Shown here one piece after another: positions 1 through 64,000 of a DNA stretch of 64,000 bases. Positions within the stretch are counted from its first letter, which is position 1. The number at the start of each line of letters is the position of its first letter. The notes under the pieces were generated by a model, which worked only from the letters and a program-made list of their open reading frames with translations, ran no database searches and was not told the DNA's origin. The DNA lies in NCBI GenBank assembly GCA_030063045.1, contig JAQSEB010000221.1:102501-166500 (forward strand). The letters run 5' to 3'. Origin of the DNA: Pratylenchus scribneri. Taxonomy: Eukaryota; Nematoda; Chromadorea; Rhabditida; Pratylenchidae. The position numbers were made by a program, and so were the translations under genes.

Positions 1-117
1 AATCTGGAGGTCAGCGACGCATCGGTAGCGACCGCATAAGCTGAATGCAAGCCAGATACGCTAGCTCTGTCCGTTTCCATCTCATCGGTTTCACGTCCTC
101 TTTAACTCTCTCTTCAA

Positions 118-163
<46 letters not shown>

Positions 164-490
164 GTGGTCATATTCAGTCTTAGATGAAGTTTACCACCCG
201 CTTTGAGCTGCGATCCCAAACAACCCGACTCCAAGGCATACGAAAATGTGCTAGCCAGCAGATCCATTGTACAGGTCTTGCACCTTCTTTGGAGCCCCAG
301 TCAAGGGAAACTTGAACGGATCGGCCAACACAAGCTCGCAACCTATACGCTACACCTCATTGTGCCAGGGGCACAACGATTTAGCGCTGGACTCTTCCCA
401 GTTCACTCGCCGTTACTACGGGAATCCTTGTTAGTTTCTTTTCCTCCGCTTACTGATATGCTTAAGTTCAGCGGGTATTCACGTCTGAGT
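1..490 (-). rRNA. 28S rRNA, 5' part (cut by window edge)
   Basis: The minus strand carries the conserved start of eukaryotic large-subunit rRNA: the stretch around 440-480 reads, in reverse complement, CCGCTGAACTTAAGCATAT, the standard 28S 5' signature. The gene runs off the left window edge, so only about 490 nt are present. The exact 5' end is estimated from the signature, not mapped. Confidence 0.93.
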
Positions 491-759
491 TCAGGTCGAA
501 AATTCAATGTAGTGAGTGAAAAAAAACACACAAACACTCAAAGTCACACACAAATACCCACACATGGTTTGGCCAGATGCGATTCGAGAGGTGTCTGCCC
601 CGATGAACACTAGACTATTGTTTAGTAATCCCAATTACTAAGTCGAGTGCTCTACCCCGCATCACACCAACAGTGTGCAACTTTTGCATGAATAATAGCA
701 ACACTTCACAGGCAATTAGTGAAGCTATCTCTGTTTTATACGCATTTATATGCGTTTTA
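491..759 (-). other. ITS2
   Basis: Spacer between the 5.8S and 28S genes. It contains a CA/ACACA-rich patch around 525-565. Open frames here are not genes. Boundaries are approximate. Confidence 0.85.
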
Positions 760-916
760 GGGTTTACGACCCTGAACCAGGCGTACCAAGGGATAAGACT
801 CCCATGGTGCAATGTGCATTCGAAGCTTTTGTGTTCAAGGTTTCTGCAGTTCACACTATTTATCGCAGTTAGCTGCGTTCTTCATCGACCCACGAGCCGA
901 GTGATCCACCGATAAG
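760..916 (-). rRNA. 5.8S rRNA
   Basis: In reverse complement the block has the conserved 5.8S motifs GGTGGATCACTCGGCTCGTG (near 890-912), GATGAAGAACGCAG, TGAACTGCAGAAACC, and the 3' part ending near GGTTCAGGGTCGTAAACCC. Size about 155 nt, in the expected place between ITS1 and ITS2. Confidence 0.93.
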
Positions 917-1313
917 ACTAGAATTTTTCATTTGTCATAAAAAAAATATTGGAAAAAATGGGGTGCTGGCGTCCCACACACAATAAATGGGCTCATCAAG
1001 TCTTAAGCCATGCATACACACACACCGTATACAGGCCCTACCGCATTGCCTCATCACAGCCACGGACGAAGACGACTGCTCAGCAACACATAGACACCAG
1101 CAGAAGCCGTTTTCTTGACCGCTCCATCGCAAAAGCCATCAAAACACCGATGGAACCACACAGCTCACTTGTGCGGTTAAGCGGAAAGTCGCCGTATGTG
1201 CCGGCACACAACTGTGCACACACAACTCGCACTCACACAAAACTCATCGCACACATCTGATGAGGAGTGCTCCATAACAAAAACAAGTTTGACCATACAT
1301 TTTGGTACGAATG
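917..1313 (-). other. ITS1
   Basis: Spacer of about 400 bp between 18S and 5.8S, with CA-rich microsatellite-like patches near 1010-1030 and 1195-1255. No coding content is supported. Confidence 0.85.
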
Positions 1314-1466
1314 TAATGATCCAGCAGCAGGTTCACCTACAGCTACCTTGTTACGACTTTTGCCCGGTTCAAGCCACTGCGATTAAATTGGTTCCCACCA
1401 ATAAGCAGGCCCGAAAGACTGCAAATCAGCGGTCCCCAAGTTTCTCGAAATGGCTCAGTCCCGGGC

Positions 1467-1501
<35 letters not shown>

Positions 1502-1936
1502 ATCAACGCGAGTTGATGACTCGCAATTACTTGGAATTCCTCGTTCACGGAAAATAATTGCAATTTCCGATCCCAATCACGGCAAATTTTCAATGGTTTA
1601 CCAACTCCTTTCGGAGGAGGACAAGCACGCTGATTTTGCCAGTGTAGCGCGCGTGCAGCCCCGGACATCTAAGGGCATCACAGACCTGTTATTGCTCAAT
1701 TTCGTGCGGCTAAACACCGAAAATCCCTCTAAGAAGTCATGCACACAGAGACAATGCGCCGACTATTTAGTAGGCCAGAGTCTCGCTCGTTATCGGAATA
1801 AACCAGACAAATCGCTCCACGAACTAAGAACGGCCATGCACCACCATCCACCGAATCATGAAAAAGCTATCAATCTGTCAATCCTTACGGTGTCCGGGCC
1901 GGGTGAGTTTTCCCGTGTTGAGTCAAATTAAGCCGC

Positions 1937-1985
<49 letters not shown>

Positions 1986-3118
1986 TTTGCAACCATACTT
2001 CCCCCGGAACCGGAAGACTTTCGTTTCCGGGAAGCTCCCCACCAGGGCAAGAATTCCGCCGGCGGATCGCTAGTTGGCATCGTTTACGGTCAGAACTAGG
2101 GCGGTATCTGATCGCCTTCGAACCTCTGACTTTCGTTCTTGATTAATGAAGACATTCTTGGCAAATGCTTTCGCTGTAGTTCGTCTTGCTACGGTCCAAG
2201 AATTTCACCTCTCACGTAGCAATACGAATGCCCCCGTTTGTCTCTGTTAACCATTATCTCAGTCTATAAAACCAATAAAATAGAACCGAAATCCTCTTCT
2301 ATTATTCCATGCACGAACATTCAAGCGAAACGCCTGTTTAGAGCACTCTGATTTGTTCAAAGTAAACTTGCAGCAACGGACACTGCACCCCGCGAGAGGC
2401 ACTGAGCCGTAAAACTGCAGGAAAGCCGACAATAACCAGTACGCATCCGAAGATGGACCAGTCTGTCGGCACAGATCCAACTACGAGCTTTTTAACCGCA
2501 GCAATAATTCTATGCATTTTGCGAGCTGGAATTACCGCGGCTGCTGGCACCAGGCTTGCCCTCGCATAGATACTCGTTAAAGAGTTTAAATTGTACCCAT
2601 TCCGATGACCGGCCTCTGTTGAGAACGGTCTCGTTATTTCTCGTCACTACCTCCTCAAATTGTTCTGAGAGTGGGTAATTTGCGCGCCTGCTGCCATCCT
2701 TAGACGTAGTGGCCATTTCTCAGGCCCCTTCTCCGGAGTCGAACCCTGATCCTCCGTTACCCGTCACCACCATGGTAGTCAATGACAGTACCATCGAAAG
2801 TTGATAAGGCAGATACTTGAAAGACACGTCGCCGGTACAAGACCATGCGATCAGCTTAGTTATTCTGAGTCAACATTGAGCGGCCGAAGCCGCATGGTTT
2901 TGTTCTAATAAATGCGTTCTTCCCTTTCGGGTTGGAACTTTGGTGCGTGTATTAGCTCTAGAATTACCACAGTTATCCAAGTAGGATGTCAAGATCAAGT
3001 AAATTATAGCTGTTGTAATGAGCCGTTCGCGGTTTCACGCTTCAGAGCGTTTATACTTATACATGCATGGCTTAATCTTTGAAATGAACACATCAGTTCA
3101 GGCAGGATCAACCAGATA
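1314..3118 (-). rRNA. 18S rRNA, complete
   Basis: Full-length small-subunit rRNA of about 1,805 nt. Its 3' end is marked by the reverse complement of GTAGGTGAACCTGC followed by GGATCATTA at 1314. Its 5' end is the reverse complement of TATCTGGTTGATCCTGCC at 3118. It is the only complete 18S in the window; two truncated copies sharing its 5' portion lie at 7463-8817 and 12702-13175. Confidence 0.95.
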
Positions 3119-5387
3119 ACTGGCTTTCAGCTGGCACCACCTAACACCGGGTAGTGCAGCCTTTCATATAATTGATTCACAATTATACTTGCGATCTTAT
3201 GAGTGCACCAATCAGCGCCAAGAGCAGCATATAACGGGGCAAGACAAACATTTTGTCGTCCCACAACCAAACCCATAGCCGCACGCACATTAGCTCCAAC
3301 TCATGGAAATTGTGAACGCGCCACCATAGACAATACTCAAACAATCGAGTTACTTGTTCCTCTGGCTAATAGAGCCAGTGGTTTCAGTTTGCCTTTATAG
3401 GTTTAAGTGCGGTTCATTCCAAAAAGTTAGGGATGTCACCACACACATCTCAACCAAATGTGTGCACTCAAATCGCCAGCCAAACATTGACACAATTTTC
3501 ACAGCCAGCTCACAGTCTGTGGATTTGCGTCGTAGGCCTCCTCTTTCTTCCAAATTCCCAAATGGCTTGATACTCTAGTTCTTTCAATTCCACTTTCTCA
3601 TTCACATATAACGCCAAAGACGTTATTTTTTAATTCATAATTCTCACCACATAAAATATTTAATGCACATTCAGTGCATTTTCTCGATATGTCCTTAAGA
3701 GCCACTTTGCCTTTAAATGTGAAAGCTATTTCCGAATAGCCCTCTAGCAAATTCAGCCCGCTAGACACCATCCAGTAGACTTCTTTTACATTCTATTTTA
3801 TTTCAACCAATTTCTCTCTCTTTCGATTAAGTCTTGTCTGACCCATCCATCATCAACTCCCTCTCGAAGAGGGCGCTATACGAAAAATAAAACAACCACC
3901 TGCTCAGTGGTCTTTTGTTATCCCAATTATTTTATGCATTGCCAATCACCGTTCCAACTTGTCCTCAATTATATTGTCATAACTCATCAAAAACGGGACT
4001 ATTATTAATGTTTTTGCTACAAAATTAAAGAGCAGATTCATGGCTATCTAATGATATCGAAATTATTTAGATTGGTTCAGAAATTATGAAGTTATGCTCA
4101 AAAAACCATTAAAAATGACATTTAATCTGCATTAGTGAATTCAATCGTTTTTCGGGCCATTACCCATCAGTTCTGAATCATTTTGTATAAAATTAATATT
4201 ATTAGATAGCCAACAGTCTATTCTTTAATTATTTTGATAATAAAAATATAAAAATTGATTCAGTTCTTAATGAGAAATTTTAAAACAGAATAGTCATTTA
4301 TTGCCGAAAAATGTACGAGCTATATTAATTTTTATAATAAACATCCATTTCTCTTTTTTTCGTCTCGGGTGCACACCGGCTGTCAGTAAACATCCATTTC
4401 TCTTTTTTACTTCTTTAGTATATACGCCGGCTGTCTATAAAAATCATATTTCTCCTCTCTTACTTCTACCAGTGTTTAGGCCGGCTGTCAATAAAAATTC
4501 TATTTCTCCTCTCTTACTTCTACCAGTGTTTAGGCCGGCTGTCAATAAAATTCTATTTCTCCTCTCTTACTTCAACCAGTGTTTAGGCCGGCTGGCAATA
4601 AAAATTCATTTCTCCTTGCTTACTTCTTCCAGTATTTAGGCCGGCTGTCCATAAAACATTTTTTCTTTTTTACTTCTTCCAGTATTTAGGCCGGCTGGCA
4701 ATAAAAATTCATTTCTTCTGTTTTCCTTTTTCTAGTGTTAAATTGCAATAAGTTGCCACGCAATTTATGTGGAATCTTTACTTTTTCAAATTCATCAAGT
4801 CATATAATTTTTGAACAATTACTCCGGGAAATAATTGTAGCATTATTGAACTTATCTGGAGGAAGCGAATAGTTTATATGTAAACACAATCCCTCTTAAC
4901 CTAACTTTCATTAGCACCCAATTGTCCATACACCCTTTATATTTATAGCGAATTTGAACCGAAATTGATGCGGAATCTTCGCATATTGTTGTTATTCAGA
5001 CCAATGTCATAGACTCTCGCATCGCCTTTGATCACAAATTCAGAGTATTTGAAATCCGAAAATCAAAAATGACTTGTGTAAAATTGAAATTTTCTTCTGC
5101 TTTTATTCAATTAATTCTATGTTTATAAAAGATGTTTATTTAAAATTAAAACAAATTAAAAAGTAAAACAAGATGAATTTAAATGAGAAGAAAATGATGA
5201 TAAAATTGACAAAAAAAGATGAAAAAATTGACAAATAAAAAAAAATAAAATGAAATAAGAAATTGATTGTTGGGCTACAAAATTCTAATTTATGTAGAGA
5301 GAAATTAAAATCGATTAAAATTAAATTTGTATATTTTAAATCCCGTTTTATTTGTTTGTTTTTTAATTTTGTGTTTTGATTCAAAAT
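3119..5387. other. rDNA external/intergenic spacer joined to cyclin T 3' flank (unit 1)
   Basis: About 2.27 kb between the 18S 5' end and the stop codon of the nearest cyclin T last exon. It should hold the 5' ETS and the RNA polymerase I promoter, but I cannot place either. It contains a minisatellite (4338-4715) and then AT-rich DNA. It recurs at 8818 and 13176 with almost no change: A at 3275 versus G in the other two copies is the only difference I noticed. The border between true IGS and cyclin T flank is not visible, because all three copies share the whole block. Confidence 0.7.
4338..4715. repeat. IGS minisatellite, about 55-60 bp unit (copy 1)
   Basis: Seven to eight tandem degenerate copies built on the core TTTAGGCCGGCTGTCAATAA followed by a pyrimidine-rich stretch. 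The same array sits at about 10037-10414 and 14395-14772. The open frame across it is an artefact of the repeat. Confidence 0.85.
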
Positions 5388-7428
5388 TCAAATAACTTCG
5401 CCATCTTCCAGCTCATTTTCGGGAGGAGGCGGCGGTGGCGGCGGCTGAGGATGAACATTGCCATTGGGCGAAGGTGGTGGAAGTGGTGGCTTTTCAGCGC
5501 CAGCAGCAAAATTCGACATCATCTCCGTCGATTGCTTCTCCTGTTTCATTTCTTTCTGCAACTGTTGAAAATTAAAAAGCAATTAATATATTTTATTTTT
5601 AAAATATAAATATCGCTAACGGACAGCCCTACAATTTGCCTAATTACTTTTGAACTATAGGAGAAAAATTTTTGTTTTGCCTATAGAGGGGAAAAGATAT
5701 TTTGCCATAGGGAATAAAAAGTTAAGTTTTACCCAAAGGAGGGAAAAGACTCTTTGGAAAAATTGGATAAGCAAAAGGCGAATTTTTCTTCCTCCTATAG
5801 GCAAGAGGGGTTACTTTTCTTTAGGCAAAAATTAATTTTTTTTCTCTTGGCAAATTATATGAAAAAAAAAATTCAGAAATTTTAATGAGAATAGTAGCAA
5901 GGTGATTGCCCCGTTCCTAGAAGAACCCGAAGCAAAGCAAAGTGTAACTATTAAAATAATTTTTCCTTTCTTATTATAGGCAAAAATTAACTTTTTTTTC
6001 ACCCAAAGGCAGAATTTGGTTCGTCAGTTAGAAATTAAATTAAAACTTTTCTTTAGGTAGAAAAGAAAGGGTTTTGAGCCCTTAAATTGTTTATTTTTCA
6101 GCATGAAATCAGGAAAATTGTCCATGATTTTATAGGCTAATTAATTGGAATTCGAAAAATCCACCTGAAAAACAATTCTTGGATGTTTTTGTGGCAACAA
6201 TTGATCCGCGCCATGTTTGCGCTGCTTTTGTTGCTCCATTTGGACAGAAGGAGTGTTGCTGCTGCTGGATGAGGGGATGCCATTCAAGTAAATTTTTGAG
6301 CTGCCTCCTTCCGCCGGTCGATGATGATGATGGTTTTGATGATGATTGCTACTTCCACTGCTGCTTCGATGATGATGATGCTTTCCATCACTCTTTTCCC
6401 TGTGAAAATATTACCAAATTATTCTCTAAATTCCTCTATTCTTCGTTCCGACCACAAAGAATTTTTGACAACTTTGGCCGCTGATGCCCTAAGGCCTAAG
6501 GTCATAGGTGAACTGAACTTTACCAGAGACATTTCCCATTTAGTAATCTTACTCCGAATAAAACACCATCCCACCATTTCACTTTTATATCAATTAATTA
6601 ATATGTTACGGTTATAGCTTATTAGAGGCAATCTTGAAAATTGGACCTTCTGCTGGAATTGTTCGGGCCTTTAGCTGGACAATTTTGAATTTTGGAAATC
6701 TCGACCTCTAGACTTTGTATAGGTTTAAAAATAGGCTCATTCGATTCGGAATGGTCGATTTAGTGTCAAAGAAATTTAATTTCCAGACAGGAATAATTTG
6801 TCTTAAAAGTTGAATCTTTGTTTAAAACTCAAATTGGTTTACTAACTTTTTATATCCTAGACGAGTAGAATAAGCATATTCTCGCAAATTTACGAAATAT
6901 AGAAGTCTGAAATTCCCAAGATTGCCCTACTAAAGACCTGCTGGACAATTCCGGAATTTCCAAGATTGCTGGCAATAAATAAAATGTTTCCCTTTTCCCT
7001 CAATATTTATTTAATTAATTCACACCTCTTCATTTCCATCTTAATAAAATAACTCCGAAATGTTTTGCTTTTATTCGAAGGTCTCTAGGGTCTAGGCTAG
7101 GCAGGGGACTAAATGCTAAGATCTCGGAAACCTATTGGCAATCTGGAACCTCTGAAACCTTCCAAACCAAAATCCCATATCCCAATTCCCTCAATTTTAT
7201 CCCTAGTAAATTTGTGAAGTCCGGATTCTCACCTGTGCTGCTGCTGGTGTTGGCCATGTTGATGATGAGATCGCTCTTTGCTGCTGCTGCTGTGTTGTTG
7301 TTGCGAATGTGATGAGCCATGAGATCGATGATGATTTAGGCCGGTGTTACTTTTGCTCTCATTGCTTCTTTCCTTTTCTATACTTTTCTTTCTCTGCTGA
7401 TCCTTCTCCTTCTTTTTCTTCTCAACTA
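5388..7428 (-). pseudogene. Partial cyclin T copy 1 (last three exons, divergent)
   Basis: Contains counterparts of cyclin T exon 16 (5388-5561, ending EDGEVI and stop), exon 15 (about 6165-6399, His-rich) and exon 14 (about 7233-7427, Lys/Ser/His-rich). There is no upstream gene body: at 7463 the sequence switches into 18S. Up to about 6297 it matches copies 2 and 3. From about 6298 it diverges by many substitutions and indels, and the foldback element found in copy 3 at 16640-17320 is absent. It therefore looks like a piece from another allele or homoeologue. Exon frames stay open, but without a start or cyclin box it cannot encode cyclin T. Confidence 0.8.
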
Positions 7429-7462
7429 AAAATTATATAATTTTTATTTTTACTTTTTAATT

Positions 7463-7635
7463 TATTTAGTAGGCCAGAGTCTCGCTCGTTATCGGAATAA
7501 ACCAGACAAATCGCTCCACGAACTAAGAACGGCCATGCACCACCATCCACCGAATCATGAAAAAGCTATCAATCTGTCAATCCTTACGGTGTCCGGGCCG
7601 GGTGAGTTTTCCCGTGTTGAGTCAAATTAAGCCGC

Positions 7636-7684
<49 letters not shown>

Positions 7685-8817
7685 TTTGCAACCATACTTC
7701 CCCCGGAACCGGAAGACTTTCGTTTCCGGGAAGCTCCCCACCAGGGCAAGAATTCCGCCGGCGGATCGCTAGTTGGCATCGTTTACGGTCAGAACTAGGG
7801 CGGTATCTGATCGCCTTCGAACCTCTGACTTTCGTTCTTGATTAATGAAGACATTCTTGGCAAATGCTTTCGCTGTAGTTCGTCTTGCTACGGTCCAAGA
7901 ATTTCACCTCTCACGTAGCAATACGAATGCCCCCGTTTGTCTCTGTTAACCATTATCTCAGTCTATAAAACCAATAAAATAGAACCGAAATCCTCTTCTA
8001 TTATTCCATGCACGAACATTCAAGCGAAACGCCTGTTTAGAGCACTCTGATTTGTTCAAAGTAAACTTGCAGCAACGGACACTGCACCCCGCGAGAGGCA
8101 CTGAGCCGTAAAACTGCAGGAAAGCCGACAATAACCAGTACGCATCCGAAGATGGACCAGTCTGTCGGCACAGATCCAACTACGAGCTTTTTAACCGCAG
8201 CAATAATTCTATGCATTTTGCGAGCTGGAATTACCGCGGCTGCTGGCACCAGGCTTGCCCTCGCATAGATACTCGTTAAAGAGTTTAAATTGTACCCATT
8301 CCGATGACCGGCCTCTGTTGAGAACGGTCTCGTTATTTCTCGTCACTACCTCCTCAAATTGTTCTGAGAGTGGGTAATTTGCGCGCCTGCTGCCATCCTT
8401 AGACGTAGTGGCCATTTCTCAGGCCCCTTCTCCGGAGTCGAACCCTGATCCTCCGTTACCCGTCACCACCATGGTAGTCAATGACAGTACCATCGAAAGT
8501 TGATAAGGCAGATACTTGAAAGACACGTCGCCGGTACAAGACCATGCGATCAGCTTAGTTATTCTGAGTCAACATTGAGCGGCCGAAGCCGCATGGTTTT
8601 GTTCTAATAAATGCGTTCTTCCCTTTCGGGTTGGAACTTTGGTGCGTGTATTAGCTCTAGAATTACCACAGTTATCCAAGTAGGATGTCAAGATCAAGTA
8701 AATTATAGCTGTTGTAATGAGCCGTTCGCGGTTTCACGCTTCAGAGCGTTTATACTTATACATGCATGGCTTAATCTTTGAAATGAACACATCAGTTCAG
8801 GCAGGATCAACCAGATA
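7463..8817 (-). pseudogene. Truncated 18S rRNA, 5' 1,355 nt
   Basis: Identical as far as I can read to 1764-3118 of the complete 18S, at a constant offset of 5,699. The last ~450 nt of 18S are replaced by cyclin T intron sequence. The junction lies at 7463, in a TATTTAG stretch also present in the 18S. Confidence 0.92.
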
Positions 8818-11086
8818 ACTGGCTTTCAGCTGGCACCACCTAACACCGGGTAGTGCAGCCTTTCATATAATTGATTCACAATTATACTTGCGATCTTATG
8901 AGTGCACCAATCAGCGCCAAGAGCAGCATATAACGGGGCAAGACAAACATTTTGTCGTCCCACAACCAAACCCGTAGCCGCACGCACATTAGCTCCAACT
9001 CATGGAAATTGTGAACGCGCCACCATAGACAATACTCAAACAATCGAGTTACTTGTTCCTCTGGCTAATAGAGCCAGTGGTTTCAGTTTGCCTTTATAGG
9101 TTTAAGTGCGGTTCATTCCAAAAAGTTAGGGATGTCACCACACACATCTCAACCAAATGTGTGCACTCAAATCGCCAGCCAAACATTGACACAATTTTCA
9201 CAGCCAGCTCACAGTCTGTGGATTTGCGTCGTAGGCCTCCTCTTTCTTCCAAATTCCCAAATGGCTTGATACTCTAGTTCTTTCAATTCCACTTTCTCAT
9301 TCACATATAACGCCAAAGACGTTATTTTTTAATTCATAATTCTCACCACATAAAATATTTAATGCACATTCAGTGCATTTTCTCGATATGTCCTTAAGAG
9401 CCACTTTGCCTTTAAATGTGAAAGCTATTTCCGAATAGCCCTCTAGCAAATTCAGCCCGCTAGACACCATCCAGTAGACTTCTTTTACATTCTATTTTAT
9501 TTCAACCAATTTCTCTCTCTTTCGATTAAGTCTTGTCTGACCCATCCATCATCAACTCCCTCTCGAAGAGGGCGCTATACGAAAAATAAAACAACCACCT
9601 GCTCAGTGGTCTTTTGTTATCCCAATTATTTTATGCATTGCCAATCACCGTTCCAACTTGTCCTCAATTATATTGTCATAACTCATCAAAAACGGGACTA
9701 TTATTAATGTTTTTGCTACAAAATTAAAGAGCAGATTCATGGCTATCTAATGATATCGAAATTATTTAGATTGGTTCAGAAATTATGAAGTTATGCTCAA
9801 AAAACCATTAAAAATGACATTTAATCTGCATTAGTGAATTCAATCGTTTTTCGGGCCATTACCCATCAGTTCTGAATCATTTTGTATAAAATTAATATTA
9901 TTAGATAGCCAACAGTCTATTCTTTAATTATTTTGATAATAAAAATATAAAAATTGATTCAGTTCTTAATGAGAAATTTTAAAACAGAATAGTCATTTAT
10001 TGCCGAAAAATGTACGAGCTATATTAATTTTTATAATAAACATCCATTTCTCTTTTTTTCGTCTCGGGTGCACACCGGCTGTCAGTAAACATCCATTTCT
10101 CTTTTTTACTTCTTTAGTATATACGCCGGCTGTCTATAAAAATCATATTTCTCCTCTCTTACTTCTACCAGTGTTTAGGCCGGCTGTCAATAAAAATTCT
10201 ATTTCTCCTCTCTTACTTCTACCAGTGTTTAGGCCGGCTGTCAATAAAATTCTATTTCTCCTCTCTTACTTCAACCAGTGTTTAGGCCGGCTGGCAATAA
10301 AAATTCATTTCTCCTTGCTTACTTCTTCCAGTATTTAGGCCGGCTGTCCATAAAACATTTTTTCTTTTTTACTTCTTCCAGTATTTAGGCCGGCTGGCAA
10401 TAAAAATTCATTTCTTCTGTTTTCCTTTTTCTAGTGTTAAATTGCAATAAGTTGCCACGCAATTTATGTGGAATCTTTACTTTTTCAAATTCATCAAGTC
10501 ATATAATTTTTGAACAATTACTCCGGGAAATAATTGTAGCATTATTGAACTTATCTGGAGGAAGCGAATAGTTTATATGTAAACACAATCCCTCTTAACC
10601 TAACTTTCATTAGCACCCAATTGTCCATACACCCTTTATATTTATAGCGAATTTGAACCGAAATTGATGCGGAATCTTCGCATATTGTTGTTATTCAGAC
10701 CAATGTCATAGACTCTCGCATCGCCTTTGATCACAAATTCAGAGTATTTGAAATCCGAAAATCAAAAATGACTTGTGTAAAATTGAAATTTTCTTCTGCT
10801 TTTATTCAATTAATTCTATGTTTATAAAAGATGTTTATTTAAAATTAAAACAAATTAAAAAGTAAAACAAGATGAATTTAAATGAGAAGAAAATGATGAT
10901 AAAATTGACAAAAAAAGATGAAAAAATTGACAAATAAAAAAAAATAAAATGAAATAAGAAATTGATTGTTGGGCTACAAAATTCTAATTTATGTAGAGAG
11001 AAATTAAAATCGATTAAAATTAAATTTGTATATTTTAAATCCCGTTTTATTTGTTTGTTTTTTAATTTTGTGTTTTGATTCAAAAT
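8818..11086. other. rDNA spacer joined to cyclin T 3' flank (unit 2)
   Basis: Second copy of the 3119-5387 block at offset 5,699, including the minisatellite at about 10037-10414. No genes supported. Confidence 0.75.
10037..10414. repeat. IGS minisatellite (copy 2)
   Basis: Same array as at 4338-4715, carried along in the second composite unit. Confidence 0.85.
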
Positions 11087-12098
11087 TCAAATAACTTCGC
11101 CATCTTCCAGCTCATTTTCGGGAGGAGGCGGCGGTGGCGGCGGCTGAGGATGAACATTGCCATTGGGCGAAGGTGGTGGAAGTGGTGGCTTTTCAGCGCC
11201 AGCAGCAAAATTCGACATCATCTCCGTCGATTGCTTCTCCTGTTTCATTTCTTTCTGCAACTGTTGAAAATTAAAAAGCAATTAATATATTTTATTTTTA
11301 AAATATAAATATCGCTAACGGACAGCCCTACAATTTGCCTAATTACTTTTGAACTATAGGAGAAAAATTTTTGTTTTGCCTATAGAGGGGAAAAGATATT
11401 TTGCCATAGGGAATAAAAAGTTAAGTTTTACCCAAAGGAGGGAAAAGACTCTTTGGAAAAATTGGATAAGCAAAAGGCGAATTTTTCTTCCTCCTATAGG
11501 CAAGAGGGGTTACTTTTCTTTAGGCAAAAATTAATTTTTTTTCTCTTGGCAAATTATATGAAAAAAAAAATTCAGAAATTTTAATGAGAATAGTAGCAAG
11601 GTGATTGCCCCGTTCCTAGAAGAACCCGAAGCAAAGCAAAGTGTAACTATTAAAATAATTTTTCCTTTCTTATTATAGGCAAAAATTAACTTTTTTTTCA
11701 CCCAAAGGCAGAATTTGGTTCGTCAGTTAGAAATTAAATTAAAACTTTTCTTTAGGTAGAAAAGAAAGGGTTTTGAGCCCTTAAATTGTTTATTTTTCAG
11801 CATGAAATCAGGAAAATTGTCCATGATTTTATAGGCTAATTAATTGGAATTCGAAAAATCCACCTGAAAAACAATTCTTGGATGTTTTTGTGGCAACAAT
11901 TGATCCGCGCCATGTTTGCGCTGCTTTTGTTGCTCCATTTGGACAGAAGGAGTGTTGCTGCTGCTGGATGAGGGGATGCCATTCAAGTAAATTTTTGTAC
12001 TGCCTCCTTCCGCCGGTCGATGATGATGATGGTTTTGATGATGACTGCTACTTCCACTGCTGCTTCGATGATGATGATGCTTTCCATCACTCTTTTCC
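11087..12098 (-). pseudogene. Partial cyclin T copy 2 (last two exons)
   Basis: Counterparts of cyclin T exon 16 (11087-11260) and exon 15 (11864-12098), identical in reading to the complete gene at offset 4,358. Intron sequence continues to 12701, including the left half of the GCGGCC foldback element. It is then cut at 12702 by a junction into 18S. No 5' exons or start codon are attached. Confidence 0.85.
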
Positions 12099-12289
12099 CT
12101 GAATATTAACAAATTATTTTCAAAATTACTCTATTTTTTGTTCCGACCACAAAGAATTTTTGACAACTTTGGCCACCGATGCCCTATGGTCATAGGTCAA
12201 CTTTACTAGAGACATTTCCCAATTAGTAATCCTTCCCCGAATAAAAAACCTTCCATTCCTTTCATTTTTATATGATTTCTAGGATGAAT

Positions 12290-12480
12290 TTTTTGGTGTG
12301 GCGAAATTTGCGGCCCTTACCAAAAACGAATTTTGCGGCCCGAACATTGCGGCTTCGAATATTGCGGCCCGAAATTTGCGGCTCCGAATATTGCGGTCCC
12401 GAATTTTGCGGCCCTTACCAAAAACGTAATTTGCGGCCCGAATTTTGCGGCTTTTACCAAAAAATGATTTTAAAAAAATA
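12290..12480. repeat. Left arm of GCGGCC foldback element (copy 2)
   Basis: Short degenerate repeats of TTGCGGCCCTTACCAAAAACG type. They match the left arm of the complete element at 16640-17320. The right arm is missing because the unit ends at 12702. Confidence 0.75.
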
Positions 12481-12701
12481 ATATAGTGACACAAAGTGTA
12501 AAATTATAGAAAAGATAAATTTTTATCCATAAAAATATAATTTACCTACCGAATCAAATTCACTTCACTCAATAATTATTTTACCCTTAAGAAGGCATTT
12601 GGGTTAGGTTGCCTTTAAGATCGGGCTCAACATTCAGGAAAAGAGAAAAAAAGTAAAATAATATTAAAAATTAATTTCCGGACATTAGCGTGATTATTTT
12701 A

Positions 12702-13175
12702 CACTACCTCCTCAAATTGTTCTGAGAGTGGGTAATTTGCGCGCCTGCTGCCATCCTTAGACGTAGTGGCCATTTCTCAGGCCCCTTCTCCGGAGTCGAA
12801 CCCTGATCCTCCGTTACCCGTCACCACCATGGTAGTCAATGACAGTACCATCGAAAGTTGATAAGGCAGATACTTGAAAGACACGTCGCCGGTACAAGAC
12901 CATGCGATCAGCTTAGTTATTCTGAGTCAACATTGAGCGGCCGAAGCCGCATGGTTTTGTTCTAATAAATGCGTTCTTCCCTTTCGGGTTGGAACTTTGG
13001 TGCGTGTATTAGCTCTAGAATTACCACAGTTATCCAAGTAGGATGTCAAGATCAAGTAAATTATAGCTGTTGTAATGAGCCGTTCGCGGTTTCACGCTTC
13101 AGAGCGTTTATACTTATACATGCATGGCTTAATCTTTGAAATGAACACATCAGTTCAGGCAGGATCAACCAGATA
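12702..13175 (-). pseudogene. Truncated 18S rRNA, 5' 474 nt
   Basis: Matches 2645-3118 of the complete 18S at offset 10,057. The breakpoint shows a 4-bp microhomology, CACT, between the cyclin T intron (compare 17060-17063) and 18S (2645-2648). This suggests end-joining or template switching. Confidence 0.92.
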
Positions 13176-15444
13176 ACTGGCTTTCAGCTGGCACCACCTA
13201 ACACCGGGTAGTGCAGCCTTTCATATAATTGATTCACAATTATACTTGCGATCTTATGAGTGCACCAATCAGCGCCAAGAGCAGCATATAACGGGGCAAG
13301 ACAAACATTTTGTCGTCCCACAACCAAACCCGTAGCCGCACGCACATTAGCTCCAACTCATGGAAATTGTGAACGCGCCACCATAGACAATACTCAAACA
13401 ATCGAGTTACTTGTTCCTCTGGCTAATAGAGCCAGTGGTTTCAGTTTGCCTTTATAGGTTTAAGTGCGGTTCATTCCAAAAAGTTAGGGATGTCACCACA
13501 CACATCTCAACCAAATGTGTGCACTCAAATCGCCAGCCAAACATTGACACAATTTTCACAGCCAGCTCACAGTCTGTGGATTTGCGTCGTAGGCCTCCTC
13601 TTTCTTCCAAATTCCCAAATGGCTTGATACTCTAGTTCTTTCAATTCCACTTTCTCATTCACATATAACGCCAAAGACGTTATTTTTTAATTCATAATTC
13701 TCACCACATAAAATATTTAATGCACATTCAGTGCATTTTCTCGATATGTCCTTAAGAGCCACTTTGCCTTTAAATGTGAAAGCTATTTCCGAATAGCCCT
13801 CTAGCAAATTCAGCCCGCTAGACACCATCCAGTAGACTTCTTTTACATTCTATTTTATTTCAACCAATTTCTCTCTCTTTCGATTAAGTCTTGTCTGACC
13901 CATCCATCATCAACTCCCTCTCGAAGAGGGCGCTATACGAAAAATAAAACAACCACCTGCTCAGTGGTCTTTTGTTATCCCAATTATTTTATGCATTGCC
14001 AATCACCGTTCCAACTTGTCCTCAATTATATTGTCATAACTCATCAAAAACGGGACTATTATTAATGTTTTTGCTACAAAATTAAAGAGCAGATTCATGG
14101 CTATCTAATGATATCGAAATTATTTAGATTGGTTCAGAAATTATGAAGTTATGCTCAAAAAACCATTAAAAATGACATTTAATCTGCATTAGTGAATTCA
14201 ATCGTTTTTCGGGCCATTACCCATCAGTTCTGAATCATTTTGTATAAAATTAATATTATTAGATAGCCAACAGTCTATTCTTTAATTATTTTGATAATAA
14301 AAATATAAAAATTGATTCAGTTCTTAATGAGAAATTTTAAAACAGAATAGTCATTTATTGCCGAAAAATGTACGAGCTATATTAATTTTTATAATAAACA
14401 TCCATTTCTCTTTTTTTCGTCTCGGGTGCACACCGGCTGTCAGTAAACATCCATTTCTCTTTTTTACTTCTTTAGTATATACGCCGGCTGTCTATAAAAA
14501 TCATATTTCTCCTCTCTTACTTCTACCAGTGTTTAGGCCGGCTGTCAATAAAAATTCTATTTCTCCTCTCTTACTTCTACCAGTGTTTAGGCCGGCTGTC
14601 AATAAAATTCTATTTCTCCTCTCTTACTTCAACCAGTGTTTAGGCCGGCTGGCAATAAAAATTCATTTCTCCTTGCTTACTTCTTCCAGTATTTAGGCCG
14701 GCTGTCCATAAAACATTTTTTCTTTTTTACTTCTTCCAGTATTTAGGCCGGCTGGCAATAAAAATTCATTTCTTCTGTTTTCCTTTTTCTAGTGTTAAAT
14801 TGCAATAAGTTGCCACGCAATTTATGTGGAATCTTTACTTTTTCAAATTCATCAAGTCATATAATTTTTGAACAATTACTCCGGGAAATAATTGTAGCAT
14901 TATTGAACTTATCTGGAGGAAGCGAATAGTTTATATGTAAACACAATCCCTCTTAACCTAACTTTCATTAGCACCCAATTGTCCATACACCCTTTATATT
15001 TATAGCGAATTTGAACCGAAATTGATGCGGAATCTTCGCATATTGTTGTTATTCAGACCAATGTCATAGACTCTCGCATCGCCTTTGATCACAAATTCAG
15101 AGTATTTGAAATCCGAAAATCAAAAATGACTTGTGTAAAATTGAAATTTTCTTCTGCTTTTATTCAATTAATTCTATGTTTATAAAAGATGTTTATTTAA
15201 AATTAAAACAAATTAAAAAGTAAAACAAGATGAATTTAAATGAGAAGAAAATGATGATAAAATTGACAAAAAAAGATGAAAAAATTGACAAATAAAAAAA
15301 AATAAAATGAAATAAGAAATTGATTGTTGGGCTACAAAATTCTAATTTATGTAGAGAGAAATTAAAATCGATTAAAATTAAATTTGTATATTTTAAATCC
15401 CGTTTTATTTGTTTGTTTTTTAATTTTGTGTTTTGATTCAAAAT
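13176..15444. other. rDNA spacer joined to cyclin T 3' flank (unit 3)
   Basis: Third copy of the spacer block, offset 4,358 from unit 2, with the minisatellite at about 14395-14772. This copy connects to the complete cyclin T gene. Confidence 0.75.
14395..14772. repeat. IGS minisatellite (copy 3)
   Basis: Third copy of the array described at 4338-4715. Confidence 0.85.
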
Positions 15445-18400
15445 TCAAATAACTTCGCCATCTTCCAGCTCATTTTCGGGAGGAGGCGGCGGTGGCGGCG
15501 GCTGAGGATGAACATTGCCATTGGGCGAAGGTGGTGGAAGTGGTGGCTTTTCAGCGCCAGCAGCAAAATTCGACATCATCTCCGTCGATTGCTTCTCCTG
15601 TTTCATTTCTTTCTGCAACTGTTGAAAATTAAAAAGCAATTAATATATTTTATTTTTAAAATATAAATATCGCTAACGGACAGCCCTACAATTTGCCTAA
15701 TTACTTTTGAACTATAGGAGAAAAATTTTTGTTTTGCCTATAGAGGGGAAAAGATATTTTGCCATAGGGAATAAAAAGTTAAGTTTTACCCAAAGGAGGG
15801 AAAAGACTCTTTGGAAAAATTGGATAAGCAAAAGGCGAATTTTTCTTCCTCCTATAGGCAAGAGGGGTTACTTTTCTTTAGGCAAAAATTAATTTTTTTT
15901 CTCTTGGCAAATTATATGAAAAAAAAAATTCAGAAATTTTAATGAGAATAGTAGCAAGGTGATTGCCCCGTTCCTAGAAGAACCCGAAGCAAAGCAAAGT
16001 GTAACTATTAAAATAATTTTTCCTTTCTTATTATAGGCAAAAATTAACTTTTTTTTCACCCAAAGGCAGAATTTGGTTCGTCAGTTAGAAATTAAATTAA
16101 AACTTTTCTTTAGGTAGAAAAGAAAGGGTTTTGAGCCCTTAAATTGTTTATTTTTCAGCATGAAATCAGGAAAATTGTCCATGATTTTATAGGCTAATTA
16201 ATTGGAATTCGAAAAATCCACCTGAAAAACAATTCTTGGATGTTTTTGTGGCAACAATTGATCCGCGCCATGTTTGCGCTGCTTTTGTTGCTCCATTTGG
16301 ACAGAAGGAGTGTTGCTGCTGCTGGATGAGGGGATGCCATTCAAGTAAATTTTTGTACTGCCTCCTTCCGCCGGTCGATGATGATGATGGTTTTGATGAT
16401 GACTGCTACTTCCACTGCTGCTTCGATGATGATGATGCTTTCCATCACTCTTTTCCCTGAATATTAACAAATTATTTTCAAAATTACTCTATTTTTTGTT
16501 CCGACCACAAAGAATTTTTGACAACTTTGGCCACCGATGCCCTATGGTCATAGGTCAACTTTACTAGAGACATTTCCCAATTAGTAATCCTTCCCCGAAT
16601 AAAAAACCTTCCATTCCTTTCATTTTTATATGATTTCTAGGATGAATTTTTTGGTGTGGCGAAATTTGCGGCCCTTACCAAAAACGAATTTTGCGGCCCG
16701 AACATTGCGGCTTCGAATATTGCGGCCCGAAATTTGCGGCTCCGAATATTGCGGTCCCGAATTTTGCGGCCCTTACCAAAAACGTAATTTGCGGCCCGAA
16801 TTTTGCGGCTTTTACCAAAAAATGATTTTAAAAAAATAATATAGTGACACAAAGTGTAAAATTATAGAAAAGATAAATTTTTATCCATAAAAATATAATT
16901 TACCTACCGAATCAAATTCACTTCACTCAATAATTATTTTACCCTTAAGAAGGCATTTGGGTTAGGTTGCCTTTAAGATCGGGCTCAACATTCAGGAAAA
17001 GAGAAAAAAAGTAAAATAATATTAAAAATTAATTTCCGGACATTAGCGTGATTATTTTACACTTTGTTGTATTGATTAGTCGCTATATTAATTTTTTAAT
17101 GATTTTTGGTAAAGGCCGCAAATTTCGTTTTCGGTAAGGGCCGCAAAATTCGGGCCGCAAATTACGTTTTTGGTAAGAGCCGCAAAATTCGGGACCGCAA
17201 ATTTCGGAACCGCAAAGTTCGGGCCGCAAATTTCGTTTTTGGTAAGAGCCGCAAAATACGGGGCCGCAAATTTCGGGGCCGCAAATTTCGGAGCCGCAAA
17301 TTTCGGTTAACCAATTTTTTTATTTTTTGGCATTTTTTATCTATCAGATTTGAAGTGAAAAGCATATTAAATGTTTTTGAGTTTTTATTTCATGTTTTTA
17401 AATTTTATTAATATTATTTTTGGACTTTTACCTATTTTTGCACCTAAAAATGCAAAAAAGCCACTTATTTTGAGAATTGTGACCTAAAAATCCGCTATCT
17501 AATGATTTCAATTAATATATGTTCACATTTCCCTCAATATTTATTTACTTTATTTAAATCTTTCCATTTCCATTTTAATAAAATAAACTAATCCCACAAT
17601 ATATATATATAGCAATCACTTAGAAAAGGAATGCTTTAGAAGCAATCTGTGGAACTTTCGGACCAAATTCCCTTATAAATTTATACCCAGTCATCAATTT
17701 GAATTGAAAATCCGGAATCTTACCTATGTTGCGGCTGGCCATGTTGATGATGAGATCGCTCTTTGCTGCTGCTGTGTTGTTGCGAATGCGATGAGCCATG
17801 AGATCGATGATGATTTAGGCCGGTGCTGCTTTTGCTCTCCTTGCTTCTTTCCTTTTCGATACTTTTCTTTCTCTGCTGATCTTTCTCCTTCTTTTTCTTC
17901 TCTTCAACTAAAAATTATATAATTTTATGTTTTTAAATAAAATTTTTGGTTATCTGCGATTTTTAATTTAGGAATTTTTTTTTGTTTTTGATCTGATAAA
18001 TATATTCAAAATTCAAAAACCATATATCCAATTGGATATGGCTGATCAAAATACATCGAAATGTATATTTGTTGTCATGGTTTTTGATCAAAATTAAAGG
18101 GCCATTAAACGGTTTAAACCGATTTTAATTTTGTTTCAAAACTAAGTTAAGTTTAATCTAGGCTAAATCATTATCAAAATGTGTCTAGATGAGATCTATC
18201 AATTGGGATTGGATTCAGGACTTTTCGGCATTTACAATTTTTTTTTGATAAATTAAATATTAATTAGTCGAAAAAGGTAAGAAAATGGCGAAAGGTTCAG
18301 TGGTTTAAGGTTTATCCTAGACCGTAGACCCCCAAAACTATATACTCAATAGATAGATCGACTTTTGGGCATTTTCAATATATTTTTCGTCAAATTAAAT

Positions 18401-21400
18401 ATTATTTAGTCGAAATTCGAAAAGGTATCAGTGGTTTATCCTAGACCCCCAAAACTATATACTCAATAGATAGATCTCATAAATCGCATCATTTAATAAT
18501 GATTTTGCATAGGTTAAACAGATGCCAATTTAGTTTTGAATCAAAAACGGAAAAAAAGTTCAAGCATTTTATATTTTATCAACCCTGACCCTGACAATTA
18601 TATACCAATTGGTCTTCCTGTTATTTTATCTGAGAAAGCAGAAACCATGGAACCTTAAAATCTTTTCGACTTTTTCAATATTTTTTCGACAAATTAAATA
18701 TTTTTCTTAAATTTTTCCTTTATATCTATTTTTTAATAAATAAAAAACCCACCTAACGGTATTCCAATGGGCAATGTGAGTGCTTCGGCACCAATGGACG
18801 AGGAAGCATTGGACAAATCGGGCATAAAACTTTGTCGTTTCACTTTTTGTTCGCCATCCGCCGCCAATGCCGCCGAAGAAGAAGGCGTTGATGACCTTTG
18901 TTGTTGTTCCTCCGTTTTCAGCATATTAATATTTGGCGTTGTTCCCGGTGTTGGCTGCTGGCTTAGTGGCGAATCCGAAGGCTCAGTCTTAAATTGGAAA
19001 ATTTTAATATTTAGGCTATTTTTATTAGAGTTGTTCAAAGACTGTTTTAGTTTTAAAAATTATTTAATTTTGTTCAAAGTAACCGAAAATAGGGGAGACT
19101 TAAAGCCAAATTATTTTTTCAAACTCGGTTTTCAAAAAATTTTTGGCTTTAGGTCCCCTATTTTCGGTTACTTTGAATAAAATTATATAATTTCGGTTTG
19201 AAATTTAATCGTTTTTCTAAAACCGACTTTGACCAGGCAGCTCTAACTTTTATCTACTGGATGGATCAACATGATGATGATAGATAGGGTTTTAGTTTTT
19301 TGAACTATTTTTTGTTTACTTCAGATTTGATTAAAAAGCACATAAAAATATTTTTGATTCATAATGTAATTTTTTATTTTTGTCGTTTTTTTAAAGTCGG
19401 TTTGGTAACTTCCCCGGTATTCCGTTTTTTGAAACGAAAAACCATCGGTTTCCAGTCTCGTATTTTCGTTTTTTTGAGTAAAAATTCCCAATTTCGGTTT
19501 ATATTGCATCAATTTTCGTAAATCGAATTTGAATAATCCTTATTATTTTGCCTATCTTAGAATTTTTTGTGGGAAATTTTAATGTAAAAAATTCATTAAA
19601 TAGCCAAAAATTAACTTTTTTTGACGTTCCTGAACCCTATTTTGTCATTCACCCTAATTGGTAAACTAGAAAAAACTGCCTTATAGTTATAGGCTATAAT
19701 AAGAGATTACCTTGATTTGCTTCAACCGTTGTTTGTATTCACTGAGGCCAATCTTCTTCTTTTGCACTCCAATTGCAATTGTCGTTGTTGAATCATCGCC
19801 GCCGCCGGGCTTTTTGTCCGGTGAAATTGATGCTGGCGAAGATTCGGCCACCATTTCCTGTTTGATTTGAGGTATTTTTGGGGGTTGATCACCGGTAATG
19901 ATTGTTGGCTGTTGTTTTGATTGCGGAGGCACGGATGATGGGAGAAGATTTTTGTTGTCCGGTGTGCCCACTTAAATTATTAAATTAATGTGAAAAACTT
20001 TGAATTTTAAAGGCAGAGAATTTTTCGTAAGTCTCCTCAGCATTCTATAATTGAGGTCAACCAGAAAATTTTTTTTCGCATAAATTGGTGTGCCATGTTA
20101 CCGTCCAAACCAAACCAAGAAAATGTCGAGGGATGACCAAGGATAAGGATAATTTCCAAAATAATTTAAATGGCATTTTTGAGATTTTAATGGATCTTGG
20201 CGAGAAGGAAAATGCTAAATTCAGTCTTAAAATATTCCTTCAATCCAAAGACATTTTAGAAAATTGGACAAAAACGCTCGTTTCCGCTTGGCCCAACTTA
20301 TCTCAAGCGTTCATAACTCATCAAGGAATGAATCAATTTTTGACAGCTTTTAATAAATTAAAGTGCAGATTCTTGGGTGTCTAATTGATATTAATTTTAT
20401 TTAAATTGATTCAGAATTGAGGAGTTTTGCATAAAAAACTGAGAAATTTTATTAATTCATAGCAAAAGATATCTATAAATTTTTTATGGGTGCAATGAAC
20501 TAATTAATAATTTAATTAAAAAAAACCAACATTATGTTATTTAATTTGATATAAAAAATCATCCAAAATTGGTTCAATCCTTGAATATTTATTATAAATA
20601 GGGACATGGATCGAACCGAAACACAAAAAATTTCCAATTTTTTAAATTAAATAATAAACCTCGACTATTTGTTGCACTTTTATTCGAAGTCGCAATAAAC
20701 TTTTTTGTCGCCGCCGAATTGGGCATTTCGGGCGGTGGCGACCGTTTTCGAACCGCCCGTTGTTGTTGTTGTTGTTCCAATGTCGGTGGTCTTTGTCCTG
20801 TCGGTTTTTGCTGCTGACCATCAATGGTGGCCGACGACGGTGGTTCCTTTTTCACATGGGCATTGGCCTGTGCCTTAAAAATTTGTTAATTAATAATTTG
20901 GTAATTTCACCAAATTTTTTCGACTAATTCAATACTTTTTTCGACAAATTAAATATCAATCAATTAAAAATGGGGAACAGCCTAATTTGGTAATGGACCA
21001 GCATGTCGCCGTTTAAAAGAATTCATCAAAAATTAAACTAATTTTAATTATTTTAATATTAAATTTAAGAGCAAAGGAATGGCATTTTATTTAAATTAGT
21101 ATCGAGAATGATTGAGTTATGCCCAATAAATCACTCAACAATTTTGAAAAAATTCTTTTTAATTGATTTTTTTGGCATAATTCCATCCATTCTGAACCAA
21201 TATAATAAATAAAATTGTTATTATTTAAATTGCCAGCAGTCAGTTATTTATTTTGCTAACAAAATCATCGAAATTGTTCCTGCTGATGAGTAAATTATAA
21301 ACGGCGCCAAGTTGGCCTCAAGTCAGACCGGTTCCCAGAATTTTAAGTCATTACCCATATATTCACCACTTTTTTTTCCAATAAAAATTGAACCTGCTGC

Positions 21401-24400
21401 TGAAGGACCGGAGGCGGAGGTGGTGGTGGCAATTGGGCAATGGATTTGGCCGGCATTGTCGACGGGTTCCCATTTTTGGCCTTCTCAATGAACCGCCTGG
21501 CATGTGAGCAACCGGCGCATTCCTCATAGACTCGAGTGAACTCATCGACAAGTTCTGGAGCATTTTTTGAGTAAAATCTGTGGCTAAGATTTTTTTTGGC
21601 TATTAACTGTTCAAAAGGTCCTCGCTCATGTCCGGGTCAATGTCCTTGAACCATGGAGTGCCAGCCGTCTCCGGTATCTGTGTATGAAAATTTTGATTGT
21701 GATTTATGTGGTGTTTTTTTATAAATTTGGAGCGGATTTTCCTATTTTGACACTTTTTTGAGGGCATTAGAAGAATAAATAAAAGACAAAAAAATACCAA
21801 TTTTTAGATTTCAGTAATCTATTTTGTTGATTTGTCGAAAAAAGAGTAAATAACGGCAAAATAATTATAATAATAGTTTAAAGGGTTTATCCTACATTCA
21901 CAAAAAATATACCCAATTGGATGGACTGGTCAAAACGCATTGAATGGTATAAAATTTTTGTGAAATATGTAAGGTATTAAAAGTGCAAAGCGCTAACGAT
22001 TTAAACCGATTTTGGTTTCTAGTTTACCTAGTTCAAAACTAAGTTAGAATTTTTTAAACCTAAGCTAAAACTTATTCTAATTATTAAAATTTTAAAAAAG
22101 GACTATATTTGCTGAAAAATTTTCAGATAGAAAAAGCAGCTTCTTTGAAGCCGAAATTTTGGTCAATAGAATTCCTCCTTAACTAATCTAAAACAACCCC
22201 TAAATTAAACCCAAATATTTTGATAGGCCGAGTTATTTGGCTTCATAAAATTATTTTTTGGCAGAAATTTAATTGCACGGATTCTGTTCCAAACCTCATA
22301 ATCGGCCCAGCTGCAAGCAATGTAAATGCAAACACAGGCAATTGTCCGCTCATTGTATCGAATGCACCAATTCGTCAATTGGATGCTAAAAATAGGGGGA
22401 ATAAGTGTAAAATAAGATATTTTTTATGTGAAATATTTATCATAAATCTCCCCAAACCTTATATTCAATCGATAGCTATTGTCAAGACGCACTATTTAAT
22501 AACTATTTGGCTTGGGTTTAATCAATTAAAACTTGGTTTTGAACCATTAAACCAAAATGGGTTCAAACCGTTTAATACCCTTTAATTTTGAACAAACCAT
22601 GACCAAATTAAATACCATTTTTGATGCATCTTGACCAGCTCTATCCAATTTTGGGTATATGGTTTGGAAGGACAAAATCCAAAACCATTATAACTATTTT
22701 GGTACATTTTTGGCAATTTCAATGTTTTTTTGTTAAATAAAAATTCATTTTTACTACTCACATGTCCGTGGCGAACCAATAAGCGCATCTGCTCAATTTT
22801 TTATTATCTGAAAAATAATAATTTAATTAGCATAAAAAATTGAATGTGAATACCCAAATTGAATTTGTCCATGTTGAAGATGACAATTGGATGTGGGAGG
22901 GCAACATGAAGATCAAAGCCTTGTTAACAAAATTGGTTGGAATTATGTGATTTTGTAAAAAAAACAACAGAAAATACCAATGGTTTGAAGCAGAATTTGT
23001 TCCAAGTAGACAATGAGCTCGGCGCCACCCTTCCTCACCTTGAAATTTAATAGTTTAACATAAAATATTTACATCATGAATATAGAATATTGTTAAGGAC
23101 AATTCGCGTAATCTCAACTTCTTGACCACGTGCGGGCTCGAGAATATACTCATTCGACTCATCAGCATGGTTGATTTGGCTTAAGAAAATTTCAAACCGG
23201 TTTTATGTCTATTGTCCCAAAGTTTTGAAACCTAAACAGTAAACTTTTTTTTAGCCAAGCCAATACCTAGAGTTCGTTCAAATCATTCGTTTCAGCATAG
23301 TCGATTATCGATTTAGATTTAGTTTATGAAATTTCAATTTCAAACCGCCACCATGGTTTAGACAAAAGTTTATAAACCAAAATCGGTTTATGTTTAAAAT
23401 TAAACTTTTTGCCAGGATAATAACGGTTTGCATATTGAAATTTCATAAATTAAACTGACTATGCTGAATCGAATGAAAATATTCCCAACTCTACTCATAG
23501 GTCAGTGATTAGTAAGATTAAACGAAATTATCCTTACAAACGGAATAATTCAAGCTCACAAAAACTAACCGTATCGTTGAATGGCGGTTGCACCTCAGCT
23601 TTCCGGTATTTCAATTTGAACCACACTTCAACAATGTGCTCCAATTTTCGGGGACATTCCTCACTTTTGCCGGTCATGAACAAGCATGCAGCGGCCATAT
23701 CCTACAAAAGTAAAAAATGGTGTTGGTTTTTATTTGAGTTTTCTGCCATTGGATTTTGGGAACATAGTTTAGTCCACGTTCCACGATTTAACAGTAAAGG
23801 GAGAAACCCCATAGTTTGCGGCTTACTTAGTTATTAAGGTTAAGGCTTAGATTTGGGCTAAGTTTAGTGTCTGGATTGGGTTTATAAATAATAAAGTTTT
23901 TAACAACAAATTATTACGGAAATTTTGAGAGAAAGGTCGGAATTTTCTTTTGACCATAGCCAACCCAATATAACAAGGAAGCTATTATTGTGGAAAAGAA
24001 ACCCTAACCAGCTATCAGCCACAACCCAAAAGTGCCTTAACTTTAAGAGCTATGCTACAAAGCTAAGTAAGCGTTGCTTGCAAATTATGCACTTAAAATC
24101 AAAATTTGTCCCCAATAGTCAACATGGTGACTTTAGGAGTGTTCAAAATCCGCTGATGAGGAAAAGCCATTTTTTGAGAATTAATATTAAACCTTTGGTG
24201 GAAAATGGGTGATGGGATGAACAACATAGAAGCGATGCATGTGGACCATGGCAATGCAAACGCAATTATGGCTTCTGAAAACACAAAATGGAAAGTTAAT
24301 CATTAATTTTTCTATTTCAAACATTAGGCCTCTGTTTTGTGGCATATTATGATTTAAGCGCTCGGCCATGTCCTGAATAGCTTTGTTTGTAAAAAAGTTA

Positions 24401-24581
24401 AGAAAATCCAGCATACAATAATAAATTCGGCTGCCTCCCGTCTGCATCGAAGTTCACTGCCAGCATCCATGCCCATTTTTCGGGATGGAAGATGCAAAAT
24501 TTCCTCATCCGAATTATACCATTTTGTTGGTTTCTTCCCAAGATTGCTTGATGAGGCACTTGCTATTGTTGTTGAAGCCAT
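15445..24581 (-). CDS. Cyclin T (P-TEFb cyclin subunit), 16 exons
   Basis: I assembled 16 in-frame GT-AG exons, about 741 aa: 24581-24417, 24372-24323, 24274-24193, 23701-23570, 23038-22978, 22919-22854, 22807-22762, 22385-22295, 21677-21608, 21554-21394, 20873-20660, 19970-19711, 18987-18753, 17907-17724, 16456-16222, 15618-15445. The first ~260 residues track the cyclin T cyclin box closely: KWYNSDEE near the N-terminus, MVHMHRFY, KLEHIVEVW, IACVCIYIACSW. The tail is low-complexity: poly-Gln, Lys/Ser/His-rich, HHHHR clusters, Pro-rich, ending EDGEVI. A His-rich segment is typical of cyclin T, which pairs with CDK9 to phosphorylate the RNA polymerase II C-terminal domain. The exon 2/3 junction is the least certain. 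The last exons are duplicated into the rDNA at 5.4-12.1 kb. Confidence 0.9.
16640..17320. repeat. GCGGCC foldback element in cyclin T intron 14
   Basis: Left arm (about 16660-16820) repeats TTGCGGCCCTTACCAAAAACG. Right arm (about 17110-17310) carries the reverse complement, TTTTGGTAAGGGCCGCAAA, several times. Multiple internal copies per arm give a foldback-type, probably non-autonomous element. Copy 1 of the locus (6.3-7.4 kb) lacks it. Confidence 0.7.
19074..19180. repeat. Short inverted repeat in cyclin T intron 12
   Basis: Arms of about 37 bp (CAAAGTAACCGAAAATAGGGG ... and its reverse complement near 19150-19179) around a ~30-bp loop. A hairpin of this size can be a small MITE. Confidence 0.65.
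22440..22700. repeat. Degenerate inverted repeat in a cyclin T intron
   Basis: Imperfect inverted symmetry (AAACCTTATATTCAATCGAT ... versus CCAATTTTGGGTATATGGTTT) around a centre rich in AAACC/GGTTT. Related AAACCATAT...CATGGTTT blocks occur at 18015-18110, 21895-22030 and 27367-27773, so this is a dispersed family. Confidence 0.45.
23285..23478. repeat. Foldback element in a cyclin T intron
   Basis: Arms of about 60 bp: TTCAGCATAGTCGATTATCG near 23300, and a reverse-complement counterpart ending in TGACTATGCTGAATCGAATG near 23475, with some mismatches. Nothing coding inside. Confidence 0.6.
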
Positions 24582-25679
24582 CTAAATTCTATAGAATTAA
24601 TACAAAAATCAGTAATTTTTGATGCATTTTTTATAACTAGTTGTGGAAAAGATGAAATTGATCAAAAAGTACTAGGAAAAGCTTCTCTTTCTATAGAATT
24701 AATTTACAAAAAACATTAATTTAGACACATTTTTAATAACTAGTTATGGAAAAGGTGGATCAAGTTCTACGAAAATCATTGTTGTTTTAGGAAAATTAAT
24801 TGTCTAGTCTAGACTGTCGGTATCTGGGCTTTGGGTGCGCATGACGCTTGATATTTCACTTTAGTTGTTCTTGTTTGTCCTTCGCCTTCCTTCCTATCAT
24901 GCTTTTTTGTCTTCCTTCTAATTCTAAGGTGGTTGGAGGATGTGAGAAGAGAAATGAAAACAATAGATGACAATGAGAAAGGAAAAGAATGAGAAAAATA
25001 CAAAATTGTGGTGGAAAAATATGTATGTTCTATTCCACACTATTTCTTTCTATTTTATGTCTAACTTCCAATGTTCATCCATCATCTTCATCATGCCACA
25101 AGACAAGAAAGCTTGGAAATTGAAATTGGCATTGGCACGATTAACAAAAAAAGTGCCATTTTCTTTTCGAGAGATTTAATTTTTTTGAGCTGGGTTCGGC
25201 AATTGGCATTGGCACGATTAACAAAAAGGATGCTATTTTTATTGAATGGTTAAAATTTGCTTAAACTAAACATGTTTTTTCATGAGAATTTAAATTCTTT
25301 TGCCAAAATTTTGATAACATTTTAATACTTAATCTAAGGCCCAATAAATCTTTTACATTTCGATATTTTCGAGATGCGCCAATTGTTTAGTTTGTTACAG
25401 TTGCGTTTGGGTTAGAAACTTTGGTTTGACAATCTATAGACCAATTCGTTTTGTTGAGCTCTATCGAAGGGCATAAGGTGAATAAGGTCTAAGAATATGA
25501 TTTTTAAAAGTTACTAAGCTTACGGCAAAATAATGTGATTTCTCGGCAAAGAAAAACCGCAATTTTATTAATAATATCAAAGTCAAGCATTTCTTTCTAG
25601 CAATCTAGTACTTATTTTTGTTCGACATATTATTGAACGGTTATCATTTATCAATCAAGAGAATAAAGCATCAAGAACA
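24582..25679. other. Intergenic, no gene seen
   Basis: Region between the divergently oriented cyclin T and F-box genes; both promoters should lie here, but no motif can be assigned. A 21-bp direct repeat of GGCATTGGCACGATTAAC type occurs near 25127 and 25204. Open frames here show no family resemblance. Confidence 0.5.
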
Positions 25680-28600
25680 ATGCCCATTGATTTGTCAATT
25701 GCCTCGGACGATGGTTTGATATTGATTCTGTTGAGAGTGCCAATCAAAGATTTGATTGAAAAATGCACACAGGTTTAGTTTACCGAATATAATTTATTAC
25801 CCCTCGGTCACAATGGGGCGTTTTCCGTTCTCCGCGACGGAAAACTATGTCACATTACAGCGGAAAACGCCGACCTTTTTTTCCGTCGAGCGGAAAAACG
25901 CTTTCCGCCGCGTTTTCTCTATTGACCACCCCAGCAGAAACGTCGAGCGTTTTCGGTCGAACGGAAAAAAGCTCTCCGCCGAGCGTTTTTTTATTGTGAC
26001 CATTCTAGCGGAATGAGACAGCGGAAAAACGCCCGACGTTTTTCCGCCGATCGGGTTTTCCGCTGATGCTGGTCACAGTGGAGCGATTTTGGCCTTTTTT
26101 TCCGTCGAACCGAAAACGCCGGCAATTCAAATAATTTGAATTTTTCCGTCCTCCGCCGAGCGGAATTCCTTGTATTTTGCCCAAAAACCCTCGACTAGAC
26201 ATTTTTAAAAATAAATAAAAAATATTAAAAAATTTTATAAGCTTTCCAAATTGATCCTATCCTATGTAAAAAACTCTGCTCTATTCAATGATATAAGAAT
26301 TTATTTATTTGGATGAGAGGAAAAAGATTATTTATGAAGATGCAAAATATAAATCATATAAATTTTTTATATTTTCATTTGATTTTTATATCATTAAAAA
26401 GAGGACATTTTTCTGATTAAGATATACCTGATTTTAGATTTTTATTAAATTTTTGAAATTTTAAAATAATTTTTAAAAATAAATTTAATTTTAAATTGAA
26501 AGAGCGGAAAAACTCTCAAATTTTATTGTGACCACTTCGGCGTTTTGCGACGACGGAATTGCATTCGATTTCCGTTCGGCGTTTTCCTGAAAATCTGAGT
26601 GGTCACATAAAACGGAATTCCGCATTCCGTCGCCGAAAAAAATTCCGTCCTATTTTGTGGTCACAATGATTTAGGAGGAAATTGGTTATGTGACCACAAA
26701 ATGGGCGGAAATTTTTTGTCGGCGACGGAATGAAAAATTCCGTTTTATGTGACCAACACTCGGCGGAATGCCAAAACGCTCTCCGCTCTCCGCGGCAGAC
26801 AAACGCCCCATTGTGACCGAGGGGTTATCAATTGTAATAAATAAAATATTTCATATAATACTTATAGTTAGTCCAAATCCATGCCCAAATTTGCATAATA
26901 TTAAGGTCTCACCACAATGGAACCGAATTTTATCGGAAAACTTCTTTTGGCGTGAGAAAATGGACTATGATGGATATCATTTGGATTGGCGAAAACTGGC
27001 TGGCATTTCCACAAAATCATTTCAAACTTTGGCACTCAAACATTGTTTTAATCAAAATTTCATCAAGGACAATTGGAATTTGGCTGTGCGAAGCCTGACA
27101 ATCGATCCAAGATGGATTCATTTAGCTGTTGGCGAGTCAGTTTTTTTAAATTTTGTTTGACTAACATTTTATCGATTACTTTTTAATTTCGAAGACACTA
27201 AAAAACTGAATAATAATTTTTATATTTCCGAAAGACATGTTACCTTAAAAATTTCTGCTAGAAAGATTTCAAGGATTAAAATTAAGCAAAGAAAATTCTT
27301 AAATATTTTTTTAAATGGATAATATTCAATTGACAAAACTGAAAATGATTAATAAAGATTGGGGAAATATTTAATTTGCATAAAAAAATTATTGAATTTG
27401 CATAAAAGAGTATTTAAAATGCATAAAAGTTTATACCGGTTTAGCGTTTAGTCTAAAATTCATAAACCATATACCATTCGATAGATCTCATCGAGACGCG
27501 TCGATTGGTATATATTTTGTCATGGTTTAATTGGTTTTGAACCAAAACCCATAAAATTGTTTAAGTGGTTTAAAACCTTTATTGTTGATCAAACCATGAC
27601 AAAATATATACCAATCGACGCGTCTCGATGAGATCTATCGAATGGTATATGGTTTATGAATTTTAGACTAAACGCTAAACCGGTATAAACTTTTATGCAT
27701 TTTAAATATTCTTTTATGCAAATTCAATAATTTTTTATGCAAATTCAATAATTTTTTATGCAAATTAAATACCATCCATAAAGATTGTAATAGTTCGGAA
27801 GTTTATTTTATTATACCTTTAAAAAAATATAAGCTAGAGATAGAGTTCATCAAGCGCATTATTTGATAATATACCTAATTGTTAGTTAAAAATTGAGGCT
27901 ATTAAAAAGTTAGTGTATTTCTAATTTTAGTTCAAAAATAATTTAAATTGGTTAATATTGATGCGACCGATTTGCCGAAATCTATCGACAGAGTATATGA
28001 TTTATGGGTTTAGTCTAGACAAACTACTGAACAATGTGTTATAAATCTTTTCATCATTTTCAATGTTTTTGCATCAAAATTAAATATTTTTTTCTTTAAA
28101 TTATTATTCTAATTTAATTTTTTAATTTTAAAAGTATATTTGCTCCGATCGAAATTCCGCCTGAGTTTGTTGATGGTCAGCCGGAAATTCCGCCCGGATA
28201 TGAGGATAAACCAATTGAAGCTTGCGTGTCTGTTGGCCGTGAAATTTACCGAAAGCTTATTGTCATCAATTTGGCCGATGAGGGATTGACGGTTAGCTTT
28301 TTATTAGGATAGAATTTCGTTATTTTTCAATTAAAATAGAAAAAAAAAGCTAAAATATTTTAAATTTAAGAATGAAATAATGGACAAATTTCGACCAACA
28401 ATTGTTGTCTCCGAAATGATTGGTAATCGTCGGGATTGCGCTTATACCTACCAAGTGAAATGTTCTCTGGAAGACAGACATGATACACGTCTACTTAGTC
28501 AATTTTGGTGCGAAGCAAATGAAGGTCAACGCGAAATACGCAAGGAATTTCGGGATAAGAATGGCCGTTGGGTCGGCGCAACAATTGTATTACGATCCTA

Positions 28601-29139
28601 TCAAGGGCAAGGTACAGCAATTAAATTACATTTTTAGAACATTTATAAGATTTAAAATAGACTAATTTTTTATTAAAAATGATTTTAAGAAATATTGTGC
28701 TAATGACCAAACATACAAATTTTGACAATATATCATATAATATAAGTGGGCTTAAAAATTTGCATACAATTTTGAATATTTTAAATTTTTGCTAAAAAAT
28801 ATATGCAAAAAGATGCAAAATATCAGTCTTAAAAAACACTAGTTTTATGTAAATTTAGTTTTAACTTTTAACACATATTAAATATTAATGCCATCAATAA
28901 AATAAAAATATAATTAAAAGCATATTTATATATAAAAATTACTATTGTAATAAAAATTCAATCTAGCTGAAGGCTGGCACCGATTGGAAATAACATTCAA
29001 GAACTATCCAGCCGGCATGCGTTATCTGACTTTATCTTGTGTGGGAATTGGAAATGACCAAAATGCCCGAGGCGATTATGGACTTAAATTGGCCGATTGT
29101 TCAGTGAAGGCATTGTTCGAGAAGAATGCAACCGAATAA
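25680..29139 (+). CDS. F-box protein with FBA (F-box-associated) domain, FBXO2/6/44-like
   Basis: Five exons join in frame to about 297 aa: 25680-25772, 26906-27135, 28135-28291, 28371-28611, 28967-29139. The first two encode an F-box (LRVPIKDLI...CTQVSPQWNRIL...FFWREK, residues ~10-50). The remainder matches the FBA fold of the FBXO2/FBXO6/NCCRP1 family, with the final exon GWHRLEITFKNYPAGMRYL ... LKLADCSVKALF. Members of that family recruit substrates, often N-glycosylated proteins, to SCF ubiquitin ligases. Intron 1 holds a TIR element and intron 2 a long inverted repeat. Three decayed relatives follow on the same strand. Confidence 0.82.
25800..26824. mobile_element. Non-autonomous TIR element (PIF/Harbinger-like) in F-box intron 1
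   Basis: A 1,025-bp element with perfect 24-bp terminal inverted repeats beginning CCCCTCGGTCACAATGGGGC, flanked by TTA on each side (25797-25799 and 26825-26827). A 3-bp TTA/TWA target duplication is typical of PIF/Harbinger transposons; assignment rests on that and TIRs only. The interior is full of GGAAAACGC/CCGCCGAGCG-type repeats and a nested palindrome (26597-26765). No transposase frame is present. Confidence 0.82.
27367..27773. repeat. Long inverted repeat in F-box intron 2
   Basis: Arms of about 160 bp (left 27367-27528, right 27591-27773) with very high complementarity, for instance CGATAGATCTCATCGAGACG on the left and its reverse complement on the right, separated by a ~60-bp loop. 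Transcription of the intron would give a strong hairpin. Part of the AAACCATAT/CATGGTTT family seen in cyclin T introns. Confidence 0.85.
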
Positions 29140-29394
29140 AACGAGAAATTGGATATTTGTAGTGAATATGAGATCGATTTTTTATAATACAAGTTTACTC
29201 CGATTTTGATATGATCTCTCGATAATCAATTTTGATTTGATCTCTCAATAATAAAGAATTGAATTAATTTATTTCACTTTTTAAATGCGAAGTTTTGATC
29301 GAATTATCTACTGAATCATTTTCAATTCCCAAATAAATTACTTTTAGTCATTTTACAAAAATATTCAATTCAAGATAATATCGCAAAAAATACA

Positions 29395-30445
29395 ATGTCA
29401 ATTGATTTATCAGCTGTATCCGATGATGGTTTGGCATTGATTCTTTTGAGAGTGCCCATAAAAAATTAAATTTCTATTATTCGAAAAAGCTTTAAACGTT
29501 ATTCAATAGATCTTAAATAGCTCTATCCAACGATACCAAGATTGGCTCAAACGGTTTCTTCTTTGCTGAGTTATGAATGACTCGTCAAAAGTAGCTGGCG
29601 ATGAACCGGCGGGGATGAACCGACCCCGCCGATATTATTCGACGAGTTGATGAGTCCTAACTTGAAGCGGCAGCAGAGGGGAAGTTACATAGAATATGCA
29701 TTGCAACTTTTAAACTCATCAGCAGCAGTAAAATTAAAAAGCAGGGTACTTATCTGTATCCAGATTTGCAAAAAAAATTTAAATTCCATTTTATTATTCA
29801 TATTGGTATTTATGGATGGAGTTTACATCCTCTTTTTCCCCTCAATCTGGAAAAGTGAAGGGTCCCAATTTTGCGCCATCAGGGATTAAGCTTATTAGGG
29901 AGGGTCATTAATAATAGGTTACCGAAATAGGATGGGATAAAAACCATCTTACGTAACATCTAACCCAATCTTTAACACCCTAATGGGGGAACCTTCATTT
30001 TCACATGCTTTTTCCATTTTGAGAAAAAAATAGAATGTAAAACTCCATCCCATAAATACTCTCATATTTGATTGTAAATACAATGAAAGAACATGATTTT
30101 AGGTTTAACCAATTTTCGGGGTAACCTAAGATAATTTTTGGGGGAAAAATCTGGGTACAGAGATAAACGATAAGTACCAAGCTTGTTCCCGCTGGTAAAA
30201 TTTTTCGGCAAAATTATAGTTCAAAATTGAAAATTTTAATTTTGGCGAAATATAATTGAAAACCCAATTTAGCTGAAGGCTGGCATCGAATGGAAATGAC
30301 ATTCAAGGATTATCCAGCCGGTATGCGCTATTTGCACTTGGATTTTGCGGGAGGTGGAATTACCGAAAATACGCAAGGCTGTTTTGGACTTAAATTGGCC
30401 AATTGCTCAGTGAAGGCATTGCTCGAAAAGAATGCAGCAGAATAA
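29395..30445 (+). pseudogene. Decayed F-box/FBA paralogue B
   Basis: Exon-1 homologue starts at 29395 (MSIDLSAVSDDGLALILLRV) but hits a stop where the F-box should continue. The last FBA exon is intact at 30273-30445 (GWHRMEMTFKDYPAGMRYL). Exons 2-4 are gone, replaced by unrelated AT-rich DNA. Confidence 0.75.
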
Positions 30446-30669
30446 ATGGGAGAAATACGATTAGATTTTAATTATGCTCAAATTTTTGAACTGATATATG
30501 TCATCATAAAATTATTTCGTTATTTTAATTCTATTAGAAATGCTCAAAGTTATTTGTACCAATTATCTATTGTTTCATTTTTACATATAAATTAATTTAT
30601 TCCAAATTGCTAGAAAGAAATATTCATTCAATCAAGAGAACAACAAAATCATCAAAAAAAAAAAAAACA

Positions 30670-31865
30670 ATGTTCATTGATTTATCGGCTGCATCGGACG
30701 ATGGACTGGCATTGATTTTGTTGAGAGTTCCTATCAAGGATTTGATTGGAAAATGCACTCAGGTTTAAATTTTGTATTAGAAAAAATTGAAACACAAAAT
30801 AATTTTTATTAAAAAATCAATATCAATATTCAAATGTTACTCAATTAAGGCTCATAATTGCTTTCCAAATTCAGTTGGAAATTCTCCTAATAGCATAATT
30901 TTTATTAGTGCCAAAAATTTTAGAATATTTTTTATTGGCTTTAATATTTTTGATAAAGAAAAAATATTAAATATAAAAATTGGCAAAATTTTCATAGGTT
31001 TCACCACAATGGAACCGTATTTTATCGGAAAGCTTCTTTTGGCGTAAGAAAATGGAATACGAGGGATATGCGCTGGAGTGGCCTCACTCCTTCAATGGCA
31101 TTTCCCCTTTCATCAATGGCACTCCTCCTCCTTCATTGGCAATCTCCTCCTTTTTGCCGAGTTCCACTTTTGCCATAACATATATTATAAAAAAATTTGC
31201 ATTTAAAGTTTAAAGAAATGGTTCAAGAGAGCATCAGAATTTGTCCTCTTGATATTCGCCTACACTTCCAGAATTTTGCCTCGGCATCTTGATTCTCTCC
31301 TCCACCCTCACATTATGTTAGCCTCCTTCTACAGAAAGCTGCCAAAATTCTTTGGCACTCCCCGGCACTTCCTTTCGTCCAATGGCACTCATTTTCCTCA
31401 ATGTCATTTCCCCCTTCATCAATGGCACTCCTCCTCCTTCATTGGCAATCTCCTCCTTTTTGCCGTGTTCCACTTTTGCCATAACATATATTATATTATA
31501 AAAAATTTTGCATTTTTTTAACTAACACAACAAAATTTGCATGTTTTTTAAGAATCACAACAAATTTGCACTTTTTTTTAACAAATGCAACAAATTTGCA
31601 TTTTTTTAACAAACGCCACAGCACCTTCCTAATAAATGAGTAAATAATTAAAAAAAAAGGAAAAATATTTAATAAAAATTTTAATTTTTTAAGCCGAGGG
31701 CTGGCATCGAATGGAGCATACATTCAGGACTATCCAGCTGGCATGCGCTTTTTGCTCTTGTACTGTTCAGGAATGGAACTCGGACAAGAGAATGAGGAAC
31801 ACCAATATGGGCTTAAATTGGCCAATTTTTCATTGAAAGCATTATGCGAGAAAAATATTAAATAA
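30670..31865 (+). pseudogene. Decayed F-box/FBA paralogue C
   Basis: Exon 1 (30670-30762) is intact. Exon 2 starts normally near 30999 (VSPQWNRILSESFFWRKKME) but is cut at about 31085 by a repeat-rich insertion. The terminal exon (31694-31865) has a frameshift just after TFR, inside the conserved YPAGMR segment. Exons 3-4 are absent. Confidence 0.75.
31088..31515. repeat. Direct repeat pair inside pseudogene C
   Basis: Two ~115-bp near-identical blocks (about 31088-31205 and 31395-31515) built on CCTTCATTGGCAATCTCCTC and TTTTGCCATAACATATATTA, about 190 bp apart. They are followed by four AACA(A)AATTTGCATTTTTTTT copies to about 31605. Could be a tiny non-autonomous element. Confidence 0.65.
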
Positions 31866-32117
31866 AATGGCAAAATATTGGAAAGACATTATGATTTATG
31901 AATTATTTTAATTTATTAATGAACGAATGCAACTTTAATTTTTATTTCTCAATCATTCATAAATAAAATATTTAAATTTACTCCAATTTTATTGTAAATG
32001 CAAGCAAAGTTTAGATCGAATTATAAAATGAATTATTTTTATATAAAATTATGGAATTCATAAATAAATTTATTGACAGAAATATTGAATCAAGAGAAAA
32101 ACAACATCACAAAAACA

Positions 32118-33349
32118 ATGGCCATTGATTTATTAGCTGTATCGGATGATGGTTTGGCATTAATTCTTTTGAGAGTGCCAATCAAAGATTTGATTGGAAA
32201 ATGCACACAGGTTTAAATTTGTTTTAAAAAATTGATGAATTTTTAGGAAAAATTAAAAATCGGTTATATTCCTCAATTGATAGACTATTTTAGCATTTAT
32301 TTAATCTGAAATATTGTCCTCATTCCATCAATACAAATTCTGTAAAGTTGGCGAATTCACCTGATATCAATTTTATTTCCAATTCACAAATAGATTCTTT
32401 TTTTTTAAAATTATAATCCAATAAATTTGAATAAAAAAATTAAATATTAAAAAAGAATTCTTATAAAATGTGAACGAAATTCTATATTCGAAATTTGTTC
32501 AGGTCTCACCACAATGGAACCGGATTTTATCGGAAAGCTACTTTTGGCGAAACAAAAGTGGTTCCCGCCCGGTAAATCCCCTGAGTGAGTGCTGCGTTGT
32601 GACGGGGGGGAACCAATTTAGAGGTGAAATTAAGCCGAAATACGCATTTTTTTGTCTCAAAAATTTCAGAAAAGTCTCCCCATGGAGGGCTTACGAAATT
32701 TATAAGCCCATGGGCTTCGAATAAATATGGTAATTACTTCTTTAAGATTTCCATCCATCGAGCCCCACCATAATCTTAGCCCCTATTTTATTACGGCAAT
32801 GTATTATGTAGGATTAGGGTTAGGGTCAGCTGGATGGGAATCTTAAAGAAGTAATTAATTCCTGCTGGTGGAAGAAGACTGCCAATGGAATGAGGAAATC
32901 CTGTGGGTTTATATATTTACAGGCGATTTTCAAAATGAAAAAAGTACGGATTTATAAATGGTCAGGGTCACCGGATTACCATTTTTTAAATTAACTCACG
33001 TCAATTACGTGATATACAAAAAAAAGCTCAGATCTATGATTTGCACCTAATGGGGAGTCGCAAAACAGAAAAGAACATTTTGGAGATCCCCTCTCTGCTC
33101 TCTCTTAAGTCTTAAGCTGATATAATATTATATTATAAATGTAAATATTTAAAATTTGTATTTAATTTAGCTGAAGGCTGGCGCCGAGAGGAGATCATAT
33201 TCAAAGATTATCCAGCCGGCATGCGCTATTTGAGCTTATCAATTGAGGGCGAGGGATTTGGAAATTACCATAATGAGAGTGGCCAATATGGAATCAAATT
33301 GGCCAATTGTTCGGTGAAGGCATTGTTTGAGAAAAATACAGCCGAATGA
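32118..33349 (+). pseudogene. Decayed F-box/FBA paralogue D
   Basis: Exon 1 (32118-32210) and the start of exon 2 (about 32503, VSPQWNRILSESYFWRNK) are intact. Exon 2 then runs into unrelated sequence from about 32560. The terminal FBA exon is intact (33171-33349). Exons 3-4 are missing, as in B and C, so the reading frame cannot be restored by simple splicing. Confidence 0.72.
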
Positions 33350-34129
33350 AGAGGGATAAATTGAGGAAATACAAATCACGTTCATTGGTAATGCAGAAAT
33401 GAATGAATGGAAAATACAATATAATTTAATACGATGATTCTTTTGATTGGATTAAATTTTAATTAAAATTCATTAAAAACCAATTTTTAATATTATTTTC
33501 AATTCAATTTTAAACTTTTTTTTTCAAATAAATAATTGTCCAGTATTTTTGATTTATTTTAATTTTAATATCTTTTTTAATCATTGAAAGTTGAAACCGG
33601 TATTGACAAACTTATAGAATGGTATTTTTTAATAATTAGAGAGACCACATTTTAAGGCTAATTTGTGGAAGGAATTAAAAAAATTGGCGAAAAAACATTT
33701 TGGTGAACATTTTCCGGAAAGAATTAAAAACATTTTGGTGAACATTTTCCGGATTAAAACATTTTGGCAAATATTTTTTGGAAAGAGGTAAAAATATTTT
33801 AGCATACCTATCTTCATGGGGACAGAATCATAATTTTTGAAATTTTAAGATCACACAATTAATGTCTCGGTAAACATTGATAAAATTTTGAATGGCTCGA
33901 AGTTGGAAAATTGATTTTTTCCCCATATTTACCCCACAATTATAAAATAATTAATTCAAAAACTATGTATCAAAATTTATCTGCCAAAATTAAATGAAAG
34001 AAATCAATTAAATTTGATTGAGATGGAAGAATGATTCAATTTGAGTATTTTTGATTGTTACATAAAAGAAAAAATAAATAATTGGTATTCTATTCGTCCA
34101 AATTTTTTCCATCATTTCTTGTTTCTTTT
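33350..34129. other. Intergenic, no gene seen
   Basis: AT-rich DNA with two or three copies of an AACATTTTGGTGAACATTTTCC motif near 33690-33790. Nothing else recognised. Confidence 0.5.
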
Positions 34130-35055
34130 TTAGACTAATTGAATAGCTTCTCCGCCGCCCTCATATGAATGGCCATGTTCTGTCGGAACTCCGCCAACAT
34201 ATGATTTGCCCTTCATGAATTTGTAGGCACGGTAAACCACCGAATAGAACCATGTTTCCAAGGCAATACTCAGTGCAATGATCAAAGCAGCGATCCCAAA
34301 GAAGATACGGAAGGCTGTGAAAAAAATGAATGTTAATTTTTAAAATATTATTTAATTGATTACTAGTGACGGGGTCCATTTCCGAATTAATAGAGCGGAA
34401 ATTACGAGTCATATTTAATGGTGCAGCAATCAAGAAGCCCAAAACGATGAAAAATACCATAGCAAAGAGAATCAGGCCAATTCCCTGAATGAAAATATTG
34501 ATTTTTTATTTGTAAATAATTATTTGTTCAAAGAGAAAGCAATATAATTTTTAAGATTTTTGTCGTTAACTTTTGGTATATTGTGGCCATTCCAATCACT
34601 ATTACATCTCACTATATTCTAATGAAGATTTAGATTAGCCAAAATATACCAAAGTTTCTAGTGCCTGAGATTATATAACTTTCATTTCCAAATTAATATT
34701 TGAACTAACCATGATGACCAAATAGGGCAAATAGTACGACGGGTTACGCTTATGCTGGGCATAAATGATCGAGAGATAGACGAAGGCAAAGAAAATGTGA
34801 ATCTGAAAATAAATGAATAAGCAAATAATTCAATAATTTTAAAAAACCCCTCCAGCAATATATCCAGAATAGATGAAGAAGTTAGGGGCGAATGGCAAAA
34901 AGCAATAAATTGCTTGGGCTATGCTCAGGACAGCACTGATGATGGCGATAATGAAGGCACCCTGAAAATATTTAATATTTATTAAATTGATAAATTTATG
35001 AACCCTTTACCCTTTCAACATGCGTACGGAATGGTCCACAGCAGCAATATGACAT
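34130..35055 (-). CDS. Four-transmembrane protein, five exons, function unknown
   Basis: Exons 35055-35011, 34961-34848, 34802-34710, 34484-34364 and 34314-34130 join in frame to about 185 aa. The protein starts MSYCCCGPF (a Cys cluster that could be palmitoylated). It has four hydrophobic segments: GAFIIAIISAVLSIAQ, IHIFFAFVYLSIIYA, LILFAMVFFIVLGFLI and IAALIIALSIALETWF. The cytoplasmic-looking tail is Gly/His/Glu-rich. The layout resembles nematode LAPTM/MARVEL-type four-pass proteins, but I do not recognise a named family. The exon 4 donor was placed at GTAATC because the nearer GTCACT donor would put a stop in exon 5. Confidence 0.72.
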
Positions 35056-36132
35056 TTTTGTTGTTGAAATCGAATTAAATTTTGTTTTGATTTTCAAAAT
35101 TTGATATCTAAAAATAAGAAATGCTCAATGGAATTTTGACAAAAGAAAATGGGGTGTTATGATGAGTGATGACTGATGACTAAGCTTGGAAATTAACTAA
35201 TTAAGTATGTCGATCCCATTCCTTACCAAACTATAAGGCTGAATATGAATAGCTTAAATGTAAGGTAAGCTAACTTTTCTTTGTTTGGAATTGGAGTAAA
35301 TAACTAATTTTTGCTTTGAGTTTTATTATTCAAAAAAATTTGTAGTTGATTCGTTCTGATGCGGAGCAAATATTTGATGGAAATTGATTTATCCACAAGC
35401 ATTGTTGTTGCAAATCGGCAACATTTATCAATTAAGGTCGAGAGCAAAAAGGAAGAAATGCAAGAAATGCCGATGCTGGATCCAGTGTTGGAAATGGAAA
35501 TGCCCGAAAATGAGATGGATGAAATGAGAAGAAAAAGGAGGAACCGATGGATCTGAATGAATTGAAATTTTGGGAAAAAATATTCAAATTTATTCTTTTA
35601 ATTCTTTTATTCATTTTCATAATTTTTTAATTTCCAATCAATCTTCTTTCCGGCAAAATTGTTGTGACCGCCTTTTCCCAGGATTAATGCTTTTTAGATT
35701 GTTATCTTTTGCGGATTTATGTGTTTCATCCTTTCTCGATTTCATTCTCGTAAAAAGCAAATAAAATAAATCTGTTGAAAAAATATAATTGTGCAATTTG
35801 TGTGAATTTCATTGAGAAATTGCCCCAAAGCAATAACTCTCAATTGAGCCATTGGAAGTTAGAATTTGAAGGCAATCAACCCAAATACATTGCCGACAAA
35901 ATAATTGGTTTTATTCAAATTGGTTTTTAGAAAATAAGCAAAAAACAAATTTTCTAAATCGAATTTTGAATTCTGTTTGTTGGTTGAATTGGCCATTGTT
36001 AGCAGTTCTCAATTGTTGCAATTGGAGAGAGGGCCATCCATTTTGCAACAAGTGGCGACCCTTTGGAAAGCAACCTGCAAGAATTGGACAAGTTAGTGAA
36101 AGAAAATTTATTGAAAATTTTAAATCTGAAAA
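35056..36132. other. Intergenic, no supported gene
   Basis: Holds a 65-codon plus-strand frame (35359-35556) rich in Met/Glu with no family resemblance. It could be an exon but has no partner that I can see. Otherwise AT-rich. Confidence 0.4.
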
Positions 36133-36721
36133 ATGGGTGAACAAAACTTGATTGGAATTGAAGTAATTAGAGGAATCATCATGAAGATGGAAGACCTAAA
36201 CTCGGAGGAATTGCCCGAGGAATTAGGCCCAATTGCCACCCCCGGGCAATTAAGAAGACAATACTATAAAGTGAGAAGTATGGTAGAGGAATTCGGTGAT
36301 TTAGAAAACCAAGTTAAGCAAGAAAAGAAAGTGACAGAAAGTGGAATTAATGGGTTATCCCTCCAAGGGGATAGGAAATTGGAAATTCAGCAACTCTTCG
36401 CAAAATTTTTAGTGGATTATGGAGTGGAAAATAAGTTAAGGAATTTTAGAACAAAAAACGGGAATGGGTTAAACTAAAAGAAAAATTGGAAACGAGATTA
36501 GACATTGACCCAGACACTTCTCTAGCCCCAACAAATGTTGGTACCCCAACCCCAGGATTTAGAAGTGCAGCGAAATTACCTAGTATCCAATTATCTAAAT
36601 TTGATGGCTCCTTGGAAAAATGGTTTGGATTTTTCGAGACTTTTAGAGTCATGATCCACGATGAAAAATCTTTGTCCTCGATTAAATTTAATAAAATTAG
36701 GGAAATATGTGGTAAAACGTA
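36133..36721 (+). pseudogene. BEL/Pao retrotransposon gag remnant
   Basis: Two overlapping frames make one gag-like N-terminus broken by a frameshift in an A-run near 36455. The second part has the DUF1759-type signature seen in BEL/Pao gag: LPSIQLSKFDGSLEKWFGFF, followed by MIHDEKSLSSIKF. It ends in stops at about 36721 with no protease, reverse transcriptase or LTR nearby. Confidence 0.7.
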
Positions 36722-37030
36722 AAATTAATTGGGGAGGGGAAGTGATAATTTTGGAAAAAGTGCCAAATCGGTTGCGTTAACTGATGGATCAATTTTAATC
36801 GAATTTTTTTATTTACTTCAAAATGCTATCAATTGTTGAGATTGGGATCATGGAATTTATTACTAATGACGAAAAATTAAGAAGACAATTATTGGTCAAT
36901 AAATACGAAGGGAAAAAATTGGCCATACGAAAATATGAGACGTAATACAAAGGGAAAAATTGGTGATACGAAAATGCAAGAAAAAAAAATAGAAAAACAG
37001 TGATAGGAAAAATATTTCCCATTCGATCAT

Positions 37031-38563
37031 TCATTGCCATTTCAATTTTTCTTTCATTTCGTCATTTTCCTTGCTCAGTATTGCCAATCTTATTTTCAAT
37101 TCAGCAATTTCCTTGCTTAATTCTGTTTCCTTTTTCATTTCGCCCAATTCCTGGCCAATTTTCATGCCATATTGCATCATTTCAAATGGATTTGTCCCAT
37201 TGGTTGTGCCATTGAATATTTGAGCAAAATCCTATATAAAAATATATAATTGTTTACAATGAAACATTTCAATTTATTATATATAAATATATATATCTAT
37301 TCAACCCCTTCCAATTTATTCCTTTCGTCCCCCCTTTTCAGAACCAGCGGGCTTGCCCGTGGTTCTGAATTTTACAGAAAAGAAATTTTAAAGAAACTTA
37401 ATTTGGCCATGTTTTTTAAAGGCCGCAAAATTATGAATTTACAGCATGAAAAGAAATCAGTGAAAATTAATTCTTTTTTTCCAGTAAATTTGGTAATTTA
37501 TTTCTATTCTAATAATCTAAAATCAGGATAGTTCTAATGATTAGGCACCGTGAATCACAAAAATTTATTAATATTTAACACATACATTCATCGTTGGAGT
37601 TGGAGACATTATCGGTGTGCTTTCGGTAGGCATGGAAGTTTGCAGTGGAATTTGTTCAACATGGGTCGGTGGACGCCCAATCACTGATTTCTGAAAACAA
37701 TTTTTTTTATTACAGAATTTACATCAATTTAAATGCGAAATTTTTAAATTAATATTATTATTAATAATAATTTTAATTATCATGAATTTAATATTTTAAT
37801 TAAATGCTATTATTTAGGTTTCCCAAAAGTTTTCGCTCTTTTGAAAAAAAACGGTTTAAAATTAAACTGGCTTAGGTTCAACCAAATACGCTCCATTTGC
37901 TCAGATAACCTATTCCCATTCCCTTCATTGATGTGAGGCAATTTTTTATTCCCCACTCATATAATTTGGCCATTTTAATCTCGAAAATGTTGAAAGTTGG
38001 GTAAATATGAAGAATATGGGAACCAAAAATTTTCGTATAAAATGATTTACCAAATTTTTAGTTTTACCGATTTTGGCTATTTTAGGACGTGGAAAGCTTG
38101 TTTTAAGCCATTTTACTTTATGCAAAAATTTTTGGTTCCCATATTCGTAATATTTTCCGAAAGTTGTTTTCGAGAATCAAACGGATTCTAAGGACACTAT
38201 AAGAGAATGGAAAAGTTATTAATTCTATTAAGCTATAAATTATACGATTGAATGGGCGAGTTTCAAAAATTTCTACACAAAAAATTAGTTTTTAATTTTA
38301 GGAATCCGGTTTTGGCCATTTACGTTAAAAAATCGAGAATATTTTGGACTTTTAACATAATTTACCTGGATTCCTCGGGGTATTTTATAATAATTAGCTG
38401 CAACTCGTCGTTGAAGAATATTGGCTGCACCTCGTCGTACTAAAGATTTATCAACTTCAGGCATTTCGTCATCGGGAATCGAATGTTGCGGAGCAGTGGA
38501 GACGGATGAAGGAAGAAGGCAAATCGAAATAAGCAAAATGAATCCAATCAATTGAAATTTCAT
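37031..38563 (-). CDS. Secreted coiled-coil protein, three exons
   Basis: Exons 38563-38366, 37690-37586 and 37231-37031 join in frame to about 167 aa. Residues 1-24 form a clear signal peptide (MKFQLIGFILLISICLLPSS, with likely cleavage after VSTA). The middle is Pro/Thr-rich (STPIMSPTPT). The last exon has two N-glycosylation sequons (NGTTNGT) followed by a Lys/Glu heptad-like helix. No family is recognised. In a plant-parasitic nematode a small secreted pioneer protein is a possible effector, but that is inference only. Confidence 0.65.
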
Positions 38564-39182
38564 TTTTTAATGTTGGTTGTTTTGGAAATTTTAGATGATT
38601 TTTAAATGAATTGGAAGGAAATGATCTAAAAATGGGATCATAAAACATTTATATTAAATTGAAATGTAGGGCAAAATGGATCATAATAGCGGCCACCTAA
38701 AGGGAAAATGAAGAGGAATGGCCAACATTTTGATATTTTATTGTCCATAAATCCTCTATTTGAAGCCCACTTTAGAAAATTTCTGAAATTTATTATAAGA
38801 CAATGGGCTTCAAAATAGTCAATTTACGGTATTTGCCTTTAGCCAGCAGTTAACTGATGAACGATGATGATGAATTGGAATGGAAAAGACAAATATTATT
38901 ATAAAATTGTTAAAAAAGGAAGCGATGAAGCCAATTTGTTATCTTGATTTTTACTTTGACTGAAAAACTTAATTCTAAATTTTGCAAATGAATAAATTTG
39001 TATTAATAAGTGAGGTGGGAAGATTGAATTAAAGTGGAAATCATTGAAAGATTGCTTTGTAATTAGCGAGATATGCGCATCGCACGAAGAAAGAAAGTGA
39101 ATGAATTTTTTACAGTATAAATTTTTGTGATGTTAGACCAAATTAGATTAAGCATTTGTAGATTAAAAATGACCAAATTTTC
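38564..39182. other. Upstream region of the secreted-protein gene
   Basis: AT-rich, no gene seen. Probably contains the promoter for the minus-strand gene; no motif is assigned. Confidence 0.4.
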
Positions 39183-39510
39183 GAAAGTCAATTTTCTATT
39201 AAATTAAAAGACGGATTTTTAATTCCCGGCAATATTTTTGAAAGCCAATTTTCTATTAAATTAAAAGACGGATTTTTAATTCCCGGCAATATTTTTGAAT
39301 GTCAATTTTCTATTAAATTAAAAGACGGATTTTTAATTCCCGGCAATATTTTTGAATGTCAATTTTCTATTAAATTAAAAGACGGATTTTTAATTCCCGG
39401 CAATATTTTTGAATGTCAATTTTCTATTAAATTAAAAGACGGATTTTTAATTCCCGGCAATATTTTTGAAAGCCAATTTTCTATTAAATTAAGACGGATT
39501 TTTCATTCTC
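39183..39510. repeat. 57-bp tandem repeat, about 5.7 copies
   Basis: Nearly identical copies of a unit containing AAAGACGGATTTTTAATTCC and GGCAATATTTTTGAA, spaced 57 bp apart. The last copy is degenerate. Confidence 0.92.
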
Positions 39511-39934
39511 GGACTTTCTTTGAAATTAATTCTAGAAAATATATTTTATTCGTATTTATTTTAAAAATTTGTGCCCAATTTTCTTACGGAAAATTTCTTC
39601 TTAATTTATATTTAATCAATAGAAATTTGATAGATTTTTGATAATTGATTGAAGAGGTTTGAAATTTTTTGAGATACTTATTCTATTTACTCATTATATT
39701 TGATTGTACATATAACGATGAAAAATTTTATGTGATTATGTGATTGACCAATTTTGGGGGTAACTTAAGCTATGGTGGAGGTGGGAATCTGCATCCGGAT
39801 AATACGTATGTAACCGTTTTTTTTGGATAACGATGATGACAAAGTCAAAAAAATGATGGAAAAATTGTGGCCATGGCCAGCGGTAAATTTAAAATTAGCA
39901 ACTAAAATAAAAGAGGGGATGGAAGCGTATTACG

Positions 39935-40300
39935 TCTTTTGCGGCCCGCCATTTGTGGACGAAACGGTTTAGTGACGCTGGCGGTAAAGTTGATGTGGAA
40001 TTGTTTATGGCATTTTATTAGGCATAAAATTTGTTACAAAATGATATCAAAAGCTTTGATCAATATTTTATATTCACCGAGTTATGGCCAAAAATTATTG
40101 GTTTATAAAAATTATGTTTTTGGGCTGTTTTTTGGCCATAACTCGGCGAATATTCAACATTGGCAGAATTTTTTGATGCCATTTTGCAGCTAATTTTATG
40201 TCTAATAAAGTGCTCTGAACTATTCTACATCAACTTACCGCCAGCGGCACCAAACCGATTAATCCACAAGTAGCTGGTCCGCAAAAGACGGCTAGCCGAT
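39935..40300. repeat. Foldback/MITE-like element
   Basis: Outer arms GTCTTTTGCGGCCCGCCA ... GGTAAAGTTGATGTGGAA on the left and an imperfect reverse complement on the right (TTACCGCCAGCGGCACC ... GTCCGCAAAAGACGG). A second inner pair is built on CACCGAGTTATGGCC / GGCCATAACTCGGCG. No coding capacity. Confidence 0.7.
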
Positions 40301-40617
40301 GGAATTGAAAAAATTAAAGAAATAAAAATTGACGGGAAGCATTCAACCAATCAAAACAATCAAAATTGGAATTTATAAGTTGCTTTTGGCTTAATCAAGA
40401 AAATAGTTTTTAATGGATAAAGAGAATCCAATGCCAAAAACTGGGCTCTGCTGCTGGAGGAAAATATGAGGAAAACAAGGGTCATTGGGGGAGATAATTA
40501 TTGTTTAGGAGAATGTAATGGGGTATGGGGCATTTCATAAAAACTGTTATTTAGCCTTAAAGGAAAAAGAATTTTACTTCATTTTCTCATTTTTATTAAA
40601 TTGACTGTGGACTGTAG

Positions 40618-40960
40618 ATTTTCCATTTGGAACATTGCGCATTTTTTGGGGGAGAAGGGTGGGAGGATGGCGGCCAATTTTTTGGGATGGCGGCAAATGA
40701 AAAAGAAATTACTGAGAATGGCATTTTCCGCAATTTTTTGGAAGGGAGGAAGGCGGCCTTTTTTGGGAAGGGAAATTATTGAAGAATGGGATTTGCGCAA
40801 TTTTTGGGGGAGAAGGGCGGGAGGATGTCTGTCGGCAATTTTTTGGGAGGAGGAGGATGGCGGCCAAATGAAAAGGAATATTATAGGAATAACAGCATTT
40901 GCGCAATTTTTGGGGGAGAAGGGCGGGAGGATGGCGGCCAATTTAAAGAGAAATCAGAGG
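40618..40960. repeat. G-rich degenerate repeats
   Basis: Three diverged copies of TTTTTGGGGGAGAAGGGCGG followed by GAGGATGGCGGCCAA, roughly 110-150 bp apart. Long frames on both strands here (171 and 120 codons) are by-products of the repeat. Confidence 0.7.
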
Positions 40961-42551
40961 ATAGAGGAATGGCAAAATAAAAAGGAATTTTGTTCCCAAA
41001 GTTGGTCGCGCAATTCTTTCAGGAGATGGGGATCAGGGGAGAGGAAGATTTTGAACAAGGCCGATGAATTTCACCAAACAAATTTATTAGAGTGCCATTT
41101 AGCACAAGCTTGCTGATATTGTAGCATAAAACTAAAGAAATTGCGGGGAATTTATAATAAAATTACTTAAGGTGGGGTAGATGGTTGGCATTTAAATAAA
41201 TTAGTCGGGCCAAATACGAAAATGGAATGTTTTTCACTTTAGAAGGTCCATTGATGAGTTAAATTATTATGAAAAATATTGGCAAAATTTAATAAAAAAA
41301 AAATGAAAAGATATTTGCTTGAAGGAATGAGAGAAACAAATTGAAGTAATTGAAGGATTTGTTATGTTTGGCAAAATCAAACATTTTTAAAATGTAGGCG
41401 GAAAATCTAACAAAAATGTCCATTTAAGGAAAAATTTTATCAAAAAATTGCCCGAAAAAAATCAGATCAAAACTGCCTCCGAAAGAAGAAAATTTTGCAA
41501 AAAAATGGAAGGGAAAAATTAAGCAAAAAATAGGCCCCCAAAGAAGAATTAGTCAAAAATTTCAAATGAAAGAATAAAGGGCAAAATGCAAAGGAGGCAA
41601 TTGGCTAGGTTCATTTGGGCCTTCGAAAGTGGCAAATAAGGGAAAATGAAGTGAATTTGTATGTTAGGTAATTGTTTGGACCGGCACACAAATTTTTGGG
41701 TGGTTTAGAAAAACAAGCCATCGTAACGCCCAAAATATCTGCTGATGGCTCCTGATGATGTTTAGCAGTAATTTAGTGGAGAGGGAAGGGATGGAACATT
41801 AGTGAGTGGCCACTGACCATGGCCATGTAAAAAAATGCCATAATAGGGAAATGGGGGGAGAGTGGAGAGCTGCTGCTGGGGAGAGGAGGGGAGAAAGAAT
41901 GCCAAAGCCATCTTTGGCATCGGTGGCGTCCACTGTTGTGCAATGGCCCATTCCCCTCTCCATATTCCTCATTTTAGGTCGAATGAATGGTGCCCAAAAC
42001 AAGATGAAGGAATGAAGATAACATAAGAAAGAATATATTTTGAATAAAGGGCGCCAACGAGCCTTCAAGGCGAGGTTTCTCTCAAATAATTTTGATTGAA
42101 TTGGGAATAAAGTGAACGAACCTCCCAAACATAGAGTAAAAAAATTAGCAGAAGAAGAACTCGAATTTTGTTGGCGAATTTACATTAATAGAGGGAGGAA
42201 AAAAAGAATGAGGTGCAAAAAGTAATGGGATGGTTTATTGAGAATTTTTAATGAAAAGAAGGGAATAGGTATATGGCCGAATAACAGGAAAGGAAAAACC
42301 GGCAAAAAAAAGAGATTTTGAATTTTTGCATTATTTAAAAATGTAGCAAAAATAGTATAAACTTGTTGAATTTGAGATAAAAATGTGAAATGATTTTGTG
42401 GGAATATTGTTGAGGGTGATTTTGACTGCTACTTTGGCCCAATTTGGTTACATTTTAAATAGAAAAAAGAATAGGGAAGAAGCGAAACACCATTGGACGC
42501 AGACCTATTAGGCAACGGCTTTATCAGACAGAATAAATTTTTTTATTGAAA
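40961..42551. other. Intergenic, no supported gene
   Basis: AT-rich with purine-biased patches (AAGGAAAAAT type). Overlapping frames at 41799-42128 on both strands have no recognisable content. Confidence 0.5.
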
Positions 42552-43237
42552 AGAGGGAATTGGCTCGATGGCCGAGTGGAAATATGGTAAGGGGGAGGGG
42601 CATATTTGCCTCACAGCCAATAGGCGGCTGCAGTCAGCCAATACCCAATAGGCCGTAAGAAAAAGGGGAGGGAATTGACTCGATGGCCGAGTGGAAATAA
42701 GGAAAAGGGGGAGGGGCATATTTGCCTCACAGCCAATAGGCGGCCGCAGTCAGCCAATACCCAATAGGCCGTAAGAAAAAGGGGAGGGAATTGGCTCGAT
42801 GGCCGAGTGGAAATATGGTAAGGGGGAGGGGCATATTTGCCTCACAGCCAATAGGCGGCTGCAGTCAGCCAATACCCAATAGGCCGTAAGAAAAAGGGGA
42901 GGGAATTGACTCGATGGCCGAGTGGAAATAAGGAAAAGGGGGAGGGGCATATTTGCCTCACAGCCAATAGGCGGCCGCAGTCAGCCAATACCCAATAGGC
43001 CGTAAGAAAAAGGGGAGGGAATTGACTCGATGGCCGAGTGGAAATATGGTAAGGGGGAGGGGCATATTTGCCTCACAGCCAATAGGCGGCCGCAGTCAGC
43101 CAATACCCAATAGGCCGTAAGAAAAAGGGGAGGGAATTGACTCGATGGCCGAGTGGAAATATGGTAAGGGGGAGGGGCATATTTGCCTCACAGCCAATAG
43201 GCGGCTGCAGTCAGCCAATACCCAATAGGCCGTAAGT
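42552..43237. repeat. 115/116-bp tandem repeat, six copies
   Basis: Six copies of a unit containing CTCGATGGCCGAGTGGAAAT, GGGGGAGGGGCATATTTGCC and CAATAGGCGGCTGCAGTCAG. Two variants (AATATGGTAAGG and AATAAGGAAAAGG) alternate in the first four copies, implying a two-unit higher-order repeat. Some copies carry GCGGCCGC. The array ends in CCCGGGACTCGGAGCCCC and a T-run at 43265. Confidence 0.93.
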
Positions 43238-44220
43238 AGTCATCTAACCCGGGACTCGGAGCCCCTTTTTTATTTTTAACAATAAATTTAATAAATAATA
43301 ATTAATTCATTTCCAAATTCAAAAAAATAATTATTAAATTCCACAGATGTTCAGCACGAAATTTTCCAACATTTTTAATTATATAAAATAATTATTTAAA
43401 AATAATTAAAATTAAAATTTCCATTCCCACAATAATTATTCCCCAAAAATTTTCATTTCTCCAATCTGCCATCTGTCGCCGTTGTTGATGAAGGAAATGG
43501 ATAGAGGAAGGAAATGATGATGATGGTACAAAGGTCAAGGCAATGGGAAAAATTATCTGCCCCTTTTATTGCCTGCCATCATCCCCAAGTACCCAAATGA
43601 ATGAATGAATGAATTTATGTAAATGTGGATGGACATAATTTGGGGGATGGAAAATATATGGAAATTAGAAATTAAAGGAAAAATGAAATGTTAATTATTT
43701 AATTTGATTTTTACTTAAAATTTTTATTAAATTTAATGGAATAAAATTGAATTTGTTTGGAACTGTATATTGTATCGTATTTTTGGAGGGATAATGGTTT
43801 GGGGTTTAAAATGGTTTCCTTTTCTTCTTTTCACGTAATATTTCGAGACGTCGCCGCAGCTGAATGGATGAATGAATTGTTTGGTTCATTGCATTGGATG
43901 AGTGATTGGAATGATGAATAATCAACATTTGTGATTTTTAAAAAAAATTTCCCCATATTGGGTGATTCAAATACATTCCATTTGTTTTAAAAAGTTTTTC
44001 ATACATTTTTTGTATTAAATTTGCATTCTTTTTTGAATAAACATTTTACAAAATAAATCTTTATCTTCATTATAAATCTACATAACAATAGGCCAAGGGA
44101 AAAAGGGAAGGGGAGAATGGAAGAAAAAGTGCAGAAGAGTCAACGGGTCAAACTATTCTATGGCCATATTCTTCCCGAATCATCTTCATTTCCTGACCAT
44201 AATACTCAAAAATCGAATCA
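43238..44220. other. Intergenic; possible minus-strand exons not resolved
   Basis: AT-rich. Two short coding-like minus-strand stretches end in stops, at about 43817-43900 (MNQTIHSSIQLRRRLEILRE and on) and 44149-44215 (SIFEYYGQEMKMIREEYGHR and on). I could not link them into a gene. Confidence 0.35.
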
Positions 44221-44920
44221 ATGGAAAATTTTACCCTTTTCCCAATTTTATTCCCAACAAATTTAACATGGGAACCAATCCCTAATTGTTCTTGTCCCCA
44301 TGATTATGTATGCTGGAGTCCATCAATTTATTCCAAACCGATCGAATGCATTCCTCCGTCGATTGACCTCAACAATTTTTTCCATGGAACTCCTAGTCCC
44401 AACAATAACATCGAAATCACCTATGTTTTGACAATTATTGCCATCTTCTTACAAGTGAAAATCTCCCCTCCTTTTTCTAATCAATACCTATAGATTTTTG
44501 CTTTGGTTTTTGCCTGCTATGCCTTTAGCCATTCTCGCCGCCAGGCGTTGCGCATTCGTTCTCGTCTACGAATGTTGTTGTTGGCGGAGGAAGGTGGGAA
44601 GATTTTATCGGGAATGTTGAAGGAAAATGAATGGTAATTATAGGAGGCAATACCGATGCCAATGTGCCTCCTCCCCCTCGTCCTCCTTTGCCACCCATCT
44701 TCCCTCCATTGGCCATTTCTTGCGTCCGCAATTTGGAAGTTGTAAGACTTGCTGAGGAAGGTGGGGACAAATAATTTAGAGGGAAAAATGAAGGACATTA
44801 TAGGCAACGGCAATGACCACCACACCACCCAGACCATTTTATGCTCATTATGCCATCGGCGACGGCAAGAGCAATCGCATAAACTGGCTACAATCAATGA
44901 GGAGGAGGAGGTGGCCCTAA
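44221..44920 (+). CDS. Single-pass membrane protein with Pro-rich tail, four exons, unknown
   Basis: Exons 44221-44454, 44494-44593, 44644-44741 and 44804-44920 join in frame (introns 39, 50 and 62 nt) to about 182 aa. Residues 1-67 look extracellular, with Cys residues (CSCPHDYVCW) and an NLT sequon. One ~24-residue hydrophobic helix spans ITYVLTIIAIFLQIFALVFA, followed by a basic stop-transfer segment (HSRRQALRIRSRLR). The tail is Pro-rich (VPPPPRPPLPPIFPP). It has no signal peptide and no family match I know. The tiny introns resemble those of the next gene, inside the Maverick, so it may be cargo at the element's left side; a host gene is equally possible. Confidence 0.55.
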
Positions 44921-45125
44921 TTTTATTCCTATCATTTCTATTCTCAATTTCCCACTAGATTGCTGCCTAAGGCAATTGAAAAGAAGAAGAAAGGGAAAAA
45001 CAAAATAAAATGAAAGAAATTTTAAATTTAATTAAAAATGAAAGCATATTAAAATAAATTGATGAATTAATTATTCGAATAAATTGTTCATTTTTCGACA
45101 TCATTTTCATCAGTTTCCCTCCTTA

Positions 45126-45935
45126 CTATTCTTCATTTTCTTGTCCATCAATTCCTGGGATGAAGCCCTGGCGTGACAAAGGAGGAGAATCCGGCGATTC
45201 CGGCTCCACCATTTCCTCATTCTGCTGAGTGTGAGATGAAGTTGACCCTTCGTCATCATTTTTTGTCCATTTCCAATAATACTAAAACTTTAATAATTTA
45301 TAATTTTAATTTATTATATACCTCAGGGTTTTGAACGAAAATCTCTTTTGCCATATCATAATAGAGAATTTGTTCCATTTCCTCGCTATAGACACGGAAC
45401 ACTTTTGGCCAATTCATTTCTTTTATCTAAAAAGTAAATATTTATTACAATTTCCTTCAAAATATTCGACCTTCTCCTTTTCCAATCTTATTTGCCGTTT
45501 ATCCGATTCATCCATTTCCACCCCTCTACCATTTAATTCTGAAGGAGGACCTTCAGCCAAAACCGAATCGGATTCATCAATTGGCACATTCTCAGGAAGA
45601 GGAGAAGATTGAGTCAATTCAACCGTTGTTTCAACAGTTGGTGCATTTGTTGTTGTTGTTGGCGGTTGAAAAGTTGAAAATAGGGGGTGAAAGAAGTGAT
45701 CATGGATCTTGTTGGATTGATATCCAATTTTTAGGATGCTCTTTCGTATCCTATTAAAAAGAGGGAATAATCATTTTTTATTTTAAATTTAAGCCTACTT
45801 TTCTCTCTCCTTTGGATAAAGTTGTTTTCTCATATCATATTCGACAGAATAAGGTTTTGAACGAATCTCGATTAAGTGCTGCTTTTTAGGATCTTCAGCC
45901 TTGAATATACGATCAATTTGCACTTGGCGACTCAT
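45126..45935 (-). CDS. Unrecognised four-exon protein at left side of Maverick
   Basis: Exons 45935-45799, 45750-45471, 45426-45322 and 45281-45126 join in frame to about 225 aa. The start MSRQVQIDRIFKAED was preferred over an upstream ATG at 46124, because the added N-terminus is unlike the rest and crosses the divergent promoter region. The protein is hydrophilic, with a TTTT-rich linker, an acidic/charged middle, a conserved-looking WPKVFRVYSEEMEQILYYDM segment, and a Ser/Glu-rich tail. Introns are 40-48 nt. It is divergent from the gene at 46301, suggesting a shared promoter region. No function assigned. Confidence 0.6.
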
Positions 45936-46300
45936 TTTTTCAATGAATGAAAAATAATCTTTAGAGTTAAAAATATAAATTAAAAAAATGGAAAAATAGA
46001 AAGGGGAAATGGCAAAAACGAACGGCCAGAGTGGCGAGACTGAGCCACTCTTGACTCTCGAGTATAAGAGGCAAAGGCGGAGCCAAAATATTCCCTCATT
46101 CTGAAAGAGGAACGAAAGGACCAATCGAGAATGAATTGGGCGGAGACTCGAGAATTTTAAAATAGAAATTAAAATTTGAATAAAAATAGGTCAAAATCAG
46201 GGTTATATATAAATAGGGGAAAATTCAAACCCAAACCATTCCCTCGATTCATTTTTAAATTTCCAATCCAAATTAAAAATTTTAATCCTTCTAATAAATA
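45936..46300. promoter_or_regulatory. Divergent intergenic region with TATA-like box at 46204-46215
   Basis: 365 bp between divergent start codons. The plus-strand sequence TATATATAAATA at 46204-46215 lies 86 bp upstream of the 46301 ATG, a reasonable distance for a TATA box plus short leader. The minus-strand promoter is not identifiable. Confidence 0.5.
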
Positions 46301-47324
46301 ATGGCTCTTAATATGAATGACAAGAAAAGCCTTGCCCAGCAAATATTACCGGAAGTAGATTTCAATATTACCACCACCGGAGTGACGGTCCATGCCAGCC
46401 AACGTCTTTCCATGCCACGTGTCATTCCATTCGACAATCAAGGAAAGTGTAAGGAATGCAGGTCGAGCGAAGTTGAGCTGGATTTTGTTGTGACGAAGGA
46501 AGGGGTTACGGTGTTTTGCACGCGAATGAAGGGAAGTCGCTTTGTGCCATTCGATTCGGTGCACGACTTACCAGGTCATTGTTTCTTCAAGATCAAAAAT
46601 AAAGGAAGAGTTTTCAACGTGGAACACGGACAACAAGCACCGGTAATTTGCCACCCAATTAATTCTACAAATCAAAAGGAAATTCAGGCTGAACCTCCAC
46701 TGAAAATGCCAAAAGTGGAGCCCGAAAAGGAATACACATTGAAGGAGACACTTTCGGAAATTTATGCATATCTCGATTGGATTGTTCCCAGCGGTGATGT
46801 GGCCGAAGGGATGATTGGACGTGTGAAGAAGGCCGGTGGAATAAGCTTCGAAGCATTTTTGGATGCCCTTTCCGCTGCCACTTCGTTCACAACAAATCCG
46901 AATGACAACAATATTTCACCGGAATTGTTGGAGGCATATCAAAAGAATTCGGCTAAACATAACAAAATTTTCGCGCCTAAGAATCCCGAGAGCCGAACAA
47001 TTCCCTTCAGTGTTTTGTTGGAAATTTTGGCTGCAGCTGCCACCTTTTTTAGGTGATTCACAGCTACCAAGTAAGCCAAATCAAGAACCAAAAGTGGAAG
47101 AAGCAAAATCTGATACAGTTCAGGCTCCAGCATCCGATCAGTATGAGGCATTCTATGAGAGTATGAAAGCTGCAACCACCGGCATTCCCGATCAACCAAA
47201 GCGAGTGAAGGAATTGATGGAACAAGCAAAACAGATGAAAGAGGAAGAAGAAGCAGCCATCGCCTCAATTACCCCTTCAATTCCTAATAAACCAACATCC
47301 CCATCAAGCACTAAATTCTTTTAA
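46301..47324 (+). CDS. Unrecognised Maverick protein, one short intron
   Basis: The first frame runs 46301-47056. A second frame in another phase runs to 47324. A 43-nt GT-AG intron (about 47001-47043, ending in a T-rich AG acceptor) joins them in frame to about 326 aa. The alternative is a frameshift at the T6 run. The N-terminus holds Cys pairs (GKCKECRSSE) suggestive of a small zinc knuckle, followed by an acidic middle and a Glu-rich helical tail. It precedes the ATPase by about 60 bp on the same strand. No homologous family recognised. Confidence 0.62.
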
Positions 47325-47386
47325 TAAGTTTACTCCATTCCCCTTTTCACATTTATTCATCATTTTTTATTAATTAAATTTAATCA

Positions 47387-48043
47387 ATGGATATTCCCTC
47401 TTTTTCTAATAAAGAATTAATGTTGAAATCGCCATTTGGAATGATAATTAGTGGGCCAAGCTCGAGCGGGAAGAGCACATTTCTATTGAAATTTATAGCA
47501 GAATCTTCTGAGTTGATTTCACCCAAACCTTCCAGTATTCTGTATTGCTTTGGCGAAATGAGTGATATTGTGCCAGTTCTCCAAAAATCCGGAATTGGCG
47601 TATTTGCAGGAGTTCCCCCAGAGGAAGTAATTAAACGCCAACCTAAGCCCCTTTTGCTAATATTGGATGACCTTTTATTGGCAATAGATGAAAAATATTT
47701 GAATCAACTGTTTACCGCAAAATCGCACCATCAAAATTTTTCCATTGTCTTTGTCACTCAAAATTTATTTGAAAAGAAAATTAAAGTTGCCCACCAAAAT
47801 GCTCAATATTTGGTCTTAATGCGATCTCCGAATTCGGCACTTTCTGTGAGGAATATTGGTGTTCAACTTTTTCCTCGCCAACTTGACTATTTTATGGATG
47901 CCTATCGGCAAGCAACAAATCAGCCTTATGGCTATTTGCTGATTGATATGCATGCTTCATCCGATCCGTCACTTAGGCTTCGCACAAATATATTTAATCA
48001 AGAAGAAGAGAGTACAATATTCATTCCTAAAAACGGTCTTTAA
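47387..48043 (+). CDS. A32-like (FtsK/HerA) genome-packaging ATPase
   Basis: 218 aa. Walker A is GPSSSGKS at residues 23-30 near the N-terminus. Walker B is LLLILDD ending at 94-95, after a hydrophobic strand. A polar motif follows (FVTQNLFE, about residues 123-130), as in sensor regions of this family. In Maverick/adintovirus elements this ATPase is thought to drive DNA into the capsid. Length and position beside the integrase and capsid genes fit. Intact frame with no introns. Confidence 0.9.
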   Translation: MDIPSFSNKELMLKSPFGMIISGPSSSGKSTFLLKFIAESSELISPKPSSILYCFGEMSDIVPVLQKSGIGVFAGVPPEEVIKRQPKPLLLILDDLLLAIDEKYLNQLFTAKSHHQNFSIVFVTQNLFEKKIKVAHQNAQYLVLMRSPNSALSVRNIGVQLFPRQLDYFMDAYRQATNQPYGYLLIDMHASSDPSLRLRTNIFNQEEESTIFIPKNGL

Positions 48044-48060
48044 TTTATTTCTCTAAAAAA

Positions 48061-48426
48061 ATGACCCAAGCAAAAATTAGTCAATTAATTCATGAAAATT
48101 ATCAATTTCTTAAAAGTTTATCCAAAATTAAATCTCCAAAGAAATTGCATCGATATTTGAAACATGCAAATTCGCAACAACTTCTAGCCATTGTAGAAGT
48201 TTGCCTCAATATTGTGTGCTCTCGTTTTCAATTAACCTCAAGGCAAAGGAATCGCCTAATGCCATATGCTGATTTTGTGCGCCGAATGAGCAGATTGCGT
48301 AGCGAGAAAGGTGCAAGAAAATTTATAGTCCAAAGGGGAAGTGGGGCTCCTGCCGTTTTCGGTGCTCTTCTTACTCCTATTCTCATTGAATTGGCCAAGA
48401 ATTTACTTATAAAAAAGGAAAATTAA
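48061..48426 (+). CDS. Small basic protein typical of Mavericks
   Basis: 121 aa, 17 bp after the ATPase stop. It is basic and helical (SRQRNRLMPYADFVRRMSRL) and ends in a hydrophobic segment (PAVFGALLTPILIELAKNLL). Small proteins of this design (a basic helical block, then QRG, then a hydrophobic tail) recur next to the ATPase in animal Mavericks; I recall the pattern but cannot name a validated function. A virion core or membrane-interacting role is possible. Confidence 0.65.
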   Translation: MTQAKISQLIHENYQFLKSLSKIKSPKKLHRYLKHANSQQLLAIVEVCLNIVCSRFQLTSRQRNRLMPYADFVRRMSRLRSEKGARKFIVQRGSGAPAVFGALLTPILIELAKNLLIKKEN

Positions 48427-48450
48427 TTTAAAAAATCATTTTATTATTTA

Positions 48451-48936
48451 ATGGCACAAAAATATCTTCTCGTTCCTGAACCAATTTATCGAGGTCTAAC
48501 CTCAACGGATACAGGCGAACCCAATCTTGATTTCACCAAAAGGGAATTGGACAAAATTAAACATGGCAGGATTGAGTCTTCCCAAAAAAATATTCTCTAC
48601 AATCAAGAACTCCGTCGATATTTGCAAATGAGAAATGAGCGAGAGAGTAGACCCGCCCGAGTTGAATTAACAAATGGCTTAAGAATGTTAGTTAAAAAAG
48701 GCGATGAATTTGAAAGTGGGGATGAAGAAATAATGATTGATGAAGATAAAAGTCCACCGAAACCCCCGAAGCTTTCAAAAAAAGTAGAAAATGTACCGAA
48801 TAATTTGGATGAATCAAGAACAGCAGATGATTTATCTTCTTCCCAGCCATCTTCTTCCACTGCCACCCTTTCTCAAAATCCTCCAGAAATATTTCAGGAA
48901 GGAAGAGATGAAATTCCTTTTATTCCAAGAAAATAG
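48451..48936 (+). CDS. Accessory Maverick protein, N-terminal part (ends at TAG)
   Basis: 161 aa to a TAG at 48934-48936. Residues 1-75 (LVPEPIYRGLTS, then KNILYNQELRRYLQMRNE) resemble a conserved N-terminal module found in Maverick accessory proteins; function unknown. The rest is acidic and Ser/Pro-rich. The frame after TAG stays open to 49776 with no ATG near its start, so this and the next entry are probably one original gene interrupted by a nonsense codon. Confidence 0.65.
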   Translation: MAQKYLLVPEPIYRGLTSTDTGEPNLDFTKRELDKIKHGRIESSQKNILYNQELRRYLQMRNERESRPARVELTNGLRMLVKKGDEFESGDEEIMIDEDKSPPKPPKLSKKVENVPNNLDESRTADDLSSSQPSSSTATLSQNPPEIFQEGRDEIPFIPRK

Positions 48937-49776
48937 CCTTTATTAGAAACAACAAATGCTAACACTCAATTAACAAAAATATCCAAAAAATCTAAGACTT
49001 TGACAAAAAAGAAAAGGCACATATCGTTAAGTCATCGTCCATTTGTTTTTCGAAATTATCAACCAATTAGAGAAGAATTGGAACCATCAATGAATAATTT
49101 GGCTTTACCATCTCCGACTAATGAACAATTGGCTTTATTGGATACGCCTCCTTCCAATGAAGTGGCTTTATTAAAATCGAAAACCTTAGAAAAGAAGAAG
49201 GATAGAATATCCATGTATCCAACGGGTTCAAAAAGAGTGGAAGCTATCAAATCTAGGCGAAAGGGTTCAATAACATTAGCTTCTCGACCTTCTGTTATAC
49301 GAAATTATCACTCAATTAGGAAAGAATTGGAACCGATGGATGATCAATCGGCTTTGCCTACTTCATCAGTCCAGCTGGCACTGGATGCCCATATACCTAC
49401 CCCTAAAACGCAAACATCAATGGAATTGTATGGAAGACCAGGTGTAAAATATAGACGTGACCCCGATTTAATTGAAGTAGTTTCATCGGCTGTCAGGAGG
49501 GACATAAGAAAGAGGAATTCAAAAGGGGATCCTCTAGAACAAAAGAAGCCAAGGATTGAAATTGAAGGTTCAATTCGCCGACGTCAATGGGCTCGTCGAA
49601 AACCAACTCAAGAAGAAGTATTAAATGGACCAATTAAATGGGCAAAAACAAGACCGACCCAGGCGGATGTGCATACGGTGTCAAATGAATCCGGTGGTAG
49701 AAGGCTACCGAATATTAGTAATAAAGCAAGATTGGAAGCACTACAAAAAAGAGTAGCACAATTTAAAAATAACTAA
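48937..49776 (+). pseudogene. Accessory Maverick protein, C-terminal part (after in-frame TAG)
   Basis: Same reading frame as the preceding ORF, continuing about 280 codons after the TAG. The apparent start at 49000 is TTG, not ATG. It is basic, with a two-fold internal repeat (SHRPFVFRNYQPIREELEP and SRPSVIRNYHSIRKELEP) and an Arg/Lys-rich end that suits nucleic-acid binding, such as a core protein. Stop-codon readthrough or a recent nonsense mutation are both possible. Confidence 0.55.
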
Positions 49777-49845
49777 TCCATTATTATTTGTCATTTTATA
49801 TATTTTTATAATTCATTTATATTCCTTTTTATTAATAAATTAATT

Positions 49846-50610
49846 ATGGATGAAATAAAATCGACACTCAATCAATTGTATAATAATCCTGAATCACCAG
49901 CTGCATTTTCCGGAATTGACAATCTTTACAAAGAGGCTAAAAAGAAACTAGGTTCAAAAATAACTCGAAAAGATGTTGAATATTATTTGCAAGGACATCG
50001 GACCTATTCCCTTATGCGCCCAAGGAGAGTGCATTTTAAGAGGGCAAAAACAATTCCGCTGGGATTTATGAGTGATATTCAAACAGATTTGGCCGAGATG
50101 GGTGCAATAAGCCGCAGCAACAGTGGCCATCGTTATATTTTAATTGCCATTGATGTACTGTCAAAAAGACTTTTTGCAATCCCTCTAAAGACTAAAAAGG
50201 CTGAAGATATGTTGCAAGCATTTAAAAAACTTCTAGACCAAATGCCTTTTAAACCTATACGGATTTATTCGGATTTGGGCACGGAATATCGGAATAAATT
50301 GTTGAAGGAATTTTTTGAAAATGAGGAAATACAGAAACTTGAGACAAGCTCAAGTTTTGTTAAGGCTTCGCTTGCTGAAAGAGCAATTCGAAATTTAAAA
50401 CAGCGGTTATATCGATATTTTTCGCAAACAAAAACATTGAATTGGATTGATGTGCTTCAGAAAATTGTCGATGGAATCAATCATGCCCCGAGCAGGACTC
50501 ATGGAATGCGCCCAATTGACGTGAACTTTAAAAATGCCCGAGAAGTCTGGAAACGTCAATATGGCGATGAATTCAAATTTAAGCGAAAGAGAATGAAACA
50601 AAATTATTAG
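49846..50610 (+). CDS. Retroviral-type integrase, catalytic part (Maverick)
   Basis: 254 aa before a frameshift stop. It shows an N-terminal helical region, then the RNase-H-like core with the DDE triad: D in SDIQTDL, D in IYSDLGTEY and E in SLAERAIRNL, with HAPSRTHGMRP following. This is the c-integrase that inserts Maverick DNA and sits in the usual neighbourhood. The C-terminal domains continue in a different frame from about 50604, so the gene is broken or needs a -1 shift in an A-rich tract. Confidence 0.9.
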   Translation: MDEIKSTLNQLYNNPESPAAFSGIDNLYKEAKKKLGSKITRKDVEYYLQGHRTYSLMRPRRVHFKRAKTIPLGFMSDIQTDLAEMGAISRSNSGHRYILIAIDVLSKRLFAIPLKTKKAEDMLQAFKKLLDQMPFKPIRIYSDLGTEYRNKLLKEFFENEEIQKLETSSSFVKASLAERAIRNLKQRLYRYFSQTKTLNWIDVLQKIVDGINHAPSRTHGMRPIDVNFKNAREVWKRQYGDEFKFKRKRMKQNY

Positions 50611-50939
50611 CTGGTGATACGGTTCGAATGAGTAGGGGAAAGCATATTTTCGAGAAAGGTTATATTCCATCCTGGGGAGATGAGATATTAACAGTGGATT
50701 CTGTAAAAACCAAATCCAAACCTATTCTATACAAAATTCGCGACGATAAAGGGGAAAAATTCAAGGGGTCATTTTATGGAGAAGAATTGGCCAAAGTCAG
50801 AAGGGATGCCGACACAACTTACCGTATTGAAAAGACCTATAGAAAGAAAAAGCGACCGGATGGAACCTTTGATGTGCTGGTTAAATTTATAGGCTATCCA
50901 GAGAGGGAATGGATTCACGAAAGCCAATTGCAACCATAA
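50604..50939 (+). CDS. Integrase C-terminal SH3-like region and chromodomain (shifted frame)
   Basis: The frame reads LLAGDTVRMSRGKHIFEKGY, the usual linker after the integrase core, and then FYGEEL. It ends in a chromodomain (RKKKRPDGTFDVLVKFIGYP, then WIHESQLQP). Chromodomains in such integrases can direct insertion to marked chromatin. It is in the -1 frame relative to 49846-50610. A 56-nt GT-AG intron could join them in frame but would delete conserved residues, so a genomic or programmed frameshift is more likely. Confidence 0.85.
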   Translation, partial: LLAGDTVRMSRGKHIFEKGYIPSWGDEILTVDSVKTKSKPILYKIRDDKGEKFKGSFYGEELAKVRRDADTTYRIEKTYRKKKRPDGTFDVLVKFIGYPEREWIHESQLQP

Positions 50940-51033
50940 AAAAAGAATATATAAATTCGACAACATATAAATTTGATATTCATTCATTCATTTATTTTCA
51001 AAATTATTAATTTCAATTTTCACCAGAATAAAA

Positions 51034-52503
51034 ATGTCAAACAGCTTTTTTGTCTATGTTCCGAGTAATATTCAGGATTATCCGGATAACCGACCGAATA
51101 AATTTCGAATGCATTTGCCTAGGCCAATCGAATTGGAGGGAAATTGGGTTTGTGGCTTACACAGCATATCGTTCCCTTATTCATGGGCTTCCACAATATT
51201 GGATGATAACCAGGCAATTTTTGTTCACTATAATGAGACTGAGAAAAAGGAACGGCTCATAAAAATTCCAATCCCAAAAGCTTCGCATAAAAACATAAAT
51301 GAATTACAAACATTCCTCCACGAAACAATTAAATTTCAATCCAAAGCATTGAATGAAGCTAAAAATACCTTTTTGAAGAGACCGACTGTCGAAAGCGGAG
51401 TATCAGCAACCAGAGGGAAACGTGCAGCTTCCACTAAAGCTGAAGGAGATAAGAAAAAACAAGAATCTCCGCCAAGGAAAGCTCCAGCTCCCCCTAAGGG
51501 TTCGCCTCCTCCTCGCCTTGGACTTTTGGAAACTTATTTTGGAGAAGAACAAAAGGAGGAAGGAAAAAAGAATGGAGAAAATAATACAGTAAAGGGAAAT
51601 GAGAATAAACCTGTTACAACTCGAAGTTCCGCTACCGTTTCTGCGCCTAGTATTGAAACAAGCACAAATACAGCTGCTTTAACCTCAACTTCATCCAACA
51701 ATCAAAATTCCGGGCAGAATACTCAAACAGCTCCAATTCAATCTAGCATCAAAAAATCACCGCCCAAAGCGGAATCAAAAGCTACGGCTGCTGATTCCGC
51801 ATCGGATGATTCCCCACTTTTGAATACATTTTTTGGTGATGAAAATATGAATAATGCCGACGGTGAAGACAAAACAAAAAAGGCAGAGAATGGAAAGAAA
51901 GAGGAAGGAAAAAGGGGAGAGAATAGGGAAGAAAATGGAAGAGAAGAGGAAGAAGAAATTGGAGGAGAGAATCTTATTTCGATATTTTTTGGGGATTTAC
52001 CTAGACCAGAAGTGAAATCGATAGATTTGGAAATGGCTCAACATATGATTGACTCAATCGGCTTCCAATTTCATAAAGAATTTCAACGCTTTCGGGCTGT
52101 TTTTACTGATTCGAATATTAATTATATCATGTTTACCCCGCAACTAGCATACGTTATGGGATGGGAAAATGGCATGCATGTAAAAAATGGAGATATCGCA
52201 AAATATGCCTGTGATTTAAAGGGTGGATTCTCAAGCTTTGGTGTCTATACAAAAGGATTAACAGAGAATATGATTATTGGAAATAAGATGAGTTCTCTGC
52301 TTCGTGTTGTATCCATTTCCGGATCGACCCCAGGCGAATACACTGAACAAATTTATGATTCACCCATTTACGTAAAAGTATTGCCGAAGACAGTGAATGA
52401 AATTGAAATCGAGTTGCTAACAATGGAAGAAGGCAGGCTTTTGCCCATGGATTGGGGTCAAGTGATGATAGTCTTGATATTTAAACGAATCATTCAATTT
52501 TAA
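51034..52503 (+). CDS. Penton-like minor capsid protein with long low-complexity insert
   Basis: 489 aa. The N-terminus (MSNSFFVYVPSN, then NKFRMHLPRPIELEGNWVCG) and the ISFPYSW motif match the penton/minor capsid proteins of Mavericks and adintoviruses, which fill the capsid vertices. Residues ~110-325 are Ser/Glu/Lys/Pro-rich and appear inserted into the fold. They carry three copies of an L-x-x-x-[FY]-F-G-[DE] motif (164-171, 262-269, 314-321). The jelly-roll-like sequence resumes after ~330 (HMIDSIGFQFHKEF ... PQLAYVMGWENG). Possibly spliced or processed. Confidence 0.8.
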   Translation: MSNSFFVYVPSNIQDYPDNRPNKFRMHLPRPIELEGNWVCGLHSISFPYSWASTILDDNQAIFVHYNETEKKERLIKIPIPKASHKNINELQTFLHETIKFQSKALNEAKNTFLKRPTVESGVSATRGKRAASTKAEGDKKKQESPPRKAPAPPKGSPPPRLGLLETYFGEEQKEEGKKNGENNTVKGNENKPVTTRSSATVSAPSIETSTNTAALTSTSSNNQNSGQNTQTAPIQSSIKKSPPKAESKATAADSASDDSPLLNTFFGDENMNNADGEDKTKKAENGKKEEGKRGENREENGREEEEEIGGENLISIFFGDLPRPEVKSIDLEMAQHMIDSIGFQFHKEFQRFRAVFTDSNINYIMFTPQLAYVMGWENGMHVKNGDIAKYACDLKGGFSSFGVYTKGLTENMIIGNKMSSLLRVVSISGSTPGEYTEQIYDSPIYVKVLPKTVNEIEIELLTMEEGRLLPMDWGQVMIVLIFKRIIQF

Positions 52504-52585
52504 TTCATTCCATTTTTATCTCTATCCCCCATCAATTAATTCATATTATTATACGATTGAATAAATATTAATTTAAAAAAAAATA

Positions 52586-53092
52586 ATGGTGCACGTTGTT
52601 TTCGATACAGCCACCGTTGGCTACGATGATTTTATCCAAACAGGAGGGGGTCCATCAGATATGGGTGAATCCTATAGATATGAAATATTCAAGGGTGGCC
52701 CTGCATATATGCAGAGAGGCTATGGAATTCAGCACGGAGCTGGCATCACAGATGTGTTAAGGGGAGTTTGGCGATTTTTCTTGCCTCTAATTCGCCGTGT
52801 TGGGACAACTGTGGGCGAAGAAGCACTAAATACAGGCCAAAGAGTAATGGAAAAGCTTCACGAAGGACAACCGCTCAAAGAAGCAGTAATTAGCGAAGGA
52901 AAGAAAGGTATCGATACTGTTTTGGACAAAGGAGGATTCCAAAAACAATTTGGGACAGGCAGGAAGCGTATAAAAAGGCCAAAAAATTCCCAATCCATAC
53001 TCAGTCAACAATCTATTATTGGACGAACAATAAGCAAACCACTAGCTCATTCTAAAAAAAGGTTGCGATCGGACGCATTTGGTTTATATTAA
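52586..53092 (+). CDS. pVI/pX-like minor virion protein
   Basis: 168 aa, just before the major capsid gene. It has a Gly-rich N-terminus with the segment MQRGYGIQHGAGITDVLRGV, a basic/hydrophobic helix (WRFFLPLIRRVGTTVGEEAL), and a Lys/Arg-rich tail (GRKRIKRPKNS). Such proteins in Mavericks are compared to adenovirus pVI and pX; they may be protease substrates or membrane-lytic/core proteins. Function here is inferred from family and position. Confidence 0.75.
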   Translation: MVHVVFDTATVGYDDFIQTGGGPSDMGESYRYEIFKGGPAYMQRGYGIQHGAGITDVLRGVWRFFLPLIRRVGTTVGEEALNTGQRVMEKLHEGQPLKEAVISEGKKGIDTVLDKGGFQKQFGTGRKRIKRPKNSQSILSQQSIIGRTISKPLAHSKKRLRSDAFGLY

Positions 53093-53135
53093 TTAAAAAT
53101 AATCATCTTCCTAAATTAAAATTAATTAATTAAAA

Positions 53136-54548
53136 ATGGCCTTTCACAAAATCGACTCGGATAGTGTCAATTCTATAACAAATCAACTCGACTTTTTTTC
53201 TATTCCACCAACAGATGTTTCAATTTCTTCGGCCAAAGTTTTTGAAATATTAACCCAAAATCCTGTGGACACTCCACCCTACCAATTTAAAATCCACAGC
53301 TCCGATAATTATATTGACTTAACGAAATGCTATTTATTTACGGAATTTCGAATAAGAAAGGAAGGGGCAAATGGACAATTGGTGGATTTGGCAGCGACAG
53401 ACGATGTTGCACCAATCCAATTAATCGGCAATACTTTCATAAATAATTTAAAAATTGCTATCAATGGGAAAGAAGTTTTCAATTCCAATTCTCTGATGGC
53501 CTACAAATCCTATCTCTCTCATGAAATTTCATTTAGTCCTATTGCAAAGTATTCACATTTGGAAGCGGCTGGATATCGGTACAATGGGGAGAGGGATAGT
53601 CTTGAAACAGGCAGCGGATATAAACTCAGAAAAGAACAATATAAACAGAGCAAAATTGTGCAATGCATTGCCAAAATCGATTCAGACTTATTTTGCCAAC
53701 CAAAATTGCTTATTTCTCATTGCGGAATTGAAATATCCATCCAGCCAAATGATTCAAAATTTGTCCTCATTTCACCAACGAATGTCGCAAAGCCAGCCGC
53801 TGGTACTACACCTGCCGTTGCCCAAATAAAATATCATTTTGAAGTGGTCTGTTGCAAATTATATGTCAAAAAGCTTTCCCCTGTGGATGGATTGGCTTTG
53901 GATATTGCGCGAAAATTGGAGACAAAACCCGCTAACTATGCTGTTAGGAAAACAACATTGAAGAGTATTTTTATTAGTCAAGGTCGTTATCAGATGAATG
54001 CCAGTTTGTTTTTGGACCAAATTCCTCGACGAATTACATTAGGGTTGGTGGCAAATAAAGATTTCGTAGGAGATTATACACGGTCTCCATTCAATTTTCA
54101 ACATTTTAATGTACGCGAAATCAATATTACTGCTAATGGGCGAATTTACCCGCAAGCACCCTATGATTTGGACTATAAGAATGATAAATATGTTCGACCT
54201 TTCCATGATATGAATGATAATGCAGGCTTTGCAAATACATTGGAAGGAAATGGAATTGGTTATGCACAGTTTAAAAAAACCCATTGCCTTTACATTTTTA
54301 ATTTAACCAATAGTTTGGAGGATCAAGGAGGAGTTTTCGATCTCATCAAAAGTGGAGCAACCTCGGTTGACATAAAATTTGCTGAACCTGTGCCCGATGG
54401 CGGAATTGTGCTAATTGTGATGGCCGAGATGGATGGGTTATTTATGTTGGATAAGAACCGAACCATTTCTAGCGATATAAAGTATAAATACCCTCCATTC
54501 ATTCATTGTCATTTTTTTTTACCAATATTTAAACGAATAAAAAATTAA
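53136..54548 (+). CDS. Major capsid protein, double jelly roll (Maverick)
   Basis: 470 aa. Typical Polinton MCP features: the early segment DVSISSAKVFEI, YQFKIHSSDNYIDLTKCYLF, NTFINNLKIAINGKEVFNSN with the following AYKSYL, and the second jelly-roll part SPFNFQHFNVREINITANGR. It would build the pseudo-T capsid. Intact frame. Its stop lies 2 bp before the protease start, which suggests coordinated expression. Confidence 0.88.
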   Translation: MAFHKIDSDSVNSITNQLDFFSIPPTDVSISSAKVFEILTQNPVDTPPYQFKIHSSDNYIDLTKCYLFTEFRIRKEGANGQLVDLAATDDVAPIQLIGNTFINNLKIAINGKEVFNSNSLMAYKSYLSHEISFSPIAKYSHLEAAGYRYNGERDSLETGSGYKLRKEQYKQSKIVQCIAKIDSDLFCQPKLLISHCGIEISIQPNDSKFVLISPTNVAKPAAGTTPAVAQIKYHFEVVCCKLYVKKLSPVDGLALDIARKLETKPANYAVRKTTLKSIFISQGRYQMNASLFLDQIPRRITLGLVANKDFVGDYTRSPFNFQHFNVREINITANGRIYPQAPYDLDYKNDKYVRPFHDMNDNAGFANTLEGNGIGYAQFKKTHCLYIFNLTNSLEDQGGVFDLIKSGATSVDIKFAEPVPDGGIVLIVMAEMDGLFMLDKNRTISSDIKYKYPPFIHCHFFLPIFKRIKN

Positions 54549-54550
54549 AA

Positions 54551-55600
54551 ATGTTCATTTCCCAAAAATTTTTATTCTCAATCTTTCTTATTCGAATTTT
54601 TCTTCCAATGGTCCTTGTCATTTCTTCGCCATTAATTGTGGACCCAGAGACCAACGAGCCAATTAGATGGAGGGAATTGCCAGAGTATAAGGAATATTTG
54701 AAGCAATTGGGCAAAACCATAGGCAGCAGCACAGTAATCCCCTCTTCTACCATAGAAAATGGTGGCGCAAAATTTGGACAGCTGCAAGATAGTCCTCTCG
54801 GTCCTCTCAGTCAATTGCCTGCCATTCATCTCTGCAAAGAATCTCCCAAGGACAATGATATTTATGGCCATGCCTATTGTCTGGCAATGTACATTATGTA
54901 TATTTTGCTAATTCTATGCCTAATTATCTATGTGGTACGCTCTATTATTCGCTTGACCAAACAGAATAGAGGAAATGGAATCGGCAATTCATTTGAATTT
55001 ATGGAATTAGCAGCAAATAAAGAAAGGAATGGAGTGGACCAACTTGACCATATAAAAGGCCCACAAATTTTGGAAGCTCATAGCAAAGGGCTTAGAGGAA
55101 AAGAATTTGCAGAGTATATAGGCATCATAGATGAGCAGAATAAATCAATGGAAAGCGACTTGATTACGAAAATTCTTTCGACAAATCCACAGACCAAACA
55201 AATATTTGCTGGCTGGTTTCCTTCAGACCAAATTCCTTCTCCTAACAAATTAAAATATCCAGCGGCATTAGTTGCAAATCTCGATCCACATCAAATGGAG
55301 GGCTCACATTGGGTGGGAATTTTTGCCGAAGGACAAAAACGACCAATTTATTATTTCGATAGCCTTTGCATGCCCATAAGTCCAATCATTGAACAAAACT
55401 TTTTAAGCAAATTCCCCCAAATAATTAAAAATGAAAGACAATTTCAATCGCCTAAAGCCTCAACTTGTGCCCATCATTGTATCACATTTATTTATTACAT
55501 GTCCCTAGGTTATACATTTCCCCAATACGTTAAATTCTTGTCCTATAAAGAAAATCCAGATTCATTTGTTAAATTTATCGTGAATAAAATTATTGAATAA
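54551..55600 (+). CDS. Adenain-type cysteine protease with membrane-anchored N-terminus
   Basis: 349 aa. C-terminal ~150 residues are an adenovirus-protease/Ulp1-type domain: H253 in GSHWVGIF, D270 in YYFDSL, and C306 in STCAHHC preceded by Q299 (the usual CG is CA here). The first ~200 residues are unusual: a hydrophobic signal-like stretch (7-26), a ~80-residue ectodomain-like linker, a clear transmembrane helix (113-129, YIMYILLILCLIIYVV) and a hydrophilic linker. Maverick proteases are normally soluble virion enzymes, so this looks like a fusion. One continuous frame, no intron needed. Confidence 0.82.
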   Translation: MFISQKFLFSIFLIRIFLPMVLVISSPLIVDPETNEPIRWRELPEYKEYLKQLGKTIGSSTVIPSSTIENGGAKFGQLQDSPLGPLSQLPAIHLCKESPKDNDIYGHAYCLAMYIMYILLILCLIIYVVRSIIRLTKQNRGNGIGNSFEFMELAANKERNGVDQLDHIKGPQILEAHSKGLRGKEFAEYIGIIDEQNKSMESDLITKILSTNPQTKQIFAGWFPSDQIPSPNKLKYPAALVANLDPHQMEGSHWVGIFAEGQKRPIYYFDSLCMPISPIIEQNFLSKFPQIIKNERQFQSPKASTCAHHCITFIYYMSLGYTFPQYVKFLSYKENPDSFVKFIVNKIIE

Positions 55601-55732
55601 AATAATTGAATAAGAAGAAATAGAATATTATTATTGAAAAATGGGGGAATAGAATTAACTTTGTCAAATATTATTATTGAAAATTGCCATAGGGAAATTC
55701 CCTTTTCATATTGCTGCGATGGCTGCTGTTGA

Positions 55733-56144
55733 TTATTGTAGGTCGAACATTTCGATAGGCAAGTTGTTGCATGGACATTCTTGAAGAATGACAATGCATG
55801 AATGGCAAAGCTTAAAGCCACGATAAGCAATCAAATCGTCGCCAACCCACATAACCTCATCATGTGAATTAAAAAGTCGCTCAATGCAGCCATCACAGAG
55901 GTGTTGCACTTCCCGCTTTTTGAAGACTTTCCTATACTAAAATTAAGGAATGGATGCATATATATTCAAATTAAATTTTTACCTGAGGCCAATCAACATC
56001 ATTTGATCGGTCCCATGTATAAGTTCCCTCTTCAACATTCATCCAATTCGTTGCCGGAGGAATAGGAGCATTCATTTTCGGAATTGGAGGCTGGCTTGAG
56101 GCCTTGAATTGAGGCGAAGAGGCATTCTCGGTTGTTTGGCTCAT
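55733..56144 (-). CDS. Small Cys-rich protein, two exons, unknown
   Basis: Exons 56144-55983 and 55936-55733 (46-nt intron) join in frame to 121 aa. It has a Pro/Ser-rich N-terminal half and a second exon with paired cysteines: HLCDGC, then LCHSC and CPC. This spacing suits a zinc-ribbon-like fold. It lies convergent to the protease inside the Maverick. No known function. Confidence 0.6.
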
Positions 56145-57275
56145 TTCGATTATTAATTTTTTCGTTTATTTGAAGTATGATTATAAGGAAAAATCGACGG
56201 AAAAAAAAATTTTTTTTGAAATATTTGATTTAATAAATCGTCAGCCTTTTATATTGTCCAAATCCATGACCTTTGCCCGATACTTAGGCACAATTAATGC
56301 ATTTTCATTCAAATATAAATTTTCTTATGAATACCATCTGTTTTATGCATCCAAAATGTATAATTAAAATTATTTTTAATTATAATAATAATTAAAATTT
56401 AAAAAATTTTGAATCAAAATTGTAATTTTTCTCAAGGCCAAATTTAATTGCTCAAATTTCCATTTCTCAGTAAAACATCTGTCGCAGCATTTCATGGGCT
56501 GTTTTTGAATAGAATAATTACAACTAATTATCTTTACGAAATTAGGCTAAATAAAAATTGAATTTAACAAAATTATTAATTTTTAAAATAAAATCATGAA
56601 AAATTCAACTTGGCCCTATTTTATGGCCAATATTTTTTGTATCTTAACGAAATTAAAAAATCTAAACTGGAACTTTTATAGAGGAGATATGATAAAATAT
56701 AATGCAAAAATGTTTAAATCCCTATCTTTTTAACCCAAGGAGGAGATAGGATTTGAGTGAAAATAGTCTTTGTGTAGATGAACAATACAGTCATAAATTT
56801 TTTACATTAAATCATGAGAACTTCAGGGGCAGTTTTTAGATAGAATAATTAACGATAATTATCTTTATGAAATTTGATTGAATAAAAATTGAAAATAACA
56901 AAGTTATTAAATTTTAAAAATATCTCATTAAAAATTTTTGATTTGGTCCAATTTTATGGCCATAATTTTCTTATTTGAAGGAATTAAAAAAATTCAATAT
57001 GGACATTTGTAGCCTAGATAATGAGGAATAAAATGGCCTTTAAATTAAGTCCATAGCTTTCCATCTGAAAGAGTTATTAATTTTTTAATTGATAATTTTT
57101 GAAAAATTTGATATGGCCTAATTTTATGGTCATAATTTTCTTAATTGAAGGAATCAGAAAATTTTAGTACGGACATTTATAGCCTTGATAATGATGAATA
57201 AAATGGCCTTGAAATTAAATTCGTAGCTTTCCATCTGAAAGAGTTATTAATTATAATTTGCCCTATTCCTGGGAG
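56145..57275. other. Intergenic, degenerate repeats
   Basis: No gene seen. Two ~125-bp related blocks (56513-56638 and 56846-56972) and a ~165-bp tandem pair (about 56935-57100 and 57105-57255, sharing TTTTATGG(C/T)CATAATTTTC and GCTTTCCATCTGAAAGAGTT). Confidence 0.55.
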
Positions 57276-57283
57276 TATATAAA
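57276..57283 (+). promoter_or_regulatory. TATA box of the PAZ gene
   Basis: TATATAAA, 76 bp upstream of the ATG, in the context GGGAG..CCGACC. It implies a start site near 57305 and its own transcription unit. Confidence 0.65.
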
Positions 57284-57358
57284 CCGACCATTTTCCCTTT
57301 TTCATTCATTTGATCAAATCATTTCAAAAAATATTTCAATTTAATTTTTATTCCAAAA

Positions 57359-58024
57359 ATGGCCAGAAAACGCTATTCCTTCCGTATTGTCTGCGCTAGA
57401 ATCTTGAATTGCAAACCCAGTCAGCTTCGCGAAAAATTGGCCCATCCAGGGAAAAGGGAAGAGCTCATCCGCCGAATGCCATATTATATCTCTTCAAAAA
57501 AGATGCACACAACATATAAGGATAGAAAAGGAGAAAAAAGAGAGTTTAAATTTGGTGGGATCACAGAAGAGGGGGCCGATGCAATTAAGGCTTTCGGTCG
57601 ACTTTCTCGCCCATTTAATATGAGTGTAGTTCAATACTTCTATGCCAAGCATGGAATTCGATTGCAATTTCCCTATTTGCCTTGCGTGATTGAACGTTTT
57701 CCGGTTGGTGCCGAGGACTACAATTATCCAATGGAATTGGTTGAAATGGAAATGGAGGAACAACAATTTTATGAACTTCCAATGCCATGTTGGTTTACTC
57801 CTCCAGACCATGCATTGCATCTTTTCGGGAATTTGAGTCTGGGAGAAAATTCATCGCAGAATGTGAAAGAAGAAGCCAACGAAGAGGAAGATCCATCACT
57901 TTTTGACTATTCCACAAAGACACAAATTGAAATGCCTCCAGAAATTTCTGATTATGTCGATGAAGAAGGCCGAAATTCATTAAGCCAACTATATAACCAT
58001 CATTACCAATTCCACCATTTTTAA
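57359..58024 (+). CDS. Stand-alone PAZ-domain protein (Argonaute-like), captured in Maverick
   Basis: 221 aa, intronless. Residues ~10-130 match the Argonaute PAZ domain in order: LNCKPSQLREKL and following, the basic strand REFKFGGI (counterpart of RKYRV in Argonautes), then VQYFYAKHGIRLQFPYLPC (91-109) aligning to the YF..KY.I.LKYPHLPCL block, and YPMELVEM. Argonaute PAZ grips the 3' end of small RNAs. No MID or PIWI follows: the frame ends in an acidic tail (131-221) and downstream DNA is non-coding. It lies between core Maverick genes. I infer capture of a host RNAi gene and a possible decoy or silencing-suppressor role. Transcribed from its own TATA box. Confidence 0.78.
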   Translation: MARKRYSFRIVCARILNCKPSQLREKLAHPGKREELIRRMPYYISSKKMHTTYKDRKGEKREFKFGGITEEGADAIKAFGRLSRPFNMSVVQYFYAKHGIRLQFPYLPCVIERFPVGAEDYNYPMELVEMEMEEQQFYELPMPCWFTPPDHALHLFGNLSLGENSSQNVKEEANEEEDPSLFDYSTKTQIEMPPEISDYVDEEGRNSLSQLYNHHYQFHHF

Positions 58025-59133
58025 TTAGGCTATCCCTTTTTATTTGTCATATTCGACCATTATTATGCCATCATTTATTAAACTTGATTTTTCCATTTAA
58101 TTAATTAATTAATTAATTCATTGATAAAAGTTAATCATAAAAGTTGAATTTGTGGACAAAAGGGAGGGGAGGGGCGGCGAATTAAGCTGCACAATTTGTG
58201 CGGAGAGGCATGTGCATTTGTGCATAGTGCATTTTGGTGCAGGTGCAGGTGCATGCCTCACACCTTATCAACCGCACAAGCACGGCACACGCACACACCC
58301 GCACAATTCGCACACACTGCACTTATTTGGCGTAAAAACTCGTATTTTAGTGGATTTTTACTTAATATTTTGCAAAACTTTTCTTCCCCGCCTTAATTCC
58401 GCCATTTTTCTCCTTAAAAGTACATCTTCCCTTCACTAACTTTTTCTAAAACTCATCTTTAACATATTTGTTCCATTAATTTTAATAGGATAAATTTGAA
58501 AAGTGCAACTTCTAATTCTTAATTTTTTCAAAAAGTTATCTTCTATTGCTTAATTCCACCTATTTTCAGCTAAAAACTCATACTTCTATCGACTAATTTT
58601 TTCAAAAAGTCATCTTCCATTCACTAATTTTGCATGTTTATTTTTAAAAATTAGCAATGAAAATACATTTAAGACAAACAAATATAAAAGGAATACGCGA
58701 AAAGAAGTGAAAAGGGTGGTGATTTTTCCCTCTGAACGGAGAAATCACAGGCAAATGAAAGGTGATTGTTCCTTCTGGACGGAGAAATCACAGGAAAATG
58801 GTAGGTGATTTTTCCCTCTTGACGGAAAAATCACACATGCAAGGGAAGTTATTTACTATAATAAATTAGAAAGTATAACTTCTACTTTTTAATTTTTTTC
58901 AAAAAGTCATCTTCTTTTGCTTAATTCCACCTATTTTCAGCTAAAAATTGGTTCTTCTAATCACTAATTTTTTTCAAAAAGTCATCTTCCATATGTTAAT
59001 TTTACTTGTTTATTTATTTATTTATTAATTAATAATACAATGAAGTATAAATGAAATAAATTGAAGTCATTACTAAGAGAAAATGATTACAATACAAAAT
59101 GTGATTGGAATAAATGGAAAGAAAGAATTACAA
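58025..59133. other. Intergenic between PAZ gene and PolB, repeat-rich
   Basis: Contains an AATT run (58100-58118), a GCA/ACAC-rich patch (58195-58320), two ~125-bp direct repeats (about 58500-58625 and 58870-59000, sharing TTAATTCCACCTATTTTCAG), and between them three tandem hairpins (58718-58834). No gene supported. Confidence 0.6.
58718..58834. repeat. Three tandem hairpins, 43-bp period
   Basis: Units at 58718, 58761 and 58804. Each is an imperfect palindrome with an outer GGTGATT...AATCAC stem and a central TTCCCTCTGAACGGAGAA-type loop. Arms vary compatibly in places (CTCTGAACGGAG versus CTCTTGACGGAA). Confidence 0.8.
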
Positions 59134-62100
59134 TTAATTGGGAGTAATATAGCCAAAGTCAAGAACGCGAGTATCAGAAGGGCGAACAATTCCTTTACCA
59201 CAAAATGGTTTCCAAATTTTTTGAAGGGGTTGAGTATAAACAGTGCCATGCTTAAGATTGGGGCGAAGAAAATTTGGGTACAAAACATGAATGGGTTGGG
59301 GTTGTCCTGTTTGGCAATATCGCAAAACCGATTCTTTGAATGTCTCATATTGAAGTCCCTGATTCATCATCACATCCCAATTCAACGTCATGCCTCGAAT
59401 CTTCAAAATGTAGTCGAATTCATTCTCCTCTTCTGGCGCATCAATTTTCTTCATTTTTATACCATATTGCTTTGCTCCACCGCTGACCCATTCGACCACT
59501 TTGTAGTCCTCTGGTATCTCACTGGTCAGGCCACCCAAATGAGGAGAAGTTTCGAGGACTTGTCCATTTTCCGGTTCGACAAAAACGATCGAGTCTGTGT
59601 CTGAAATTGGCAAATTTATTCCCAAAAATTCGAGTCAAAGGCCTTACCGGTGTACAAAATTTCGCATCCCGGAGCATTTGCCACCTTCTGCATAGCTTTC
59701 AGTAGCAAAATCCGGGCCTGGCTGGTTGTCCAAAGCGAAATGACCACATTCGATGCATCGCCTTCCTTCACCCAATCTCGCTTCCTAACAAAGCTGATCA
59801 TAATTGTCTCCTCATCCAACTCATCCAATGCAGTCACATCCAATGAACGATCTTCGAGATAACGGCGAAGCTCGGCTGGATCATCAGTGATTCGTGTTTC
59901 AGAAAGGCCATAATTTCGAAGCGAGAAGCGACCCCACAAGTTGTTCAGGCAAAGTTTGGCCAAAGCTCGCCTTCCTTTATTTGTTTTCATCTTGCTCCGG
60001 TCAATTGCAATGCCAAACATTTCCAAACATTCCGCAATGAATTTCTCCTCTTCTTCAAAATTGCCTTTGATTGTTGAATCGAAGCCGGAGGCGTGAAACT
60101 TTTCCGTCAGGAATTCTCGGACATATGATCGAGAGAGTTTGTCATCTGATCGTTCATATTCCAGCACTCGATACAATTCCGTAAAACGGTAGCCAGCCGC
60201 CAATGCCTCCGCTGCTTCAATCGAAGTGCAGATTGAAACCCATCCTCTTTCTTCATCGTTATGTTGGCAGCTATATTCTTCATTCACGGCGCCCTTTGGA
60301 TTTTCTTTGCAGCATTTTGAGCACAGTGGAAAGAGTAGTCGATCATCCTTCTCCATTTTCATCGGCAGAACCGGAACTCTGCATTGCTTTGGCGGAATCA
60401 CAAACGCTTTGATGATGGAGAGTGGAAAGAGAATGTCATCCGGTTCAGTCAAATTGATCTTTTTGTTCACAATGTGCACTTTGGGGATGCCAACAGGGTA
60501 ATTGGTCGTATAATTGGTGAAAGGATACAAGCTAAATTGATAGGGAATTAATTAAAATGTTATTCAAAATAATAAAATTTACCTGGTGAAATCCAGGTAG
60601 GAAATCTTTTCGCCTGGTTTCACTTTATGATAAAGTTTCATTGGACCCGTGCGCCCCCCGTAGAAGGCCTTTCTCAAATCAATTGGCCCCTTGTCGTGAT
60701 ATTCTTCGAATCTTTGTGCCATTTCCTTATCCTCCTCCAGCATTTGATCAATTTCGCAGGTCCAATAAACTTCAACTGGCACTTTGGACCGCAAAAATCG
60801 CATTCTTTCTTCATCTTTTTGCCTCAGCCATCCTGCCGTTTTCCCTCCGGGCATTAGCAAATCATCATCCGGGTAACACTGCTTACAGCCGTGGAACGGA
60901 CAGCCATTCACCTCGATTCCTCTTTGCTCTTCTTCAATCCATCCGTCCAATTTGTATCTTCCAATCCGCTTTTCTCCTCCTTCTGAATGCGCCGTTCGAA
61001 TTGTAACATTCCGCTCATCTGCCAGCCATTGGAGGAATTTTAGTGCCACCGGTGATTGGGTTTCACAAGAATCGTAGCCTTTTTCTGGAACAATGGCCAT
61101 ATGGTTGAATTTGAGATGGTTGGCACGAAAATGTTGAAGGCATGCAGAGGAAATTGTTACACAGTCCCGAAGTGGATCGATCCCATCATGAGGCTTAAGC
61201 GAAGGCCGATCAGCATTCCCAAATTCATCCGGTGGTCTTTTGCTGATGTCAATAAAATGCTTCCGAAAAGCGACTAGAGCAGCCATCAATATATCGGTAT
61301 CCTAAATTAAATGAAATTAATTACATAAAAAACTGTAAAATTAATTACATTGCAACAATAAGCAGCCAAAGCCTCATCCAGAAAGAATTCCTCGTTTTTG
61401 TGCTGCTCATACCATTCATCAAAGGCCTTCTTCTTCGCCGGCATAAAACCTCGATACAAATATTCCTCCTTTGGTGGCAGCTGAGACATTCGAACTCCGT
61501 AATTTTCCTCCCTATTGGCCAGATAGGGGAAGAAGGGTTTGTCCATAACATTGAGATCGAATGAAGGGACTGTTGTGGCCAATGGCATATGCAAAAGATT
61601 GTAACTGTCACGGAAAATAACTGCCGGATTCTTTTCAATTCTCGCCACACTCATTTCATAAAGTTTGTTGCCATTTCGGATCATTTCAGGATTCAGCTTT
61701 TCTTTATATAAATTTTTGCATATGAACATGTAATCAAATCGGCCAGCATTGTGTCCATAGCAATAAGTGGGGAAATCCGGTGGAAAATCATGCAGAATCC
61801 AATCGACAAATGCTGCAGTTGGGTCGTCTGTTTGATGGTGAAAATCGACCCGAGTATCCGAAAAATCACAATGGCCGAAAGTGACTGTCCTATTTGGTCC
61901 ACAAACTTCGCATTCATAAATTCCATCCGCTAGACTTTCTTCCCATTGGCCATTTTCAATGCATTCAGGACAACCAATTCTGACAGAAATGAAGTTGACT
62001 CGGTGATTTTTCTTGTTTGTTTCTTTTTGCGCCAAATTTTGTCTCTGCTGCTGCTGTTCATTCTCCTTGCGACACCATATTTTTGAAGGATTTGCTTGTT

Positions 62101-62434
62101 GTTTTGTTTTCTTTTCAATGGTAGCCGGTTCATTTTGCATCGTTTCCATATCCATTGCCACAATACGGAAACGATTTGATTTGAATGATTCCCCCGGCTC
62201 GATCACTTTGATGAAGCATCCTCTCTCCTTATCATGATATGTGTCGTACCGTTTACAATACGTTTCGCCGCACACGTGCCCTTTTCTGCCTTTCTTTGTG
62301 TTCCATTCCACATTCCAAATAGTTCCGCATTTCTCACACAGCATTGACTGATTGCAAAAGCCCGAATTGATATGATAATTGTAGCACTGCTGATTGTTGA
62401 ATAATTTCCGACATTTTTCACACTTTTTTTCAAA
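59134..62434 (-). CDS. Protein-primed DNA polymerase B (Maverick), spliced
   Basis: Exons 62344(or upstream)-61349, 61301-60583, 60531-59648 and 59600-59134 join in frame: about 1,021 aa from the ATG at 62344. An in-frame zinc-knuckle extension (KKCEKCRKLF...) reaches to an AG acceptor at about 62434, so an upstream exon is probably missing. Exonuclease motifs: MDMETM (D65/E67), GHNAGRFDY, and YCCN.D across a splice. Polymerase motifs: DFTSLYP (A), LCLNNLWGRF (B), YTDTDS (C) and AKQY. All catalytic residues appear present. This enzyme replicates the element using a terminal protein primer. Confidence 0.88.
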
Positions 62435-62960
62435 TCCTCAACATATTTAAATTTAGCATTACATAAATGAATATTTGTCCACGAGACATGAACAATTTTT
62501 TGTTGAGATAATATTAATTTGGCAAAAAAAACACTGAATTTGGCAAAAAAAATATTTAATTTGGCAAAAAGTAAATATATATTTAATTTGGCAAGAAAAA
62601 TACTGAAATTGGCAAAAAATATATTTAATTTGGCAAAAACAATAAAAAATATATTCGCTCGTTATAATCAATACAAACCGGTTTGAAATGAACAAAAATT
62701 GGTTTAATAAATTAAAAATTGATGGAATATTAAATTTTTTGAGGATGCGCAGGATATAGCTGGATATAGGTGAATTTGGGGGTGGATATAAGGGGGATTA
62801 AGCCGGATTAAGCCCCGAAATGGATGGAAACTGGCCCAGAAGGCCACTGGAAGGTCGGGTAAGAGTAACAGAGGCCAGGAGAGTGCACGGGATATAGCCG
62901 GATATAGGGCGATTAAGGCGGATTTAGGGGGATTAAGCCCCGAAATGGATGGGGAATAGC
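62435..62960. repeat. TTTGGCAAAAA repeats and GGATATAG minisatellite
   Basis: 62515-62640 repeats AATTTGGCAAAAAA-like units. 62740-62960 has two ~135-bp copies built on GGATATAGC(T/C)GGATATAGG, GGGGGATTAAGCC and CCCCGAAATGGATGG. This may lie near the right end of the Maverick. No terminal inverted repeat could be matched on the left. Confidence 0.6.
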
Positions 62961-63272
62961 CCGAAGGGCCATATGAGGATGACGATGATTTGCTGGACTT
63001 GGTCACGCTCTTGGGCATCAAGGTTTAATAAAATATATAAAATTTTATCATTAAAATATTAAATATTGATGTAGATGCAAGGTTATGTGGTCGGAATGCG
63101 AGCCCCTGCCAATGCCAACCAAGAAGATGGCAATCGAACTGAAGACACCATCGATTTGGAGGCGGAGGCTGATATTTTCGATGATGAAGAAGGATTGGAT
63201 TTTGATGATGAAGAATCGCAAGAAATCCAATCTGAATTTGATTATTCCATCCCTACTACATCCACCCGATAA
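62961..63272 (+). CDS. 3' exons of an unrecognised acidic protein
   Basis: A short exon (about 62961-63023, YEDDDDLLDLVTLLGIK) joins across a 50-nt intron to 63075-63272 (VVGMRAPANANQEDGN, then very acidic, ending SIPTTSTR and stop). The frame is preserved and both ends have GT-AG sites. The 5' part was not found, because the repeat upstream interrupts. Host or element origin unknown. Confidence 0.45.
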
Positions 63273-64000
63273 TTTTATCCCATTTTTTGCTCATTAATTC
63301 CATTTTATTTCCATATTTTTGCTCATCAATTCAACAATTTATTTATCTATTCAATTTTCATCCCAGTTTTCAATTAAATCAGCCGCAATAATTGATTAAA
63401 TTGTCTTTATTTTAATTCATTTTTTCCATTTTCGATGCTAAAATAAATAATTTCAACATAGTTTGTTTGATAATTTTTGGAATTATATTTTAGTTGGATT
63501 AATAGATACTGAAAAATGAACACTAAAATTGTGATCAGCGCTTAAAATTACCCTAGAAATATTTTTTTTGCATTTTTTTCAGTAAATATAAAAAAATTAA
63601 AATTTTTCGAGATTTCGTCCTTTTTTCCCTTTTTCGGGATTTCGTCTTTTCGGGATTTCATCTCATTTTCGTGTTTTCGAGATTTCGTCCTTTTTTTCCA
63701 CTTTTCGGGATTTCGTCATTTCGGGATTTCGTCTTTTTTTCCACTTTTCGGGGTTTCGTCTTTTCGGGGTTTCGTCTTTTCGGGGTTTCGTCTTTTCGGG
63801 ATTTCGGGGGTTAGCGATATATTCCATTTTCCATATGTAACACCTACTTTTCATTTTCTCTCAATAAACGAGAAATAAAATTAGAAAGGTCGGAGCCCGG
63901 AGCCGGAGCCGGAGTCGGAGCTAAAAATTTGAAAGGTCGGAGCCCGGAGCTGGAGCCGGAGCTAAAAGAATTATGAAAAGCACAGCTCTGATCATTTTGA
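63273..64000. repeat. 3' flank with TTTCGGG(A/G)TTTCGTC and CGGAGCC minisatellites
   Basis: 63600-63810 holds about ten TTTTCGGG(A/G)TTTCGTC units. 63884-63975 holds two copies of GGTCGGAGCCCGGAGC plus GGAGCCGGAGC repeats. The rest is AT-rich, no gene. Confidence 0.7.

Follow-up and report, generated by a model that had tools for sequence, protein, structure and literature searches.

The 64,000-nucleotide stretch of Pratylenchus scribneri DNA analysed here (the window) holds a Maverick/Polinton element, recognised by its PolB, rve integrase, A32-type ATPase and double-jelly-roll capsid genes (Table 1). The capsid fold is a predicted one, since the capsid profile had no match among PDB sequences; among the top three matches per locus, with part of the proteins named, the capsids of related elements find their best named match in Meloidogyne incognita at ∼77%. 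The protease match, weak in the window, recurs in 19 of 20 relatives, often adjoining the capsid gene. The PolB gene is broken over several frames of the minus strand (59134-62344) and forms one long polymerase frame in the relative L052. No terminal inverted repeats were found around the element within positions 40000-64000, and its right end may fall beyond the window. Ribosomal DNA occupies positions 1-13172 on the minus strand, with an LSU part (1-498), the 5.8S gene (767-920), a full SSU (1314-3118) and partial SSU copies (7318-7638/7704-8814 and 12663-13172). Between the capsid/protease genes and the PolB pieces lies a stand-alone PAZ gene, in the Maverick setting that the first-pass annotation had claimed for it.

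Table 1. Features of the Maverick element and of its PAZ gene in the window.
Feature	Position	Strand	Basis
Packaging ATPase (A32-like)	47387..48043	+	PF04665, 27.0 bits (cut-off 22.8)
Integrase core	49846..50610	+	PF00665, E 1.3e-7, 32.2 bits (0.4 below cut-off 32.6)
Major capsid protein, double jelly roll by model	53136..54548	+	
Putative maturation protease	54551..55600	+	PF02902, weak, E 0.12
TATA box (TATATAA) of PAZ gene, ATG 83 bases further on	57276..57282	+	sequence
Stand-alone PAZ gene, 221 aa	57359..58024	+	
PAZ fold, residues 5-134	57371..57760	+	
Acidic C-terminal tail, residues 131-221, net charge -16	57749..58021	+	
C-terminal motif GRNSLSQ (family form GRxxCSQ...W/F)	57968..57988	+	
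PolB piece	59616..60530	-	PF03175, E 2.3e-12
PolB piece	61307..62344	-	PF03175, E 1.3e-9

That a Maverick carries a stand-alone PAZ gene is confirmed as a real observation; the PAZ domain and the gene's own TATA box, both proposed by the first-pass annotation, are borne out, and, as it proposed, no MID/PIWI was found attached. The window protein scores 31.3 bits against the Pfam profile PF02170 (curated cut-off, 28.8 bits), PAZ is the only Pfam domain in its reading frame, and the predicted structure has the PAZ fold. All 22 members of the family alignment match PF02170 at E ≤ 1; three of four divergent members pass the cut-off, and one (L073, 27.6 bits) falls below it. The further parts of an Argonaute protein, MID/PIWI and L2, are lacking in the scanned ORFs: a Pfam scan of the six ORFs flanking the gene found no PIWI, L2 or MID, and probes for L2 and PIWI matched none of 2545 ORFs from window positions 46000-64000 and 20 relatives. 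By comparison, these probes matched 11 and 5, respectively, of 22 host loci, with the probe loci counted in. A MID-PIWI portion spliced onto the PAZ gene was rejected on the same scan and probes. A strict TATA match lies upstream of 18 of 27 family copies, compared to a mean of 6.2 and a maximum of 12 under block shuffling. Neither PADLOC (two proteins tested) nor NCBIfam (four proteins tested) gave a match; the viral structure library held none to the PAZ protein at E ≤ 0.001, and no close PAZ relatives were found on viral contigs.

The window protein combines a basic part (net charge of +12 over residues 1-130) with the acidic tail, which is predicted at pLDDT <50 over residues 151-221. The tails of the family align poorly to one another. 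Of 43 distinct family proteins, 17 have the motif GR[DNES].[CL][ST]Q in the tail (2000 shuffles of the tails gave a mean of 0.001, the proteins being related and not independent), a looser pattern finds no match in 21, and the last residue is W or F in 26 (W in 19). The search ran from residue 131 onward and for this reason missed P0019, a protein of 129 aa with a GRATCSQ-type end. Outside PAZ genes, among ORFs of at least 60 aa in the window and the relatives' loci, the looser motif is confined to two frames of 69 aa that run antisense to protease-like genes. An Argonaute hook made from tail tryptophans was set aside, the window copy having no Trp after residue 145. In one Maverick lineage (L036, L038, L060, L063), CxxCGxxH-type, zinc-ribbon-like stretches replace the GRxxCSQ...W end of the PAZ tail and are repeated in L038 and L063.

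The pocket for the RNA 3' end appears to be largely kept in the family, as judged from 22 members mapped by hand, through a profile alignment and by sequence rather than coordinates, onto the residues Y309, K313, Y314, H269, K333, Y277, F292 and Y336 that we take to line it in human Ago1. The Y309 position is Y or H in 19 members and F in three, the K313 position K or R in 18, the Y314 position H in 20 (as it is in human Ago2), the H269 position Y in all 22 and the Y336 position Y or F in 18, with N in the window copy. At F292 the alignment register is ambiguous, the window copy having A78 there and an adjoining aromatic residue 79. The pocket that the first-pass annotation had expected stands at most positions and departs from expectation at two, K333, which is lost (E119 in the window copy), and Y277, which is F in 16 members and I or L in six.

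Phylogeny places the family beside the worm's own silencing proteins. The tree (79 columns) compared 34 family sequences with 11 host PAZ exon sequences of the same genome and with human and fly Ago1; 24 of the 34 came from this genome, 20 of them with a capsid/ATPase gene found within 16 kb and four without, and 10 were database proteins. All 34 fall on one side of a split from host PAZ (UFBoot 98-99, SH-aLRT 96). With the Ago1 group as outgroup, they join the host exons that we take to be WAGO-like from tree position and general knowledge (UFBoot 92-93, SH-aLRT 78-81), and their placement as sister to one WAGO group receives UFBoot 66-73. The host loci L024 and L016 are considered true Argonaute genes because PIWI and L2 pieces adjoin their PAZ. 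The data are best read as derivation of the Maverick gene from a member of the worm-specific, WAGO-like side of the host Argonautes. Both share the PAZ fold, and similar blocks are found in the host exons L018/L022 (VVQHF...MRIRFPRLPCLIK...YFPMEVL); in distinction to WAGO proteins, the Maverick PAZ has no found PIWI or L2, forms the separate clade and possesses its own acidic tail and C-terminal motif. With the RNA-bound PAZ of human Ago2 (8thq, 6ra4) it shares 18% identity, differing as a stand-alone gene.

The same gene occurs in many other elements of the genome (227 Mb, 276 contigs). PAZ lies within 15 kb at 81 of 90 scored capsid loci (best 90 of 350 candidates, identity at least 49%), where ∼2.8 would be expected for 222 randomly placed PAZ loci; no PAZ was found near the other nine, two of which (C253, C194) are <9 kb from a contig start. 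Within 18 kb, PAZ accompanies 105 of 150 scored ATPase loci (best 150 of 335), namely 90 of the 99 whose ATPase identity is at least 56% and 15 of the 51 more divergent ones, with none found near the remaining 36. This split by ATPase divergence indicates a large group of Mavericks in which PAZ is common and a second group in which it is scattered or escaped detection. Since part of the capsid, ATPase and PAZ candidates was scored (for PAZ, the best 150 of 264), the counts describe the best-scoring part only; the match lists behind them comprise 149 of 150 protein rows and 147 of 152 family rows. Half of the PAZ loci (111/222) have no found capsid/ATPase gene within 18 kb, host Argonaute exons and stop-containing copies being among them. 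Among the divergent members, L071 encodes a 126-aa protein, hardly more than PAZ, 7.6 kb from an ATPase match; its near twin L074, like L072, L073 and L070, has no capsid/ATPase match within 18 kb. About 19 similar PAZ copies (G000 C34, C65, C14:1358819, C28, C102 and others) form a decayed or different element group: almost all are interrupted by an in-frame stop, and almost all lack a capsid/ATPase match within 15 kb. Short PAZ-profile matches also lie within very long open frames at G000 C46:518671 and C234:111122 (3606 and 2338 aa, respectively).

Beyond this genome, the named database relatives of the protein come from Globodera rostochiensis, Heterodera trifolii and H. schachtii only. 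In H. trifolii, niasHT_003309 (PAZ) and niasHT_003308 (a capsid relative) have consecutive locus tags and contigs equal in size (478,126), and the best environmental matches to PAZ and capsid are both on contigs sized 7,934. From tags and sizes, PAZ probably adjoins the capsid gene in H. trifolii, and the two environmental matches probably lie on one contig.

The PAZ gene is under purifying selection. Among 70 related pairs, 55 had usable dS (0.03-2) over the PAZ part; their dN/dS had a median of 0.15 and a maximum of 0.38, with values ≤0.25 in 52. Over the matched stretch, in-frame stops interrupt four of 93 PAZ matches beside Maverick genes as compared to 30 of 56 other matches. The histories of PAZ and capsid are congruent: their distances correlate (Mantel r of 0.89, reached in 0 of 10,000 permutations) and their trees have 12 of 17 splits in common, including nine of the 10 PAZ splits supported by at least 95 (20 of 21 elements; the broken copy L049 left out, and L058 represented by the longer of two capsid pieces). 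Of 130 divergent pairs, 128 show lower identity in PAZ than in capsid, and PAZ has the higher median dN/dS, 0.18 against 0.08 for capsid over 21 pairs (18 of 21 elements; L049, L051 and L058 left out). The fast divergence is not uniform, because the closest relatives of the window conserve PAZ about as well as capsid, or better. Within the L050-L056 group, and for L047 against L045/L046, dS is 0.62-0.84 for PAZ and 0.13-0.28 for capsid; between L045 and L046, and in the whole window group, PAZ dS is the lower one. Because the two dS disagree in detail, and because the place and orientation of the PAZ gene vary among elements with capsids 97-99% identical, exchange of the gene among elements has apparently been superimposed on a long shared ancestry.

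The silencing apparatus of these worms gives the observations a possible context. Nematodes outside clade V are reported to have lost piRNAs, with RdRP-made small RNAs targeting transposons in the examined clades III/IV; Globodera pallida is without piRNAs and has RdRP-type 22-26-nt 5'-triphosphate RNAs antisense to transposons (PMC4323106), and Meloidogyne has no PRG-1 and many WAGOs (PMC5934874). The reading we favour, with evenly balanced confidence, is that a PAZ domain captured from the WAGO side and kept under selection serves as a silencing suppressor, gripping small-RNA 3' ends while its tail holds a partner. An ancestor of these nematode Mavericks would have captured the domain from a WAGO-like host Argonaute, and selection would have retained it, across most of the lineage's elements, as a short uninterrupted gene served by a TATA box of its own. 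The basic PAZ may bind the free 3' ends of the 22-26-nt RNAs used against transposons in piRNA-less nematodes, small RNAs might in this way be withheld from WAGO proteins, and the acidic tail with its GRxxCSQ...W motif could tether the protein to a host or element partner. A suppressor competing for small-RNA 3' ends fits because the PAZ is free, basic and WAGO-like, widely carried, usually less conserved than capsid and apparently swapped. A more elaborate version is possible, if doubtful: a two-headed suppressor and standard gene of the lineage whose PAZ takes 22G-type 3' ends and whose tail docks on a silencing factor, the cassette being exchanged in an arms race with the WAGOs. The proposal of the first-pass annotation, a decoy that sequesters small-RNA 3' ends or blocks Argonaute/Dicer partners, is partly supported. 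How widespread the gene is, its WAGO-like affinity and the C-terminal motif are additions to that proposal.

Partner blocking by itself would have PAZ and tail motif imitate part of a WAGO, as a dominant-negative decoy for loading or amplification partners, and it draws on the WAGO-like affinity in the tree and on a C-terminal motif, often with a closing W, that recurs in an otherwise poorly alignable acidic tail. We consider it rather unlikely, since pure protein mimicry has no need for the RNA-pocket positions that are largely kept, and about half of the family proteins lack even the looser motif. Wide carriage would also suit a replication or packaging protein, and a factor of replication, integration or packaging, binding the 3' ends of DNA or RNA from the element itself, gains from the core-gene-like presence of PAZ in most related elements, from its position next to the polymerase or protease gene in several lineages and from human Ago1 PAZ having been crystallised with a duplex that has a deoxynucleotide overhang (1si2). 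Such a role is nonetheless improbable for a gene that changes place and orientation between close relatives, is less conserved than capsid over divergent pairs, has named database relatives from Globodera and Heterodera only and groups with silencing proteins. The kept pocket and the cassette-like diversity of PAZ among coexisting elements would also accommodate use of small RNAs to the element's benefit, in self-limitation or in silencing of competing elements; we regard this as quite improbable, since the protein has no effector domain and no adjoining PIWI/L2 piece was found. That the gene is a host Argonaute pseudogene or passenger fragment, as PAZ standing alone and the frequent stops away from found Maverick genes could suggest, is hardly credible, since selection and carriage speak strongly against it in the low dN/dS of nearly all usable pairs, the 89 of 93 stop-free matches beside Maverick genes and the relatives in Heterodera and Globodera.

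As to precedent for the favoured small-RNA suppressor, the WG/GW Argonaute-binding suppressor of Sweet potato mild mottle virus (PMC2904775) has the small-RNA machinery as a target in common with that proposed for PAZ; the listed matches of the literature searches included no viral silencing suppressor that derives from a captured PAZ domain. Caenorhabditis Mavericks likewise carry extra genes, according to the meeting report PMC10680173 (wosp proteases, krma kinases and a putative fusogen); in contrast to such occasional cargo, the PAZ gene is present in most elements of its lineage. Among the listed matches of searches in open-licence full texts, none describes a PAZ gene standing alone in a Maverick or a virus, and the preplasmiviricot study PMC11071308 does not use the term PAZ in its main text.

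Lastly, our analysis suggests that transposons turn a piece of the host silencing machinery against that same machinery. If true, this would be a silencing suppressor built from a captured piece of Argonaute itself, and the protein may offer a tool for inhibiting WAGO silencing. The WAGO-like PAZ carried on most elements would be a candidate answer to the question of how large virus-like elements persist at no fewer than 90 capsid loci in this nematode genome.
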